Of a DNA stretch of 64,000 nt, positions 1-64,000 are shown piece after piece; position 1 is the first letter of the stretch, and the number at the start of each line of letters is the position of its first letter. The stretch is from the NCBI RefSeq assembly GCF_001457775.1, contig NZ_CYSG01000021.1, positions 1 to 64,000 of the forward strand. The letters run 5' to 3'. This DNA is from Phaeobacter sp. CECT 5382. Its GTDB lineage: Bacteria > Pseudomonadota > Alphaproteobacteria > Rhodobacterales > Rhodobacteraceae. The position numbers and the translations under genes are program-made. The notes beneath the pieces are model-generated. The model was not told where the DNA came from and ran no database searches. It saw only the letters and a list, made by a program, of their open reading frames with translations.

Positions 1-36
1 GCTCTTGGCATACCCGTTACCGAGCCCGTAGGATAA
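1..36 (+). CDS. Putative transposase C-terminus (partial)
   Basis: Only eleven codons are inside the window, reading ALGIPVTEPVG and then TAA. The Leu-Gly-x-Pro pattern just before the stop is common at the end of IS5-family DDE transposases. The position, about 37 bp inside a candidate terminal repeat, is also right for such a gene. The fragment is too short for a firm call. Confidence 0.35.
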   Translation, partial: ALGIPVTEPVG

Positions 37-91
37 TTCCGTCCGGGGAAAGGGGAAGTCCCCTCAGAAACCGATTTGTGCAACAAAGCCC
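1..91 (+). mobile_element. Right end of an IS5-family (IS903-like) insertion sequence, partial
   Basis: The bases at 73-91, read on the minus strand, give GGGCTTTGTTGCACAAATC, which resembles the terminal inverted repeat of IS903-type IS5-family elements. To its left, a plus-strand frame open from base 1 ends at a TAA at 34-36 and reads ALGIPVTEPVG, which fits a transposase C-terminus. The rest of the element would lie outside the window. No target duplication can be checked because the other end is not visible. Confidence 0.45.
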
Positions 92-158
92 ATCACACCC
101 GCTCTTTTCCAGCACCCGTCGCCGACTGGCTGCCGATTGGCTAATACGCCCCCTTTGT

Positions 159-674
159 CTAGCCTTCTGTCAGCGCGTCTTCGACCCAGGCAACCAAAGC
201 ATCCAATTCGGTGGCCCCGGCAACCGCCATACCATCCGAGAAAGCCTTGAACGGCTCCACATTCATTCGGTTGACGCCAGAAACAACCACCATTCCCTGC
301 GCCAGTGCCTCGCCGATGACAGGACGCATGCCGCGTCCGTCGGCTTCGTGCTTGCCGAATTTGTTGACAATCAGCACCTGCGGCAACGGGTCGGAGTGCA
401 GGCTCGCTGTCACCTGCCCCACAGCCTGCTCCAATGCCTCGGGGTTCAAACGACAACCGCGTGCACCCGCGCCCAAGGATTGCGAGATGCGGATGGTGTC
501 CCCGGCAGGCAAAACCCGTACATCCATATCGCACAGGGTCTCATCACTGCATTCCGTATTGCTCTGGACGATGCCCGCCAGGCGAATGCCCTTGGCATCA
601 AGCGCCTCGGCCAGGCTGGTCAACAGCCGGTCGGTGGCCCCACGGGTTTCAGTCATGACATAGGCAAGATGCAT
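159..674 (-). CDS. DUF2478 family protein (THEP1/NTPase-like)
   Basis: This 171-residue protein belongs to the DUF2478 family, which often sits next to molybdenum transport or molybdenum cofactor genes; its biochemical role is not established. Family motifs visible are CDMDV (residues 48-52), IRISQSLG, RGCRL, and LIVNKFGKHEADGRG in the second half. It is a close paralogue of the protein at 20104-20637, which follows moeA; I estimate about half of positions identical by eye. It stands alone here, between an IS end and the ABC transporter operon, so its molybdenum context is missing. The ATG at 674 begins MHLAYVM, matching MHIAYTM in the paralogue, which supports this start. Confidence 0.8.
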   Translation of the reverse strand: MHLAYVMTETRGATDRLLTSLAEALDAKGIRLAGIVQSNTECSDETLCDMDVRVLPAGDTIRISQSLGAGARGCRLNPEALEQAVGQVTASLHSDPLPQVLIVNKFGKHEADGRGMRPVIGEALAQGMVVVSGVNRMNVEPFKAFSDGMAVAGATELDALVAWVEDALTEG

Positions 675-795
675 CGCGTGGCCCTCTTATCGCTACTAGG
701 AATATGCGCGATGATTGCTAACGGCAATTTTACCCAAGCGCCAGAGGGGCTTTTGCCGCGCCACCCTCACTTGGCGGCGCGGCACGCAAAGCCTG

Positions 796-2832
796 CTACA
801 GGCCAAGCGCCTTTTTACGTTCTTCGGCAAAGCCCTGCACGATGCGGTCGGCAATCAGTGCCAGGATCGCCATGGCGGCCCCTGCTGAAATCCCGAGCCC
901 GACATCCGCTTGCCCAAGCGCCAGATAAATTGACTGTCCCAAACCGGTGGTGCCGATCAGCGCCGCAATCACCAGCATGGCAAAGGCATAGAGAATGGTC
1001 TGATTGAGCCCCAGCAGGATAGTCGGTGCCGCATAGGGCGCGCGCACATCGCGCATCATCTGCCAGCCGGTTGCACCCGATGCGGTCGCCGCCTCGATCA
1101 TCTCTTCCGGCGTCGCGATCAACCCCTGCCTTGTGTAGCGGATCATCGGCACAATGGCATAGGCAATGATCGCCAGAAAGGCCGAGAATTCGCCAATCTG
1201 AAACACCATCAGAACCGGGATGAGAAAGACAAACAGCGGGATGGTCTGCAGCATGTCACAGATCGGGCGCACCACGCGCCAAGCCAAAGGCGAGGCTGCA
1301 CTGAGCAAGCCAATGCCACCGCCAAGAATGGCGCAGGCCACGACGGAGGCCCCCGACAGATACAGCGACAACAAAGCGCGCTCCCAAAGCCCCGAGACCA
1401 GAATGGTGCTCAGCAATCCTACGCTCAGCATCGCCAGCCGCAGCCCACCAGCCACCCAGGCGAGCGCACCAACACCGACCAGCACAAAAGGCCAAGGCAG
1501 CTGTGACACGCCGGTTTCCAGAATGCCGGCCATGATCAACAGCACCAGCGCCCCCGTCAGCTGGCCGCGCAGCGTCAGCACGACCGCCCCAGCCCCTGCG
1601 GCTGCAAAGAACCACAGGCTCATGCCGGTGGTCCACTGAAAGCCCCAGGTAAAGGGCAGGATCGCCTGATCCAGACCAATGCGCAGTGGCAACAGCACAT
1701 AAAACATGATGCTATTCTTAAAGCTGGTCAGTAAGTCCGCATTTGAGCGGGTAAAATCAGTCAGCCAGCTGTCCAGCCCATCGGCCACCGGATCCAGAGC
1801 CTGATAGCTACCTGGATCCGCCAGCGCGCGCCAGAACAACAGGCTGCCAACCAGCCCCAGCGCCATAATTCCCAACGAGATGCGCCCATCCCAAAGGCGA
1901 CGCCGTTCCTGGGCCAAGGTGCCGCTCATCCTGTCGATCAGGATAGCAAAAATCACAATCACCGATCCGGCCAGCATCGCCGGGCCAAACTGCGCCTTGC
2001 GCATGGTGAGCAGAACTTCCCAGCCGATGTCCTCAAAGCCGCCAATCACAGCCGCAATGATTACCATCGACAGGGCCGCCATCAGACACTGATTGACCCC
2101 GACCATGATCTGCACCTTGGCGGCAGGGATCTCGACCTGAAACAGCTGCTGCATCCGGGTGCCCCCGGACATCACCGCGGCCTCTTTTACCTCGGGCTCC
2201 ACCCGTTGCAGGCCCAGCAGGACATTGCGCGCCATCGGTGGCGCCGCATAGATCGCCGAGGCAATAAGCCCCACCACAGGACCAAAGCCAAAGAGCACCA
2301 GCAAAGGAGTGAGATAAGCAAAGGTCGGCACTGTCTGCATCACATCCAGCAGCGCTTGTACCGGCGCGCGAAAACGCGGAAATTCATTTGCCAGAATGCC
2401 AATCGCGGCTCCTGCGATCAGCGCCAGAGGCACCGAAACCGCAACCAGCGCCAGCGTGTTCATCCCCTGCGGCCAATAGCCTGACAACAGCACCAGCCCC
2501 AAACCAAAAGCAGCCATTGCCGCCATCCTTACTCCGCCAAGCCGCCAGCCCAGAGCAACAGTCGCGGCAATCAACAGTGGCCAGGGAAGTGCTGCCAGCA
2601 CATAATTCGTGGCCGCCATTGGATAGGCCATCAGCGCGGAAAACATCCGCGCGGCGGGTTTAACAAAGACCAGACCGGCCTCAACCCCCATGCCAATAGC
2701 GTCACTAGCAGGCAGCACCCAGGTCTTGGGATAGGTCGTGAGCCAGGGCAGCGCCCCCTCCAGCAGCAGACAGAGCACGCCGACCACAACCGTGATCAGT
2801 GCCGCAAGGCTTCCTTTGCTCAAGCCCCTCAT
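796..2832 (-). CDS. Glycine betaine/proline-type ABC transporter permease, double domain
   Basis: This 678-residue integral membrane protein carries two successive binding-protein-dependent permease domains of the ProW/OpuAB type. The first spans roughly residues 125-310 and the second roughly 480-665. Each has an EAA loop: EAAVMSGGTRMQQLFQVEIP at about residue 217, and EAATASGATGWQMMRDVRAP in the second half. Hydrophobic stretches run through the whole chain. The fusion puts both halves of the membrane pore in one polypeptide, where many bacteria use a homodimer. It overlaps the upstream ATPase gene by 4 bp and is the last gene of a three-gene operon. Substrate is inferred from family membership; betaine, proline betaine, choline and related quaternary amines are all possible. 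Confidence 0.88.
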   Translation of the reverse strand: MRGLSKGSLAALITVVVGVLCLLLEGALPWLTTYPKTWVLPASDAIGMGVEAGLVFVKPAARMFSALMAYPMAATNYVLAALPWPLLIAATVALGWRLGGVRMAAMAAFGLGLVLLSGYWPQGMNTLALVAVSVPLALIAGAAIGILANEFPRFRAPVQALLDVMQTVPTFAYLTPLLVLFGFGPVVGLIASAIYAAPPMARNVLLGLQRVEPEVKEAAVMSGGTRMQQLFQVEIPAAKVQIMVGVNQCLMAALSMVIIAAVIGGFEDIGWEVLLTMRKAQFGPAMLAGSVIVIFAILIDRMSGTLAQERRRLWDGRISLGIMALGLVGSLLFWRALADPGSYQALDPVADGLDSWLTDFTRSNADLLTSFKNSIMFYVLLPLRIGLDQAILPFTWGFQWTTGMSLWFFAAAGAGAVVLTLRGQLTGALVLLIMAGILETGVSQLPWPFVLVGVGALAWVAGGLRLAMLSVGLLSTILVSGLWERALLSLYLSGASVVACAILGGGIGLLSAASPLAWRVVRPICDMLQTIPLFVFLIPVLMVFQIGEFSAFLAIIAYAIVPMIRYTRQGLIATPEEMIEAATASGATGWQMMRDVRAPYAAPTILLGLNQTILYAFAMLVIAALIGTTGLGQSIYLALGQADVGLGISAGAAMAILALIADRIVQGFAEERKKALGL

Positions 2833-3893
2833 TCGGTGGGTTCCACCTGCAGGGCGGCAGCCAGATCCGCCGGGTTGATTACCCCCACCAGGGTGCCGTC
2901 CGCGTCGCGCACCGGCACCGGTTCATAAAGGTCCATGCAGCGCGCCAACGCTGCATCCAGGGTCATATCCCGGCGCAATCCCGGATCATCTGCACCATAG
3001 ACATGGTTTTCAGGGCTCTGCATGACCGAGGCGACCTTGGCGTGGCGGCCCTTGGCAACATCCTTTGAAAACTCCCGTACGTAGTCATCTACTGGATTCA
3101 GAACGATATCTGCCGGGGTGCCGATCTGCACGATCTTACCGTCGCGCATGATGGCGATGCGATCCGCCAGTTTCAGCGCCTCGTTGATGTCATGGGTGAT
3201 AAAGACGATAGTGGTTTTCAGCTTGGCCTGAATATCAAGGAATTCATCCTGCAGCTGACGGCGGATCAGAGGATCCAGCGCCGAAAAAGGCTCATCCAGA
3301 AACCAGACACGGCAATCCGCCACCAGCGACCGCGCAATGCCAACCCGTTGGCGCTGTCCGCCAGACAGTTCGCGCGGATAATGATCCTCGCGGCCTTGCA
3401 GCCCAACCAGTTCGATCACATCGCGAGCCTTGGCCTGACGCGCCTTGCGTTTTACGCCCTGGACCCGCAACGGATAGGCAACATTGTCGAGCACGGTCAT
3501 ATGCGGAAACAGGCCAAAGTGCTGAAACACCATACCAAGTGTCTTGCGGCGCAGCTCAATCAGGCGGGCCTTGCTGGCCGAGACGATATCCTCGCCCTCG
3601 ATGCGAATTTCGCCACTGGTGGCATGCAACAGATGCGAAATACAGCGGATGAGGGTGGATTTTCCGGATCCGGACAGCCCCATGATCACGAAAAGCTCGC
3701 CCTCTTTGACCTCGAAATTGGCATCCTGTACTGCAGGCACCAACCCCTGGGCACGCAGCGTCGCCGAGACATCATCTGGGGATTCATGCTGCGACAGCGC
3801 TTCTTTCAAAGCGCTGTCTGCGTTGTTGCCAAAGACCTGCCAGACATGCTGGCAGGAAATGGCAGGCGTATCAGAGGAGCTCACTGCGCTCAC
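2829..3893 (-). CDS. Glycine betaine/proline-type ABC transporter ATP-binding protein with CBS domain
   Basis: This 354-residue ATPase energises uptake by the neighbouring permease. The Walker A motif GLSGSGKST is at residues 72-80, followed by the signature LSGGQRQRVGIARSL and Walker B VWFLDEPFSALDP, with the switch His in FITHD. About 80 residues after the ABC core form a CBS-like region (roughly 265-350), which in ProV and OpuAA proteins senses ionic strength. The N-terminal extension before the core (about 55 residues) is usual for the ProV group. Start and stop overlap the flanking genes by 4 bp, indicating translational coupling in a binding protein, ATPase, permease operon. Confidence 0.9.
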   Translation of the reverse strand: MSAVSSSDTPAISCQHVWQVFGNNADSALKEALSQHESPDDVSATLRAQGLVPAVQDANFEVKEGELFVIMGLSGSGKSTLIRCISHLLHATSGEIRIEGEDIVSASKARLIELRRKTLGMVFQHFGLFPHMTVLDNVAYPLRVQGVKRKARQAKARDVIELVGLQGREDHYPRELSGGQRQRVGIARSLVADCRVWFLDEPFSALDPLIRRQLQDEFLDIQAKLKTTIVFITHDINEALKLADRIAIMRDGKIVQIGTPADIVLNPVDDYVREFSKDVAKGRHAKVASVMQSPENHVYGADDPGLRRDMTLDAALARCMDLYEPVPVRDADGTLVGVINPADLAAALQVEPTE

Positions 3894-4849
3894 TTGGTCG
3901 CGGCGTCGACAACCGGGCGCCAGGCGTTCTCATTGGCAGCCATCCAGGCCGCAACGACTTCTTCGACTTTGCCACCGTCCACATCAACTGCACCCATCAT
4001 TGGTTGCTGGTCTTCAACCGCCAGAGTGTAGTTGGACAGGATTTCAAACGCGGCAGGCCAGGTTTCCGCAGTGCCGGACCAAGCGGCTTTGAAAATCCGC
4101 GAGGGTGCAAAGTCACAATCGTTCACGGCATTCGGGTTCGGCCCCCAGGCCGGATCGTTAAAGCAGGCCTCTTCGCCCACTGGCAGGTCGACAAATTTCA
4201 CATCATAGGCTGACATCGCCCAGTGTGGCTGCCAGAAGGTGATCAACAGCGGTGTTTTACGTTCGGTCGAAGCGCGCAGCTCGGCGATCAAGGCCCCTTC
4301 GGATCCGGCGGGCACCGCCTTGAACGGCAATTCAAGCCCGGTCATTCTATCAGCACCTGGTGTGCCCCAATCGGCAGGATAGTCAACCAAACGGCCCGCA
4401 GGCAGGGTCTCAGCCGAGGCAAACAGAGGCGCGCAATCCTTCAGGGCTTCCCAGGCAGGCAGGCCGGGGCACAGCTCTGCCACATGGGCCGGATATGCGA
4501 TGCCTTCCTTGGCGTTGAGTTCCAGATCGCCCAGCTCGACAATTGTGCCCTCGGCCACCTTGCCGGCATATTGATCAGACACATTGGAAGACCAGATTTC
4601 CATGGTCGCATGAATATCACCATCGGCGATGGCCTGGAACTGGTTCAGCATGCCGGCGGTGACATATTCCACCTTGTAGCCAGCGGCTTTCAGCATCTCG
4701 CCCGCGATATGCGTCGAAACATGCTGGCCAGTCCATTCATTGATCGCCAGTTTGATCGGCTTATCCACGGCGCCAAGATCGGCGGCGGAGCCCATGCTGG
4801 CGGCCAGCGAAGCAGCACCCAGTACACTTGCAAAAGTTGATGTTTTCAT
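3890..4849 (-). CDS. Glycine betaine/proline-type ABC transporter substrate-binding protein
   Basis: This 319-residue periplasmic binding protein of the OpuAC/ProX family starts at the ATG at 4849 (MKTSTFASVLG), preceded by GGGAAGAG. Residues 1-20 form a signal peptide ending near SMGSAAD. Features typical of the family include an early INEWTGQ stretch and Trp-rich segments such as ITFWQPHWAM that would form an aromatic cage for a quaternary amine. A longer in-frame start at 4897 has no good ribosome site and would bury the signal peptide, so I rejected it. First gene of the operon; the 3' end overlaps the ATPase gene by 4 bp. Confidence 0.88.
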   Translation of the reverse strand: MKTSTFASVLGAASLAASMGSAADLGAVDKPIKLAINEWTGQHVSTHIAGEMLKAAGYKVEYVTAGMLNQFQAIADGDIHATMEIWSSNVSDQYAGKVAEGTIVELGDLELNAKEGIAYPAHVAELCPGLPAWEALKDCAPLFASAETLPAGRLVDYPADWGTPGADRMTGLELPFKAVPAGSEGALIAELRASTERKTPLLITFWQPHWAMSAYDVKFVDLPVGEEACFNDPAWGPNPNAVNDCDFAPSRIFKAAWSGTAETWPAAFEILSNYTLAVEDQQPMMGAVDVDGGKVEEVVAAWMAANENAWRPVVDAATK

Positions 4850-5224
4850 TGTTCTCTTCCCTGTTAAATGGCTGCGTTCATTCTGTTTGAACTGCACCCT
4901 TTCCTGTTGGAACCTTCCGGCTCAGATGGTCTCAGTTTCAAGTCGGGGTCACGCCAGGATCAAATCAGCGTCGTTTTTCGCCCCTTCATGCAGACCTGCG
5001 TAAAGCGATGCCCTCGAGTGTGACCAGATATGCGATTGCCATTTGACCATATTGCGACGCTTTGTCGATGATTCACGCCAGATTTTTCAAAATTCTTGTA
5101 GCGATATTCAATTTTTTGGCAGCTGGAGCAATTTTCCGCCAGATATCTCAAGAATCTGTTTGCGACATGGGCTTAACCCAGCAGGGATCTGCGCTCACCT
5201 CAGAGGGGCGATAAAGAGGCCGCG
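4850..5224. other. Intergenic region upstream of the betaine transporter operon
   Basis: This 375-bp stretch separates bioC from the binding-protein gene, both on the minus strand. It should hold the promoter of the transporter operon and the end of the biotin transcript. I see no convincing gene, strong hairpin with a T run, or recognisable operator. Short frames here (for example 4960-5151 minus) lack ribosome sites and family resemblance. Confidence 0.5.
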
Positions 5225-6016
5225 CTAGCCAGGTTTTCGCGCCAGGATCCAAACCGCATCATAGGTGAGCGGCAACTGATCTGCACAGGCAAATCGCTGC
5301 CGGTAGCGGCGCTCGAATTGCTCCAGATCACGTCGCCCCCAGCCACGGCTGGCCTGACCATTCACCCCGGTGCGGCGCAGATGGCGTAGCAGGTCAATCG
5401 CGCTGGCAAACTGCAAATCAATCGTCTGTTGCCGCATCGCCACCAATTCCAGCCCCGCAGGCAGGATCAACGGCCATTCCCCGGCATCCAGATAATTGGG
5501 AGCCGCCGCTTGCGAACCAAGCTCTACCAGCTGGTGAAACTGATGCCTGCCAAACCCGGATAGCGCCAGCCAGCCTCCGGGGCGCAAAGCGTCCGAAAGC
5601 CGGGACAGGGTCGCGGGCAGATCGGCGATCCATTGCACCGTCGAGGCCGAGGCAATGAGATCCAGCTGTTGTGGCAAGACCAGCTCCTCGATGGCGCCAA
5701 AGCAGAAGCTGGCCGCTTGACCCCGCTGCTGTAGCAACGCTTGCAACGGCTGCTCGGCTTCTGACACCAGATCATTCAGGGTCAGCGCGTCAATATCAAA
5801 TTGATCGAGCAAAGCAGAGGTCAGATGGCCAGTGCCGCAGCCAAACTCCAGCACCCGTCCCAGCGTCTTCGGCACGCCCTGCGCCGCCAGTATGGCAACC
5901 AGCTCCTCGGCGATCTGGCGCTGCACGCTGGCGTTTTCATGATAGCTTTGCAATCCGCGCGCAAAGCTGCGCTGCACACGAGTGTGATCAATGGATGACA
6001 GCGACTGGTCCTTCAT
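5225..6016 (-). CDS. bioC: Malonyl-ACP O-methyltransferase BioC
   Basis: This 263-residue class I methyltransferase would methylate malonyl-ACP (or malonyl-CoA) with S-adenosylmethionine, disguising it so that fatty acid synthase can elongate it to pimeloyl-ACP methyl ester. The SAM-binding glycine loop EFGCGTG is at residues 57-63. The N-terminal VQRSFARGLQSYHENASVQ region matches the BioC pattern (F, YxxxAxxQ). It is the last gene of bioBFDAGC and overlaps bioG by 4 bp. The pairing with bioG, the esterase that ends the pathway, makes BioC more likely than a generic methyltransferase. Confidence 0.88.
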   Translation of the reverse strand: MKDQSLSSIDHTRVQRSFARGLQSYHENASVQRQIAEELVAILAAQGVPKTLGRVLEFGCGTGHLTSALLDQFDIDALTLNDLVSEAEQPLQALLQQRGQAASFCFGAIEELVLPQQLDLIASASTVQWIADLPATLSRLSDALRPGGWLALSGFGRHQFHQLVELGSQAAAPNYLDAGEWPLILPAGLELVAMRQQTIDLQFASAIDLLRHLRRTGVNGQASRGWGRRDLEQFERRYRQRFACADQLPLTYDAVWILARKPG

Positions 6017-6630
6017 GCCAGCAACTCCTGCCAGCTGGAAAACCCGGCAAAGGGCATATGCGGCGCTGCAAGGGATGTGATCCTATGCCCGGCCCAGGCG
6101 CGCTTCAGATTGGCGGCAGGGAAGATCTTATCCTTTTCGGAAATCCAGACATGGTCAAATCCGGGGTCCGGTGCCGCCCCGCGCGCTGCCACGGCGCGCA
6201 ATTCTTCCTGACGGGCGGCGATATCAATCACCGCCTCCGGCTGACCTGCGCCAAAGACACGGGTGATAAACCGCTGATAGGAGGCCGCGCTGAGGGTCTC
6301 GATGGTTTTCTGCATCACCACTGGCGGAATGCCCGCCTCGCGGTCCACGGGCGTCAGGCTACCATTCACCGCGATCCTGCGCTGAAACAGGTCCGCGCGC
6401 GCCCGCTGCCAATGGCCGTAGGCCGCGACACCAAAGGACCAGGCAAGAAGGCTCACCTTCTCATAGCCGCTCAGGTCGGGCAGATCCGCCGCTAGATCAC
6501 GGTAGTCGCTGACAAAAAGGATATCCTGATCGCCTGCCAGATGATCAAAGACCTCTGGCCCGACAGCCCAGCCGCCAAAGACAACGATGGCCTCGGGGCT
6601 TGCTGTCTGTTTCAGCCAGCGGATCTCCAT
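6013..6630 (-). CDS. bioG: Pimeloyl-ACP methyl ester esterase BioG (DUF452)
   Basis: This 205-residue protein belongs to the DUF452 alpha/beta hydrolase family known as BioG, one of several unrelated partners of BioC. It would cleave the methyl ester of pimeloyl-ACP and so stop chain elongation. The nucleophile lies in LLAWSFGV (Ser65) and a conserved His occurs near the end in APHMPF (His191). An early GGWAVGP segment could form the oxyanion region. It begins directly after bioA and overlaps bioC by 4 bp. Confidence 0.85.
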   Translation of the reverse strand: MEIRWLKQTASPEAIVVFGGWAVGPEVFDHLAGDQDILFVSDYRDLAADLPDLSGYEKVSLLAWSFGVAAYGHWQRARADLFQRRIAVNGSLTPVDREAGIPPVVMQKTIETLSAASYQRFITRVFGAGQPEAVIDIAARQEELRAVAARGAAPDPGFDHVWISEKDKIFPAANLKRAWAGHRITSLAAPHMPFAGFSSWQELLA

Positions 6631-7929
6631 CTACAACTCGCGCGCCAGGCGCAGCATGCCTGCCGTGATTTCGCTCAGCTGGTCGGGCGTGGTGATGAAG
6701 GGGGGCATACAATAGATATTATGGCCAAAGGGACGCAGAAAGACGCCCATCTCATGGGCGCGGGCATGGGCCTCATCCGCTGAGACCCGATGCTGCATTT
6801 CAATGACGCCAATGCCGCCCAGAACGCGTACATCACGCACATTCGCCAGATCGCGGGCCGGAGCCAGCTCTGCCTGCATCTGTTCCGCGAGACCAGCCAC
6901 CGTGCCGCGCCAGTCCTGCGCAGTCAGCAGATCGAGCGAGGCCTTGGCGGCAGCACAGGCCAGGGGGTTGGCCATATAGGTCGGCCCATGCATGAAGATG
7001 CCGGGATTGCCGCCCCCGACGCCCAGCGCCACGCGGTCATTGGTCATGGTGCAGGCAAACGAGATATGCCCGCCGGTCAGCCCCTTGCCCAAGCAGATGA
7101 TGTCTGGCTCCACAGTGCAGAAATCAGTGGCGAACATTTCGCCGGTGCGACCAAAGCCGGTGGCTATTTCGTCAAAAATCAGCAGGATGCCCAGATCGTC
7201 GCACAGGCAGCGCGCCTGATTGAGGTATTCCGGGTGGTAGAAATACATCCCCCCCGTGCCCTGCACTACAGGTTCCAGAATGAAGCCCGCGATCTGTTCG
7301 GCATTGGCCTCCAGCAGCGCCCGCAATGCACCGATGCCATTTTGCGCGGGATCCTCGACCCAGTCTTCACCCATGCGGATTGGTGGTCGCGGCACAAAAT
7401 GCTGCACGCTGAGCGCGCCCTGAAACAGGTGATGCATGCCGGTATCGGGATCACAGACGCTCATCGCTTTCCAGGTGTCACCATGATAGCCGGACCGCAC
7501 GGTGGCAAACTGGCTGCGGCCTGCAAACCCACAGGCGTGCTGGTATTGCACCGCCATCTTCATCGCCACCTCAACCGAGACAGATCCACTGTCGCAGTAA
7601 AAGATCCGCGTCAGGCTATTGGGGGTGATGTCCAGCAGCTTGCGCCCCAGGTCGATGGCCGGATCATGGGTCAATCCGCCAAACATCACATGCGGCAACC
7701 GGTCCAGCTGGTCGTGGATGGCCTGGGTTATCGCCGGGTTGCGATGGCCATGCATCATGCACCACCAGGATGACATGGCGTCAATCAATCGCGAGCCATC
7801 GCCCAGCGTGATATGCACCCCCTCGCCTTCCTTCACCACAAAGGTGGGTCCGGGTTTGGCCACATTGGTATAGGGATGCCACAGATGTTGCTGGTCGAAC
7901 TCCAGCTGACTCAGCTCAGATGCGCTCAT
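6631..7929 (-). CDS. bioA: Adenosylmethionine-8-amino-7-oxononanoate aminotransferase BioA
   Basis: This 432-residue class III PLP aminotransferase converts 8-amino-7-oxononanoate to 7,8-diaminononanoate using S-adenosylmethionine as amino donor. Seen are the N-terminal HLWHPYTN motif that separates BioA from other class III enzymes, MSSWWCMMHGHRNP, LIFDEIATGFGRTG with the PLP-contacting Asp, and CLGKGLTGG with the Schiff-base Lys. The ATG at 7929 overlaps the bioD stop (TGATG); a GTG three bases upstream is possible but less likely. Length is normal for the family. Confidence 0.93.
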   Translation of the reverse strand: MSASELSQLEFDQQHLWHPYTNVAKPGPTFVVKEGEGVHITLGDGSRLIDAMSSWWCMMHGHRNPAITQAIHDQLDRLPHVMFGGLTHDPAIDLGRKLLDITPNSLTRIFYCDSGSVSVEVAMKMAVQYQHACGFAGRSQFATVRSGYHGDTWKAMSVCDPDTGMHHLFQGALSVQHFVPRPPIRMGEDWVEDPAQNGIGALRALLEANAEQIAGFILEPVVQGTGGMYFYHPEYLNQARCLCDDLGILLIFDEIATGFGRTGEMFATDFCTVEPDIICLGKGLTGGHISFACTMTNDRVALGVGGGNPGIFMHGPTYMANPLACAAAKASLDLLTAQDWRGTVAGLAEQMQAELAPARDLANVRDVRVLGGIGVIEMQHRVSADEAHARAHEMGVFLRPFGHNIYCMPPFITTPDQLSEITAGMLRLAREL

Positions 7930-8576
7930 CACAGGGCCTCCCGGATCAGATCAAGGTTGATGGTGTCGCCAAATGCCTGAGCCAGAGCTGCGCAGCCCGT
8001 TCCGCCTGATGCCGCGCGGCCAAGACCGTCGATCACCGGCAGGCGCCCAAGATGCGACACCCCGCCAAACTGGCAGATGGTTTGCTCCACCTCCGGCTGC
8101 GCATTCCCGATGAAGGCCACGCCAACCACCGGGCATCCGGCATCGCGCAGTGCCTTGAGCGACAAAAGCGTATGATTGATGGTGCCAAGCTTGGTGCGGG
8201 CACAGAGGATCACCGGCGCGCGCCAGCGGGCGATGAGATCAAGGTACAGCTCTTGCCGGTTCAGCGGCACCATCAACCCGCCAGCACCTTCGGCCACCAG
8301 CAGGCCTTCGACGTCAGGCAGATCCAGAGTGGTGCTGTCAATCTCTACCCCTTCGGCTTCGGCTGAAAGATGTGGGGATGCGGGCAGCTGCAACAGGTAT
8401 CCCTCCGGCAGCGCCGGGCACCCCGAGAGCCGCGCCACGATCTGGCTGTCGGTCTCCTCCTCCTGGCCCGATTGCACCGGCTTCCAATAGGTCGCGTTTA
8501 GCGCCTGTACCAGCCCTGCCGAGAACACCGTCTTGCCGATTTCCGTATCCGTGCCGGTCACCACGATCACGCTCAT
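7929..8576 (-). CDS. bioD: ATP-dependent dethiobiotin synthetase BioD
   Basis: This 215-residue enzyme carboxylates 7,8-diaminononanoate with CO2 and ATP to close the ureido ring of dethiobiotin. The P-loop [10 protein letters not shown] is at residues 7-16. The [11 protein letters not shown] type of motif appears as [12 protein letters not shown] in the middle of the protein. It overlaps bioF by 4 bp at its start and bioA at its stop, in line with the translationally coupled operon. Confidence 0.92.
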
Positions 8577-9712
8577 TTCAAGGCCTCCAGCTCACCTGCA
8601 AGTGCTTCAAACATCGCGGTTATCACCCTCATAGTCAGAGAGCCGGTCAGCGAAATCCGCAGCCGGGATGTGCCACGTGGCACCGTGGGCGGGCGGATGC
8701 CGCGAATATCAAACCCCTGCCCCTGCAACGCCTGCGCCACCTGCATGGTGCACTGATCCTCTCCAAGGATCACCGGCAGGATCTGACTTTGAAACCCCTT
8801 CAGGCCACACAGCCGCGCTGCCTCTGCATGAGCATGATTGATCTGGTCCCAGGCCTGCTCCCGCCGAACAAGGGTCTGCGCCAGATCCTGTAAGGCTGCG
8901 CGAACCAGAGCCGCATTCAGCGGCGAAGGCGCTGTCGCGAAAATGAACCCACGCGCGCGGTTGATCAGCGTGTCGATCAAGACCTGCGCGCCACAGATCA
9001 GCGCACCCGAGACCCCCAGCCCCTTGCCGCAGGTATGCAGTGTCAACACTCGAGAACGATGCGCAATGTCATGTGCCAGCCCGCGCCCAAGGTCGCCAAA
9101 GACCCCGGTGGCATGGGCCTCATCCACCACCAGCACCGCCCCAGTAGCCTCGGCCAGCACCGCCATCTCAGCAACCGGGCCCAAAGTGCCTTCCATCGAA
9201 TAGACCGCCTCGATCGCGATCCAGATCTGTCCAGTTCCGCCTGAAACACGCCAGTCAGAAATCTGCGCGGCGGCGTCCTGCACATCGTTATGGGCAAATC
9301 TGCGCGTCTCTGCCCGGCCCAGTCGCATGCCATCATGGGTGCTGGCATGGATCAGCGCATCATAAAGCACCAAATCACCCTGCTGTGGCAGGGTCGAGAA
9401 AATCGCCTGATTGGCATTGAAACCACCGCCCATGAACAGGGCGGCCTCGGTGCCGAAGAACGCTGCAGCCTCCTGTTCCAGCAGACCATGTTCAACGTCA
9501 TTTCCGCGCAACAGGCGCGAGCCCCCTGCCCCGACTGCAACCCCCCGCGCCAGGGCATCTGCTGCGGCTTGTTTCAACACATCACTAGCCGCCAGTCCCA
9601 GATAGTCATTGGAGGCAAAGTCATGCCCCGCCCGCGGCATCAGCTGACGAAAGCGACCCCGCTTTTGCAGAGTCTCCAGTGCTGTGGCATGTCGCGGGAA
9701 GGCCTCTGTCAT
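8573..9712 (-). CDS. bioF: 8-amino-7-oxononanoate synthase BioF
   Basis: This 379-residue alpha-oxoamine synthase condenses pimeloyl-ACP or pimeloyl-CoA with L-alanine, releasing CO2. Typical segments are [10 protein letters not shown] near the N-terminus, [20 protein letters not shown] with the PLP-binding Asp/His, and [14 protein letters not shown] with the Schiff-base Lys. Length matches the family. It overlaps bioB and bioD by 4 bp each. Confidence 0.92.
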
Positions 9713-10689
9713 GCGTGGCTGCCGTCGCAGCCGACGCCCATGGCAGTGATGCCAAGCCGGTCAAACAGCACCTGATCCTTGTCCTCTTCGGGGTTGTCGG
9801 CGGTCAGCAGGGTGTCGCCCACAAAGATTGAATTGGCCCCGGCAAAGAAACACATCGCCTGCAGCTCATCCGACATATCGGTGCGACCTGCGGACAGGCG
9901 CACATGGCTTTTGGGCATCAGGATCCGCGCCAGCGCGATGGTGCGGACAAATTCAATCGGGTCCAGCTTGGCCACATCGGCCAGCGGCGTGTCTGCCATC
10001 GGGATCAGCATATTGACCGGCACCGAATCTGGGTGCTCCTCCAGCGTGGCCAGCGCCAGGATCATGTCGATCCGGTCCATCTGCTTCTCACCCATGCCGA
10101 CGATGCCACCGGCACAGACCTTCATGCCGGCTTCGCGCACCCGGTTCAAAGTGTCGATGCGATCGGCAAAGGTGCGGGTGGTGATGATTTCGGAATAATA
10201 GCGTTCCGAGGTGTCGATATTGTGATTGTAATAATCCAGTCCGGCATCGCGCAGGCGGAACACCTGATTGTCATCCAGCATGCCCAGGGTCATGCAGGTT
10301 TCCATCCCCAGCTCTTTGACCCCGTGGATCATCGCCTCAAGCGCGGCCATGTCGCGATCCTTGGGCGAACGCCAAGCGGCGCCCATGCAATAGCGAGTCG
10401 CTCCACCTTCCTTTGCCTTGCGGGCTTCGGCCAGCACCCGTTCAACTTCGATCAGCTTACTCGCCGAGAGTTTTGCGCCATTGCGAGCCGACTGCGAACA
10501 ATAAGCGCAATCCTCGGCGCAGCCACCGGTCTTGATGCTGAGCAGTTTGGACTTCTGCACCTGATTGGGATCGTAGTGCTGGCGATGCGTTGATTGCGCC
10601 TGAAACAGCAGATCCATGAAGGGCTGGTTGTAGATCTTTTCCGCGTCGTTGCGGGTCCAGTCGGTTCGAATGGGGGCAGCGTCCAGCAT
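9709..10689 (-). CDS. bioB: Biotin synthase BioB
   Basis: This 326-residue radical SAM enzyme inserts sulfur into dethiobiotin. The 4Fe-4S cysteines lie in CAEDCAYC (Cys57, Cys61, Cys64), and the sequence [12 protein letters not shown] and the 2Fe-2S ligand region including RLSAGR are as expected for BioB. The start ATG at 10689 follows CAGGAGAG. It is the first gene of bioBFDAGC, and the upstream region carries a BioR-type operator, so the whole operon is probably repressed when biotin is plentiful. Confidence 0.95.
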
Positions 10690-10743
10690 GGGCTCTCCTG
10701 AAGGTCACAGTGTTTTTCATGGACCTGATGGCCCGTTTTCTTT

Positions 10744-10753
10744 TTATAGATAA
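10744..10753 (-). promoter_or_regulatory. BioR-type operator upstream of bioB
   Basis: The minus strand reads TTATCTATAA about 55 bp upstream of the bioB start. This matches the TTATCTATAA palindrome known as the binding site of the GntR-family biotin repressor BioR in alphaproteobacteria. It would overlap the -10 region of a bioB promoter. No bioR gene is in the window, so the repressor must be encoded elsewhere. Confidence 0.75.
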
Positions 10754-10858
10754 TTTGCGATCAACTACCAACACAATATGTTGCAACGCGGCAATTTCAC
10801 CAAAATTCATCTTAATCACATGTTTTTTAATATTAAAAAATATCTATGGAATTTTCCA

Positions 10859-10887
10859 TTGACCTAAACCCACGCTCTCCCCTAGGT
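10859..10887 (+). promoter_or_regulatory. Candidate promoter of the thiamine operon
   Basis: TTGACC at 10859-10864 and CTAGGT at 10882-10887 are separated by 17 bp. A start about seven bases downstream would place the transcript 5' end at the first strand of the TPP aptamer (10893). The -35 match is good and the -10 match is weak. Confidence 0.4.
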
Positions 10888-10892
10888 CTAAG

Positions 10893-10997
10893 CCTACGCA
10901 GGGGAGTCCCACCGAGGGGACTGAGAGGCTGACAGGGCAGAGTAATCTGACCGGCGATGCGACCCTTAGAACCTGACCCAGTTGACACTGGCGTAGG
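10893..10997 (+). ncRNA. TPP riboswitch (THI element) upstream of thiC
   Basis: The outer stem P1 is CCTACGC (10893-10899) pairing with GCGTAGG (10991-10997). Inside it are the conserved GGGGAGTCCC, CTGAGAGGCT (10921-10930) and GACCCTTAGAACCTGACC (10961-10978) elements of the thiamine pyrophosphate aptamer. It lies about 140 bases before the thiC start on the same strand. There is no clear intrinsic terminator between aptamer and thiC, so control is probably by masking the thiC ribosome site, as usual in Gram-negative bacteria. Confidence 0.95.
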
Positions 10998-11004
10998 AAG
11001 CTAG

Positions 11005-13976
<2,972 letters not shown>

Positions 13977-14145
13977 CATCCAATCCGGCACGCTGGACAA
14001 AGCCCTGGCTGAGCTGGGCATGACCAGCCCGGCGCTGGCCACTGCGCTCAACGGCATTTTTGTTTCGCGCGCGAAACGCGCGGACACCCAACTGTCTGAA
14101 GGGGACCGACTTGAGGTTCTCAGCCCGATGCAGGGAGGCTGACGA

Positions 14146-14937
14146 ATGCAGCTCTATGACACCACGGTACAGTCGCGCCTGTTGCTTGGCACCGCACTGT
14201 ACCCTTCACCGCAGGTCCTGAACGAAGCCATCGCCGCCAGCGACACCGAAATCATCACCGTCTCGCTGCGCCGTGAAGTCGCCTCAGGCGCGGATGGTGG
14301 ACCAGATGGCAGATCGGGTGCCGGTTTCTGGGACAGCCTGCGCGCGACAGGCGCGCATATTCTGCCCAACACGGCCGGCTGTCACAGCGTTCAGGAAGCC
14401 GTCACCACCGCCCAGATGGCCCGTGAGGTCTTTGACACCAGCTGGATCAAGCTCGAAGTCATTGGCCATGCCGACACCCTGCAACCAGATGTCTTTGGTC
14501 TGGTCGAAGCCGCAGGCATTCTGAGCCGCGATGGCTTTCAGGTCTTTCCCTATACCACCGAAGATCTGGTGGTGGGCGAACGCCTGCTGGAGGCCGGCTG
14601 CGAAGTGCTGATGCCCTGGGGCGCACCTATTGGGTCGGGTCAGGGGCTGCGCAACCCAGACGGGCTGCGCGCCATGCGGGCGCATTTTCCCGACACGCCA
14701 CTGATCGTGGACGCCGGAATTGGCCGCCCTTCGGACGCCGCACAGGCGATGGAGCTGGGAATGGATGCGGTCTTGCTGAATACCGCCGTCGCCAAGGCCG
14801 GTGATCCTGCCCTGATGGCCGCGGCCATGGCGCAGGCAATCGCGGCCGGACGCGCCGGATTTGTCGCCGACCCGATGGAACGCCGCAATATGGCGGTGCC
14901 CTCGACCCCGGTGCTTGGCCTGGCGGAACTGGCATGA
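14146..14937 (+). CDS. thiG: Thiazole synthase ThiG
   Basis: This 263-residue TIM-barrel enzyme builds the thiazole phosphate from deoxyxylulose 5-phosphate, dehydroglycine and ThiS thiocarboxylate. The Schiff-base Lys is in WIKLEVIGH, and [18 protein letters not shown] and [18 protein letters not shown] are characteristic. It lies directly after thiS, its sulfur donor. Confidence 0.95.
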
Positions 14938-14951
14938 AAGGACAAAGCCCG

Positions 14952-15542
14952 ATGGAACGCTTCTACCTGATTGTCGGCCACGTAGGTCGGCTGGAACTTA
15001 TGGTACCGCAGGGCGCGCGGCTGGTGCAGCTGCGCCTCAAGAACGAACCCGACGCCGAAGTGCACCGCCAGATTGCCCGCGCCCGTGATTTCTGCGCAGT
15101 GCAAGGCGCCCAACTGGTGGTCAACGACCACTGGCAGACCGCGCTGGATCTGAATTGCTCCTTTGTGCACCTAGGCCAGGAAGACATGGAGACAGCTGAC
15201 TTCAAAGCCCTGCGCCGTGCCGGCATTCGCTATGGGCTGTCGACCCATGACGAAGACGAGCTGGAGCGTGCCCTGAGCCATGATCCGGCCTATGTCGCGT
15301 TGGGGCCAGTCTATCCAACGTTGCTGAAGAAAATGAAATGGGGTCCACAGGGGCTGGATCGGGTGACCCGCTGGAAGGCCCTGGCGGGCAAGGTGCCACT
15401 GGTGGCCATCGGCGGCCTCACCCCCGAACGCCTGCCCGGCGTGTTTGCCGCCGGGGCCGACAGTGCCGCCGTCGTGACCGATGTCCAGCAAGCCCAGGAT
15501 CCCGAGGCGCGCTGCAGGCTTTGGGCCGAGGCCTGCGCCTGA
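14952..15542 (+). CDS. thiE: Thiamine phosphate synthase ThiE
   Basis: This protein of about 196 residues couples HMP pyrophosphate with thiazole phosphate to give thiamine phosphate. VQLRLKN, FCAVQGAQLVVNDHW, YVALGPVYPTLLKK and VPLVAIGGLTPERLPGVFAAGADSAAVV follow the family pattern. I prefer the ATG at 14952 (MERFYLI) because AAGGAC lies 8 bases upstream; an ATG at 14934 that overlaps the thiG stop would add six residues and is also possible. The stop overlaps thiF (TGATG). Confidence 0.9.
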   Translation: MERFYLIVGHVGRLELMVPQGARLVQLRLKNEPDAEVHRQIARARDFCAVQGAQLVVNDHWQTALDLNCSFVHLGQEDMETADFKALRRAGIRYGLSTHDEDELERALSHDPAYVALGPVYPTLLKKMKWGPQGLDRVTRWKALAGKVPLVAIGGLTPERLPGVFAAGADSAAVVTDVQQAQDPEARCRLWAEACA

Positions 15543-16516
15543 TGTCACGCTTCGCCCGGCAAATGATCCTGCCCGAGGTCGGCGCCAAAGGGCAGGCCCG
15601 GCTGGCCCGCGCGCATGTTCTGGTGGTGGGTGCAGGAGGGCTGGCCGCCCCGATCCTGCAATATCTCGCCGGGGCCGGGCTTGGCCAGATCACCCTGATG
15701 GATCCCGATCATGTTGAGGAAAGCAACTTACATCGCCAGCCGCTGTTTACGATGGCAGACATCGGCCGCGCCAAAGTCGCCGCTGCGCGTGACTACCTGC
15801 TGGCCCGCAACCCGGATCTGCAGTTGCACGCACGCCTTGACCTTTTGGATGCCTGCACTGCAGGACCCGCTGTCAGCCAAGTCGATCTGGTGCTGGATGC
15901 GGCTGACAGTTTTGCCGCCTCCTATATCCTGTCGGATGCCTGCAAGGCACAAAGCAAGCCACTGATCTCTGCGTCGGTGCTGGGACAAAAGGGCTATGTC
16001 GGAGGGTTTTGTGGCGGCCAGGCGCCCTCGCTCCGGGCGTTATTTCCCGATCTGCCCGACAGTGCCGCCAGTTGTGTCACAGCGGGTGTCATGGGGCCGG
16101 TGGTTGGGCTGATCGGGGCCCTACAGGCGCAGATGGCGCTGCAGGTTCTATTGCAGCAGCAACACCCGTCACCACTGGGCCAGCTCATGCAGGTAGATAT
16201 GGCCAACCTCACCCTCTCGGGATTTCGTTTTGATGGCGCCGAAGAGCCCGATGCACCGCTGCGTTTCACCAGTGTCGCGCGCTTGACCGCACAGGACCAG
16301 ATCATCGATCTGCGCCCGCCCCAAGAGGCTCCGAAAACAATTACCCCCGCAGCCCGGCGCATTTTGCCCGGTGACATCAACGCCCTTGAGATCGACGTGC
16401 AACGGCCATTGGTTCTGTGCTGCCGTTCCGGGGTGCGCGCCTGGAAGGTCGCGCGCCAACTGCAACAGAAAGGGATCAGCCGGATTTCAATCCTGGCGGC
16501 CGGAGACACGCAATGA
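15542..16516 (+). CDS. thiF: ThiF/MoeB-type adenylyltransferase with C-terminal rhodanese-like domain
   Basis: This 324-residue E1-like enzyme would adenylate the C-terminal glycine of ThiS. The nucleotide loop VVGAGGLAAP is near residue 25 and the Arg/Asp residues follow in LMDPDHVEESNLHRQPLF. The last 70 residues form a short rhodanese-like domain with the active loop CCRSGVRAWK, so a sulfur-transfer Cys is fused to the adenylating domain. The usual zinc-binding CxxC pairs of the family are not evident. The start at 15542 overlaps the thiE stop, and the gene overlaps thiD by 4 bp. MoeB is a possible alternative, but the operon argues for ThiF. Confidence 0.88.
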   Translation: MSRFARQMILPEVGAKGQARLARAHVLVVGAGGLAAPILQYLAGAGLGQITLMDPDHVEESNLHRQPLFTMADIGRAKVAAARDYLLARNPDLQLHARLDLLDACTAGPAVSQVDLVLDAADSFAASYILSDACKAQSKPLISASVLGQKGYVGGFCGGQAPSLRALFPDLPDSAASCVTAGVMGPVVGLIGALQAQMALQVLLQQQHPSPLGQLMQVDMANLTLSGFRFDGAEEPDAPLRFTSVARLTAQDQIIDLRPPQEAPKTITPAARRILPGDINALEIDVQRPLVLCCRSGVRAWKVARQLQQKGISRISILAAGDTQ

Positions 16517-17232
16517 GCCGGATACTGGTCATTGCCGGCACAGATAGCAGTGGCGGCGCCGGGCTCAGCCGTGATGTCGCCATGGCCACCACGCTGGGCT
16601 GCGCTGTCGCCCCGGTCGTGACCGCCGTGACAGTGCAAACCAATGCGGCAGTGATCGCGATCCAGCCCATTGACCCCGACCTCGTTGCCGCGCAGATCCG
16701 GGCTGCGTTCGACAGCAAGGATACCGCCCCCAAGGCGGTGAAAATCGGCATGCTGGGCACGCCGGAAATCGCCCAGGCAGTGGCCCGGAGCCTGCCCCTT
16801 AGCCTCCCGGTTGTTCTGGACCCCGTCCTCAAAAGCACTTCTGGTGGGCAATTGATGCCTGTGGCGGCGCTGGCGTCGCTGCTGCGCCATGTCACGCTGT
16901 TGACGCCAAATCTGGCCGAAAGCGCCTTGCTGAGCGACTCCGCTGAGACGCAGGATCGACAACAGCTACAGGTCCAGGCCCGGCGCCTGCTGGCACTGGG
17001 GCCGAAGGCCGTGCTGATCAAAGGTGGTCATGGTGACGGCCCCTGCGCGACGGATCATCTGTTTCACGCCACGGGGCATCAGGCCTTGTCCTGCCCGCGC
17101 CTGGCACGGGGAAAGCGCGGTACCGGTTGCAGCCTAGCTACTGCCGTTGCCTGCCGACTGGCCCTTGGCGATGAGCTGACAACGGCCTGCCATACGGCCA
17201 AGAACGCGCTATTTCGATGGTTGAAGACATAG
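16513..17232 (+). CDS. thiD: Hydroxymethylpyrimidine/phosphomethylpyrimidine kinase ThiD
   Basis: This 239-residue ribokinase-family enzyme phosphorylates HMP and HMP phosphate to HMP pyrophosphate. Visible are the N-terminal IAGTDSSGGAGLSRD, VLIKGGHGDG, and the anion-hole loop RGTGCSLATAVA near the C-terminus. Start at 16513 overlaps the thiF stop (ATGA). It is the last gene of the thiamine operon and converges with the histidine kinase gene across a short hairpin. Confidence 0.9.
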   Translation: MSRILVIAGTDSSGGAGLSRDVAMATTLGCAVAPVVTAVTVQTNAAVIAIQPIDPDLVAAQIRAAFDSKDTAPKAVKIGMLGTPEIAQAVARSLPLSLPVVLDPVLKSTSGGQLMPVAALASLLRHVTLLTPNLAESALLSDSAETQDRQQLQVQARRLLALGPKAVLIKGGHGDGPCATDHLFHATGHQALSCPRLARGKRGTGCSLATAVACRLALGDELTTACHTAKNALFRWLKT

Positions 17233-17259
17233 CCTGAAAGCAATCTATTTCCCAGTTGC

Positions 17260-17283
17260 GGACTTTCTTCAGCCCGAAAGTCC
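17260..17283. terminator. Hairpin between thiD and the hybrid kinase gene
   Basis: GGACTTTC (17260-17267) and GAAAGTCC (17276-17283) form a perfect 8-bp stem with an 8-base loop at the junction of two convergent genes, overlapping the last codons of the kinase gene. There is no T run, so termination efficiency is uncertain. Confidence 0.45.
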
Positions 17284-19779
17284 CTGCAGCTCGCAGCGAC
17301 CCGCATGCAGCATCGCCAGGGTCTGGATTAGAACCGGTTTGCTGATCGGTTTTTGCAGGAAGTAATCCATTCCCGCGGCCAAACAGGCATCACGATCGGA
17401 ATCAAAGGCATTTGCGGTCAGCGCGATGATCACCGGTTGCACAATGTTGAGCGCGCGAATTTCACGGGTGGCTGCCAGACCATCCAATTCCGGCATGGAC
17501 ATGTCCATCAGGATGATATCCGGCAGGTTTTCCTGACACATGGCAACTGCCTCACGTCCATTTCTGGCCTCCCGAAGGTTCAAATCCAATCCCTTAAGGT
17601 ATTTGCGGATCAGCAGGCGATTGGTCTTGTTGTCTTCGGCCAGAAGAATGTTGCACCCATTCAGCACCGCCGCATCCACCACGGTCTCTGTGTTTGGCAG
17701 TTGGTTGAGATCTTGTGCCGCCGCCAACTGGATCTGCAGCCGGAAGCAGGACCCTTTCTCCTTTAGGGTACAAAGATCAATTCCCCCCCCCATGCGCTTG
17801 GCCAAAATACTGGAGATCGTCAGGCCAAGCCCGGTGCCGCCAAAGGCGCGGGTGATTGCGGCATCGGCCTGCGAAAAGCGGTCAAAAATATGCGCGGCCT
17901 GGCTGGAACTTACTCCGATCCCGGTATCGTCGACCTCGATCAGCAAGCGGTAGGGATCCCCATCAAGACTGCAGATGGAAATATCAACGCCCCCAGACGC
18001 AGTAAATTTTACCGCATTGCCGATGAGATTGACCAGAATCTGCCGCAACCGGCCATCGTCACCATGCATCCGTTCCGGCAAGCCCTCTTCGAAACTGACC
18101 GAAATCCACAACCCCTTTTCGCGGGCACGGGGGCGCAACAAATTGACCGCACCGGCAACGCAAAGACGCAGATTGAAATCAACCGGCGAGATCACAAGTT
18201 GCCCAGCCTCCAGTCGAGACAGGTCCAGAATGTCATTGATGATTTTCAACAAAGCATTGGATGAGTCACGAATGGTGTCCAGATACTGGCGCTCTTCTGT
18301 GCCCAGATCTGATTCAGCCATCAGATCCGCCATGCCGAGAATACCGTTCATTGGCGTGCGGATTTCGTGGCTCATGTTGGCAAGAAATTCTGATTTTGCC
18401 CGGTCTGCCCGCTCTGCCGAAAGTTTCGCATCATTCAGCTCACTGTTGCGCTGCAACAGGGCCGAGTTCGCCTCGATAAGTTTTTCACGCAGATGCACAT
18501 CGCGCGAGACGTCAAGATTAACGCCGATCATCCGCAACCAGCCTTCGGCATCGGCATAGGCGGCACCCATGGCACGGATGTGCTTTACCTCGCCGTTGCG
18601 CAGCACAATACGGAACTCGGACGTATGGCTACCGCCGACATGCGAGGCCTGTCGATGAGCGTCCACCGCCTGTTGCCGATCATCGGGATGAAGGAGATTC
18701 TCCCATGTTTCGAAAGTCACGAAATCATCCTTGGAAACCCCATAGATGCTACGCAGATTTTGATCCCAGATCAGCTCACCCGTCTTTGAGTTCAATTCCC
18801 AAATGCCAATTTCAGAGATATCAACGGCGATTTCCAGGCGGCGTGACAGGGTTTCCAATTCCCGTTCGCGCCGGGTCAGCATCGCGATAACATCTTTTCG
18901 CGCTTCGGACAGACGCCCGGCCGTATAAGTTGGGATCAAGATCAGCGCACCGGCCACCAGAACCAAAACGCGCCAAGCCCAGGGGCTGCCGCTGCGCGAC
19001 GACCAGCCGCCCTTTGGCCGGGCCGCAAACTGCCAGGATCCGACGGGCAGAGGAATATCCAAAAGCACAGGATCATCTTCAAAGATTTCAGGGTCGCCGT
19101 AGAACTGAGCCCCCTGCGCGCCCATCCCGTCACGCCCCATCAGCGCGATTTCAATGCCAAGATCCGGGTTGTCAAAACCATGCGCCTCATAAAGCAGTTC
19201 TGCCTTCATCACCGATGACAGGATCCCCCAGAAACGGCGATTTTTCCCACCACCGGTGAAGACGGGAAAGCGGCCGATAAAGGCCGTCCCCCCCTGCACC
19301 AGATTGACAGGGCCGGCCAGAACCATTTCACCGCCATCGCGCACCTTATAGGCAGCCTCACGCTGGGCTCGGTTTTGATTGTAATCCAGCCCCAATGCCG
19401 CCTCGTTGCCCTGCAAGGGGTAGATGAGAGAGATTACCAGATCCGGTGCCGCCGCCACATGGCTGATGCCACTATGCGTGCCAATCACCATTTCACCAAG
19501 TTCACCAAACCGTTCCTGGGTCATCTCCGGTTCAGTCGACAGCACGGCCACCAGCCCGCGAACCAGCTGAATATCCGCGTTCAGAGCGCCTTCGAGGCTG
19601 GATTGAATTTGACTGGCCTCGCGACGGACCTCAGCGCGCTGGTTTTGAAGGTGAATCGTTGCGTTTTGCTTTTCAAAATAGAACGCAGCAAAGAGCACCA
19701 CAAAAAATGCAACCCACACTGGGAGATAGGCGCGTTTTGAGAGGCCGCGAAAAAGGGATCTCTGGAAACGCTTTGTCAC
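17269..19779 (-). CDS. CHASE-PAS hybrid sensor histidine kinase
   Basis: This 836-residue membrane sensor has a transmembrane helix at residues 21-35, a periplasmic CHASE domain at about 70-200, a second helix at about 269-287, a PAS domain at 313-425 and a coiled linker. The HisKA domain carries [15 protein letters not shown] (His471). The ATPase domain has an N box with GNAVKF (Asn588) and the G boxes VDDTGIG and GGTGLGL. A C-terminal receiver has ILMDMSMP (Asp759). No Hpt domain is attached, so phosphotransfer to an output would need a separate Hpt protein. CHASE domains bind small extracellular ligands, but which one cannot be told. It is a single gene with no adjacent regulator, so its target is unknown. 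Confidence 0.9.
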
Positions 19780-20103
19780 GAAATCAACACCATGTAACCC
19801 ACACTCAACAGAGTTCGTATTTGGTGAAATGTGCCCGAAAGGAGTTCACATTGACTTAACAAAAACACTGCGCGCAACAGACAGGCGCCAAGCGATGCCC
19901 TACCTTGAACTGTCAATATCATATAGAAAAGATCGAATGGGAAGTGAATTCAGCAAAACGCTAACGTAAGAGCGCCCACAAACCGAAAAGTCCCAATCTT
20001 TGACAGGCAGAGAAACAGGAAGGAGGTCACACGCCGGATTTGTGGCTGAAACCTTCCTGCAGCGCAGGCAGGACCGGGGCCTCAGTGCTGAAGGATCGCC
20101 TCC
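19780..20103. other. Intergenic region upstream of the hybrid kinase gene
   Basis: This 324-bp stretch lies between the stop of the DUF2478 gene and the start of the kinase gene, both minus strand. An AT-rich part around 19910-19940 could hold the kinase promoter. A weak CCTGC/GCAGG hairpin near 20058-20074 might end the nitrate reductase transcript. I see no gene. Confidence 0.4.
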
Positions 20104-20637
20104 TCAGGCAGCAGTTCGGGCAGACCTTTCGTCAGCAGGTTGCAGGCTCATCGCCCAGGCCTGCAAACAGTCCACATCCGGCTCCAATGCGCAACCGATG
20201 CCGCCGACAAACTCCAGAAAAGCGTCCTTGTTCAGCTGATTGAGCCCCACCAGAACCGGAATTTCCTGCTCCAAAGCTGTCGCAATTGCAGCGCGGAAAC
20301 CGCGGCCCTCGGCTTCGTGTTTGCCGAATTTGTTGACGATCAGGAAATCTGCGCCTTTTGACAGCGCCGCTTCGGTCAAACTAACCGACTGTTCCAACGC
20401 ATCTGGATCCAGCCGACACCCGCGGGAGGCTTTGCCCAGGGACTGCGAAATACGGATCACCGGTCCCTGAGGCAAGACCTGAACATCCATGTCGCATTTG
20501 CGCCCGTCGCTGCGCTCGGTATTGATCTGGACCGTGCCACAGGGGGTCACCCCCGCCTCTATCAGCCGTTGGGCCAGTTGAAACAGGATCAGGTCAGTGT
20601 CGCCGCGCCCCGGCGCCATTGTATAGGCAATATGCAT
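20104..20637 (-). CDS. DUF2478 family protein (paralogue, molybdenum context)
   Basis: This 177-residue protein is the second DUF2478 member in the window. It shares CDMDVQVLP, IRISQSLG, RGCRL, ALEQ and LIVNKFGKHEAEGRGF with the copy at 159-674. I start it at the ATG at 20637 (MHIAYTM), which aligns with the paralogue; the longer frame to 20697 runs into moeA. It follows moeA closely at the distal end of the nitrate reductase operon, so a role in molybdenum or molybdopterin handling is a reasonable guess. No activity is established for the family. Confidence 0.8.
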   Translation of the reverse strand: MHIAYTMAPGRGDTDLILFQLAQRLIEAGVTPCGTVQINTERSDGRKCDMDVQVLPQGPVIRISQSLGKASRGCRLDPDALEQSVSLTEAALSKGADFLIVNKFGKHEAEGRGFRAAIATALEQEIPVLVGLNQLNKDAFLEFVGGIGCALEPDVDCLQAWAMSLQPADERSARTAA

Positions 20638-20650
20638 GTCACTCGCTCCT

Positions 20651-21958
20651 TCAGCAGTCAGGGAAAGGCAGGAATTCGGCCAACCCGCCTGCTGCAATTT
20701 CTTCGGTATCGCCGGGGATAAAGATCACCCCGTCGGCTTTAGCCAGGCTCGACAAACGCGCCGAATGGGTGGTGGCACCAAAGCGCGCAATCTCTCGCCC
20801 CATGCCATCAAAGCCCGTCAGACTGGCGGGGCGCAACTCGCAGCGCCCCGGACGGTGCCGCGCAATTTCACCCAGCACCACGTGACGCCGCCGACCCGCC
20901 GTAGGTGTTTCACCACTGAGGCAACGCAACAGGTGACGACCAAACAGGCTCCAGGTCACGAAGGCCGAAACCGGGTTCCCCGGCAGCCCTAGCCAAGTGG
21001 TGGCCGCTAGACGCCCACAGGTCACCGGCTTACCCGGCTTGATGGCGACACCGCTGAACACTTGGTCCAGCCCCAGCCCAAACAGGGCCGGTTTGACAAA
21101 ATCCGCCTCTCCGACGGACACACCACCTGTGGTGATCAGCAGATCAGACTGCTCCAGAAGCTCTTCCAGATGGGCCTGCAGCCGCACCGGATCATCCGCT
21201 GCCGTGCTATGGCTGACGACCTCAAAAGCATTGGCCGGAATAGCCGAGGCAATCATCGGCGTGTTCACATCCCAGATCTGCGCCTGACCCAAGGCCTCTC
21301 CGGCTGGGGTCAACTCGTCCCCAGTGGTTAGAAAGGCCACACGAATGCGCCGCCGGACCGTGACACTGCCCTGCCCTGCCGCCGCACAGGCCGCGATCTC
21401 GCGCGAGCCCAACAGGCATCCCGCTTCCAGAACCAGATCCCCCGGACGCATGTCTTCGCCACTGCGGCGGATATGACTGCCCGCTTGAGGACGTTCTGTC
21501 AGAGTGATGCAGGTGCCACAGCGTTCGACCGCTTCCTGCATCACCACGGCATCCGCCCCGGCAGGGATCGGTGCCCCGGTAAAAATCCGCACCGCCTGAC
21601 CGGCAAGCTCCTGCTCTGCGGCCTGACCGGCACCTCTGGCAACAGTCCCGACAGAGCCCGCCGTGATCCGCCCCACAACCTCTAGCTGCCAGGGGCCATT
21701 GCCCTGCAACGAGGCTGAAGAAATCGCATAGCCATCCATGGCGGAATTATCAAACGGCGGCGCCAAAGCCTGCGCCAGCACAGGTTCCGCCAGAACGCGG
21801 CCCCGCGCCTGCATCAAGGGCAAGACTTCAACGCCATCGACGACAGGCACGGCCTCGGTGATCGCCGCCAGAGCCTCGTCAATCGAAATCAGTTTCTTTT
21901 GATGGTCAAAAGCCTCGCAGCCACAGCCCGGTCTTTCGATCATATCAACAACACTCAT
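20651..21958 (-). CDS. moeA: Molybdopterin molybdenumtransferase MoeA
   Basis: This 435-residue enzyme inserts molybdate into adenylylated molybdopterin. Diagnostic parts are FDNSAMDGYA, FTGAPIPAGADAVVMQE, GDELTPAGEAL, ITTGGVSVGEADFVKPAL, KPGKPVTCGR and LPGNPVSAFVTW. I start it at the ATG at 21958, preceded by GGAGAGG; upstream in-frame codons have no ribosome site. Residues 8-11 (PGCGC) add an unusual Cys pair before the conserved FDHQKKLISIDEAL. It sits within the nar operon, where it would supply cofactor to NarG. Confidence 0.92.
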   Translation of the reverse strand: MSVVDMIERPGCGCEAFDHQKKLISIDEALAAITEAVPVVDGVEVLPLMQARGRVLAEPVLAQALAPPFDNSAMDGYAISSASLQGNGPWQLEVVGRITAGSVGTVARGAGQAAEQELAGQAVRIFTGAPIPAGADAVVMQEAVERCGTCITLTERPQAGSHIRRSGEDMRPGDLVLEAGCLLGSREIAACAAAGQGSVTVRRRIRVAFLTTGDELTPAGEALGQAQIWDVNTPMIASAIPANAFEVVSHSTAADDPVRLQAHLEELLEQSDLLITTGGVSVGEADFVKPALFGLGLDQVFSGVAIKPGKPVTCGRLAATTWLGLPGNPVSAFVTWSLFGRHLLRCLSGETPTAGRRRHVVLGEIARHRPGRCELRPASLTGFDGMGREIARFGATTHSARLSSLAKADGVIFIPGDTEEIAAGGLAEFLPFPDC

Positions 21959-22049
21959 TCTGGCCTCTCCAGTCCTTGATGGCCTTGCCACCACAACAGA
22001 CATAGGTGCTGCTGCGGCAGGTTTCTTTGATCTGGATCGTATAGAGCAC
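21945..22049 (-). CDS. Candidate 34-residue cysteine-rich small protein
   Basis: A GTG at 22049 follows GGAGG at a 9-base distance, with an in-frame stop just upstream. The frame reads VLYTIQIKETCRSSTYVCC and ends in NECC, giving five Cys in 34 residues with mostly G or C at third codon positions. It overlaps the moeA start by 14 bp. A competing 51-residue frame (21955-22110) covers the same bases, so only one of the two is likely to be the real product. No family is recognised. Confidence 0.35.
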   Translation of the reverse strand: MLYTIQIKETCRSSTYVCCGGKAIKDWRGQNECC

Positions 22050-22110
22050 GGATTTTCACCTCCGCATGTTCCGACCCCAGCCAGATCGCGCCACAACAAC
22101 TAGCCGCCAT
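21955..22110 (-). CDS. Candidate 51-residue small protein overlapping moeA start
   Basis: The ATG at 22110 follows AAGGAAGAGG at good spacing. The frame begins MAASCCGAIWLGSEHAEVK and its TGA overlaps the moeA ATG (ATGA), which is the coupling pattern seen elsewhere in this window. Codon use is good in the first third but poorer later, where the 34-residue frame at 21945-22049 looks better. Neither product matches a family I know. Confidence 0.3.
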   Translation of the reverse strand: MAASCCGAIWLGSEHAEVKIRALYDPDQRNLPQQHLCLLWWQGHQGLERPE

Positions 22111-22182
22111 TACGACCCTCTTCCTTGCGGTGCGACAACGTTCTTCAACAAAGGGATCATCCCCTATCGTCCTGTTTCGAAA

Positions 22183-22818
22183 TTATTCTGTTCCGGGATC
22201 GACCTCCGGAAGCGGAATGCCGCGCCGCTGCATCATGCACAGACGCAGGCTTTCGTGATCACAGGAGCGCAGGCGCAGGCGTGCGATTGGCAACACCACA
22301 GCGTTTTCAAGAATGAGATGGCGCCGGGCATGCGATGCAAACTGCGCCAGAACCTGCCGCTCTTGCTCCGTCGGCGGGCGTGATTGCAGATCTTCAAGGA
22401 TCGCGATCACCTTTGGCGTGTCCTTTGCGGCGTGGCTGTGATCCAGCAGGAGCCGTTCAATCACCCGGCCGATCTCATCTTCCGGGGCGCAGCAGCGGCG
22501 CATCAGCGGAAACAGATCCTCTTCTTCATCCGCCAGATGCAACGGCAGCTCCCGGGTCAGGAAAGTCAGCGATTGGGCAATATCTTCGGGGTCCGGATAT
22601 CCAGGGGCTGAGCTTGCAGAGACTGGCAGGTCGCCAGCCGAGGTCCGGTTCCGTTTGTCCTCCTGATCCGTGGCGGCGAGACGCTCAAGGGCGGCGCAGA
22701 TTTCGCGCTCGCGCCAATGATCTTCGGCAATGAAATCCAACGGCGTGGCGAGACGCGCAAGATCCGCACTGGAGAGGGGACATTCGGGTTGGCGATTGCG
22801 ACCTGTCAAAGGTGTCAT
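22183..22818 (-). CDS. Hemerythrin HHE domain protein
   Basis: This 211-residue protein contains the helical His-rich pattern of HHE cation-binding domains: FIAEDHWRE near residue 30, LPLHLADEEEDLFPLM, LLLDHSHAAKDTP, and HARRHLILENAVVLP. Such proteins hold a di-iron site and can bind oxygen or nitric oxide or take part in iron-sulfur repair. Within the nar operon a role in protecting or repairing the reductase during nitrosative stress is plausible but inferred. Gene spacing on both sides is short, which supports co-transcription. Confidence 0.78.
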   Translation of the reverse strand: MTPLTGRNRQPECPLSSADLARLATPLDFIAEDHWREREICAALERLAATDQEDKRNRTSAGDLPVSASSAPGYPDPEDIAQSLTFLTRELPLHLADEEEDLFPLMRRCCAPEDEIGRVIERLLLDHSHAAKDTPKVIAILEDLQSRPPTEQERQVLAQFASHARRHLILENAVVLPIARLRLRSCDHESLRLCMMQRRGIPLPEVDPGTE

Positions 22819-22842
22819 GACACAGCCCCCTCTCCTGTGGGG

Positions 22843-23640
22843 TTAGATGGGTTTCAGATCCGCCCCGGTGATCTGAGCCGCGGCAGCCAGTTCCTGCACA
22901 TATCCATGGGCAGATCGCGCCCAGGCCGCTTTTTCCATGGCGATGGTGATCGCGCGTTTTGCGGCTTCAAAGGGCAGTTCCTGACCCTTTGCCACCGCAT
23001 CCATCCGCACGATGTGATAGCCATGACGCGACAATACCGGCTCGGGCGTGATCGCACCTTCATCTAGATCAAGTAGAACCTTTTCAAATTCCGGGACGGT
23101 ATCCCCAGGCCCAAGCTGCCCCAGAGCGCCGCCAGAAGATTTTGAGCCGCAGTCACTGTCTGTTTTTGCCAGAGCAACAAAGTCCCTGGGTCTCACCTTC
23201 AGGCGTTCGCTCAGCACATTGGCCCTTTGCAATGCTTTTTCCTTGGCCTCTTTGTCGCGGGGGTCGCAAGCGCACAGAATATGCGAGACCTCCCACAAAG
23301 GCGGCGAGCGAAAACGCGAGGGATCCCGCGCCCATTCTGCCTTCACTTCTTCTTCGGTCGGCGCATCCACCGCGACCGAGGTTTCGAGAAGGCCCCGAAT
23401 CAGGGCCTCCTCGTCGGTTTCAAAACGGCCCGGCCCGACCTCGGCGGGTTCCGGCGTCAGGGCCTGACGGTGTGCCTCCTGCAGCAGCAGGGTGCGCACA
23501 GCCACCGCATTGGCCGCCTTGCGCCAGGCAATACCGGGTTTTCCGGCAGGGGCGTCGTGGTTCTGCGCCTCTGCCGCAACCACGGTATGAGGAACAGTTT
23601 CACCGTTGACGATGAGATCGGGAAAAAGGCCAGCTTTCAT
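22843..23640 (-). CDS. Parvulin-type peptidylprolyl isomerase (nar operon)
   Basis: This 265-residue protein has a C-terminal parvulin (PpiC) domain at about residues 130-235, with EVSHILCACD, FVALAKTDSDCGSKSSGGALGQLGPGDTVPEF and SRHGYHIVRMD. The N-terminal part is helical, as in NifM-like isomerases. There is no signal peptide, so it should act in the cytoplasm, probably on folding or assembly of NarG or NarH. It lies 15 bp after narI, a position where similar genes occur in other denitrifiers. Confidence 0.85.
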   Translation of the reverse strand: MKAGLFPDLIVNGETVPHTVVAAEAQNHDAPAGKPGIAWRKAANAVAVRTLLLQEAHRQALTPEPAEVGPGRFETDEEALIRGLLETSVAVDAPTEEEVKAEWARDPSRFRSPPLWEVSHILCACDPRDKEAKEKALQRANVLSERLKVRPRDFVALAKTDSDCGSKSSGGALGQLGPGDTVPEFEKVLLDLDEGAITPEPVLSRHGYHIVRMDAVAKGQELPFEAAKRAITIAMEKAAWARSAHGYVQELAAAAQITGADLKPI

Positions 23641-23655
23641 CTTGTCACCTCCGGC

Positions 23656-24387
23656 TTATTTGTTGGTGGACCGGCCGGGAGCAACCGGACCAGCACGGGT
23701 TGGAAGAGGCTCAGAGCGACGCGAACGAACCACCTGATAGCCAGGGCGGAAGATGTAGCGCACCGGCACCGACAGCATGTGCACCAGTCGGGTGAAGGGA
23801 AAGATTAGGAAGATGGTCAGACCCAGAAACAGGTGCAGTTTGAAGATGAAAGCCACATCGGCAATATGGGCGGCAGCGCCAGCCTGGAAGGTAAAGATCC
23901 CCTGCGCCCAGGCCATGAATTTGGTCATCTCGTGACCGTCCAGATGTCCCAGGGATGCAAAGATCGTCAACAGCCCCAGCACCAGCTGCGCCAAGAGCAT
24001 CGCCAAGATAGCAATATCCGCTGTGCTGGAGGTCTTGCGGATGCGTGGATCTGTCCAGCGACGGTGAAACAGCATACCACCCCCCACCAGCGCCATCACG
24101 CCGGCAATGCCACCAACAACAACCGCACCGACCTGTTTGAACCCATGGCTGATGCCAAGCGCGTCAAAGATGCCAATTGGTGTCAGCAGACCAATGAGGT
24201 GCCCAAAAAAGATGATCAGCACCCCAATGTGAAACAGCACCGAGCCCATGATCAACTGCTTGCGGCGCAGCATCTGGCTTGAGGAAGTTTTCCATGTGAA
24301 AGGGTCCCGCTCGTAGCGCGCGATCGACCCGATGATCGCCACCGAAAGAGCGATATAAGGATAGATACCGAATAGGAAATTATGCAT
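23656..24387 (-). CDS. narI: Respiratory nitrate reductase gamma subunit NarI
   Basis: This 243-residue membrane cytochrome b has five hydrophobic helices and anchors NarGH at the inner face of the cytoplasmic membrane, passing electrons from quinol to NarH. Histidines in LFHIGVLIIFFGHLIGL, and in KLHLFLGLTIFLIFPFTRLVHML near the C-terminus, would bind the two hemes. Length is slightly above the E. coli protein. It follows narJ closely. Confidence 0.93.
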   Translation of the reverse strand: MHNFLFGIYPYIALSVAIIGSIARYERDPFTWKTSSSQMLRRKQLIMGSVLFHIGVLIIFFGHLIGLLTPIGIFDALGISHGFKQVGAVVVGGIAGVMALVGGGMLFHRRWTDPRIRKTSSTADIAILAMLLAQLVLGLLTIFASLGHLDGHEMTKFMAWAQGIFTFQAGAAAHIADVAFIFKLHLFLGLTIFLIFPFTRLVHMLSVPVRYIFRPGYQVVRSRRSEPLPTRAGPVAPGRSTNK

Positions 24388-24398
24388 GAGAGCCTCCG

Positions 24399-25112
24399 TT
24401 ATTCAGCCGCTACGCCGGTGGAACCGGACGTAGGTTTTAGGGGTTCATCCATGCGCGACAGCATATCGCGCACTTGCGGGCAGCCGGCGTTGGGGTCGGG
24501 ACCAAAGAGCACTTCACTCTCCTCCCAGACCTCGTCCAGCGCTTCCAGATCGTTGGGGTCTACTTCAGGCTGCTCCAGCAGCTCAGCCACCGCAGCCTTG
24601 TCGGCCTCGACACCTGCGAGCTGTAAAAGAGCGGCGAACACAGCACCATAAGCGCTTTCGCGACGGGCAAGCCGTTCGCTCAAAGCTTCAAAGATATGGG
24701 CCGCGTCCGCCAAAGTATCCTGTGCTTCGGCAAGGGGACGCGTCGACAGGAATTCCAACAAAACAGGCAAATGATCCGGCAGCTCAGAGGTATTGGGCTC
24801 AAAGCCACCATCACGGTAGGTCTCAATCAACGACACCATGGCGCCGCCACGATCGCGGCTCTCGCCGTGCACGTGCTCAAACAGGTTGAGGCTGAGGGTG
24901 CGCGAGCGATCAAAGAGCATGACGTATTTCTCTTCGAGGTCGTAGATATCATCACTGCGCAGGGTATCTACCAAGGGGCGCAACGCGCGCCGTGCCGCCG
25001 CCGTCAGCCGGGTATCAGAGGCGAGAACGCCTCCGATTTCAGACATGGCACCCTGAAGCTCCCTGGTGGGGTAGCTCAAAAGCAGGGAAATCGCTTTTAA
25101 CGTCCGGTCCAT
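24399..25112 (-). CDS. narJ: Nitrate reductase assembly chaperone NarJ
   Basis: This 237-residue TorD-type helical chaperone guides cofactor insertion into NarG and attachment of NarGH to NarI. The segment ELEEKYVMLFDRSRTLSL appears here as DLEEKYVMLFDRSRTLSLNL, a hallmark of NarJ, followed by EHVHGESRDRG and LPDHLPVLLEFLS. Its start overlaps the narH stop by one base. The acidic C-terminal tail is longer than in many homologues. Confidence 0.93.
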   Translation of the reverse strand: MDRTLKAISLLLSYPTRELQGAMSEIGGVLASDTRLTAAARRALRPLVDTLRSDDIYDLEEKYVMLFDRSRTLSLNLFEHVHGESRDRGGAMVSLIETYRDGGFEPNTSELPDHLPVLLEFLSTRPLAEAQDTLADAAHIFEALSERLARRESAYGAVFAALLQLAGVEADKAAVAELLEQPEVDPNDLEALDEVWEESEVLFGPDPNAGCPQVRDMLSRMDEPLKPTSGSTGVAAE

Positions 25113-26635
25113 CAGCGCAGCTCCTCAGGCATTTTCAAAGGTTTCTTGGAGCCGCCAAACAGCGAGCCCTTGTTGATACCAGGGGAGCACCCATTGGTGT
25201 CGGTAAAGCCGCAGCCGCCGCGTAGATCGTAGGCTTCCTCGACCTGTTCACGGTGGGTTGTGGGGATGACAAAGCGGTCTTCGTAGTCCGCCAAAGCCAT
25301 GATTTTATACATGTCCTCGATCATCTCCCCATCGAGGCCCACCTTGGCCGCGACGGCCTCGTCACGAACACCGTCAACGGTTTTGGCGCGCATATAGCTG
25401 CGCATCGCCAGCATCCGTTCCAGCGCCAGCGCCACGGGCTCCTCGTCGCCTGCGGTCAGCATATTGGCGAGGTAGCGCAGCGGGATGCGCAGGTTGCGCA
25501 CGTCGGGCATGGCACCATCCATACCAATCGCGCCGGCCTCAGCCGCGTTCTGGATGGGCGACAGTGGCGGGATGTACCAGACCATGGGCAGCGTGCGATA
25601 TTCGGGGTGCAGCGGGAAGGCCACCTTCCACTCCATCGCCATCTTCCAGATCGGGCTGGCCTGCGCCGATTTGATCCAGTCCTCGGGGATACCATCGGCG
25701 CGGGCGGTTTCAATCACCTGCGGATCGTTGGGGTCCAGGAAGACATCCAGCTGCGCGTCATACAGATCAGTTGTGGCGGGCGCATTGGCCGCCTCTTCGA
25801 TCTTATCCGCATCATAGAGCATCACGCCCAGATAGCGGATCCGACCGACGCAGGTCTCGGAGCAAACCGTTGGGTTGCCGCTTTCAATCCGGGGATAGCA
25901 CAGGGTGCATTTCTCGGATTTGCCGCTCTGCCAGTTGTAGTAGATCTTTTTGTAGGGACAGCCCGAGACACACATCCGCCAGCCGCGGCATTTCTCCTGA
26001 TCAATCAGGACGATGCCGTCTTCTTCGCGTTTGTAGATCGCCCCCGATGGGCAGGCGGCAGCACAGGCCGGGTTCAGACAGTGCTCACACAGGCGGGGGA
26101 GATACATCATGAATGTATTCTCGTACTCCCCGTAGATCTCCTTTTGGATGCCCTCGAAGTTGTAGTCCTCAGACCGTTTCGAGAACTCACCGCCCAGGAT
26201 CTCTTCCCAGTTCGGACCCTTGTTGATCTTCTCCATCCGCTCGCCGGTGATCTTCGATCTTGGACGTGCGGTGGGAAAGGCTTCCAGTTCGGGCGCTGAT
26301 TTCAGGTGATCATAGTCAAAATCGAAGGGCTCGTAGTAGTCATCGATTTCGGGCAGATCCGGGTTGCCAAAGATATTGGCCAGGATCCGCCATTTGCTGC
26401 CCTGTTTAGGCTGGAGTTTCCCCCCGCGGGTCCGCTCCCAGCCGCCATTCCAACGGTCCTGGTTTTCCCAGTCGGTGGGATAGCCTGTGCCGGGCTTGGT
26501 TTCCACATTGTTGAACCAAGCGTATTCGACACCGTCGCGGCTGGTCCAGACGTTTTTACAGGTGACGGAACATGTGTGGCACCCGATGCATTTATCGAGG
26601 TTCAGCACCATGCCGATTTGAGCGCGTACTCTCAT
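25112..26635 (-). CDS. narH: Respiratory nitrate reductase beta subunit NarH
   Basis: This 507-residue electron-transfer subunit carries four iron-sulfur clusters. The Cys groups are CIGCHTCSVTCKNVW near the N-terminus, CEHCLNPACAAACPSG, CRGWRMCVSGCPYKK (the Trp replaces a Cys and marks the 3Fe-4S cluster) and CTLCYPRIESGNPTVCSETC. It conveys electrons from NarI hemes to NarG. It overlaps narG by 4 bp. Confidence 0.96.
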   Translation of the reverse strand: MRVRAQIGMVLNLDKCIGCHTCSVTCKNVWTSRDGVEYAWFNNVETKPGTGYPTDWENQDRWNGGWERTRGGKLQPKQGSKWRILANIFGNPDLPEIDDYYEPFDFDYDHLKSAPELEAFPTARPRSKITGERMEKINKGPNWEEILGGEFSKRSEDYNFEGIQKEIYGEYENTFMMYLPRLCEHCLNPACAAACPSGAIYKREEDGIVLIDQEKCRGWRMCVSGCPYKKIYYNWQSGKSEKCTLCYPRIESGNPTVCSETCVGRIRYLGVMLYDADKIEEAANAPATTDLYDAQLDVFLDPNDPQVIETARADGIPEDWIKSAQASPIWKMAMEWKVAFPLHPEYRTLPMVWYIPPLSPIQNAAEAGAIGMDGAMPDVRNLRIPLRYLANMLTAGDEEPVALALERMLAMRSYMRAKTVDGVRDEAVAAKVGLDGEMIEDMYKIMALADYEDRFVIPTTHREQVEEAYDLRGGCGFTDTNGCSPGINKGSLFGGSKKPLKMPEELR

Positions 26636-29600
26636 TCTGCTGCCTCCTTCTGGGTTGCTTCCCGGTCGAGCCAGTCGACCTTTTTCATTTTGCGCACCAC
26701 AACAAATTCATCGCGGTTGGCACCGACAGTTCCGTAGTAGTTGAAGCCATAAGACTGCTGCGCATAGCCGCCGATCATATGGGTGGGTTTCAGCACAGTC
26801 CGGGTCACAGAGTTGTGGATCCCGCCACGTTTTCCGGTCTTCTCAGAGCCGGGCGTGTTCACGATTTTCTCCTGCGCGTGATACATGAACGTGGTGCCAT
26901 CCTTGATCCGCTGCGACACCACCGCCCGCGCGGTCAGTGCGCCGTTGGTGTTGTAAAGCTCGATCCAGTCGTTGTCCTTGATGTTGGCCTTTTTGGCGTC
27001 GTTTTCAGACAGCCAGACCACCGGACCACCGCGGTTGAGCGTCAGCATCAGCAGGTTGTCGGAATAGGTTGAATGGATCCCCCATTTCTGGTGGGGCGTG
27101 ATAAAGTTCAACACCAGATTGTCGCCATCGTCCTGCACATCCTTGGTGATGGTTTTCAAATCCACCGGAGGCCGGTAGGACATGAATCCTTCACCAAAGG
27201 CGCGCATCCACAGGTGATCCTGATAGAGCTGCTGACGCCCCGTCAGGGTCCGCCATGGGATCAACTCATGCACGTTGGTGTAGCCCGCATTATAGCAGAC
27301 CTTCTCGCTTTCCAGACCGGACCAGGTCGGAGAGGAGATGATCTTGCGCGGTTGCGCCGCGATATCGCGGAAGCGGATCTTTTCGTCTTCCTTGGGTTTC
27401 GCCAGATGGGTGTGATCAATGCCAGTGAACTGCGACAGGGAATCCCAGGCTTTCACCGCGACCTCACCGTTGGTTTCCGGCGCCAGCATCAGCACAACCT
27501 CGGTCGCGTCAATGTCAGTGACGATCTTGGCACAGCCCTTGGCCGGGCCTTCCGTCCATTCCCCGTTCAGCTCGCGCAGATGCTGCACTTCGTGTTCGGT
27601 GTTCCAGGCGATGCCTTTGCCGCCATTGCCGATTTTATCCATGAGCGGGCCAAGTGCGACGAAGCGGTCGTAGATCGCCGTATAGTCACGCTCAACCGGG
27701 ATGTAGTTTGGTGCGGTCTTGCCGGGAATGAGGTCACATTCGCCTTTCTTCCAGTCTTTGACCTGATCCTGCGCCAGTTCCGCCGGCGTGTCGTGCAGCA
27801 GTGGGAGTGCTACAATATCGGTCTCCTTACCGAGGACCTCAGGCGCAACTTCCTGCACCTTCTTGGCGATGGATTTGAAGATCTCCCAGTCGGATTTGCT
27901 CTCGTAGGCCGGGTCCACAGCCGCCTGCAGCGGGTGGATGAACGGGTGCATATCCGAAGTATTGAGGTCGTTCTTCTCATACCAGGAGGCCGTTGGCAGC
28001 ACGATGTCGGAATAGACCGCGGTGGTGCTCATCCGGAAATCGATGGTGACCAGCAGATCGAGTTTACCTTGCGGGCCTTCCTCGTGCCATTTGGCCTCTT
28101 TGGGCAGTTGCCGTCCTTCTTCGCCAAGATCCTTACCCATGACGCCGTGATCGGTGCCAAGCAGGTGCTTGAGGAAGTATTCATGGCCTTTGCCGGAAGA
28201 TCCCAACAGGTTAGAGCGCCAGACAAAGAGGTTGCGCGGCCAGTTTTCGGGCGCATCCGGATCTTCGCAGGACATTTCCAATTCGCCAGACTTCAGCTGC
28301 TCAGCAACATATGTCGGGATATCCTTGCCAGCCTCTTTGGCCTGTTTCGCCACTTCCAGCGGGTTGGTCTTGAGCTGCGGTGCCGATGGCAGCCAGCCCA
28401 TGCGTTCAGCCCGGACGTTGTAGTCGATGAGGTTAATGTCCCAGTCGCCTGCGGGGGCGGTGGGCGACAGGATCTCATCGGCGTCGAGGGTCTCGTAGCG
28501 CCATTGATCGGTATGGGCATACCAGGCCGACGTTGCGTTCATGTGACGTGGCGGGCGACCCCAGTCGAGGGCAAAGGCCAATGGCTGCCAGCCAGTCTGC
28601 GGACGCAGTTTTTCCTGGCCCACATAGTGCGCCCAGCCACCACCGGACTGCCCCACGCAACCACACATGACCAGCATGTTGATGACCGCGCGATAGTTCA
28701 TATCCATGTGGTACCAGTGGTTCATAGCCGCGCCGATGATGACCATGGATTTGCCTTTGGTCTTTTCAGCGTTCTGGGCGAATTCACGGGCAACGTGGAT
28801 GATCTTGTCACGCGACACGCCAGTGATCTTCTCGGCCCAGGCAGGGGTGCCGGGCATCTCGTCGTCATAGTCCTTGGCAACCCAGTCACCGCCCAGGTTC
28901 CGGTCGAGACCATAGTTGGCGCAGTAAAGGTCGAAAACCGTTGCGACCTGAATATCGCCTTCAGCAGTCTTGATTGTTTTGACCGGGATATTACGGGTCA
29001 AAACATCTGGGTGATCCGCGTCTGTCGCAAAGGCTTCGGTTGCTTCGCCACCAAAGTAGGGGAAGTCCACACCCAGCACATCATCATGGTCTTCTTCCAT
29101 GATCAGCGACATTTTCAAGTTGGTGTCGGCGTCCTTGGCTTTTTCTTGCAGGTTCCATTCGCCATCTTCGCCCCAGCGATAGCCGATCGAGCCATTTGGC
29201 GCGACCAGACCACCTGTGGCCTCGTCCCAGGCGATGGTTTTCCATTCCGGGTTATTTTCTTCACCCAGTTTGCCATCCAGATCATCGGCGCGCAGGAAGC
29301 GGCCCGGCAGGATACGTCCGTCTTTTTCTTCCAGCTTCACCAGCATGGGGAAGTCGGAATACTTGCGGCAGTATTCTTCAAAGTACTCGGCCTGACGGTC
29401 GAGGTGGAATTCACGCAGGATCACGTGGCCAAAGGCCATGCCAAGTGCTGCATCGGTGCCCTGTTTGACGTTCAGCCAGACATCGCCAAACTTGGCGGCC
29501 TCGGAATAGTCGGGGCAGATGACGGCGGATTTGGTGCCACGATAGCGCGCTTCAGTATAGAAATGCGCATCCGGTGTACGGGTCTGCGGCACGTTGGAGC

Positions 29601-30360
29601 CCCAGAGCAGCAGATAACCAGAGTTATACCAGTCCGCAGATTCAGGGACGTCGGTCTGCTCGCCCCAGACCATCGGCGAGGCCGGTGGCAAATCGCAGTA
29701 CCAGTCATAAAACGACATGCAGACGCCGCCCATCAGCGACAGATAGCGCGAGCCCGCAGCGTAAGAAATCATCGACATCGCCGGAATGGGCGAGAAGCCA
29801 AAGATCCGGTCCGGGCCGTAGGTCTTGGTGGTATAAAGATTGGCAGCCGCCGTGATCTCGGTGGCCTCGTCCCAAGTGGCGCGCACAAAGCCGCCCAGCC
29901 CCCGGGTCTCCACGTAAGAGGCCCGCAGGATCGGGTCGTTCTGCAGCTTGGTCCATGCCTCAATCGGGCTCATGGTGGCGCGCATCTTGCGCCAGATCTT
30001 CATCAGGCGACCCCGCACCAGCGGGTTTTTCACCCGGTTGGCGGAATAGAGATACCAGCTGTAGCTGGCGCCACGGGCACAGCCGCGGGGTTCATGGTTC
30101 GGCAGATCGGGCCGCGTACGGGGGTAATCCGTCTGCTGTGTTTCCCAGGTGACGATCCCGGACTTCACATAGATCTTCCAGGAACAAGACCCGGTACAGT
30201 TCACCCCATGGGTGGAGCGCACGATTTTATCGTGGCGCCAGCGGTTGCGGTAGGTGTCTTCCCAGTCGCGGTTTTCACGGGTGACCTGGCCGTGACCGTT
30301 GGAGAACGTTTCAAGTTCTTTGGACTGAAGGAAGTTTAGCCGGTCGAGCAGATGGCTCAT
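26632..30360 (-). CDS. narG: Respiratory nitrate reductase alpha subunit NarG
   Basis: This 1242-residue molybdopterin enzyme reduces nitrate to nitrite on the cytoplasmic side of the membrane. The N-terminal FS0 cluster ligands appear as HGVNCTGSCSW (His51, Cys55, Cys59) plus Cys94 in EPRGCARG; the His ligand is typical of membrane Nar. The molybdenum-binding Asp lies in YDWYCDLPPASP. There is no twin-arginine leader, which agrees with a cytoplasmic site. The length is almost that of the E. coli enzyme. It is followed by narH, narJ and narI. Confidence 0.97.
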   Translation of the reverse strand: MSHLLDRLNFLQSKELETFSNGHGQVTRENRDWEDTYRNRWRHDKIVRSTHGVNCTGSCSWKIYVKSGIVTWETQQTDYPRTRPDLPNHEPRGCARGASYSWYLYSANRVKNPLVRGRLMKIWRKMRATMSPIEAWTKLQNDPILRASYVETRGLGGFVRATWDEATEITAAANLYTTKTYGPDRIFGFSPIPAMSMISYAAGSRYLSLMGGVCMSFYDWYCDLPPASPMVWGEQTDVPESADWYNSGYLLLWGSNVPQTRTPDAHFYTEARYRGTKSAVICPDYSEAAKFGDVWLNVKQGTDAALGMAFGHVILREFHLDRQAEYFEEYCRKYSDFPMLVKLEEKDGRILPGRFLRADDLDGKLGEENNPEWKTIAWDEATGGLVAPNGSIGYRWGEDGEWNLQEKAKDADTNLKMSLIMEEDHDDVLGVDFPYFGGEATEAFATDADHPDVLTRNIPVKTIKTAEGDIQVATVFDLYCANYGLDRNLGGDWVAKDYDDEMPGTPAWAEKITGVSRDKIIHVAREFAQNAEKTKGKSMVIIGAAMNHWYHMDMNYRAVINMLVMCGCVGQSGGGWAHYVGQEKLRPQTGWQPLAFALDWGRPPRHMNATSAWYAHTDQWRYETLDADEILSPTAPAGDWDINLIDYNVRAERMGWLPSAPQLKTNPLEVAKQAKEAGKDIPTYVAEQLKSGELEMSCEDPDAPENWPRNLFVWRSNLLGSSGKGHEYFLKHLLGTDHGVMGKDLGEEGRQLPKEAKWHEEGPQGKLDLLVTIDFRMSTTAVYSDIVLPTASWYEKNDLNTSDMHPFIHPLQAAVDPAYESKSDWEIFKSIAKKVQEVAPEVLGKETDIVALPLLHDTPAELAQDQVKDWKKGECDLIPGKTAPNYIPVERDYTAIYDRFVALGPLMDKIGNGGKGIAWNTEHEVQHLRELNGEWTEGPAKGCAKIVTDIDATEVVLMLAPETNGEVAVKAWDSLSQFTGIDHTHLAKPKEDEKIRFRDIAAQPRKIISSPTWSGLESEKVCYNAGYTNVHELIPWRTLTGRQQLYQDHLWMRAFGEGFMSYRPPVDLKTITKDVQDDGDNLVLNFITPHQKWGIHSTYSDNLLMLTLNRGGPVVWLSENDAKKANIKDNDWIELYNTNGALTARAVVSQRIKDGTTFMYHAQEKIVNTPGSEKTGKRGGIHNSVTRTVLKPTHMIGGYAQQSYGFNYYGTVGANRDEFVVVRKMKKVDWLDREATQKEAAE

Positions 30361-30399
30361 GGGGTCTCTCCTTGGGGTAGCGGGCGGATTGGCGGGCTG

Positions 30400-30424
30400 G
30401 CCCCGGCCAGCAGGTGGCCGGGGC
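30400..30424. promoter_or_regulatory. Strong hairpin between narK2 and narG
   Basis: GCCCCGGCC (30400-30408) and GGCCGGGGC (30416-30424) form a perfect 9-bp GC-rich stem with a 7-base loop in the gap between narK2 and narG. No T run follows on the minus strand. A role in transcript stability or partial termination, giving different amounts of transporter and reductase, is possible. Confidence 0.5.
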
Positions 30425-30441
30425 GAAGGTGCTTTGGGAGT

Positions 30442-32049
30442 TTAGGGGTTCTTGATGTAGGCGCCGGGGCGCAGGTAGAACCACCAGTTGATCAGGATGC
30501 AGACACCGTAGAAGACTGCAAAACCGTAGAGCGCGTACTCAGGAGTTGCGGCTTTGATCTGCTCACCAAACACTTTGGGGATGATGAATGCGCCGTAAGC
30601 AGCAACAGCGGCGGTCCAGCCCAGAACCGGGCCAGCCTGTTCTTTGTTGAAGGCCACCGCGATGGTGCGGAAGGTCGAGCCATTGCCGATACCGGTGGCA
30701 GCAAACAAGATCAGGAACAGTACCATGAAGGGGAAGAAATACTGCTCAGGCGTTGCCGAAACATAGGCCTGCTTGAGGAAGTAAGCGACGCCCAAGGCCG
30801 AGGCCACCATGACAATCGAGATCCACTGCGTAACCCGGGCACCGCCCAGTTTGTCAGCAATCATACCACCAACGGGACGGATCAAGGCGCCAATAAAGGG
30901 CCCCATCCAGGCATACATCAGGGCAGATGGGCCATTGGGATTGGCAAGATCGTGGGTCATGATGCCGTCAACTTCAACGTGCTGGAAGCCAAAGACCACT
31001 TTGATCGCCAGAGCAAAGGTCGCCGCATACCCGATGAAAGAGCCAAAGGTCATGGTATAGATCACGGTCATCGCCCAGGTGTGCTTGTTACCAAAGATCT
31101 TGTATTGACGGGTGAGGTTTTGACCAACCTGCCCAGGGATCAGCTTCAGCATGAACACGGTCAGCGCGATCACGATGGGCAAGACGATCCATTTCGAGAT
31201 CATGAAGCCAGACCCACCAACCTTAGCAGGCAGCATCAGCCACAACCCGATTGCAGCAGCAACAAAGCCAATCAGCAGCATGAAGGTAATGGTCGAGAAG
31301 GCACCAACAGGGCTGGGGATATCCGGGCTGACATGTTCATCGCGGATATTGTTCATGCCAAACCAACCGGCAAAGGCCAGCGGAATCAGAGCCAGGAGCC
31401 AGACATAGCCCGCATTGTGGATATAGGTCTCGGTGCCCGCTGGGATCTTACCAATCAGAGTACCAGAGGTGTTTTCGAGGATCATTGGCTCGCCGCCAAA
31501 CAGACCAAATGTCATCACCAGTGGGATAACGATCTGCATGGTGGTCACACCAAAGTTGCCCAGGCCTGCGTTCATGCCCAGCGCATAGCCCTGCACTTTT
31601 TTGGGGTAGAAGAACGAGATGTTGGACATCGAGGAGGAGAAGTTACCGCCACCGATACCCGACAGGAAGGCCAGCACCTGGAACTGCCAGAGCGGCGTAT
31701 CAGGGTTTTGCAGTGCAATACCGGCACCCACGGCGGGGATCATCAACAGGGCTGTTGTAAAGAAGATAGTGTTTCGACCACCCGCGATGCGGATAAAGAA
31801 GGTCGAAGGAATACGCAGCGTCGCACCAGTCAGACCGGCGATGGCGGCAAGCGTAAACAGCTCGGATTTTTCAAAGCTAAAGCCAAGGTTGATCATCTGC
31901 ACGGTGATGATGCCCCAGTAGAGCCAGACCGCAAAGCCGCAGAGCAGCGAGGGGATCGAGATCCACAGGTTCCGGGTGGCGATGGCTTTCCCCGTAGAGG
32001 CCCAATAGCTCTCGTCCTCCGGGGTATAGTTTCTTAGGTCTTGTCCCAC
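30442..32049 (-). CDS. narK2: Nitrate/nitrite MFS transporter NarK2-type
   Basis: This protein of about 535 residues is an MFS permease of the nitrate/nitrite porter family with twelve or more hydrophobic helices. The conserved nitrate signature appears as GIGGGNFSSSMSNISFFYP in the first half and GPFIGALIRPVGGMIADKLGGARVTQW in the second. Sequence type resembles the C-terminal half of fused NarK proteins (nitrate/nitrite antiporter). I start it at the GTG at 32049 (MGQDLRNYTPEDE) because AGGAGG lies 6 bases upstream; the Met codons upstream fall inside that ribosome site and an intercistronic hairpin. Confidence 0.87.
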   Translation of the reverse strand: MGQDLRNYTPEDESYWASTGKAIATRNLWISIPSLLCGFAVWLYWGIITVQMINLGFSFEKSELFTLAAIAGLTGATLRIPSTFFIRIAGGRNTIFFTTALLMIPAVGAGIALQNPDTPLWQFQVLAFLSGIGGGNFSSSMSNISFFYPKKVQGYALGMNAGLGNFGVTTMQIVIPLVMTFGLFGGEPMILENTSGTLIGKIPAGTETYIHNAGYVWLLALIPLAFAGWFGMNNIRDEHVSPDIPSPVGAFSTITFMLLIGFVAAAIGLWLMLPAKVGGSGFMISKWIVLPIVIALTVFMLKLIPGQVGQNLTRQYKIFGNKHTWAMTVIYTMTFGSFIGYAATFALAIKVVFGFQHVEVDGIMTHDLANPNGPSALMYAWMGPFIGALIRPVGGMIADKLGGARVTQWISIVMVASALGVAYFLKQAYVSATPEQYFFPFMVLFLILFAATGIGNGSTFRTIAVAFNKEQAGPVLGWTAAVAAYGAFIIPKVFGEQIKAATPEYALYGFAVFYGVCILINWWFYLRPGAYIKNP

Positions 32050-32075
32050 GTTTTTCCTCCTCATCATGAGGTTGC

Positions 32076-32097
32076 GGCGGACCGGGAGAGGTCCGCC
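32076..32097. promoter_or_regulatory. Hairpin between narK1 and narK2
   Basis: GGCGGACC (32076-32083) and GGTCCGCC (32090-32097) form a perfect 8-bp stem with a 6-base loop, followed on the plus strand by AATTTTT. The genes here run on the minus strand, where the hairpin follows the A-rich stop region of narK1 and precedes the narK2 ribosome site. It could slow 3' decay of the narK1 message or attenuate transcription into narK2. Confidence 0.5.
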
Positions 32098-32108
32098 AAT
32101 TTTTGAAT

Positions 32109-33527
32109 TCAGGATTTCTGTGCTTCTGGGTGGTTGGCGTTCCACTCCTCGACCACTGCGACCGACTGGGCCAGCGCGGTGTTGGCGCGCTGTGCACGCA
32201 CTCGCAGGGCGTCCAGGGAAGCATGTTCAAAGTTGGCTTTCTCCTCTTCTTCCTGCGCTTCAGAGAAGCGGACAAAGAAGGCGAGAACCGAGGCACAAGC
32301 GACAGTGACACCGATGACAAAGAAGACATCTGGCCACTCCATGGTGCCTTTGAACAGGAAGCCCGCAGCCACCGCACCGGCGTTACCGCCCGCACCAACC
32401 ACACCGGCAACCGCGCCAAGCGCTTTTTTGTTGATGAAGGGAACCACCGAGTAGGTCGCGCCTTCGGCCATCTGAGTGAACAGCGAGAAGATGATCAGCA
32501 TTGGCAGCGCCAGGAACAGCACCTGCATCTGGCTGAACACCATCAAAGCACAGCCTTCACCCAACAGCACGATGAAGAGCCAGAAGCTGCGACCTTTGAG
32601 GCCCCAGAGAGCGCCGAAGTTGTCGCCAAAGATGCCACCAAGGGTCCGGGCAAAGATGTTCATCAAACCAAAGGAAGCCGCAACACCACCCGCAGCCACC
32701 AGGCTCAGGTCGAAGTAGTCATAGAAGTAGAGCGCTGCGACGTTGTTGACGGTGAGCTCGATGCCAAAGCAGGCACCGTAAATCAGGAACAGGATCCAGA
32801 CGCGGTAATCTGCCATGGCTTTGAAGTAGTCTGCGGTGACCGACTTCTTGTGCGGCAGCATGTTTTTCTCACGCAGCTCTTTGAAGTTGCCGTCAGGCGC
32901 ATCCTGGGTCAGGAAGTAATACGCGATACCGACCACAAAGATCACGCCACCCACAACCATCATCGACATGCGCCAGCCTTCGGCGTCGGTGAAACCAAAG
33001 CCGATGACAAACATCGAAAACACCATGGGCATGGCAAACTGAGTGACGCCGCCACCAAGGTTACCCCAACCGGCCGACGTGGCGTTGGCGGTGCCAACCA
33101 CATTGGGCGCGAACATCACAGTGGTGTGGTATTGGGTGATCACAAAGGAGGCCCCGATCACACCGATCAGCAGACGGAAGAACAGGAATGTTTCAAAACT
33201 GTCCGCCAGACCGATGCCCGCCACTGGAAAAGCGCCAAAAACCAGCAGGTAGGTATAGGACAACCTTGGACCGATGCGGTCACAGAGCCAGCCGATAAAG
33301 AAGCGCGCAAAGACCGTCACCGCCACCGAGGCGATGATCGACCAACCAACTTGCGATTTTGTCAGCTCCAGCTCTTCGCGCACAATGATCATCAGCGGCG
33401 CGATGCCGAACCAAGCAAAGAAGCAGGAGAAAAAGGCGAACCACGTCATGTGGAACGTCCGGATCTGCACCATCCGAACGTTGAAGAAATTTCGCCGGAG
33501 GCTTGTTGCCTTTTTCTGGATTTCCAT
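32109..33527 (-). CDS. narK1: Nitrate MFS transporter NarK1-type
   Basis: This 472-residue MFS permease resembles the NarK1 class (proton-nitrate symport), with about twelve hydrophobic segments. The first nitrate signature is recognisable in NATSAGWGNLGGGVTQFAMP and the second in GAVAGVVGAGGNAGAVAAGFLF. It begins with MEIQKKATSLRRNFFNVRMVQ, a soluble leader before helix 1. It is the first gene of the nar operon and has an FNR-type box about 80 bp upstream. In Paracoccus the two NarK parts are fused into one protein; here they are separate genes. Confidence 0.9.
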   Translation of the reverse strand: MEIQKKATSLRRNFFNVRMVQIRTFHMTWFAFFSCFFAWFGIAPLMIIVREELELTKSQVGWSIIASVAVTVFARFFIGWLCDRIGPRLSYTYLLVFGAFPVAGIGLADSFETFLFFRLLIGVIGASFVITQYHTTVMFAPNVVGTANATSAGWGNLGGGVTQFAMPMVFSMFVIGFGFTDAEGWRMSMMVVGGVIFVVGIAYYFLTQDAPDGNFKELREKNMLPHKKSVTADYFKAMADYRVWILFLIYGACFGIELTVNNVAALYFYDYFDLSLVAAGGVAASFGLMNIFARTLGGIFGDNFGALWGLKGRSFWLFIVLLGEGCALMVFSQMQVLFLALPMLIIFSLFTQMAEGATYSVVPFINKKALGAVAGVVGAGGNAGAVAAGFLFKGTMEWPDVFFVIGVTVACASVLAFFVRFSEAQEEEEKANFEHASLDALRVRAQRANTALAQSVAVVEEWNANHPEAQKS

Positions 33528-33606
33528 CGGTGTCCCTCCGAATTTGACGAAAGACCCGCTGAGGCGGGCGTTGCATGAGACCTGCGCCCATACTCCCCCC
33601 GCCGGT

Positions 33607-33620
33607 TTGATTTAGATCAT
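33607..33620 (-). promoter_or_regulatory. FNR/NarR-type box upstream of narK1
   Basis: On the plus strand the site reads TTGATTTAGATCAT, one base from the TTGATnnnnATCAA consensus. A class II activator centred here would place a transcription start near 33572, about 45 bases before the narK1 ATG. This fits anaerobic or nitrate-dependent activation of the nar operon. Confidence 0.7.
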
Positions 33621-33721
33621 AAATCACCAAAAAAACGTTCAAAATAAACGCCTTACAAACTTTTGTCATGTGAGAGAATAGGAATGCGCATGTAGAAATC
33701 CGGCGGAAATCAAGCGGGCAG

Positions 33722-33735
33722 TTGACATTTATCAA
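33722..33735 (+). promoter_or_regulatory. FNR/Dnr-type box upstream of the Crp/Fnr regulator gene
   Basis: TTGACATTTATCAA matches the FNR-family inverted repeat with one substitution in the left half. It lies about 50 bp before the regulator start at 33785, suggesting auto-regulation or control by FnrL. It is 115 bp from the nar-side box, so the two promoters may be controlled separately. Confidence 0.65.
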
Positions 33736-33784
33736 GTGAACGCGTGATCTACATGCGAACAAAACTCAGCTGGTGACGCTAGGC

Positions 33785-34483
33785 ATGCCCGATTCACATC
33801 TCTCGGAAATTCGGGACCTGCATCTTTTTGCCGATATGCAAGAAGCCCATTTTGAACGGCTCATCCGCGCTTCATATGTGCAGAATTTCCCGCCTCAGAT
33901 TGAACTTATCTCCGAAGGCGATCCAAGTGATTTTCTGCATATTCTGGTGACGGGCTCGGTGGATCTGTTTTCGTCCTGGAACGACCGTGAGACCAGCATG
34001 GCTACGGTCCGCCCCATTTCGACCTTCATTCTGGCAGCCACCGTAAAGGACGCGCCCTATTTGATGTCGGCCCGCACCATGGAAAAAAGCCGCATTATGC
34101 TGATCCCCAGTCAGGACGTGCGCGAGGCGTTTTCAAATGACGGCCAATTTGCCCGTGCCATCGTCGATGAGCTGGCTCAATGCTATCGCGGCGTTATCAA
34201 AAACACCAAGGATCTGAAACTGCGCACCTCGCTGGAGCGGCTGGCCAACTATCTGTTGCGCCAGCAGATTCGTTCGGGTGGAGGGGCAAGTTTCACGCTG
34301 GACGCGGAAAAACGCCGCCTCGCCTCGGTCCTTGGCATGACTTCGGAAAACTTGAGCCGCGCCTTCAAGGGGTTGCGCCCCTACGGTGTGCAGGTGAAGG
34401 GGGCCGAGATCACCATCACCAATCAGGCCGATCTCGAAGGTTTCGCCAAACCGAACCCGCTGATCGACAACCGCAGCCCTTGA
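33785..34483 (+). CDS. Crp/Fnr-family regulator, NarR/Dnr-like, without iron-sulfur cysteines
   Basis: This 232-residue regulator has an N-terminal cyclic-nucleotide-type beta roll (about residues 10-125) and a C-terminal winged helix. The recognition helix in MTSENLSRAFKGL contains the E-xx-SR pattern that reads TTGAT half-sites. Only one Cys is present, so it cannot hold the FNR 4Fe-4S cluster; it belongs with Dnr, NnrR or NarR proteins. Divergent position next to narK matches NarR of Paracoccus, which activates nar in response to nitrate, while Dnr would respond to nitric oxide. I start at the ATG at 33785; a GTG at 33773 would add four residues. Confidence 0.85.
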   Translation: MPDSHLSEIRDLHLFADMQEAHFERLIRASYVQNFPPQIELISEGDPSDFLHILVTGSVDLFSSWNDRETSMATVRPISTFILAATVKDAPYLMSARTMEKSRIMLIPSQDVREAFSNDGQFARAIVDELAQCYRGVIKNTKDLKLRTSLERLANYLLRQQIRSGGGASFTLDAEKRRLASVLGMTSENLSRAFKGLRPYGVQVKGAEITITNQADLEGFAKPNPLIDNRSP

Positions 34484-34485
34484 GC

Positions 34486-34537
34486 TGATGTCTGTCTGGT
34501 CAGGAGATCCCTGACAACCCATCCCTAGCAGACGTCA
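34486..34537. terminator. Nested hairpin between convergent genes
   Basis: An outer stem TGATGTCTG (34486-34494) pairs with CAGACGTCA (34529-34537) with one G-T pair, and an inner stem GTCAGG (34499-34504) pairs with CCTGAC (34510-34515). It sits between the ends of the Crp/Fnr regulator gene and the GtrS-like kinase gene. Both transcripts would form it. There is no T run. Confidence 0.45.
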
Positions 34538-36010
34538 GTGCCGCAGGATTTCAAGCCGGGCGCATAACCCCTTGCTACGTCCCTGACTGCCGCCCTCAGT
34601 TCGACTGCCCTGCTCAAAGCTGAGACTGCCGCCATGCTGTTCGGCCACCGTCGCCACGATGGTCAGGCCAAGACCAAAGCCATCGATTGATTTGGTATTG
34701 GCGCCGCGTTGAAACGGGGCCAGCACGGCTTCGATATCTGCGACGGTCAGTTCTGACCCTTCATCCTCGACGGTGATTACCGCCCGTTCAGATGTCGCTT
34801 CCAGGCGCACCTCGGCGCGGCGGCCATATTTCAGGGCATTATCCACCAGATTGGTCAGTGCGCGTTGCAACAACAGCGGGCGGGCCGTGACGAGAACCCG
34901 GCGCGCATCCGCCAGGCCGGACAGATCCCCCTGCCCCGTGCGCAGCGAAAACAACGACTGTGCCCCCTGCATCACTTCGGGTGGGGCTGCGACATAGCTC
35001 ACGGGGCGCCCCAGATCCTGATAATCGGCCACCAGTGCTTCGACCAGCGCGCTCAGCGATATCTGGCGCGGGGTCTCCAGGCTGAGCTCGGAGCGTGTAT
35101 AGGTTAGAACACTTTCGATCATGCCAGTCATACTGTCGATATCGGCCTCCAGCCTGCCGCGCAGTTCCGCGTCTGCAATCAGCGCTGCACGCAGCCGTAA
35201 GCGGGTGGCAGGCGTGCCCAGATCATGACTGACCCCGGACAGAACCGTCGCCCGTTTGGTAATCTGTTGGCGCGCGCCTTCAAGGTGGTCGTTCACCGCG
35301 CCCACGATCTGTTGCAGCTCTTGGGGGCCTTCGGCAGAATACCGATCAGGCCCCCCCAAGGTCCGGCGCTGGCGCAGCTGGCTAGCAAAGGCGCCAAAGT
35401 TTGCCACGGTGTCGGCGCTGAGGCTGAGCAGGATCGCCAGTGCCACAGCCGCCAGAAGCACCGCCAATAGCCGCAGGTCAGCGGGAGCGGCCGTGCAGCC
35501 CCAAACCTGAGTGCCATCAATGCGCTGCCAGCTGCCCTCGCCCAGGCGGGCAAAGACAATCGGCATGCTGCAATAGCGCGCCAGAAGACGCGTGATTCCG
35601 CCCAGTTTCTGCGCCGCCGTCTGGCCTGCGTCCGAGACCAGCTCTGACACGGCATATTGCAGATCGCCGGAGACCACCGCCAGACGCAGTACCGCGCCGC
35701 CGGGGTCAGGGCGGATCGACACATCCGTGACAAAGCCCGGTTTTGGCAGATCGGGCAACTGCCGGATCCACTGGCTGCCGGTTTGGTGCGCCAGCGCCTG
35801 CGGCACGGGTTGAACCGTCACCCCAGTCGGCACAGGCGCCCCGTGCTGCAGGCTGTGAAACAGCAATACACCAGCGGTTTCACTGCGGTTGAGATGGCTT
35901 TGCCAGGCGCTCACCGACTGCAACCAGAGACCTGCTGTCACAAGGCCGATCACAAACCCTGTCACCACCCAGATCCGGCTCAGCGTCTTGAGCCGCAGCG
36001 CCCGCCTCAT
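34535..36010 (-). CDS. Sensor histidine kinase, GtrS-like (glucose module)
   Basis: This 491-residue kinase has transmembrane helices at about residues 12-30 and 180-198, bracketing a periplasmic sensor region of about 150 residues, then a HAMP-like linker. The phosphoacceptor is His262 in GVSHDLGTPATRLR. The ATPase domain carries LVDNALKYG (N box), ITVEDEG and GFGLGLTIV. It overlaps its response regulator by 4 bp. The arrangement with a glucose-type ABC operon and glucokinase resembles GtrS/GltR of Pseudomonas, but the sensor domain sequence itself gives no ligand information. Confidence 0.85.
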   Translation of the reverse strand: MRRALRLKTLSRIWVVTGFVIGLVTAGLWLQSVSAWQSHLNRSETAGVLLFHSLQHGAPVPTGVTVQPVPQALAHQTGSQWIRQLPDLPKPGFVTDVSIRPDPGGAVLRLAVVSGDLQYAVSELVSDAGQTAAQKLGGITRLLARYCSMPIVFARLGEGSWQRIDGTQVWGCTAAPADLRLLAVLLAAVALAILLSLSADTVANFGAFASQLRQRRTLGGPDRYSAEGPQELQQIVGAVNDHLEGARQQITKRATVLSGVSHDLGTPATRLRLRAALIADAELRGRLEADIDSMTGMIESVLTYTRSELSLETPRQISLSALVEALVADYQDLGRPVSYVAAPPEVMQGAQSLFSLRTGQGDLSGLADARRVLVTARPLLLQRALTNLVDNALKYGRRAEVRLEATSERAVITVEDEGSELTVADIEAVLAPFQRGANTKSIDGFGLGLTIVATVAEQHGGSLSFEQGSRTEGGSQGRSKGLCARLEILRH

Positions 36011-36759
36011 TGCGGCTCTTCCACCGTGATATCGACTGCAAGGATATAGCCGGTCCCACGGGCAGTACGCAGCATCTGCGGCTCTTTCGGGTCGGTTTCG
36101 ATCTTGGAGCGCAATCGCCCGACAAGCATGTCGATGGCCCGCCCCGAGATTTCTGCCCCGCCCTCGCCTGTCCCATCACCTGCGCGCGCGTCATCCAGCG
36201 CCAGATGGATCTCTTCGCGGGTCAGGGGAATATGCGGATTGGCCAGAAACACCTTCAGCAGATCCGTCTCGCGTTGCGACAGTGCCACCTGAAAGCCCTG
36301 CGGCGACAAGACTTCATCGCGCTTGCCATCATAGATCCAGCCGCCAAAGCGAAACAGCGAAATTTTGCGGCGGTACACCAGCGACGCACTGCGGCTGGCG
36401 CGCAGCAAAACCGCCCGCAGCCGCGCCAGCAACAGCTGCGGATTGAACGGCTTGGCAATATAGTCGTCCGCACCACCCGCATAGCCGGCCATGCGTTGAT
36501 GATCCTGCGATAGGGCCGACACCAGAATAATCGGCACATCCTGGTCGGCGCGCAGCCGGGCGCAGATCTCAACGCCATTCTCAGCCCCCAGCATCACATC
36601 CAGCAAGATCAGATCAATGCGCCCCGCCTGCAGATGCGCCTGTATCTCCGCCTCAGTCTCGGCAGGCAGCGCGATAAAGCCATTCTGCTGCAGAAACTGC
36701 GTCAGCATGGCACGCGTTTCGGCGTCGTCATCAACCACCAAAAGACGGGGAATCGTCAT
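36007..36759 (-). CDS. OmpR-family response regulator, GltR-like
   Basis: This 250-residue regulator has a receiver domain with acidic pocket Asp11/Asp12, phosphoacceptor Asp54 in LILLDVMLG and switch Lys in YIAKPFNPQLL, followed by a winged-helix domain with DMLVGRLRSKIETDPKEP and RGTGYIL. It is the first gene of a two-gene operon with its kinase. The operon is divergent from the sugar ABC operon. A direct repeat GTAAC-N5-GTAAC in the shared promoter region is a plausible binding site. Confidence 0.88.
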   Translation of the reverse strand: MTIPRLLVVDDDAETRAMLTQFLQQNGFIALPAETEAEIQAHLQAGRIDLILLDVMLGAENGVEICARLRADQDVPIILVSALSQDHQRMAGYAGGADDYIAKPFNPQLLLARLRAVLLRASRSASLVYRRKISLFRFGGWIYDGKRDEVLSPQGFQVALSQRETDLLKVFLANPHIPLTREEIHLALDDARAGDGTGEGGAEISGRAIDMLVGRLRSKIETDPKEPQMLRTARGTGYILAVDITVEEPQ

Positions 36760-37063
36760 ATCTGTTGTCTCTCGCCACTCATTGCGCCATGCAAATCACC
36801 TGGCGCCGGTTTCTGGTCTTTGTTGCGACAGGTTTCGATACAGACTGCCCCATTTTCAAGTCTCAGGTAACAAGTTGTAACGGATCAGCAGGTTTTCTTT
36901 GTATCGCCCCCATGATGCCCCGGCTCAGCCATTGCGACACGGGCCCGCCCTGACGCAGGCTATCCGCATACTGCCAACCAATAGGCAGCGCACAGAACAA
37001 AGCACAGAACTAACCGGGAAAGACAAAGAAAAGACCACACGACAATTCTGGGAGGAAATCGTC
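36760..37063. other. Divergent promoter region, response regulator and sugar ABC operon
   Basis: This 304-bp gap separates the divergent regulator and transporter operons. Apart from a direct repeat at 36867-36881 and the ribosome site GGAGGAAA at 37051-37058 it holds nothing I can name. Open frames reaching into it lack ribosome sites. Confidence 0.5.
36867..36881 (+). promoter_or_regulatory. GTAAC direct repeat, candidate response-regulator site
   Basis: GTAAC occurs at 36867-36871 and 36877-36881 with 5 bases between, that is one helical turn apart. Tandem half-sites with this spacing are the usual target of OmpR-family regulators. The position, between the regulator gene and the gts-like operon, suggests control of one or both. 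Confidence 0.45.
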
Positions 37064-38308
37064 ATGAGAAATTCCGTATTCGCCGCCACATCAACTTTGG
37101 CGCTGCTGGCCGCAGTCAGTGTCAGCGCAGGCCCCCAAGCAGAAGTCTTACATTGGTGGACCTCGGGCGGGGAGGCAAAATCCGTCGCCGTGCTGCAAGA
37201 AGAGTTTGCCGCAAATGGTGGCACCTGGACCGATATGCCCGTGGCCGGCGGCGGTGGTGATGCCGCCATGACCGCCCTGCGTGCCCGGGTGCTGTCCGGC
37301 AACGCGCCCGCCGCCGTGCAACTGAAAGGCCCGGCCATTCAGGAATGGTTTGATGAAGGCGTGCTGGCTGATATCTCGTCGGTCGCCGAGGCCGAAGGCT
37401 GGGACAAGGTGCTGCCCGCCTCCATCGCGGCGCATATGAAATGCGAAGGCAGTTGGTGCGCCGCCCCGGTCAATGTGCACCGGGTTGACTGGCTGTGGGC
37501 CAATGCGGAAATCCTGTCCGCAAATGATATCGAGATGCCAACTAGTTGGGCAGAGTTCAATGCTGCCGCCGACAAACTGCAGGCCGCCGGGGTGATCCCG
37601 CTGGCCCATGGCGGACAGGCCTGGCAGGACGCCACCGTGTTCGAGGTGGTCGCCCTGGGCATTCTGGGCGTCGAGGGCTTTCACAAAGCCTTTGTCGAGC
37701 TGGACCCAGCAACGCTGACCTCTGACAAAATGCATGCGGTGTTTGACCAGATGCGCAAGATGCGTGGCTATGTGGACAGCAATTTCCCCGGACGCGACTG
37801 GAACCTTGCGACCTCGATGGTGATGAATGGCGAAGCCGCCTTTCAGATCATGGGCGACTGGGCCAAAGGTGAATTCCTGGCCGCAGGCAAGGTGCCGGGC
37901 GAGGATTTCCTCTGTGCCTCGGCACCGGGCAATGGTTTTCTGTATAATGTCGACAGCTTTGCCATGTTCGACGTGGACGGCGCAGAAAAACAAGACGGTC
38001 AGGCGCTCTTGGCCAAACTGATCGTCGGGCAGAACTTCCAGAAGGTCTTCAACCTCAACAAGGGGTCGATCCCGGCCCGCGTCGATGTCAACATGGCGGA
38101 GTTCGACAGCTGCGCGCATCTATCGGCGGCCGAAATGACCTCCAGCTCAAAAGAAGGCTCTTTGCTGCCCAGCTATGCCCATGGCATGGCGCTGCGCGGT
38201 GCCCAGTCCGGGGCCATCACCGATGTGGTGACAGCACATTTCAACTCTGACATGTCCTCTGACGAAGCCGTGACGATGCTGGAAAATGCGGTGAGAAACT
38301 CTCTCTGA
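37064..38308 (+). CDS. gtsA: Sugar ABC transporter substrate-binding protein, GtsA-like
   Basis: This 414-residue periplasmic protein of the CUT1 class would bind glucose or a related sugar. The signal peptide is residues 1-23 (MRNSVFAATSTLALLAAVSVSA). Downstream, VLHWWTSGGEAKSVAVL, AVQLKGPAIQEW, PVNVHRVDWLWANAEIL and AFQIMGDWAKGEF are typical of glucose/mannose binding proteins. Start at 37064 is preceded by GGAGGAAA; a longer frame from 36899 lacks both ribosome site and leader sense. Placement before two permeases, an ATPase and glucokinase supports glucose. Confidence 0.9.
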   Translation: MRNSVFAATSTLALLAAVSVSAGPQAEVLHWWTSGGEAKSVAVLQEEFAANGGTWTDMPVAGGGGDAAMTALRARVLSGNAPAAVQLKGPAIQEWFDEGVLADISSVAEAEGWDKVLPASIAAHMKCEGSWCAAPVNVHRVDWLWANAEILSANDIEMPTSWAEFNAAADKLQAAGVIPLAHGGQAWQDATVFEVVALGILGVEGFHKAFVELDPATLTSDKMHAVFDQMRKMRGYVDSNFPGRDWNLATSMVMNGEAAFQIMGDWAKGEFLAAGKVPGEDFLCASAPGNGFLYNVDSFAMFDVDGAEKQDGQALLAKLIVGQNFQKVFNLNKGSIPARVDVNMAEFDSCAHLSAAEMTSSSKEGSLLPSYAHGMALRGAQSGAITDVVTAHFNSDMSSDEAVTMLENAVRNSL

Positions 38309-38336
38309 TCTATCCGATCACAGTTCACATCAGTGC

Positions 38337-38364
38337 CCCATCCCGCGTTAACATGCGGGGTGGG
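38337..38364 (+). promoter_or_regulatory. Intercistronic hairpin after the sugar-binding protein gene
   Basis: CCCATCCCGC (38337-38346) pairs with GCGGGGTGGG (38355-38364), a 10-bp stem with one G-T pair and loop GTTAACAT. It follows the binding-protein stop and precedes the first permease. Hairpins here usually protect the upstream message or partly stop transcription, so that the binding protein is made in excess over the membrane subunits. Confidence 0.6.
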
Positions 38365-38390
38365 TCGGGGCTAAGAGGGGCGTAAATTCA

Positions 38391-39263
38391 ATGACTGCAT
38401 GGCTGGAACGGCAGATCCCAAAGATGGTGCTGGCGCCTTCTTTCGTGGCGGTCCTGATCTTTGTCTACGGCTTCATCGGCTGGACCGCATGGGTCTCTCT
38501 GACGCGATCACGGCTGCTGCCGAAATATGACCTGCACGGATTTATTCAATACAAACGGCTCCTTGCGTCGCCACGCTGGGATACGGCAATGGACAATCTG
38601 TTTGTCTTTGGAGCCCTTTTCATTGGCATATCAATGCTGTTGGGGCTGCTGCTGGCGATCCTGCTGGACCAGAAGATCCGCGTCGAAGGCGTGCTGCGCA
38701 CCATCTATTTGTATCCGATGGCGCTGTCGATGATCGTCACTGGCACTGCCTGGAAATGGATCATGAACCCCGGTCTGGGCCTGGAGGCAATGGTGCGCAG
38801 CTGGGGCTTTGAAAGCTTCTCCTTTGCCTGGGTGATCGATCCCAAGATGGCGATCTATGCCGTCGTCATCGCAGGTGTCTGGCAGGCCTCCGGCTTTGTC
38901 ATGGCGCTGTTTCTGGCCGGGCTGCGCAGCGTTGATGGTGAAATCATCAAGGCCGCTCAGGTCGATGGCATCCCCGGCTGGCGGATCTATTCGGCCATTA
39001 TCCTGCCCTCGATGGCACCAATATTCCTGTCCGCCTTTATCGTGCTGGCGCATCTTGCGATCAAAAGCTTTGATCTGGTTATCGCCCTCACCGGTGGCGG
39101 GCCGGGATATGCCACAGATCTGCCCGCCACCTATATGTATGCCATGGCCTTTTCGCGCGGTGACATCGGTCAGGCGGCGAGTTCCGCCATGGTGATGATG
39201 GCGGTCGTCTTTGCCATCGTGGTGCCCTATCTCTATTCCGAATTGAGAGCGAAACATGACTGA
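38391..39263 (+). CDS. gtsB: Sugar ABC transporter permease, GtsB-like
   Basis: This 290-residue membrane protein of the MalF-like group has six predicted helices. The EAA loop reads IKAAQVDGIPGWRIYSAIILP at about residues 185-205. It carries the usual FLLP-independent N-terminus starting MTAWLERQIPK. The ATG follows GAGGGG. Its end overlaps the next permease gene by 8 bp. Confidence 0.9.
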   Translation: MTAWLERQIPKMVLAPSFVAVLIFVYGFIGWTAWVSLTRSRLLPKYDLHGFIQYKRLLASPRWDTAMDNLFVFGALFIGISMLLGLLLAILLDQKIRVEGVLRTIYLYPMALSMIVTGTAWKWIMNPGLGLEAMVRSWGFESFSFAWVIDPKMAIYAVVIAGVWQASGFVMALFLAGLRSVDGEIIKAAQVDGIPGWRIYSAIILPSMAPIFLSAFIVLAHLAIKSFDLVIALTGGGPGYATDLPATYMYAMAFSRGDIGQAASSAMVMMAVVFAIVVPYLYSELRAKHD

Positions 39264-40164
39264 TTTCATCTCGTCCACGGGCCTGCCTGCTGCCAGTCGC
39301 GCACCATCCCGGCCTGCCCAGATTGCACTGCGCTGGCTGCTGTTCACCCTGCTGGGGGTGTTTGCGCTGTTCTATCTGATGCCGCTCTTTGTCATGGTAA
39401 CCACCTCGCTCAAAAGCCTTGAGGAAATCCGCACCGGCAGTCTGGTGGCCTTTCCGCGTGAGATCACGTTCGAGGCCTGGCGCACCGCCTGGTCCGGGGC
39501 CTGTACCGGCATCCAGTGCGAGGGGCTGCGCCCCTATTTCTGGAATTCGGTGATCCTAGCGGTGCCTGCGGTGCTGATCTCGACCTTTCTGGGGGCGGCC
39601 AATGGCTATGTCATCGCCCAGTGGAATTTTCGCGGTGCCAACCTGATCTTTTCGGCGATGCTGTTTGGCTGTTTCATCCCCTTTCAGGTGGTGCTGTTGC
39701 CAATGGCGCGCATGCTGGGCCTGATGGGGATTGCCGGCACAATTCCGGGGCTGATGTTTGCCCATGTGATCTATGGCATTGGCTTTACCACGCTGTTTTT
39801 CCGTAATTTCTACGTCACGGTGCCGGGCGATCTGGTCAAAGCTGCCAAGGTCGACGGCGCGGGTTTCTTCCGTATCTTCTGGTCGATCTTTTTGCCGCTC
39901 AGCCTGCCGATTTTCGTAGTCACTGTGATCTGGCAATTCACCCAGATTTGGAATGATTTCCTGTTTGGCGTGAGCTTCAGCCAGGCGGGCACCCAGCCGG
40001 TCACGGTGGCGCTGAATAATATCGTCAACTCCACCACCGGGGTGAAGGAATACAACGTCGATATGGCCGCCGCCATCATCGCTGCCCTGCCAACACTGCT
40101 GGTCTATGTGGTTGCCGGTAAATATTTTATCCGCGGTCTCACCGCCGGTTCCGTGAAAGGTTGA
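39256..40164 (+). CDS. gtsC: Sugar ABC transporter permease, GtsC-like
   Basis: This 302-residue MalG-like membrane protein has six predicted helices and the EAA loop VKAAKVDGAGFFRIFWSIFLP at about 193-213. A short Cys-containing insert (SGACTGIQCEG) occurs in the first periplasmic loop, a feature of the glucose/mannose subgroup. Together with the preceding permease it forms the pore. It is followed by the ATPase gene after 4 bp. Confidence 0.9.
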   Translation: MTDFISSTGLPAASRAPSRPAQIALRWLLFTLLGVFALFYLMPLFVMVTTSLKSLEEIRTGSLVAFPREITFEAWRTAWSGACTGIQCEGLRPYFWNSVILAVPAVLISTFLGAANGYVIAQWNFRGANLIFSAMLFGCFIPFQVVLLPMARMLGLMGIAGTIPGLMFAHVIYGIGFTTLFFRNFYVTVPGDLVKAAKVDGAGFFRIFWSIFLPLSLPIFVVTVIWQFTQIWNDFLFGVSFSQAGTQPVTVALNNIVNSTTGVKEYNVDMAAAIIAALPTLLVYVVAGKYFIRGLTAGSVKG

Positions 40165-40168
40165 CCCC

Positions 40169-41266
40169 ATGGATCCTATCCTCAACATCAAGAACCTCAG
40201 CAAGAGCTATGGCCAGCTGGAGATCCTGCAAGAAATCAATGTCGCCATTGATCGCGGTGATTTCCTGGTTCTGGTCGGCCCCTCGGGCTGTGGCAAATCC
40301 ACCCTGCTCAACTGCATTGCCGGGCTGGAGCCGATATCAGCCGGGTCGATCAGCATCGACGGGCGCGACATGACGCATGTCAGCCCAAAGGACCGCGATA
40401 TCGCCATGGTGTTCCAGTCCTACGCGCTTTATCCCACCATGACGGTCGCGAAAAACATCACTTTTGGCATGAAGGTGCGCGGCGTGGATACCGCCACCCA
40501 GGCACGCAAGCTGGACGAGGTGGCACGGCAGTTGCAAATCGAGCCTCTGCTCAACCGACGGCCCGGTCAACTATCGGGTGGACAGCGTCAGCGGGTCGCC
40601 ATGGGGCGTGCGCTGGTGCGGGATCCGAAACTGTTCCTGTTTGACGAACCCCTGTCCAATCTGGATGCCAAACTGCGTGTCAGCATGCGCAGCGAGATCA
40701 AGAAACTGCACCAGAGCCTCGGCGCAACCATGGTCTATGTCACTCATGATCAGATCGAAGCGATGACACTGGCGACCAAGATCGTGGTGATGAAAGGCGG
40801 TATCGTGCAGCAGATCGGCACCCCGGCCGAGATCTACAACCATCCCGCCAATCTGTTTGTGGCCGATTTCATGGGCTCACCCGCGATGAACCTGATCCCG
40901 GCCCGCACCCGGCGAAAGGGGCAGGAAACCCTGATCGAAATTGCCCGCGCCGAAGGAGACCCGATGCTGCTGGCTGGGCCGGATGGCAGCGATCTGCCCC
41001 AAGATATCATTCTGGGGCTGCGCCCCGAAGACATCGCCGAGGCCGGTTTTCGCAGTGGCGATCGGGTGCAGGCCGCCCAGTGCCGCATCGATCTGGTGGA
41101 GCCTGCCGGGGCGGATACTTATGTGGTGTCACAACTGGGGGGCAGACAGGTCACCGCCCGTCTGCATGCAGAAACCAAAGCCCAACCCGGCGCCATGCTG
41201 GAGCTTGCATTCGATCTCGCCAAGGTGTCCTATTTTGCACCAGATACTGGCGAAAGGCTGAACTGA
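40169..41266 (+). CDS. gtsD: Sugar ABC transporter ATP-binding protein, UgpC/MalK type (GtsD-like)
   Basis: This 365-residue ATPase has Walker A GPSGCGKST at about residues 38-46, signature LSGGQRQRVAMGRALV, Walker B LFLFDEPLSNLD and switch His in YVTHDQIEAMTL. A C-terminal regulatory region (about 240-365) with the TOBE-type fold follows, including DIILGLRPEDI. It powers the preceding permeases. The glucokinase gene starts just after the stop. Confidence 0.92.
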   Translation: MDPILNIKNLSKSYGQLEILQEINVAIDRGDFLVLVGPSGCGKSTLLNCIAGLEPISAGSISIDGRDMTHVSPKDRDIAMVFQSYALYPTMTVAKNITFGMKVRGVDTATQARKLDEVARQLQIEPLLNRRPGQLSGGQRQRVAMGRALVRDPKLFLFDEPLSNLDAKLRVSMRSEIKKLHQSLGATMVYVTHDQIEAMTLATKIVVMKGGIVQQIGTPAEIYNHPANLFVADFMGSPAMNLIPARTRRKGQETLIEIARAEGDPMLLAGPDGSDLPQDIILGLRPEDIAEAGFRSGDRVQAAQCRIDLVEPAGADTYVVSQLGGRQVTARLHAETKAQPGAMLELAFDLAKVSYFAPDTGERLN

Positions 41267-41268
41267 AG

Positions 41269-42264
41269 ATGGTCCGACTGGTAGCAGATCTTGGCGGCAC
41301 CAATTGCCGCCTGGCGCAGATCACGGATCCTAAAACTTGCGCAGGCAGCGCGCCACAGGCCATTCAAAGCTATCGGATCGATGGGTTCAACGATTTTGCC
41401 AGCCTTGTGCGGCGCTATCTTGAGGACAGCGGTCAGCCTGATCTGTCAGAAATGGTCATCGCAGTAGCCGGTCCAGTTTCCGATTGCCGCCTTGCGGGGA
41501 GCGGCCAGATCGCCAAGGTCACCAATTGGGACTGGCAAATATCATCCACTGAACTGGGACAAGCTTTTGGCGATATTCCTGTTGGTATCATCAATGACCT
41601 AAACGCACTGGGGCATAGTCTAACCGACCTGAAGAGCGGCGATCTGCAGGCGCTTCATCCGCCAGAACTGGCACAGGATTACGCCCAGGATGACGGCCTA
41701 GGACAGCAGCAGCGCTTGGTCATCGGCATCGGCACCGGGTTCAATCTGAGCCCGGTGATCACCACCCAGCAGGGCAGCAGCTGCCTTGCGGGTGAATATG
41801 GCCATGTCGCCTTGCCACAGGATGTGCACCTTGCCCTCGCCGCACGGCTGGGCGGGCGGGCCGACCAGTTTCGCAGTGTTGAATGCTGTTTTTCGGGCCG
41901 CGGCTGCGAAGCACTTTTTGCTGCGTTTACCCCTCAAAGCACACTGAAAGGTGCCGCAGATATTCTGCACCTGGCACCACAGGCAGAAACAAAGGCATTT
42001 CAGGAGTTCTATGCCAACCTTCTGGCCCTGCTCTGTCGCAACCTGCTCAAAGGGTTTCTGCCACGCGAAGGGATCTATTTTGCCGGCAGTATCGCACGCA
42101 GCCTGCTGACGGGCCCGGCCTCGGCCCGATTTGCCAGCCAGTTTTTCGAACCGGACCCGCAGTTTCCTGACATTGCCGCGCCTGTCTATATCCTTTTGGA
42201 CGATGCTGCCGCGCTGAAAGGCTGCGCCCGGTATAGGTTCAGCCCGGTAGAGGTTCAGGGATAA
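41269..42264 (+). CDS. glk: Glucokinase
   Basis: This 331-residue kinase phosphorylates imported glucose with ATP. The N-terminal phosphate loop reads LVADLGGTNCRLA, followed by the second Gly-rich loop GIGTGFNLSPVI and glucose-contacting AGEYGHVALP, as in proteobacterial Glk. I start it at the ATG at 41269 (MVRLVADLGG), two bases after the ATPase stop. The longer open frame upstream lies inside the ATPase gene. Its place at the end of the ABC operon strongly suggests glucose as the transported sugar. Confidence 0.92.
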   Translation: MVRLVADLGGTNCRLAQITDPKTCAGSAPQAIQSYRIDGFNDFASLVRRYLEDSGQPDLSEMVIAVAGPVSDCRLAGSGQIAKVTNWDWQISSTELGQAFGDIPVGIINDLNALGHSLTDLKSGDLQALHPPELAQDYAQDDGLGQQQRLVIGIGTGFNLSPVITTQQGSSCLAGEYGHVALPQDVHLALAARLGGRADQFRSVECCFSGRGCEALFAAFTPQSTLKGAADILHLAPQAETKAFQEFYANLLALLCRNLLKGFLPREGIYFAGSIARSLLTGPASARFASQFFEPDPQFPDIAAPVYILLDDAAALKGCARYRFSPVEVQG

Positions 42265-42296
42265 TTTCGGCGTCCCTAACCCGCCGCACGCGGCCT

Positions 42297-43319
42297 TCAG
42301 GCGATCGCAGCTTCCGTTTTTTCAGCCAACTCGCCTGTGATCCATTCAACGGCAAACCTGAAGGCAATGATCAAAACCAGTGGCGTTGCCAGAGCCAGGC
42401 CGGCAAAAACACCTGCCATCGCCGGGGCCCCCGCCCCCATCTGAACAGCGATGATCTGCACCTGTACAAAGGCCGTGACTGGAAAGGTGAAACTGGCCCA
42501 GGCCGGGCTCCAGCCGCCCTGTGTCAGCCAGGCTGCCGACACTAAAAACCCTAGGGCCACAAGGCTGGACAGCCAGTAAAACACCCAGAATCCCGTCTCA
42601 AATCCCAATAGGGCGAAACTGATGGCAAACAGACAGTTGGGCGACAAAAAGATCACCAAGGCCGGACGCATCTTAACAGCCAGAGGCGCCTGCAACAGCC
42701 GCCGCCCATAGCCAAGGGTGATCACCACAAAGGCCCCAAAAGCCGCCAGCGTTAGCAAAAGACTCTCGGTGACATAGCCCAGCGACACACCGGCGATGGG
42801 ACCAACAACCGGCCCGACAAAGCTCAAATACTGAAACGGAGAGAACTGTCGGAGCGCTGGAGCATCTTGCCAAATGGCCCAGCAGACAGTTGCACTAGCG
42901 AGAATCTGCAACAGCACCCCACACCACCAGACCTGGGCGACGGCGATGTCCAGCGGCATCAAAGCTGCTGCGAGCAGCATCATGCACATGGCAGCGGCCG
43001 CAATCCCGGCACGGGCCGGTGCCTGAACCAGGTCCTCCAGGACGACTTTCGGACGTGACAGAGTTTTGACCAGATAGAGCGCCAGAAACCAGAGGAAATA
43101 TGCGGTCGCAAACCCCAAAATCAGATCACCGATCTGATTTGCGACGGGCAGGATTTCAGCCGACTTGCGCCAGGCCAGGCCCAGCCCCATCACGCCGAGA
43201 CAAACCGGAAAAACAGCTGGCGGCGCCCGGCGCCAAAGCAGACCTTTTTGCACGTTTGCCACCTTCACCTTCGCTGATCCGAAGCCCTGTGAATACGGGT
43301 TGAAAAACGCGCTGTCCAT
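42297..43319 (-). CDS. TehA/SLAC1 (TDT) family membrane protein
   Basis: This protein of about 340 residues has ten hydrophobic helices and the RRAPPAVFPVCLGVMGLGLAW opening found in the tellurite-resistance/dicarboxylate transporter (TDT) family. Relatives are anion channels or exporters (TehA, Mae1, SLAC1) for tellurite, malate, nitrate, chloride or sulfite. The pore Phe expected near the middle may be in FGAFVVITLGYGRRL. Substrate cannot be told. The start is uncertain: I use the ATG at 43319 (MDSAFFNP); a TTG at 43397 would add 26 residues. It is a single gene converging with glk. Confidence 0.75.
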   Translation of the reverse strand: MDSAFFNPYSQGFGSAKVKVANVQKGLLWRRAPPAVFPVCLGVMGLGLAWRKSAEILPVANQIGDLILGFATAYFLWFLALYLVKTLSRPKVVLEDLVQAPARAGIAAAAMCMMLLAAALMPLDIAVAQVWWCGVLLQILASATVCWAIWQDAPALRQFSPFQYLSFVGPVVGPIAGVSLGYVTESLLLTLAAFGAFVVITLGYGRRLLQAPLAVKMRPALVIFLSPNCLFAISFALLGFETGFWVFYWLSSLVALGFLVSAAWLTQGGWSPAWASFTFPVTAFVQVQIIAVQMGAGAPAMAGVFAGLALATPLVLIIAFRFAVEWITGELAEKTEAAIA

Positions 43320-43421
43320 TCTGGGTAGGGTGACAAATCCGTTATGGCCGCCTGCTCTGGAGCGGTCCAGACCATACGTCTTTACCGCATCCCACAATCC
43401 CTTGAAAAAACGAGGGGTTAA

Positions 43422-44144
43422 TCAGATCGTCAAGGTCCCCACGCTGGCCCCGCCACAAACATAGAGCGTCTGGCCGGTGACAAAGCCGTTTTCGGGATCA
43501 CAGAAATACAAAAAGGCGTTGGAAACATCACGCGGCACGCCCAGACGCCCAACAGGCAGACTGGCTGCCAGCTTTGCCTCGCGCTCAGACCCCTGGGCCA
43601 CAATGCCCCAAAAATTATCCGTCTGTACCGGCCCAGGTGCCACCACATTGACAGTGATGCCGTGTGGCGCGAGCTCCAGCGCCCAGGTGCGCGCCATGCC
43701 GATCACCCCGGCCTTTGACGCGGCATAAGCGGTGCGGGTCGGCACGCCCAGCGCCGCACGCGAACCATTGAACAGCACCCGGCCAAACTGGCGCGCCTTC
43801 ATGGCCGGCAAAAAGGCCTGCAGCAATGTCAGAGCAGACCCCAGCTGCAGCTGGGCCAGACCGGTGATGTCACCGGGCGTTGCGTCTTCGAGCAGATTGG
43901 GCCAGATCACCCCGGCGTTTTGCACAAAATGCGTCACCTCATAGGCGCTAGCAATCTGGGCTGCGACCTGTGCGACAGCCGCAGCGTCCAGCAGATCGGC
44001 CTGCATCTGAATCAGCGCCTCAGGCACATCCGAGGCCTTGCTGCGGGCGATCGAAATCACCGTGTAGTCCAGATCCAGCAACCGTTTGGCCAGATCCAGA
44101 CCTATGCCCTTGCTGCCTCCGGTGATCACGGCGGTATGTTTCAT
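43422..44144 (-). CDS. SDR family oxidoreductase, last gene of the aromatic catabolic operon
   Basis: This 240-residue classical short-chain dehydrogenase has an intact cofactor loop TGGSKGIG (residues 8-15), QNAG in place of NNAG, and catalytic Ser128, Tyr140 and Lys144 in YAASK. It should therefore be an active NAD(P)-dependent oxidoreductase. Start at 44144 overlaps the cyclase stop (ATGA) and follows GGAGGAGAC. In the pathway proposed for this operon it could reduce or oxidise a 3-hydroxy-oxindole intermediate, but its substrate is not visible from the sequence. Confidence 0.85.
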   Translation of the reverse strand: MKHTAVITGGSKGIGLDLAKRLLDLDYTVISIARSKASDVPEALIQMQADLLDAAAVAQVAAQIASAYEVTHFVQNAGVIWPNLLEDATPGDITGLAQLQLGSALTLLQAFLPAMKARQFGRVLFNGSRAALGVPTRTAYAASKAGVIGMARTWALELAPHGITVNVVAPGPVQTDNFWGIVAQGSEREAKLAASLPVGRLGVPRDVSNAFLYFCDPENGFVTGQTLYVCGGASVGTLTI

Positions 44145-44920
44145 GCCGTCTCCTCCACCAGGGCGAGCACCCGCAGGGGGCTGCCGGTACCGCCTTTGAT
44201 TTTCAGTGGTGCTGCAATTAGCATTGCCCCTGTGGCAGGCAGCTGATCCAGATTGTTGAGACATTGCAGACCGTATTTTCCGGCCCCATGCAGGATGAAA
44301 TGGGCCGGATAAGGCGGCACATAGTGCATGCCCTGCCCGGCATCTGTGCCAACGGTTTCGGTGCCAAAGCCGCGAATGTTGCGGTGTTCGACCAGATAGC
44401 GCATTGCTTCAGGGTCAGGCCCCGGCGAATGTGGCCCGTCATCCTGCATGTTCAGATAGGCAGCGCCGCGCCGTTTCGACCAATCCGTTCGCATCAAGAC
44501 CCAGGCGTCTTCCGGGATGGGGCCATGTTCCGCCTCCCAAGACTGAATTTCCGCAACGGTGAGTTCAAAATCATCGTCCGCCGCCGCGCCTTCGGAACAA
44601 TCGATCACCACCACCGGACCAACAAAGGCCTGCAGCGGGATTTCATCCACCGCCCCATGGGCCACATCGCGCCCCGAGATCCAGTGGCTGGGAGCATCAA
44701 AATGGGTGCCGGTATGTTCCGACATCGAGATATTATGCCATTTCCAGGCGGGGCCGCGATGATCATAGGCGCTGACCTCCTCCATGCGGAAACGCGCGCA
44801 TTGACCAAATTCCGGCGGCAGTATGATCACCGGAAAATCAGGATCAAGCCGATGCGTCAGATCCACCATGCGGATCGCCCCCGAGGCCAGCGCCTGGGCC
44901 AGGTCTGCAAGCTGTGTCAT
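44141..44920 (-). CDS. Cyclase-family metal hydrolase, isatin-hydrolase-like
   Basis: This 259-residue protein belongs to the cyclase/kynurenine formamidase superfamily (PF04199), whose members hydrolyse amides with a Mn or Zn ion. The metal motif HTGTHFDAP is at His69, His73 and Asp75, and a second conserved part is DDGPHSPGPDPEAM followed by GFGTETVGTDAG. The overall pattern is closest, as far as I can judge, to isatin hydrolase, which opens isatin to isatinate in indole-acetate breakdown. Kynurenine formamidase is the main alternative. It is coupled by a 4-bp overlap to an SDR gene and lies 15 bp after the DUF35-SDR fusion. Confidence 0.8.
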   Translation of the reverse strand: MTQLADLAQALASGAIRMVDLTHRLDPDFPVIILPPEFGQCARFRMEEVSAYDHRGPAWKWHNISMSEHTGTHFDAPSHWISGRDVAHGAVDEIPLQAFVGPVVVIDCSEGAAADDDFELTVAEIQSWEAEHGPIPEDAWVLMRTDWSKRRGAAYLNMQDDGPHSPGPDPEAMRYLVEHRNIRGFGTETVGTDAGQGMHYVPPYPAHFILHGAGKYGLQCLNNLDQLPATGAMLIAAPLKIKGGTGSPLRVLALVEETA

Positions 44921-44935
44921 GACGATCTTCCTATT

Positions 44936-46195
44936 TTACAGTCCATCTGCGGCCCCCATGGTCATCTCCCGTTCCAGCACCTTGGGATCCCGGCGCATCC
45001 GGGCAATCAGATCCTGTGCGACATCGCCGCAATACACATCCTCCAGCCCGTCGTGCAGCCCCGCCACAATGGATCGTGCAAGCCCCCTGGGCAGCACCTT
45101 GGGCGGCGGCAAGGGCTGATGCCAGTCATCCTCCGTGGGGCCGGTAAAAACATTCATCAGCCGCAGGCCTGCGCCGCGAAATTCTCCCCGCAGGCTCTGG
45201 CTGAGCGACAGGGCTGCCGCTTGTGAAGCCGAGAAACTGCCAAACCCGGGCGCGGGCATCAGCGCATGGGCCGACAAAATGTTGACCCAGGCAGTTGCCG
45301 CGTTTACCCCGTCTGCCGTGCGTGCGCACATGCCGGGGCCAAAGCTTTGCGCCAACCGCATCAATCCCAGATAGTTCACGTCCATTTCCTGCTGCGCAAA
45401 GGCGGTATCGGCCCGCGTCAGAGCACTGCCCGGCCGGATAAAGCGGGCGGTGTTGATCAGGATATCCACCTTGCCGCCAATCTCCCCAGCCAGTTCACGG
45501 GTGCTGCTGGCATCCGTCACATCCAGTGGCAGGATTTCGACCTGGGCGATCTCTGACAGGGCCTGTTGTTGCGGGTTAGGGCGCCAAGTCTCTGAAACGC
45601 CCACAAAGATCGTGCTCGCCCCCGCAGTCACCAGGGCTTTGGCCAGAACCGGCGCCAAATCACTACGCCCTTCGGTGATCAACACCCGCCGGTGTTTCGG
45701 ATCCGATGTCAGGGCGCGCAGTTGCGGGTCGTCTTCCATGTTCGGGCTCCTGTCCAGCGGCAGGGCAAAGAGCACCCCCTGCCCGGCGCGATCCAATCGG
45801 TTTATCAACCTCACCGGGCTGCGCGGAGCAACGTCGCCATGCACATGGCACAGGATCACCGGCCCCGCGTTCAGTTTGACAGAGCCCAGTCGCCATGGCG
45901 CACGTTCACGGAAATAGAGGTTGGTCGAAGTGCGTACCGTGGTTTCAGCCAAAAGGTCCCCATGCGGGTCGATATCGCGCCAAGGCAGATTGACGGACAG
46001 GCATGTGCTGCAGGCATCGCGCGGCGGGTATTGTACAGAACCGCAAGCCGCGCAGACCTGTAGCGCAAAGCGTCCTTCGGCAGCCGCAGCCGTCAGTCCC
46101 AGTGCTGCACGGCTGCGCGCTTCGGGGGGACGGGTTGGCGACAGGGTGCGGTTTTGCGGGTTCTTCTTTGGCGGCGGCTGCAATGGGGTGCTCAT
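44936..46195 (-). CDS. DUF35 zinc-ribbon/OB protein fused to a degenerate SDR domain
   Basis: This 419-residue protein joins two families. Residues about 40-150 form a DUF35 unit: a zinc ribbon (Cys48, Cys51, Cys62, Cys65) and an OB fold. Residues about 168-400 are a short-chain dehydrogenase fold. In the SDR part the cofactor loop is altered (ITEGRSDLAP) and the catalytic Tyr-xxx-Lys is replaced by Phe321 and Gln325 in SFSASQAA, while Ser308 is kept, so it is probably not an active dehydrogenase. DUF35 proteins partner thiolase-like enzymes, and the thiolase-like gene directly upstream overlaps this gene by 4 bp. I infer a structural or CoA-binding subunit of a thiolase-like lyase. Confidence 0.82.
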   Translation of the reverse strand: MSTPLQPPPKKNPQNRTLSPTRPPEARSRAALGLTAAAAEGRFALQVCAACGSVQYPPRDACSTCLSVNLPWRDIDPHGDLLAETTVRTSTNLYFRERAPWRLGSVKLNAGPVILCHVHGDVAPRSPVRLINRLDRAGQGVLFALPLDRSPNMEDDPQLRALTSDPKHRRVLITEGRSDLAPVLAKALVTAGASTIFVGVSETWRPNPQQQALSEIAQVEILPLDVTDASSTRELAGEIGGKVDILINTARFIRPGSALTRADTAFAQQEMDVNYLGLMRLAQSFGPGMCARTADGVNAATAWVNILSAHALMPAPGFGSFSASQAAALSLSQSLRGEFRGAGLRLMNVFTGPTEDDWHQPLPPPKVLPRGLARSIVAGLHDGLEDVYCGDVAQDLIARMRRDPKVLEREMTMGAADGL

Positions 46196-47421
46196 GCCTG
46201 ACCTCCTTGCAAAATGGCAGCGCTGGAACAGACACCGCGATCATAGTTGATCATGCCAAAGCCAGACACCATAGCCCGGCTTGCGCCAGCCACCTGGGTC
46301 GGCCCGGCCTGCCCCGTTACCTGGCGGATTGCCTCGACCAGGCCAATAAAACCACCCGCCGCCCCTGCCTGCCCCCCGGACAGCTGCCCGCCCGAGGTAT
46401 TGTGGGGAAAATCACCTGTCACGGTCAGATCATGATCGCGAACAAATTGCGCCGCCGTGCCCTTGGCACAAAACCCCAGATCTTCGATCTGCATCATCGA
46501 GATCACCGGATAGTCGTCATAGGTTTGCAGCAGGTCGATATCTGCTGGCGCACAGCCTGCCTGACTCCAGAGATCGTCGATATCGATCGTCCAGCCGCCC
46601 CGCAGCTGGATCGGGTCTGATGCATGGGCATTGTGGCGCTCGATCGCGCCTGAAATGGTGGCAAAGGGAAGATTGCGCCGCTGTGCCTCCTCTACGGTCA
46701 TAACCAAAAAAGCCTCGGCGCCGGCACAGGGCATGACGCAATCAAACAGCGCAATCGGGTCGGCAATGGGACGCGCATCCAGATATTGTTCCAGCGTCAG
46801 CGGTTTTTTCATCACAGCACCGGGATTGTTCAGCGCATTGTGCCGCTGTGCGACGCAGATACGACCAAAATCCTCGCGGGTTGCGCCATATTCATGCATG
46901 TAACGGTCTGTCAGCAGGGCAAAATTCGCATTTGGCCCGCCATATCCATAGGGATAGGACGCATCCATCGCAAAGCGGCTGAACGACGACAGCAAAGAGC
47001 GGAAACTGTCGATGTGATTGGTATCACCCGCTACACAGGCGACGATGTCAGCGTCTCCGGCCTGCACCGCGCGGGCCGCCTTGCGTAGCGAAATCACCCC
47101 GGAGGCACCGCCCATCGGAATATGATCCAGCCAGCGCGGTGTCAGGCCCAGATGCTGCGTCAACCCAACAGCGGTATCGGGAAACAGGGTAAAGCTAGAG
47201 ACCGAAAACCCGTCGAGCTCTGCCGGTTTCATCCCTGCCGTCCGCAAGGCCGTCCCAAGCGCGCGGGCAATCCACCAATGCGCCGTCTCGATCGAATAGC
47301 GCTGATAGGGGATCGAGGTCGGCGCGACAAGCGCCACCCCCTCGTAGGACTGTTGCGGGCGGGAGATCCCTCCGCCATTCTGGTCGACTGCCTGCCCGCC
47401 TGCTGCTCTGGAGTCGCTCAT
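46192..47421 (-). CDS. Thiolase-like protein (SCP-x/Ltp2 type) lacking the catalytic cysteine
   Basis: This 409-residue protein has the thiolase fold, but the nucleophilic Cys position is Gly105 in IPMGGASG, and the usual GHPxGA loop near the C-terminus reads GGQAGAAG, with Gln351 where His is expected. NTSGG (341-345) and a late Cys398 are retained. It is therefore unlikely to be a true thiolase. Thiolase-like proteins of this kind, working with a DUF35 partner, include the steroid retro-aldolase Ltp2. The next gene encodes such a partner. I infer a CoA-thioester retro-aldol lyase in this operon. Confidence 0.82.
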   Translation of the reverse strand: MSDSRAAGGQAVDQNGGGISRPQQSYEGVALVAPTSIPYQRYSIETAHWWIARALGTALRTAGMKPAELDGFSVSSFTLFPDTAVGLTQHLGLTPRWLDHIPMGGASGVISLRKAARAVQAGDADIVACVAGDTNHIDSFRSLLSSFSRFAMDASYPYGYGGPNANFALLTDRYMHEYGATREDFGRICVAQRHNALNNPGAVMKKPLTLEQYLDARPIADPIALFDCVMPCAGAEAFLVMTVEEAQRRNLPFATISGAIERHNAHASDPIQLRGGWTIDIDDLWSQAGCAPADIDLLQTYDDYPVISMMQIEDLGFCAKGTAAQFVRDHDLTVTGDFPHNTSGGQLSGGQAGAAGGFIGLVEAIRQVTGQAGPTQVAGASRAMVSGFGMINYDRGVCSSAAILQGGQA

Positions 47422-49073
47422 GCCACTTGCCTTTTCTTCAGATGCGCGACGCTGACTGTCGCGGGATCCGTCATCAGCTCTGCGGCAAGCGTTTTCAGCG
47501 CCGCCCTCTGGATCTTTTGTGTCGCAGTCAGCGGCAATTTTTGCACAAAGGCGATATGGCCGGGCACTTTATAATAAGCCATCTGATCCAGCGCCCAGCG
47601 ACTGATCTCTTCTGCCAGCTCTGGCCCTGCGTTGGGACTGTTCTCTCCCTCCGACACCAAGGTCAGGCAAGCAAAGACCTCATCACCGCGAATAGCATCC
47701 GGCACTGGGGCGACGGCGGCAGCTTTGACAGCCGGGTGGCGCATCAGGATCGACTCGACCTCGACGGCGGCGATATTTTCGCCCGAGCGACGAATGACGT
47801 TTTTCTTGCGATCAACGAAGAACAAGAAACCCGCCGCATCCGCGCGCACCACATCCCCGGTGTGAAACCAGCCGCCTGCCCAGGCTTCATCGGTGGCATT
47901 CGCATTTTTATAGTATGACTGGAAAAAGCCCGCACGCGGGTCTGCCCCTTTGCGCCGCACCAGCAGTTCACCAGGCGTGCCTGTTGGCACTGGCTGGCCG
48001 TCTTCGCCCTGCAGCAAAACTTCCAGCCCCGCGGGCACTCGGCCCAGCGCCGAACATCCGATCAGCCGATCCGTCTCATGATTGGAAATCACCGCCCCCG
48101 CGCCAGTTTCAGTCATCGCCCAGGCCTCCATCAGTGGAAAGCCAAAGCGGGTCTCAAAGGCTGCGTGCAATTTTGGGTCAACCCCGGCGCCAAAGCCGAA
48201 CCGCACGCTATGGCTGCGCTCAGCTGCACTGGGTTCCAGCCCCATCAGCATCGAGGGCATCACGCCAAGGTAATGCAGACAGGTGGCGCCGCTGTCTTTG
48301 ACATCCTGCCACCAGCTGCGCGGATGGAACCGGTCCAGCACCGTCAGACAGCCGCCTGTCGCCAGCATGGCCATGAAAGAATACGCCATTGCATTCATGT
48401 GAAAGATTGGCAGCGGCGTGATCATGCGCTCGCCTGTGGTGGTCAAAGACACGATACCGCCGAGCCCGGCATACCAGCGCGCCACCTGCAGGAAGTAGTC
48501 ATTGGTGAGCACGCAGCCCTTGGGCTGCCCCGTAGTGCCAGAGGTATAGAGAACGGCGGCCTCTTGTGATGCGGCCCCATCGCCCGATGTGTTGCAGTGC
48601 GCGACGGCAGCTCCCGGGCGCGGTGCGGGGAGATCTACAGTCAGCGTGATCACCGGCAAAGCCAGACCGCTTGCCTCTGCCGCCAGTTGCAGTTCTGCCC
48701 GGCGCCCGGTCAGTGTAATCACCAATGCAGGTTCGGCATGCGACAGCAGATACTCCAGTTCGGCGGCGCGCAGATCCGGGTTGATCGGCACCACCGAGGC
48801 GCCGATCCGGTTGAGCGCGAGCCAGATCAGAAAGAACACCGGCCGGTTTTCCAACAACAAGGCCACCCGCATTCCAGGGCCATATCCCGCCAATGTGAAG
48901 CGGTCTGCCCAGATCGATACCGCCTGTTCGGCGGTGCCATAGGTGATTTCGCCCGGCGCAATATCGTAGATCTCTGCCGTGGCAGGCAGGACGTTCAGCA
49001 TTGGACGGCTGGGATACTGTGCGACCGAGGCTGCAAACAGATCATAAACCCGCTGGTGATCTGTCTCTGTCAT
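47418..49073 (-). CDS. Acyl-CoA synthetase (AMP-forming)
   Basis: This 551-residue adenylate-forming ligase activates a carboxylic acid to its CoA thioester. The phosphate loop reads YTSGTTGQPKG, then AWAMTETGAG, the hinge region GWFHTGDVVR, and the C-terminal catalytic Lys in LPLTATQKIQ. Start at 49073 overlaps the dioxygenase beta stop (ATGA). Within the operon it would activate the acid made by the Rieske dioxygenase before C-C cleavage; an indole-acetate-derived acid is my best guess. Confidence 0.88.
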   Translation of the reverse strand: MTETDHQRVYDLFAASVAQYPSRPMLNVLPATAEIYDIAPGEITYGTAEQAVSIWADRFTLAGYGPGMRVALLLENRPVFFLIWLALNRIGASVVPINPDLRAAELEYLLSHAEPALVITLTGRRAELQLAAEASGLALPVITLTVDLPAPRPGAAVAHCNTSGDGAASQEAAVLYTSGTTGQPKGCVLTNDYFLQVARWYAGLGGIVSLTTTGERMITPLPIFHMNAMAYSFMAMLATGGCLTVLDRFHPRSWWQDVKDSGATCLHYLGVMPSMLMGLEPSAAERSHSVRFGFGAGVDPKLHAAFETRFGFPLMEAWAMTETGAGAVISNHETDRLIGCSALGRVPAGLEVLLQGEDGQPVPTGTPGELLVRRKGADPRAGFFQSYYKNANATDEAWAGGWFHTGDVVRADAAGFLFFVDRKKNVIRRSGENIAAVEVESILMRHPAVKAAAVAPVPDAIRGDEVFACLTLVSEGENSPNAGPELAEEISRWALDQMAYYKVPGHIAFVQKLPLTATQKIQRAALKTLAAELMTDPATVSVAHLKKRQVA

Positions 49074-49549
49074 GGCAGCAACTGGATGTTGCCAAAGGCC
49101 GCATCGCAATTCAGCAGATCGACCCGTTTGTTGGCGATCCGAAGGTTTCCGTCGACCAAGCGCAGCTCATGCGTGGCCACCAGCGCCAGCAGGAATTGCT
49201 CATCTAGTCGGGTTTCGACGTAATGCATCGATGTATTGGTGACAAAGCGTCCGGCTTGCGCATCGAATTCATCAATGAAGGGGCGTTGGATCACGTGACT
49301 GCAGCGGCTTTTGGGTTTCTGGCTGAAGGTCCGTTCGCCATTCAACCGTTCCACCCTCAGGCGCCGCATGAAGTGGTCCTCATAGAGCAAAGAGGTCACC
49401 AGATCTGGATCAGCCTGCTTGTAGTCCAGCGGCATCCAGTAATGCCCCTCCTCCAACCAGAGGTCGAGCCATTCGCTGAACCGTCCCTCGTCCAGCATCC
49501 GCACCTCGGCGTAGAGAAAATCTATGACATCGTCACGGCTGACAGTCAT
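49070..49549 (-). CDS. Aromatic-ring-hydroxylating dioxygenase beta subunit
   Basis: This 159-residue protein matches the small, NTF2-like beta subunit of Rieske oxygenases. The pattern DFLYAEVRMLDEGRFSEWLDL at the N-terminus, and a central WMPLDY, are typical. The subunit is structural and stabilises the alpha trimer. It overlaps both neighbours by 4 bp, directly behind the alpha subunit gene. Confidence 0.9.
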   Translation of the reverse strand: MTVSRDDVIDFLYAEVRMLDEGRFSEWLDLWLEEGHYWMPLDYKQADPDLVTSLLYEDHFMRRLRVERLNGERTFSQKPKSRCSHVIQRPFIDEFDAQAGRFVTNTSMHYVETRLDEQFLLALVATHELRLVDGNLRIANKRVDLLNCDAAFGNIQLLP

Positions 49550-50892
49550 TGGGCGGCCTCCTCTGTCGTGCCGCCCATCGAGACAGTGATGAAATGTGCC
49601 CAGGCCTGCATCTGGTTGCGCATCTGTCGCTCTGTGGTGCCGTTTTCGACCTGCGCCGCACTGTAGTCTTCGACCTCAGTGTGCAGGCGCTGGATATTGA
49701 TCCATTCCAGCCCGTCCACATGCAGCCCTTCCTGGGCGCGCTCGTACATTTCCAGATCATCATGCCCCACCATCGAAGTCGGGGCGTTGATCAGCCGGTT
49801 ATACATCGCGGTGCGCTGTAACAGCACATCCGGTGCCCCGACCAGCCGGTAGACATAGCTTTCCACCAGGGTGCGGTCCGGCCCCAGCGGAATGAAATTG
49901 CGCAGCTGCTGCACCGGCCCTTTGATCATGATATTGGGGAAATAGACAGTGTTATGGCGGTTCTCGCCCAAGATTTCCTGCGCCTTTTCAGCACCATGGG
50001 CGGCGGTCATGCTGTCCAGATAGTCCGGCGCCATGGAATAGTCGGAATGGATCGAGTGATGCACCCCGGTGTGGCCATGCCCATTAGGCCAGGTGCGGAT
50101 GCCCATTTCCTCAAAGAATTCATAGGGCGACATGAAAGGCGCGATGATCTCCATCGCCATGGGTTTGGGCCTGTCGTCTGGCCAATCGCTGTCCTCAAAC
50201 AGCTTGATGGCAGTACCGGCGCTGCTTTCATGGGCCACCATCGGGTGACAGGTGTCGGTCTGGTTATCTACCAACATCTTCCAGTTGCACTTGTGCATAT
50301 AGCGCAGTGGCGGCCCTGCGACCTCCAACCGGCCTTCGGGGGCGCGATCCACCATATTGTCGAGGCTGCTGAGAGACTCGCCAAAATAGTCGTCAAAGCT
50401 GATGCCGGTCGCAGCCAAACGCGCAAAGACAAAGCCGCGATGGTTCTGCACGGCCCCCACCGGCAGCATGCCATGGCTGGCTTCGCTTTCGCTGAAATCG
50501 GTGTCGGCATAGCCCTTTTTCAGCGGGATCGCCAACAGGCAGCCGTTGGTTTTGAAGCTCCAGGCGTGATAGGGACAGCGGAAGAACTTGCCGGTATTGC
50601 CGCTGCGATCAATGGCGATCTTGGTGCCTTTGTGCGGGCAGCGGTTGAGCAGCACATGGATTTCATTGTCCGTGTGGCGCACCATGATCACCGGCTGATC
50701 ACCGATTTGGGTGGTGATATAGTCTCCCTTGGCCGGGGTCTGGCTGTCATGACCGACAAAGACCCAAGTATTGGCAAAGAGATGTTTCATCTCCAGCGCA
50801 TAGATTTCCGCATCAATATAGGTGTCGCGGTGCACCTGATGCTGCTGCACCAGGGCCGAGACCGCCGCCGGATTGTCGCTGTATTTTCCCAT
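49546..50892 (-). CDS. Aromatic-ring-hydroxylating dioxygenase alpha subunit (Rieske)
   Basis: This 448-residue catalytic subunit has a Rieske 2Fe-2S centre (Cys85-x-His87 and Cys106-xx-His109) and a mononuclear iron site with His216 and His221 in DNQTDTCHPMVAH. Asp in the C-terminal half would complete the iron site. It receives electrons from the reductase encoded just upstream. In gene neighbourhood it resembles the indole-acetate dioxygenases of auxin-degrading bacteria, but other aryl acids are possible. The ATG at 50892 is preferred over a GTG immediately before it. Confidence 0.9.
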   Translation of the reverse strand: MGKYSDNPAAVSALVQQHQVHRDTYIDAEIYALEMKHLFANTWVFVGHDSQTPAKGDYITTQIGDQPVIMVRHTDNEIHVLLNRCPHKGTKIAIDRSGNTGKFFRCPYHAWSFKTNGCLLAIPLKKGYADTDFSESEASHGMLPVGAVQNHRGFVFARLAATGISFDDYFGESLSSLDNMVDRAPEGRLEVAGPPLRYMHKCNWKMLVDNQTDTCHPMVAHESSAGTAIKLFEDSDWPDDRPKPMAMEIIAPFMSPYEFFEEMGIRTWPNGHGHTGVHHSIHSDYSMAPDYLDSMTAAHGAEKAQEILGENRHNTVYFPNIMIKGPVQQLRNFIPLGPDRTLVESYVYRLVGAPDVLLQRTAMYNRLINAPTSMVGHDDLEMYERAQEGLHVDGLEWINIQRLHTEVEDYSAAQVENGTTERQMRNQMQAWAHFITVSMGGTTEEAAQ

Positions 50893-50915
50893 CACGTTCC
50901 CCTCCGCTTGTCTCT

Positions 50916-51860
50916 TCAGATATCCAGCACCAGACGCGCTGATTTTGCCCGGCTGACGCAGATCTGCATGACTTTGCCTGCTGCCCGCTCCGCCTCAGAG
51001 AGCACCACATCGCGGTGATCGGGGGTGCCGCTCAGCACATCTGTCTGGCAGATGCCGCAATCGCCGCGGGCACAGTCAAACATCACATCGACACCTGCCT
51101 CTTCCAGCACCTCGACGATGGTTTGGTCGGCGGGCACGGTGAAGACACGGCCATCGCCGATCTCCACCTCAAACGGCTGATCCCCTGATTGAGTTTCCGG
51201 CGCAGTGAACAGCTCGAAATGGATCTGCGTTTTGGCAAACCCGGCAGTCTCTGCCAGATCACGCACCGCGTCGATCATGCCCTTGGGGCCGCAACAATAG
51301 ATATGTGTCTTCGGGCTGGCCGCCGCGATCAGTGCCGCCAGATCAATCGCTGCGGTGTCGTCAAACCAGCAGGTCAGCCTGTCGCCAAGCAGCGGCGTTA
51401 GTCGGCCCTGAAAGGCGCAGAGCTCCCGCGTCCGGCAGGCATAGTGCAGTGCAAAATCCTCGCCGCGCGCGCTCAGCTCCGTCGCAAAGGAGATCAGCGG
51501 CGTCACCCCGATCCCGCCAGCAAGCAGCAGCGCAGGGGCCGCGTCATCGTGAAGCTCAAAATCACTTTTGGGCAGGCTCACAGAGATCTTGTCGCCGGGG
51601 GCCAAGGCGTGCATCGCAACCGATCCCCCTGCCCCTGCGGCCTCACGCTGAACCGCTACACGGTAGCTTTCCGGCACTGCTGCGGGAGAGGTGAAATCCA
51701 CCAACGAATAGGAGCGCAAACCCAGCGGGCCGAGGTCAAAATCCAGATGCGCGCCCGGCGCATAGGCTGGCAGTGCCGCCCCATCGGGCGCAGCCAATGT
51801 AATCATGCGGATATGGTCCGAAAGCGCCTCGCTCGACGTTACTGTCAGGCTCTGTGTCAC
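50916..51860 (-). CDS. Ferredoxin reductase of the PDR/VanB family
   Basis: This 314-residue electron carrier has an N-terminal flavin domain with LRSYSLV, an NAD-binding domain with LLLAGGIGVTPLISF and CCGPKGM, and a C-terminal plant-type 2Fe-2S domain with CARGDCGICQTDVL and a distal Cys in QICVS. It would pass electrons from NADH to the Rieske dioxygenase. I start it at the GTG at 51860, preceded by GGGAGG at 7 bases; this gives the normal family length. A palindrome at 51914-51925 lies just upstream. Confidence 0.88.
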   Translation of the reverse strand: MTQSLTVTSSEALSDHIRMITLAAPDGAALPAYAPGAHLDFDLGPLGLRSYSLVDFTSPAAVPESYRVAVQREAAGAGGSVAMHALAPGDKISVSLPKSDFELHDDAAPALLLAGGIGVTPLISFATELSARGEDFALHYACRTRELCAFQGRLTPLLGDRLTCWFDDTAAIDLAALIAAASPKTHIYCCGPKGMIDAVRDLAETAGFAKTQIHFELFTAPETQSGDQPFEVEIGDGRVFTVPADQTIVEVLEEAGVDVMFDCARGDCGICQTDVLSGTPDHRDVVLSEAERAAGKVMQICVSRAKSARLVLDI

Positions 51861-51913
51861 CGGCACGCCTCCCTGGTCAATTCTGTCTGTTGTTGCGTTA
51901 CTTGATATTTTGT

Positions 51914-51925
51914 ATGATTTTTCAT
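51914..51925. promoter_or_regulatory. Candidate MarR operator upstream of the reductase-dioxygenase operon
   Basis: ATGATTTTTCAT is one of three nearly identical 12-bp palindromes in this island. It lies 54 bp upstream of the reductase start codon, in the gap that follows iorB. The same sequence stands upstream of the TRAP binding-protein gene. Confidence 0.6.
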
Positions 51926-51934
51926 GTTTAAATG

Positions 51935-53467
51935 TCAAATATCATCTGTAAAACTGCGCAAAGTGCGCATCGCGCCCGTCAGGGCCTCACCCTCGGCATC
52001 CATCAGTGCCGCCTGTCGTAGCCTGCGGAGCCAATCCGCGCCGTCGTCGCGCGCTTCAATCAAGGGTATTGCGCTGAAAACAATATAAAATTTTGACAGG
52101 CCGCGTTTGTGTGTATCGGAATAGCCCTTGATCAGGCGCTGGCAGGCCAGGAGTTCGCAGGCCAGATCATAGCGCGCCCCCGCGAGTGCCAGTGCCGCAG
52201 ATTTCAGCCGGTGCAGATGCGCGAGCTCAACCTGATGCCGCATCAAACGTGGTCGCCAGGGGCGGAGCGCCGCCAAGAGCCAGAGCAACAAAAAGCCGCG
52301 TAACCTATCACTGCGCAGACGTCGGCCCCGCCGCGTCAGCCGCGCCAATAGTCCTTGCATCCAACGGTTCTGCCCTACCCGATTGGCCAGCCCCGGCGGC
52401 AAAAGCGACGTCAGCTCTTCGGGGCGGGGGTGGAAATATTCCGTGACCTGCACGATCTGGCCTGTGCCAATTTCCTGTTCGCGCCGCAGACGGTGCTGTC
52501 GCGCGCTGCGAGTTTTCAGATCGGCCACCCGCAGAATATCATCATAACACATTGCATTAGCGATGTATTTTGCGGCCTGTTGCGACAGCTGATAGTCTTG
52601 TGCCGGATCGTCCAGCGCCAGAAAGTCATCAAGGTGCTCCAGATAAGCGCGCCCATAGGCCAAGTCTTGATAATCCACCACCCGGCGCAACCCGGCATTT
52701 GCCATGGCGTGCACTGGCAATGGCAGCGCCTGAACCCGCTGCTGCATGTCCTGCCATTGGCGCATCAGGGCAGGCTTGCCTGCGACAGGCTTCGCCCCCG
52801 CCTGCGGCGCTCGTTCAGCCGCCTTCGCAGAGACTCGATCGTAGTTCAGCGCTGCATGAAACGCCGCCAGACTGGCCTCGACCCCGCGACCGGAGCCTTT
52901 GATCACCGTCTCAAACATCTCAACCGGAAACGGCAGAACCTCGGCCCGCGCCAAGCCGCCAAACAGGCTGGCAGAAATGACGCTTCCCGCGTCGCGCGCC
53001 AGAGTTTCCATATCAAAACAGACCAGCTGCCGCGCTGCACTGCGCAAAGAGGTCAGAACCGCTTCACTCTCTTTGCGACCATCCCCCGGTTCCTGCTTTT
53101 CCGACACAGCCAGAATACGATGCGACGAGGCAATCAGCGTGGTCCGGTCCGGCGTTACAAAGCCGCGCAGCACCGCACGCCCGGCCTCCATTAGCTCAGA
53201 GGCGATGAGCACATCAATATCCCCCGGCGCAGGGCTCAACCCAAAGACCACCGGGCGCGTCGATTTGGGCGCCATTTCAACGTAGTATATCGTGGCCCCG
53301 GTTCGCTGTGCGACCCCGGCCACTGACGTGACCTGAACGCTGTAACCGCCCAAAGTGGCGAGATCTGCCACCCAGTTTGACAGCACACCGCCGCCCTGCC
53401 CGCCGACCGCAACGATGGCCATTTTCAAGATCTCTGATGAACTATCCATCGCAGTTTCGGCGCTCAT
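51935..53467 (-). CDS. iorB: Indolepyruvate oxidoreductase subunit beta family protein (IorB-like, long form)
   Basis: This 510-residue protein begins with the pyruvate-ferredoxin-oxidoreductase gamma-type domain (about residues 15-205), including VAVGGQGGGVLSNWVADLA and VTSVAGVAQRTGATIYYVEM. The remaining 300 residues form the helical extension (DUF6537) seen in aerobic two-subunit indolepyruvate oxidoreductases. With the preceding gene it would oxidatively decarboxylate an aryl 2-oxo acid to the acyl-CoA. It overlaps iorA by 4 bp. Confidence 0.85.
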   Translation of the reverse strand: MSAETAMDSSSEILKMAIVAVGGQGGGVLSNWVADLATLGGYSVQVTSVAGVAQRTGATIYYVEMAPKSTRPVVFGLSPAPGDIDVLIASELMEAGRAVLRGFVTPDRTTLIASSHRILAVSEKQEPGDGRKESEAVLTSLRSAARQLVCFDMETLARDAGSVISASLFGGLARAEVLPFPVEMFETVIKGSGRGVEASLAAFHAALNYDRVSAKAAERAPQAGAKPVAGKPALMRQWQDMQQRVQALPLPVHAMANAGLRRVVDYQDLAYGRAYLEHLDDFLALDDPAQDYQLSQQAAKYIANAMCYDDILRVADLKTRSARQHRLRREQEIGTGQIVQVTEYFHPRPEELTSLLPPGLANRVGQNRWMQGLLARLTRRGRRLRSDRLRGFLLLWLLAALRPWRPRLMRHQVELAHLHRLKSAALALAGARYDLACELLACQRLIKGYSDTHKRGLSKFYIVFSAIPLIEARDDGADWLRRLRQAALMDAEGEALTGAMRTLRSFTDDI

Positions 53468-55629
53468 GTTGCGGCCTCTGGATCAAACTGCAGGCGGCGC
53501 CGCGCCCGCAGATGTTGCAGGGCACCAATCACCCTGCCCCGCCAGCCTGCACGCAGCCTGTCATAGCGGGTCGGGTTCTGCACAAGGTCGGCCTGATAAA
53601 ACGAGGGGCAAAGCACTGCCGCATCAGCGACTTCGCCGCAGGTGCCACAGCCGACGCAATTGTTGTCGATACTGGCCACCGGATCGTCGCGCAGCGGGTC
53701 CGCCAGCGGTTTCAGCGTCAGCGAGGGGCAGCCCGACAGCCGGATACAGGCGTGATCGCCAGTGCAAATGTCCTCGTCCACGCCAAAGCGGCTGCGCAGC
53801 AGGCGCTTGCCTTCGACCTCTGCCTGACGCTTTATCGGCTTTTCGCGGCGTTGCCGGTTCAGCATGCATTCCGAAGCCGCGATGATGACTTTGGGGCCTG
53901 CGATATCAGTGGTCAGCGCTTCATGCAGCGTGTCGCGCATCCGGGTTACGTCATAGGTGCGATCAATCTGGCGGATCCATTGCACGCCGACCCCAGCTAC
54001 AGCCTTGGCAATCGGGTTCTGGGTGGTGCGGTGCTGGTTATCTGCCCGCGAGGACAGAATGTCCTGCCCACCTGTGGCCGCCGAATAGAAATTATCGACA
54101 ATGACGATGACCCCATCATCCTGATTATACACCGCATTCCCGATCGAGCTGGTCAATCCATTGTGCCAGAACCCGCCATCGCCCAAAAAGCTGATCGACC
54201 GCTTGCCAGCCGATCTGTCATTCAGCGCCGAGGCCGAGGCTGGCCCAAGCCCATAGCCCATGGTGGTGGCCCCAAGATTGAAGGGCGCGTTGATCGAAAA
54301 CAGATGGCAGCCGATGTCGCTGGCGATGTGATGCGGCCCCAGCTCCTGTTCGACCAGCTTGGTGGCGGCAAAGATCGGCCGCTCAGGGCAGCCAACGCAG
54401 AACCCGGGCGGGCGGGCGGGCACGTTTTCTTCCAATGCAGCGGGGCGCAGGATTGGTGGCGTATTCGGAGCGCGCGCCCGGGCAGGCAAAAGATCTGCAG
54501 CCTGCTTGCGCAAAAACTCACCGATGGCCTGCAGCATCACCGGTGCGGTCAACTCTCCGGCCTCTGGGAACAGATCCTGCCCCTTGCCAAACAGCTGCGC
54601 TGTGGCACCTGCCTTGTGCAGTATGGACCGGATGTTCTGCTCAATGTAGTCGGGGTGGCCCTCTTCAACCACCAAAAGCGCGTCTTTGTTTGCGGCAAAT
54701 TCCAGCAATTCTTCATCAACCAGCGGATAGACCACATTCAGCACATAGAGCGGGATCTCGGTTTCTCCGTGAATGTCGGCCAGACCGAGCCGTTGCAACG
54801 CCCGGATTACACCATTGTACATACCGCCCTGCAGGATAATGCCGCAGCGATGGTCAGGATTGCCAAACTGCTCGTTCAGCCCCTCGGAGCGAATAAAGGC
54901 GCGTGCAGCTGGCAGGCGCTGCGCGACTTTCTCCTGCTCATGCAAAAAGGAGGCCGGTGGCAGCACGATCCGGTCCAGATCCCGTTTCGGCTGTTCCAGC
55001 GCGTCTCGCACCGTCATCGACGGGCGTTGATTGTCGCGCGCCTCGAATTCGCCAAGCAGATGACAGGCACGGATGCGGATCTGCAGCATCACCGGCGCAT
55101 TTGACGCCTCCGACAGGCGGAAACCATCGCCGACGGATTTTACAATCGCGGGCAGATTGGGGCGCGGATCCAGCAGCCAGATCTGGCTTTTCATTGCAAA
55201 ACCATGGCTGCGCTCCTGCATGATCGAAGAGCCTTCACCGTAGTCTTCGCCCACGATCACCAATGCCCCGCCCCTGACACCTCCCGAGGCCAGATTGGCC
55301 AGCGCATCCGAGGCGACATTGGTGCCAACAGTGGATTTGAACGTCACTGCGCCGCGAATGGGATAATGTACCGAAGCCGCCAGCGAGGCCGCAGCTGTCG
55401 CCTCAGAGGCACTTGCCTCGAAACGCACACCCAGCTCCTGCAGCAATGGCGTGGCATCGGCCAGAACATCCATCAGATGGCTGATCGGAGAGCCCTGATA
55501 GCCACCGACATAACCCACACCGTTTTCCAATAGTGCCTTGGTGATGGCCAAAATACCCTCGCCGCGAAAGGTTTCACCCGCGCCGATCCGAAGGTGCTCC
55601 ACCTCTTGCTTGAATGATCTCTCTGCCAC
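53464..55629 (-). CDS. iorA: Indolepyruvate ferredoxin oxidoreductase alpha subunit (IorA-like)
   Basis: This protein of about 721 residues binds thiamine diphosphate and decarboxylates aryl 2-oxo acids. The N-terminal pyrimidine domain has ENGVGYVGGYQGSPISH, the diphosphate part contains ISFLGDGGFWHNGL and NAVYNQDDGVIVIVDN, and the last 100 residues carry two 4Fe-4S groups (CTGDHACIRLSGCP and CVGCGTCGEVADAAVLCP). I prefer the GTG at 55629, with GGAG 6 bases upstream, over an ATG at 55641. A candidate MarR operator lies 18-29 bp upstream. In this operon its substrate could be indolepyruvate or isatinate. Confidence 0.88.
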   Translation of the reverse strand: MAERSFKQEVEHLRIGAGETFRGEGILAITKALLENGVGYVGGYQGSPISHLMDVLADATPLLQELGVRFEASASEATAAASLAASVHYPIRGAVTFKSTVGTNVASDALANLASGGVRGGALVIVGEDYGEGSSIMQERSHGFAMKSQIWLLDPRPNLPAIVKSVGDGFRLSEASNAPVMLQIRIRACHLLGEFEARDNQRPSMTVRDALEQPKRDLDRIVLPPASFLHEQEKVAQRLPAARAFIRSEGLNEQFGNPDHRCGIILQGGMYNGVIRALQRLGLADIHGETEIPLYVLNVVYPLVDEELLEFAANKDALLVVEEGHPDYIEQNIRSILHKAGATAQLFGKGQDLFPEAGELTAPVMLQAIGEFLRKQAADLLPARARAPNTPPILRPAALEENVPARPPGFCVGCPERPIFAATKLVEQELGPHHIASDIGCHLFSINAPFNLGATTMGYGLGPASASALNDRSAGKRSISFLGDGGFWHNGLTSSIGNAVYNQDDGVIVIVDNFYSAATGGQDILSSRADNQHRTTQNPIAKAVAGVGVQWIRQIDRTYDVTRMRDTLHEALTTDIAGPKVIIAASECMLNRQRREKPIKRQAEVEGKRLLRSRFGVDEDICTGDHACIRLSGCPSLTLKPLADPLRDDPVASIDNNCVGCGTCGEVADAAVLCPSFYQADLVQNPTRYDRLRAGWRGRVIGALQHLRARRRLQFDPEAAT

Positions 55630-55646
55630 GGCGCGCTCCATTATTT

Positions 55647-55658
55647 ATGATTTATCAT
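55647..55658. promoter_or_regulatory. Candidate MarR operator upstream of iorA
   Basis: ATGATTTATCAT differs by one base from the other two palindromes in the island and is extended by AT-rich flanks. It lies 18-29 bp before the preferred iorA start, in the promoter or leader region. The marR gene ends 79 bp further upstream. Confidence 0.6.
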
Positions 55659-55736
55659 ATAAAGAGCTGTGCAAACCTGTCAATCACCAACCGCGCTGCA
55701 AAACACAGGTGGAGCGAAGCTGATTTGGAACCTGAT

Positions 55737-56219
55737 CTAGATCGGATTTTTTCTGATATTCTTGAGCACCGTCATAAGGATGCGCTGCAGTGCTTCGCGG
55801 TCCTCTGATGAGAGACCCTTCAGCATGGTCTCATTAGCGCCGGTCAGGACGGGCCAGACCTGTTCATAAAGCGCCGCACCGCTTTCGGTCAGCTCCACCA
55901 CCCGCGAGCGGCTGTCTTCTTCACTGACGCGGCGGGTGATACGGCCTTCGGCTTCGAGCTTGTCCAGGGCACGGCTCATGGCGGGCTGTTCGGCGATGGC
56001 ATGCACACAAAGTTCATTCACTGTCATCTGGCCATAGACCTTGAGACTGACGATGATCCGCGTGGCGACTGTGGTCAGACCTGCTCCCTTGATATCTGCC
56101 TTCACCGATTGATTGTAGCGATGCACGATCCGGTTCAACAGGTAGGAGGTGATATTGCCCAGCTTTGGGCCCTGATCGGCTTGATCTGTGTCGATATGAT
56201 CTTTGGCGGTCCGGGTCAC
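55737..56219 (-). CDS. MarR-family transcriptional regulator of the aromatic island
   Basis: This 160-residue winged-helix regulator shows the MarR pattern: VYGQMTVNELCVHAIAEQPAMSRALDKLEAEGRI (helix-turn-helix), then the wing VSEEDSRSRVVELTESG. The ligand pocket cannot be read. I start it at a GTG at 56219, with AGGAG 7 bases upstream; a TTG at 56255 would add twelve residues. Placed between the TRAP binding protein and iorA on the same strand, it is the likely controller of the island, and MarR proteins are known to control auxin catabolic loci in other bacteria. No palindrome like the other three is evident before its own start. Confidence 0.88.
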   Translation of the reverse strand: MTRTAKDHIDTDQADQGPKLGNITSYLLNRIVHRYNQSVKADIKGAGLTTVATRIIVSLKVYGQMTVNELCVHAIAEQPAMSRALDKLEAEGRITRRVSEEDSRSRVVELTESGAALYEQVWPVLTGANETMLKGLSSEDREALQRILMTVLKNIRKNPI

Positions 56220-56547
56220 AACTAGGCTCCTATTCAGGCGGGCGGTCTCAGGCAAGAAGATCTCTCAGCCGTACAGACATATGACAATTCTCAGCGCCTG
56301 TCACAATTCTCTGTCCCTGCTCTCTGTCCCTGCTCTTTGGGTCTGACACATGGCTTCGGGCAGACGTAGCCTCACCGTCGGCTCTGTCAACAAATGATAC
56401 ACGGGGTTTGGGCCGAAACGTCCGAAGCTCTGGCCATTGGTCTCGCCAGCCCAACCGCAGCAACATCCAGACCGATCGCGTGTTGGTAAATGCATTCTCA
56501 ACGACAACGCCGGGGGTCAGGATCCCCCGGCGCTGTTTTTAGCGCCT
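56220..56547. other. Intergenic region between the TRAP binding protein and marR
   Basis: This 328-bp gap holds a strong hairpin after the binding-protein stop (56508-56532) and a perfect 13-bp tandem repeat CTGTCCCTGCTCT (56311-56323 and 56324-56336) about 100 bp before marR. The marR promoter must lie here. No gene is seen. Confidence 0.5.
56508..56532. terminator. Hairpin after the TRAP binding-protein gene
   Basis: CGCCGGGGG (56508-56516) and CCCCCGGCG (56524-56532) form a 9-bp GC stem with a 7-base loop, 15 bp after the stop of the minus-strand binding-protein gene. Only a weak T-rich stretch follows on the minus strand. It should end or stabilise that single-gene transcript. Confidence 0.6.
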
Positions 56548-57567
56548 TTATTTCGCGGCAGCCATTTCTGCTGCAATCATGTCATAGGCAGCCTGCGCAT
56601 CAATGCCCGTTGCGGCCACTTCTGTCAGGATCTTGCTACGAACGTGCTCTGCCATTGCGGCAAATGCGGCTTGGTCCGCCTCTGATGCGGTGAATATCTT
56701 GTTGTCATCAGCAGCCTCGGTCACCGCGCGAGCAGCCGCGTCATGAGCATCCCATGCTGCGCCAAAGACCCGGCTTGCGGTCTCACCAAAGACCTTTTCA
56801 TCTAGTGCGGTGCGCACGTCTTCCGGAAGGGCATCAAAGGTTTCCTGGCTCATCAGAACCGCAAAAGAGCCACGATACAGGCCGCCGGGCATCTCATAGA
56901 CGTTCTTGGCCACTTCGGTCAGCTTGAAACCTGTGCGTTCACCGATATTCATCGCCACCGCATCCGCCGCACCTGACGACAGGGTTTCATAGACTTTGGG
57001 TGCCGGAACCTGAATGCCAACCAACCCCAGCTCTGCCCCGACATCCGCCGAAACACCGCCCCCAAGGCGGGTCTTCAGCCCCTTGAGGTCCGCCAGCGAC
57101 GCGACATCGGAATTGGTATGGATCTGCCCGGGACCATGGGTGGTCAGTGCAACCAGTTTAACACCGCGATGTTCGTCCAGCGCTGCCAGATGCGCTTCGT
57201 GGACGCGCCAATAGGCCACCGAGGACGCCTCGGCGCTGCCCTGATAGCCTGGCAGTTCGATCAGTTTGGTGGCAACAAACCGGCCTGGCTGATAGCCATG
57301 AAAGATGATGGTCATGTCGGCGGCACCGTCCATCACCAGATCCATCTGCGCCGGAGGTGGAGCCAGCCCGTGCTTCAGCTCGCCGACCACTTCGCCATCG
57401 GTGGCTTCCGACATCATGTCGATCAGAACCTCAAGCATCTGGGTGTTGATCGGATGGGACGGCGGCAACCAAGTTGAGACGGTGAGCTTGGTTTCGGCAA
57501 CAAGCGGTGTCGCCAGAACCGCAAGGCTCAAGGCTGCGGCTGCACATCTGCGCGTGAATGATTTCAT
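56548..57567 (-). CDS. TRAP transporter substrate-binding protein, DctP type
   Basis: This 339-residue periplasmic protein has a signal peptide (residues 1-24, cut after VLATPLVAE region) and the DctP fold. The carboxylate-binding Arg is expected in LADLKGLKTRLGGGVSADVG, a conserved segment here. It would capture an organic acid for the island. No DctQ or DctM membrane genes are present next to it, so it must use subunits encoded elsewhere, or it serves as a sensor. The ATG follows GGGAGAAC, and a candidate MarR operator lies 66 bp upstream. Confidence 0.88.
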   Translation of the reverse strand: MKSFTRRCAAAALSLAVLATPLVAETKLTVSTWLPPSHPINTQMLEVLIDMMSEATDGEVVGELKHGLAPPPAQMDLVMDGAADMTIIFHGYQPGRFVATKLIELPGYQGSAEASSVAYWRVHEAHLAALDEHRGVKLVALTTHGPGQIHTNSDVASLADLKGLKTRLGGGVSADVGAELGLVGIQVPAPKVYETLSSGAADAVAMNIGERTGFKLTEVAKNVYEMPGGLYRGSFAVLMSQETFDALPEDVRTALDEKVFGETASRVFGAAWDAHDAAARAVTEAADDNKIFTASEADQAAFAAMAEHVRSKILTEVAATGIDAQAAYDMIAAEMAAAK

Positions 57568-57960
57568 TGTGTTCTCCCTGGTATCGTTCTTGGTTGGTGC
57601 ATTTTTCTAATTATTATTGAAACGTCATTAACATGATTTTTCATGTAATTCAAGATTTCTGACCTCATCGCATGACTGCCGACACGACGGTCAGCACGAC
57701 AGCAGGCAAGATGGCCAACACGTTAGGGATATCTTTCGGGGTTCAAAATGGGGAGCCGCCCCTCGCCAGAAACAGAAATTCAAGCCTACTGGCGCTTTCA
57801 AAGACCCGTTCAATCATCACTTGCATGAAAGCCGCAATTCGACATTCTGGTACAGGCTCTTGGTACAACACACGGGGCATCCAAACACGGGGCATCCAAG
57901 CCCCAACCTGGCCAAATCTAGCGTCGGGCGCGCCCAAAAGAATCCATGACACAGGAAGCC
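57568..57960. other. Divergent region between TRAP binding protein and YcaO-like gene
   Basis: This gap of about 390 bp holds the palindrome at 57633-57644, a perfect 15-bp tandem repeat ACACGGGGCATCCAA (57870-57884 and 57885-57899), and a second 15-bp-period repeat of ATGACACAGG that duplicates the start codon of the YcaO-like gene (57946 and 57961). A 101-residue frame at 57672-57977 has low coding character and I do not accept it. Confidence 0.5.
57633..57644. promoter_or_regulatory. Candidate MarR operator upstream of the TRAP binding protein
   Basis: ATGATTTTTCAT here is flanked to give a longer perfect palindrome, ACATGATTTTTCATGT (57631-57646). It is identical to the core at 51914-51925 and lies 66 bp before the binding-protein start codon. 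Confidence 0.65.
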
Positions 57961-58908
57961 ATGACACAGGCAGATGACACTCCGAAATTTGTTCGCAAAG
58001 ACTGGCGACGCCTGCCGTTTTCGCCAGGTCTGTGCTGCCTGCAAGCACTGAGCCCTTCGGGAAAGTCTGCCAGTGGCGCCGCACTGACGCGGGCTGATGC
58101 CTATTTCGCCTGTATGGGAGAACTCGCCGAAATCGCAGCGCTTGAGCACGCAAATCCTGAAGCAGAGCCTGCACCACACCCGAAACCAGATCTGGCGGCC
58201 AAGCCTAGCTGGACCGGCCTTGCCGCTGGTCAATCCGACGCCGCCGCCCAGTACCGGGCCCTGTGCGAGGCATTGGAACGGGCCAGCATCGATTTGTGGT
58301 GGCAGGGCCATCTGCGCGCAGCACCCGTGGATATGACACAATCGCAGGGGCCTGCCCTGCAAGGCTTGATAGACCGGCTGCGTGGTAGCAAAACATCGCC
58401 CCGGCGCAGCTCGCTTTGGCGTCTGGATGGGTTTGGCGGTCTGCCCGTGACCGTTGCCCTCAGCACGGATGCACAGTCCAAAGGCCTGGTGTTGGGATAT
58501 GGCGCAGATTGGGACGCAGCAGCCTCCGGTCGGCGCGCTTTGGTGGAAATGGCCCTGATGGAGCTTAACCTCAGCGACACCACCGACCCGGTGACGCAGG
58601 CCAAAAGACTGTCTGCGCTGCAGCAGGGGTTCGAGGCTCGAATAAACAGACTGTTTTCAACTGCTCCCAAAGCCGTGGATGGCAGGCCCCTTGCACCTTT
58701 GTCGACTGCGCCAACGGCCACCTCAGGGAGCGCCCAAATGCAACGGAATTTTGAAGCGCTCAAAACCGCTCTGAAAGCAGCAAGTGTAGGGTATCGAATA
58801 CGCAATCTGTCTGCGCCCGACCTGGCCTATCCGGTCTGGACAGTCACCCTGACCGAAACCCCGTCAGCAGGATCGCCAACGCCGCTTTGCCAACGCCCCC
58901 TGCTGTAG
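57961..58908 (+). CDS. YcaO-like protein, short and degenerate
   Basis: This protein of about 315 residues resembles the YcaO ATP-binding fold. Recognisable parts are YFACMGELAEIAAL (compare the GEAxER helix), AAQYRALCEALERASIDLWW, a GLPVTVALSTD strand, GRRALVEMALMELNL (compare RALxEAxQ), and a C-terminal DLAYPVWTVTL strand. Several ATP- and Mg-binding positions differ from active YcaO enzymes, and the N-terminal domain is missing, so it may be inactive or divergent. YcaO proteins make azolines, thioamides or amidines in peptides. The ATG at 57961 has AGGA upstream; an ATG at 57946 in a tandem repeat adds five residues. A peroxidase-like gene follows. Confidence 0.6.
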   Translation: MTQADDTPKFVRKDWRRLPFSPGLCCLQALSPSGKSASGAALTRADAYFACMGELAEIAALEHANPEAEPAPHPKPDLAAKPSWTGLAAGQSDAAAQYRALCEALERASIDLWWQGHLRAAPVDMTQSQGPALQGLIDRLRGSKTSPRRSSLWRLDGFGGLPVTVALSTDAQSKGLVLGYGADWDAAASGRRALVEMALMELNLSDTTDPVTQAKRLSALQQGFEARINRLFSTAPKAVDGRPLAPLSTAPTATSGSAQMQRNFEALKTALKAASVGYRIRNLSAPDLAYPVWTVTLTETPSAGSPTPLCQRPLL

Positions 58909-59006
58909 TCCAGCGCACCAGACAGCCTGTTTGAAAAGCTTCCGAAAGTTCAGGTCACAGAAGAATCACAGATCACATCTCAAACTGGACGCGGGAGGCT
59001 TTCACA

Positions 59007-60398
59007 ATGACCACAGAGCTTGAGGAGACGGCGCTTGAGGAGACAGCAGCAACGGGGACTGCACCTGCACCGGACAGTTTGGCCGACAGTTCTAGCGCTG
59101 GCCGATCTGATGGGACCGGCATCTTGCCTGAAAGCACCCTGCCCGCCTTCAACCTTGCCGATCCCATCTGGCGCGACCACTGCCTGAAGACCGCGGTGCT
59201 GCCTGCCGGATATACCTATCTGGCGCAGCTGATGGGGCATGATCTTGGCAACAGCGTCGCACGCGCCTCTATGCCCCATGTGCCGCATCCAAACAGTGAT
59301 GAGAGCAGCGACGACACCAATTCCCAAAGTTATAACTTGATCGAGAACCCGCTGACGCTGGAAACCGTCTATGGCAAAGGGCCGACTGACCTTCCCTATC
59401 TGTATGATCCGCGCACCCTGATGTTTCAGTTGCCTGCAGGCCCCCTCTGGCCCGCGTTTTTCAAAATCCCGGGGCATCGCACCGCCTTCCCGCTGATCGC
59501 CGATATGCGAAACCGCGACACCGTGATGCTGCTGCAGCTGACAACGGCCTGGATGCAATACCACAACTGCGTCGCGCGCGCGCTCATCCAGCAAGAGCAC
59601 GGTACCGACAGCAACCTGCCAAAGGCGTATTTCCGTGAGATTTTTGCCGATGCCCGCGTCATCGTTCTGCATACATGGCACCAGATCATCATGGCAGACC
59701 TTCTGCCCTGGATCTGTCACCCGGATGTTCTTGCCCTGCCAAAATATGCGCTGGACCAGACGTTGTTGCTGGATGAGGTATCGGTTTTGAACGGCGTCAT
59801 GCGCGCCTTTCATGCCCTGCCCTTGCGACAATACAGTCTCGAAAGCGGTTCCCTGCGTCCCTTTGATCAATTGGGAGAAACCGCTATCAAAACACGCTGG
59901 CGCATTGATTGGGATCACTTTTTCGGTCCCACCGCGCGCAATAAAACCGCGATCAGCGCCAGCTACTCATCACAGTTCAAGGGAGCGAATGGCGCGGGCA
60001 TCGCCTTTGCCGATCTGGCTTCGGCGATCAAGGCAGGCCCGCTGCACGGCTTTAGCCCAGAAATCCTGACCGCCCAGACGAAACTGCCGCAGGCTTTGCA
60101 GAATGATCTTTCTGCCACAGCGCTGACGCAGCTGTTCAACGCCGAAATCATCGGCGCACATGCGGTCTCCGAAGCGGAGCTTGCGCAGAGCCCGCTGTTT
60201 TTGCTGCTGATGCTGGAAGCACAGTTTCATGGTAGCAATGGTGGCTTTGGCCCCTTTGGTTCGGCCCTGCTACGCCGCTATCTCGAACACGCCCGGAAAC
60301 AAGTCGTCATGCCCCCCCCCAGCAGATCCCTGCCGCCGGATTGGGTGCCCCCGGACAGCATGTCGGCGCTTATAAAATTCACCCAGCGAGATTCGTAA
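59007..60398 (+). CDS. Animal-type heme peroxidase-like protein
   Basis: This 463-residue protein resembles the heme peroxidase superfamily of cyclooxygenase and myeloperoxidase. The distal His segment is LAQLMGHDLGN (His78), followed by NPLTLETVYG (compare PLxLDSLYG), ADMRNRD with a candidate catalytic Arg168, MLLQLTTAWMQYHN and ARVIVLHTWHQIIMADLLP. The proximal-His region is altered (RAFHALPLRQYSL instead of FRxGHSMV), so heme binding is uncertain. There is no signal peptide, and the first 40 residues are acidic and low complexity. A ribosome site GGGAGG precedes the ATG. It lies between a YcaO-like gene and an unknown gene on the same strand. Confidence 0.72.
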   Translation: MTTELEETALEETAATGTAPAPDSLADSSSAGRSDGTGILPESTLPAFNLADPIWRDHCLKTAVLPAGYTYLAQLMGHDLGNSVARASMPHVPHPNSDESSDDTNSQSYNLIENPLTLETVYGKGPTDLPYLYDPRTLMFQLPAGPLWPAFFKIPGHRTAFPLIADMRNRDTVMLLQLTTAWMQYHNCVARALIQQEHGTDSNLPKAYFREIFADARVIVLHTWHQIIMADLLPWICHPDVLALPKYALDQTLLLDEVSVLNGVMRAFHALPLRQYSLESGSLRPFDQLGETAIKTRWRIDWDHFFGPTARNKTAISASYSSQFKGANGAGIAFADLASAIKAGPLHGFSPEILTAQTKLPQALQNDLSATALTQLFNAEIIGAHAVSEAELAQSPLFLLLMLEAQFHGSNGGFGPFGSALLRRYLEHARKQVVMPPPSRSLPPDWVPPDSMSALIKFTQRDS

Positions 60399-60423
60399 GA
60401 TGACTTTAGGAAGGAAAAAAACA

Positions 60424-61095
60424 ATGTCGGATATTGATTACATCATCGTTGGTCGCGACGTTGGCGAGGCACAGTATCACCTGGTCGGGGGCAGCTTTCT
60501 GGAGGCCGACACCGACCCCGGCGGCACGCCGCTGGATGTGATCCATATCGGCAAGCTGATTGCCCGCATGTCCGAACGCGAAGGCGTAGAGCGTTGCGCG
60601 ACGGAACACGAAATCGAACAGATAAAGCGCGCCATGCGCGTCGATTCCGTCCCGCCCGGCCAATTCAGCAAAGCGCAGGAAGAGGCCATCTGGGCGCAGA
60701 CCGAGGTCGAGGTTCTGTTCGAGACCCGCACGCCGGGTGCAACACAGGCCAGTGACGACAACAAACGCATTCTTGTGGTACCTGCCGATGGCACCCTGAA
60801 GGCGGCTCTGGATGCGTTGGAGATGCCAGCCCCCGGCGACTATTTCGACCCACCCCTGACCTATCCGGTCGACAAGAATCTGATGCTTGGGCATTTGCTG
60901 GACCAGATCGTCGAGATCGCGGTCGAAGCGCCGGAGCCAAGCAATCTCGCCACCATGAGCTGGACCGACATCAAAAAACACTTTGCGGATCGGTTTGAGG
61001 CCAGGCTGTCGGATGCAGCGCATCAGGGAGATGTTGATCAGGTCGGCGCCTATCACCGGGCTGTTGGGATTTATGCCACCAACATGTGCCGCTAG
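60424..61095 (+). CDS. Protein of unknown function
   Basis: I do not recognise this 223-residue acidic, soluble protein. It starts at the ATG at 60424 (MSDIDYIIVGRD), preceded by AGGAAGGAAA, 25 bp after the peroxidase-like gene, so the two are probably co-transcribed. There is no signal peptide or membrane segment. Helical predicted parts include TEHEIEQIKRAMRV and a C-terminal HFADRFEARLSDAAHQGDV, ending in NMCR. It could be a carrier, substrate or accessory of the YcaO/peroxidase group, but nothing in it proves a role. Confidence 0.8.
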   Translation: MSDIDYIIVGRDVGEAQYHLVGGSFLEADTDPGGTPLDVIHIGKLIARMSEREGVERCATEHEIEQIKRAMRVDSVPPGQFSKAQEEAIWAQTEVEVLFETRTPGATQASDDNKRILVVPADGTLKAALDALEMPAPGDYFDPPLTYPVDKNLMLGHLLDQIVEIAVEAPEPSNLATMSWTDIKKHFADRFEARLSDAAHQGDVDQVGAYHRAVGIYATNMCR

Positions 61096-61123
61096 GTCGA
61101 GCCCGGATCACCAAAACTGAACC

Positions 61124-61144
61124 ACCCAGCTCAGATGGCTGGGT
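61124..61144. terminator. Hairpin between convergent genes
   Basis: ACCCAGC (61124-61130) and GCTGGGT (61138-61144) form a perfect 7-bp stem with a 7-base loop between the end of the unknown gene and the end of the SARP-type regulator gene. It can serve both directions. No T run is seen. Confidence 0.5.
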
Positions 61145-63093
61145 TAAGCCTCTGCCGCCGAGAGAAGAGTTGAGCGTAGCTCTTCTCTGACGGCTTCATC
61201 GCGCAGCGGAAAGACTGAAACGAACCAGTCGATCACGTCCTGACAGCTGGGCGCCTTGGGCAGAACCCACTGTTGCATCATGAAGCTGTGATAGTCTTTC
61301 AGCCGGGCCTTGGCGGCGCGCATCTGCCCCAGTTGCACCAATGATGCGACGTGCCAGCCGCCGACAGTCGCCATCAGATCACCGGCCTCATCGCACTGAT
61401 GCGCGGTCTGTTCATAGTGGCCACAAAGATAGTTCACCGCTGCCAGATAGACCAAATGAAAGGGCTCCAGCGCCTCGGGGGCTTGCTGCATCTCGACGGC
61501 CAGCCGCTCGGCCTCCTCAATCCGGTTGGAAAAGGCGCAGCCCAATGCACAAGACGCCAGTGTCAGGCTGTTGGATTCATTCAGCGCTAAGGCTTGTTCG
61601 AAATGAAAGCCGGCCAGCTCAAACTCATCCTTGTGGCAATAGCACCAGGCCAGCACCCGATGCGCGCGCGTGTCCAGCGGATCCAGCGTGATCGCCTCCA
61701 GTGCGTGATGCAGGGCCCGCTGTTTTTCAGTCCCTGTCTGCTGCGTTCCCGGCAACAGGATATGGCGCACGTTCAGTGCCCCCGCCAATTCTGCATGGGC
61801 GGCACCAAAGCGCGGCGCCTCTTTGGTGATATCGTCCAACATCTGGATTGCAGCGGCTTCGGTCGTGGGGGACCACATGTCGATCAGCATCTGGCTTTCC
61901 AGCCATTTGTCATAGACTGCGGCCTCCCGTATCGGCGCTGCATCGCGATGCGTCGCGATAGAGAGAGAGCGCGCAATATGCACCAGTTGCGCTCGCGCTT
62001 TACTGTCCCAATCTGTGGTCGGCGCCGGGATCATCTCGGCCCAGATCAGCTCTTTTTCCGCCCCTTTGGTGACTTCAACCGAAAGCTTACTTCCACCGGG
62101 GAAAGCCAGCAATTTCAGTGCGATCCAGATATCCGCCTGCTCTGTGCCCTCATCATCGACAACCCGCCATTCGCGAAACCGTGACAGGCGCATCTTCATG
62201 TCGTGAAACAAGACCGTCAGCAGGCTTTGATCCATAGTCGTCTGGGTCTCATCCTCGGTTTTTAACAAGACTATCGTGGGACGGATATGATGTTTATCAG
62301 GCTGATCCGGCGCGGCCTTCTGCACCGAATATGGTCCGGCTTTGACCGCCGCGGCCAAGGCAATTGTCTCGGCCTCCGGCTCCTGATCGAGTTCGCTGTC
62401 GAGATAATGATACAGCGCATTATAGGTTTCGATGGCCCGGTTGGCCGCGTTGTTCATCCAGTCCTGACGCATCAGAAAGCGGGCTGCCGCCTCGTTGGCG
62501 GGCTCGATTTGGCGGGCGACTTTGGCCGCCTGCAAGGCAAGGTCAGAGACATCCGTTTGGGCCGCGTCCGAACCAAAAATCTTTTCCAGCTCGCCAGAGA
62601 GACTTTGCAGGGTCTGGCTCTTCTTGATTGCCATCCAACTGTCAAAAGAGTCGCTCAGCCCGATCAGCAAATCGAACTCCTGAACATAGCGTTCAATCGT
62701 CTCAACCGTTCGTGCAGGCCAGCTTGTCTCGGCAATCAGCGCGCACATGCGCCGGTCGACCGGCCCTTCGTCGCCCCATCGCAAACCCAGATGCCCCCGG
62801 CGGGTGACCAATGCCATATAAGAATTTTCAGGCAGTTGGCTGCGCACCTGACGAATGGTCTGCCTGAGAGAGGCCATTGCCTTGTCGTGGGAATAGTCCT
62901 GCCAGAAGATGTCAGCGATCTTTTCCCCACGGTGATCCACGCCAGGCGCGTGCAGCAGGTAAAACAGCAAAGCCCGGGCCTTGCGAAAACGAATACCGCC
63001 AATCAGATCAATCTGTTGGATCGTATTGTCTACAGCACTTTTCACCCGATGAACCCCGACCCACTGATTGCCTGAGTGTCCTTTCCCAAGCAT
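61144..63093 (-). CDS. SARP/BTAD-type transcriptional regulator with TPR region
   Basis: This 649-residue protein has an N-terminal OmpR-like winged helix (about residues 25-110; GIRFRKARALLFYLLHAPG, SLRQTIRQVRSQLP), then a BTAD-type helical domain (about 115-260; ARQIEPANEAAARFLMRQ, ETYNALYHYLDSELDQEPE). A long C-terminal part with TPR-like repeats follows, for example ALEAITLDPLDTRAHRVLAWCY and FEQALALNESNSLTLASCAL. Such regulators often control specialised metabolism. It converges with the YcaO-like, peroxidase-like and unknown genes, which makes it a candidate regulator of that group. Start at 63093. Confidence 0.82.
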   Translation of the reverse strand: MLGKGHSGNQWVGVHRVKSAVDNTIQQIDLIGGIRFRKARALLFYLLHAPGVDHRGEKIADIFWQDYSHDKAMASLRQTIRQVRSQLPENSYMALVTRRGHLGLRWGDEGPVDRRMCALIAETSWPARTVETIERYVQEFDLLIGLSDSFDSWMAIKKSQTLQSLSGELEKIFGSDAAQTDVSDLALQAAKVARQIEPANEAAARFLMRQDWMNNAANRAIETYNALYHYLDSELDQEPEAETIALAAAVKAGPYSVQKAAPDQPDKHHIRPTIVLLKTEDETQTTMDQSLLTVLFHDMKMRLSRFREWRVVDDEGTEQADIWIALKLLAFPGGSKLSVEVTKGAEKELIWAEMIPAPTTDWDSKARAQLVHIARSLSIATHRDAAPIREAAVYDKWLESQMLIDMWSPTTEAAAIQMLDDITKEAPRFGAAHAELAGALNVRHILLPGTQQTGTEKQRALHHALEAITLDPLDTRAHRVLAWCYCHKDEFELAGFHFEQALALNESNSLTLASCALGCAFSNRIEEAERLAVEMQQAPEALEPFHLVYLAAVNYLCGHYEQTAHQCDEAGDLMATVGGWHVASLVQLGQMRAAKARLKDYHSFMMQQWVLPKAPSCQDVIDWFVSVFPLRDEAVREELRSTLLSAAEA

Positions 63094-63344
63094 TGTGCCA
63101 CGTTAGTTCAATTTTTTTCGACACAACAGGATTTGTTCTGCGGTCTTTCCCAAGGTCATAATCTGTGTGTGTTGGGCCAAAAGCGGCTGTGGCAAAACAC
63201 CGAAAGGCCGAAGCATTCGCCGCATCAGCAACAGAAAAAAGGCCCAGGACGACGTAATCCGCCGCTGCGCAGGTTTATCTGTCCGGGTAGCAATGCGATG
63301 CACCCGGACGCATGGATGTTCAGAGTTTCTGGTTTCGAACAGGG

Positions 63345-63914
63345 TCAGTTCTGTTCTTTGCGCCATTCCCAGGGTGGTTGTGTCGCCGCCTGCCAGATGC
63401 CGATTTCACCGGCCTGAGCGGTCGCCGCTTCAGAGCCGTAATATCCCTGCTCCTGATCTGGCCATGCCAGCCCTTCTCCGACCAGAACCGCACCAACGTC
63501 CCGGCCATCCGCCTTGCAAGACGCAAGGTAGTTGCCATAGCTGTCCTGTTCATCGCTGAAGCATTCAACCCGTTCAGCCATCCGCATCAGAGACCGCACG
63601 CGATCCTCGGCCTCCACGGCACATTCCCAGAATGCCCCCTCCGCCGTATTGCACTGTTGCGCTGTTTCCGGAGCATCTATGCCAACCAGCCGGATCCTCA
63701 GATGCCCCAGCGCCAGAAAATCACCATCGAGAACGCGAAAGGCTTCACCCGGCACCGAGACCAAAGGCTCGATAGACCCGGAAAGCTGTTGAAAGCTGTG
63801 TAATTCCAAAAAGATCTTTGCCGAGATAGGATCACCTGCTGGGAGGTCTGCCGCTGACACCGCACCGGCTGCAATCGCACAGGCAAGGCCCGCTATGGTT
63901 TGCTTGATAATCAT
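63345..63914 (-). CDS. Thermonuclease-family (SNase-like) secreted protein
   Basis: This protein of about 189 residues has a signal peptide (MIIKQTIAGLACAIAAGAVSAAD) and a staphylococcal-nuclease-like OB domain. The motif FRVLDGDFLALGHLRIRLVGIDAPETAQQC matches the SNase active region, with DGD and IDAPE; the catalytic Arg expected after RIRLVGIDAPE is present in the RIRL segment. Several Cys suggest disulfides. It may act as a nuclease or be a non-catalytic SNase-fold protein. I start it at the ATG at 63914, since the upstream TTG at 63950 would put charged residues before the signal peptide. Confidence 0.8.
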   Translation of the reverse strand: MIIKQTIAGLACAIAAGAVSAADLPAGDPISAKIFLELHSFQQLSGSIEPLVSVPGEAFRVLDGDFLALGHLRIRLVGIDAPETAQQCNTAEGAFWECAVEAEDRVRSLMRMAERVECFSDEQDSYGNYLASCKADGRDVGAVLVGEGLAWPDQEQGYYGSEAATAQAGEIGIWQAATQPPWEWRKEQN

Positions 63915-64000
63915 TGTGGTGGCTACTCTGTTAAGGCGTCTGGATTTCAATCTGTGAAAACCATGCCCTACAAGAGGCCAAGATTTTGTTAATCTCGTCC

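Follow-up and report, generated by a model that had tools for sequence, protein, structure and literature searches.

The window analyzed here, a 64,000-nucleotide stretch of the genome of Phaeobacter sp. CECT 5382, carries on its minus strand (43422–56255) a compact run of genes that, with a probability of about 0.92, is the complete iad operon for indole-3-acetic acid (IAA) degradation of a Roseobacter-type bacterium. This identification rests on homology, gene order, and catalytic motifs, and the predicted function of the operon is the conversion of indole-3-acetate, via dioxindole-3-acetate and isatin, into anthranilate. Operons of this type have already been described in soil and marine bacteria, and the present one is not a new variant. 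The sequences further suggest that the published pathway probably misassigns the roles of two enzymes of the operon: IadG and the DUF35 part of IadH likely act together as a retro-aldolase that would release isatin and acetyl-CoA.

Gene Content of the Operon

The minus-strand gene series described in the first-pass annotation was confirmed, each named gene being one open frame with a single terminal stop. The operon and its surroundings comprise the following features:

43422–44144, minus strand: iadJ, active-type SDR with intact TGGSKGIG and YxxxK
44141–44920, minus strand: iadI, isatin hydrolase, scoring 509 bits against isatin hydrolase A (5NNB)
44936–46195, minus strand: iadH, DUF35 (Zn ribbon and OB) fused to a probable pseudo-SDR, from Pfam and motifs
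46192–47421, minus strand: iadG, thiolase-fold protein whose active site is of the aldolase type (YDDY, with Gly in place of the Cys)
47418–49073, minus strand: iadF, AMP-forming CoA ligase, PF00501 at 207 bits
49070–49549, minus strand: iadE, oxygenase beta subunit, PF00866
49546–50895, minus strand: iadD, Rieske oxygenase alpha subunit; best solved matches 9O71 (571.6 bits) and 7YLS (569.1)
50916–51938, minus strand: iadC, PDR/VanB-type ferredoxin reductase (Fer2 and NAD_binding_1), start codon uncertain
51935–53467, minus strand: iadB, IorB-like (POR and DUF6537), NF006179 at 645 bits, cut-off 348
53464–55641, minus strand: iadA, IorA-like TPP enzyme, TIGR03336 at 279 bits, under the cut-off of 650.9
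55646–55659, no strand: perfect palindrome TATGAT-AA-ATCATA, putative MarR operator, spanning the -10 box
55654–55683, minus strand: promoter-like TTGACA-18-TATGAT before iadA, 11/12 consensus matches
55737–56255, minus strand: iadR-type MarR regulator, best solved relative 7KYM at 94.5 bits
56548–57567, minus strand: lone TRAP solute-binding protein DctP, NF037995 at 53.6 bits, cut-off 50

Pfam assignments across the operon are SDR; Cyclase; zf-ChsH2 with OB_ChsH2_C and SDR; Thiolase_C_1; AMP-binding; Ring_hydroxyl_B; Rieske with Ring_hydroxyl_A; a Fer2 reductase; POR with DUF6537 (IorB); and TPP_enzyme_C (IorA). The junctions are mostly 4-base overlaps, as first noticed: six were found (A/B, D/E, E/F, F/G, G/H, and I/J), together with gaps of 20 bases between iadC and iadD and of 15 bases between iadH and iadI. 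An overlap between iadB and iadC exists only with a TTG start for iadC; since that frame encodes 340 aa, against 310 to 330 aa in annotated homologues, a later start is likelier.

This gene set has several hallmarks of iad-like operons. Genes F-G-H-I-J follow the Variovorax order, the IorB/IadB and IorA/IadA markers are present, and the IAA-type Rieske oxygenase (iadDE) is accompanied by its reductase, with iadC and iadE adjoining iadD. The iac-like operons are marked by iacA, iacB, and iacI; IacA is acyl-CoA dehydrogenase-like, and no such family was found by Pfam among the ten operon enzymes.

Comparison with Known iad Loci

The enzyme order A-B-C-D-E-F-G-H-I-J is shared with the iad system of Variovorax paradoxus CL14 (PMC9613470, PMC10374108, PMC12633357), as read on G379, a Variovorax-like genome with an IadD that matches the CL14 protein at 94% identity. 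For CL14 itself, the available parts of the sources number iadC to iadK2 consecutively and place iadA next to MarR_73 (PMC10374108, PMC9613470). All ten enzymes have homologues in G379 at 44 to 63% identity (IadA 63%, IadB 44%, IadC 46%, IadE 46%, IadF 53%, IadG 63%, IadH 54%, and IadJ 53%), the DUF35-SDR fusion included. The earlier idea that IorAB together with this fusion might form an undescribed variant was rejected, because the accessible part of PMC9613470 names IorB and IorA as exclusive markers for iad-like operons and because the same fusion occurs in the Variovorax-like genome; by this comparison it is the normal form of IadH. The IorAB pair belongs to the operon itself, which goes beyond the first-pass annotation. 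Here the MarR gene is of the Bradyrhizobium japonicum type and runs in the same direction as iadA, whereas in G379 the MarR gene divergent from iadA resembles MarR_73 (303 bits to 7KFO), and a TRAP DctP replaces the ABC binding proteins IadK2/IadK3 of Variovorax.

Ruegeria pomeroyi DSS-3, a species listed among IAA degraders in the accessible part of PMC9613470, carries C-D-E-F-G-H-I-J in one run, as here, with IadD 61% and IadH 47% identical to those of the window; iadAB, a related MarR, and a related DctP were not found in the 29 kb examined around its locus.

A genome scan with IadD yielded 562 stretches with a Rieske-alpha relative (E up to 1e-3), which may include non-IadD Rieske proteins, and the best 80 of these were compared. 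The order C-D-E-F-G-H-I-J on one strand was kept in 52 of the 80, a count that ignores genes matching none of the queries, several of the 80 being truncated by contig ends; the arrangement is therefore not due to chance. Among these same best 80 of 562, iadH follows iadG in 63 of the 65 loci that bear iadG; in L042 and L056 no further gene was found after iadG, which lies close to a contig end. The window's own copy (L001), frames below the score and length limits (mostly cut at contig ends), and two duplicates (L092 and L100) of regions reread as L105 were left out before counting. Frames were taken from stop to stop, with approximate N-termini, and the counts cover near relatives, named plasmid records, and sampled genomes rather than all iad loci. 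Strong matches to IadD occurred in 8 of 398 genomes of a phylum sample and to IadG in 16 of 198 genomes of a family sample, the source genome included in both. With this operon, a further marine bacterium is predicted to degrade auxin, which is relevant to alga-bacterium signalling.

Predicted Substrate and Product

The first-pass annotation had proposed a Rieske oxygenase for the first step, an isatin hydrolase, IAA as substrate, and anthranilate as product, and had recommended comparison with characterized proteins. That comparison supports all four. The closest solved relatives of IadD, 9O71 and 7YLS, are Variovorax IadD (56% identity to 9O71), a protein of auxin breakdown according to the part of PMC9613470 consulted, and the next kind of solved relative scores 135 bits against 571.6 for 9O71. 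The nearest solved relative of IadI, at 83% identity, is isatin hydrolase A of Labrenzia (5NNB), and IadI contains HTGTHFDAPSH, GLQC, and WKW, in agreement with the signature HxG[T/A]HxDxPxH plus GLQC/GLAS given in the accessible text of PMC6117287. Among the sequences compared, the metal motif is present in 74 of 74, with GLQC in 71, GLAS in 2, and a gap in 1. Moreover, the iadI gene of Roseibium aggregatum IAM 12614 (locus L052) encodes a protein that matches 5NNB at 100% over 257 residues; the protein solved as 5NNA/5NNB from Labrenzia (Roseibium) aggregata is that strain's iad-operon IadI. The paper describing the structure has in its main text, as far as available, no word starting with "operon" (PMC6117287), and this crystallized enzyme is now tied to an auxin operon.

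These matches also bear on the notion that the operon serves another aryl-acetate or a steroid-like acid and merely resembles iad. IadG relatives Sal and Ltp2 do act on steroids, and the MarR match is moderate, but among solved structures IadD and IadI are by far closest to auxin-pathway and isatin enzymes, and the MaoC-type hydratase that accompanies Sal and Ltp2 is not among the ten operon enzymes (Pfam), making this reading highly improbable.

Indolepyruvate had been named beside IAA as a possible feed, and an operon mainly for indolepyruvate would use IadAB to form indoleacetyl-CoA, either hydrolyzed to IAA or entering as the thioester. Both in the window and in L080, iadAB stand in one run with C-J; in L077, iadB lies ahead of iadC where the locus is cut; and L008 and L009 carry IorAB-like genes within 25 kb around Rieske-free F-G-H-I modules. 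Nevertheless, the Variovorax region iadC-K2 restored anthranilate formation from IAA without iadAB (PMC12633357), iadA was found in only 10 of the best 80 of 562 scan loci within the DNA examined (others may carry it elsewhere), and Pfam revealed no thioesterase family among the ten operon enzymes. Indolepyruvate as main substrate is consequently unlikely and was set aside; the IAA part of the proposed feed stands, and feeding from indolepyruvate would be possible. That iadAB are part of the operon here and yet dispensable in Variovorax also counts somewhat against the main reading.

Active Sites of IadG and IadH

Whether IadG is an aldolase or a thiolase is, on this evidence, decided by residues and not by fold. 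With a predicted model of only moderate confidence (pLDDT 71), Foldseek ranked Sal (2.6e-23) and Ltp2 (3.9e-22) first by E-value, and the thiolases 7YVY (2.5e-21) and 7PXP (5.8e-21) followed closely with equal or higher TM-scores, so that the fold alone cannot discriminate between both functions. Sal and Ltp2 are also the first two relatives by sequence.

Where P. furiosus thiolase 7YVY has a Cys, which we take to be the thiolase nucleophile, Gly is found in 77 of 77 IadG proteins, a comparison that rests on 7YVY, the BbsB alignment beginning one residue past this position; the nucleophilic Cys of Claisen-type thiolases is thus missing. All 77 carry YDDY, the counterpart of YDCY in Sal and YDHF in Ltp2, and IadG has in common with Sal-Shy(DUF35) (9MYR) and Ltp2-ChsH2(DUF35) (6OK1) both the DUF35 partner and the catalytic Tyr of YD-x-[YF]. 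The third motif residue, in contrast, is Asp in IadG rather than Cys or His, respectively, and neither general acid (Cys304 of Sal or Tyr344 of Ltp2) is present, these sites holding Asp and Gln in 77/77. Both Gln residues of Sal (347 and 352, numbering derived from the alignment and PMC12329534) are retained in every IadG compared. Hence, IadG probably works like a Sal/Ltp2 acyl-CoA aldolase, yet it is not classed as either.

In IadH, the DUF35 domain is joined to an SDR-like domain, whereas that of the steroid aldolases is joined to a hydratase. The zinc Cys residues of DUF35 are kept in 75/75 IadH, but none of the 75 combines the SDR Tyr and Lys of Tyr-x-x-x-Lys (Lys remains in one, the Variovorax-like protein, and Tyr in four others) or has all three Gly of TGxxxGxG. 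The active-SDR motifs are intact in all 79 IadJ compared. The SDR half of IadH is therefore probably a dead scaffold, and the YDDY motif and Gly of IadG, together with the zinc Cys of IadH, argue for a retro-aldolase formed by both proteins.

A 2025 preprint (PMC12633357) instead assigns ketothiolase activity to IadG and alcohol dehydrogenase activity to IadH; together they would remove the acetyl side chain reductively and yield dioxindole. Anthranilate falls when iadG or iadH is deleted, and C8H7NO2, the formula of dioxindole, builds up without iadI, which counts against the retro-aldol route (PMC12633357); IadG has a thiolase fold, its model giving TM-scores with 7PXP and 7YVY that are comparable to those with Sal and Ltp2, and the residual Lys or Tyr in a few IadH proteins also fits a dehydrogenase. 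The invariant Gly and YDDY in IadG nevertheless oppose a ketothiolase, and the motif loss throughout IadH opposes a dehydrogenase, so that an active IadH dehydrogenase was retained solely as a rival. Furthermore, dioxindole-3-acetyl-CoA is a tertiary 3-hydroxyacyl-CoA whose C3 is quaternary; no 3-keto thioester is possible, which again speaks against a ketothiolase. Since IadI relatives hydrolyze isatin, a detour through dioxindole would also require re-oxidation. Overall, the ketothiolase and dehydrogenase assignment appears improbable.

IadG and IadH, probably across iad loci, would instead likely represent a third class of DUF35-coupled acyl-CoA retro-aldolase, with Tyr as base and Asp as the likely acid, the dead SDR half of IadH serving as a scaffold or as an isatin holder for IadI, and dioxindole arising as a side product.

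Proposed Pathway

IAA would be taken up, probably by a TRAP transporter, and would free the MarR repressor from a site before iadA. IadCDE would oxygenate the pyrrole ring of IAA, and IadJ would oxidize the hydrated product to dioxindole-3-acetate, which IadF would convert into its CoA thioester. IadG and the DUF35 part of IadH would split off acetyl-CoA, and the isatin left behind would be opened by IadI to isatinate, towards anthranilate; a cluster of the 2-aminobenzoyl-CoA type in another part of the genome is a reasonable candidate for carrying anthranilate further. We infer the substrate and the reactions of IadCDE, IadJ, and IadI from work in Variovorax and Labrenzia.

If true, the retro-aldol step replaces the published ketothiolase and alcohol dehydrogenase steps and relegates dioxindole to a side product. 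No paper proposing such a step for IAA degradation was found in a search that did not extend to subscription literature, which leaves its absence unproven; neither PMC12633357 nor PMC9613470 contains the string "aldol" in its main text. The iad pathway is now being engineered into root bacteria (PMC12633357), and its middle is probably a redox-neutral retro-aldol reaction. This would constitute a testable correction, placing a known enzyme class and a conserved pseudo-enzyme domain behind a mid-pathway step.

Uptake and Regulation

The DctP protein shares 71% identity with its counterpart next to the iad operon of Sulfitobacter indolifex, and no match to DctM was found on the contig carrying it; a split TRAP transporter, with DctP apart from its partners, is the somewhat favored explanation.

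Control by MarR, as suggested earlier, is likely, although its support is weaker: the 94.5 bits to 7KYM, identified as B. japonicum IadR in a figure legend of PMC11630574, compare with 92.4 to 3CJN, a MarR with no stated function, and the scores fall to 59.0 for 3E6M, 38.6 for R. pomeroyi 3CDH, and 30.7 for Variovorax MarR_73 (7KFO). An alignment read by eye shows the contact columns partly conserved in the window's MarR, with Arg46 of MarR_73 kept but Asn and Lys at the Ser28 and His32 columns, where B. japonicum IadR has Asn and Asn; IAA is thus a possible ligand.

Allowing one mismatch, the palindrome before iadA has no second match in the window (0 in 100 shuffles), and an exact copy lies in 1 of 121 loci compared (L007), with a MarR gene on one side and a CoA ligase gene on the other. 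Its absence from L037 and L014, whose MarR proteins are closest to the window's, weakens the operator reading, leaving about even odds that MarR binds there. The promoter-like site is weak on its own, since 2 were observed in the region against 1.0 expected. Around the MarR gene, 5 terminator-like sites were counted, with 2.0 expected.

The iad operon and its distribution

Two neighbouring features of the window frame the analysis:

43422-56255, minus strand: MarR regulator and then ten enzymes, in transcription order, most genes being linked by four-base overlaps
56548-57567: DctP, TRAP transporter binding protein

By homology and gene order, the minus-strand run is an ordinary, complete iad operon that matches the iad locus for degradation of indole-3-acetic acid (IAA). 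Re-examination of the genes upheld the gene calls of the first-pass annotation in this run; the IorAB pair that it had placed merely upstream is present and belongs to the operon, since the operon proper starts at iadA (IorA). Its proposed degradation pathway was largely right. IadD matched the solved Variovorax IadD (9O71) with 571.6 bits.

According to PMC9613470 and PMC10374108, iadC to iadK2 of Variovorax paradoxus CL14 are numbered consecutively and iadA adjoins the gene for the repressor MarR_73. G379, a Variovorax-like genome whose IadD shares 94% identity with the CL14 protein, has the gene order A-B-C-D-E-F-G-H-I-J and the DUF35-SDR fusion, both as in the window, so that the combination of IorAB with this fusion is not the undescribed variant it was suggested to be. 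Identities between the window and G379 are 63, 44, 46, 55 and 46% for IadA to IadE, and 53, 63, 54, 62 and 53% for IadF to IadJ. G379 also encodes two further IadD homologues (L105 8661-10331 and G379:C19:33224-34501), which share 58% and 45% identity with the CL14 protein; one of them lies beside the iad operon.

One scan of species genomes with IadD found relatives encoded in at least 562 stretches (E up to 1e-3). Gene order was counted in the best 80 of these, which going by record titles belong mostly to the Roseobacters, Rhizobiales and Roseibium, three being Gammaproteobacteria. Among these 80 loci, C-D-E-F-G-H-I-J occurs in order in 52 and F-G-H-I in 61, while iadA lies within the DNA taken around the locus in 10; in one (L080) iadA and B-C-...-J make up a single run, which is the window's arrangement, and in another (L077) the cut end has iadB ahead of iadC. 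In a family sample of 198 genomes, the window's own included, IadG was found at E below 1e-100 in 16. F-G-H-I or part of it also occurs in Sagittula (L008 9096-13907), Shinella (L009 9201-14045), Agrobacterium pusense (L007 10781-13993) and Novosphingobium (L010, around 10727-13110); in all four, the 25 kb extracted contained no Rieske gene. On a Pantoea plasmid (L103 9051-16095), an IadD relative occupies a different setting, with IadCDE-like genes beside an FAD oxidoreductase, an amidase and an aromatic amino acid transporter.

Isatin and the middle of the pathway

IadI matched isatin hydrolase A with 509 bits and carries the metal motif, GLQC and Trp pair, features described for isatin hydrolases in PMC6117287. 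The Roseibium aggregatum IAM 12614 iad operon encodes, at L052 15783-16577, an IadI with 100% identity over 257 residues to isatin hydrolase A (5NNA/5NNB), so the crystallised enzyme is itself an iadI product; the window's IadI is 83% identical to it.

The preprint PMC12633357 assigns monooxygenation to IadCDE and oxidation to dioxindole-3-acetate to IadJ; CoA ligation by IadF, a ketothiolase role for IadG and an alcohol dehydrogenase role for IadH are all three taken from annotation. The published pathway thus has a ketothiolase and an alcohol dehydrogenase in its middle. Judged by their residues, IadG and IadH are probably misassigned there, a point worth following. The hydroxyl of dioxindole-3-acetyl-CoA sits on a quaternary carbon, and for this reason its conversion to a 3-keto thioester for a thiolase is impossible. 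A retro-aldol cut would release isatin and acetyl-CoA in one step without redox change, and this isatin would be the substrate that IadI relatives hydrolyse. The same preprint reports C8H7NO2, the formula of dioxindole, in an iadI mutant, contrary to a retro-aldol step; this compound could, however, be isatin reduced through other cell enzymes.

The closest solved relatives of IadG, both by sequence and by Foldseek E-value, are 9MYR and 6OK1, the steroid side-chain aldolases Sal and Ltp2, in which the base is the Tyr of a YD-x-[YF] motif (PMC12329534). All 77 IadG sequences have YDDY here, where the DUF35-linked thiolase BbsB has HDAF; all 77 likewise have Gly at the column of the Cys of thiolase 7YVY, and keep the two Gln adjoining the catalytic pair of Sal. 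At the Tyr344 site IadG has Gln, as does Sal, whereas its acid site is Asp, against Cys or His in the two steroid aldolases. Because this acid residue is unlike both, IadG would be a separate class beside Sal and Ltp2. By TM-score, true thiolases match the IadG model as closely as aldolases do, and the case for a putative aldolase rests on residues.

The SDR part of IadH has an SDR fold (best match 5U4S; predicted model, pLDDT 80). The catalytic Tyr and Lys occur together in 0 of 75 sequences: the Tyr position is Phe in 63 and Tyr in 4, and Lys is kept in one, the Variovorax-like IadH. The full set of three cofactor-motif glycines occurs in 0 of 75, and the four DUF35 zinc cysteines in 75 of 75. 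As an internal control, the neighbouring SDR, IadJ, keeps all those SDR residues in 79 of 79. Over its whole length IadH nevertheless remains conserved, with 73% mean column identity among 20 sequences, and its SDR part is called, on these residues, a putative dead domain. Downstream of a full iadC-J run, Sulfitobacter THAF37 encodes a second IadG-like protein (YDDY) and a stand-alone DUF35 protein (L104 9529-11129). Since this pair has no SDR part, DUF35 alone can presumably suffice as partner for an IadG-like protein.

Regulation, transport and anthranilate

The window's MarR scored 94.5 bits against 7KYM (IadR of B. japonicum) and 92.4 bits against 3CJN (function not stated), with 3CDH and 7KFO (Variovorax MarR_73) much lower. 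A promoter-like site precedes iadA, and its -10 box is overlapped by a perfect palindrome (55646-55659). Among 121 loci searched, an exact copy was found in one, in Agrobacterium pusense with a MarR gene on one side and a CoA ligase gene on the other, and none in the loci of the nearest MarR relatives; the palindrome is for this last reason graded as a lead, a putative control site of the iadA promoter.

DctM was not found on the window's contig. Another contig of the genome, C5, carries DctM and DctQ (208205-210141), and inspection by eye of a 12 kb list of frames showed no DctP beside them. The C5 DctM and DctQ share 78% and 53% identity with their counterparts next to the iad operon of Sulfitobacter indolifex, and the window's DctP is 71% identical to the DctP there, which looks like a single TRAP transporter split over two places.

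Contig C10 carries a cluster (73405-80618) that encodes a member of the salicylyl-CoA 5-hydroxylase family (1267.7 bits, above the cut-off of 1078) together with an SDR, an enoyl-CoA hydratase and an acyl-CoA dehydrogenase. A ligase in the cluster comes close to the benzoate-CoA ligase family, with 338.3 bits against a cut-off of 375.25. In Azospirillum thermophilum, genes of this type, all except the ligase, come after the iad genes. The cluster would fit the 2-aminobenzoyl-CoA route for anthranilate, which is named in PMC6221969.

Around the operon, the gene for a SLAC1-family anion channel (42297-43397) comes directly after iadJ and is likewise on the minus strand. At 57946-60398, a YcaO-domain gene (81 bits) adjoins a sequence that weakly matches animal haem peroxidase (26.7 bits against a cut-off of 25), and the 649-aa product of 61144-63093 has weak similarity to a BTAD regulator domain (28.9 bits against a cut-off of 22.1).
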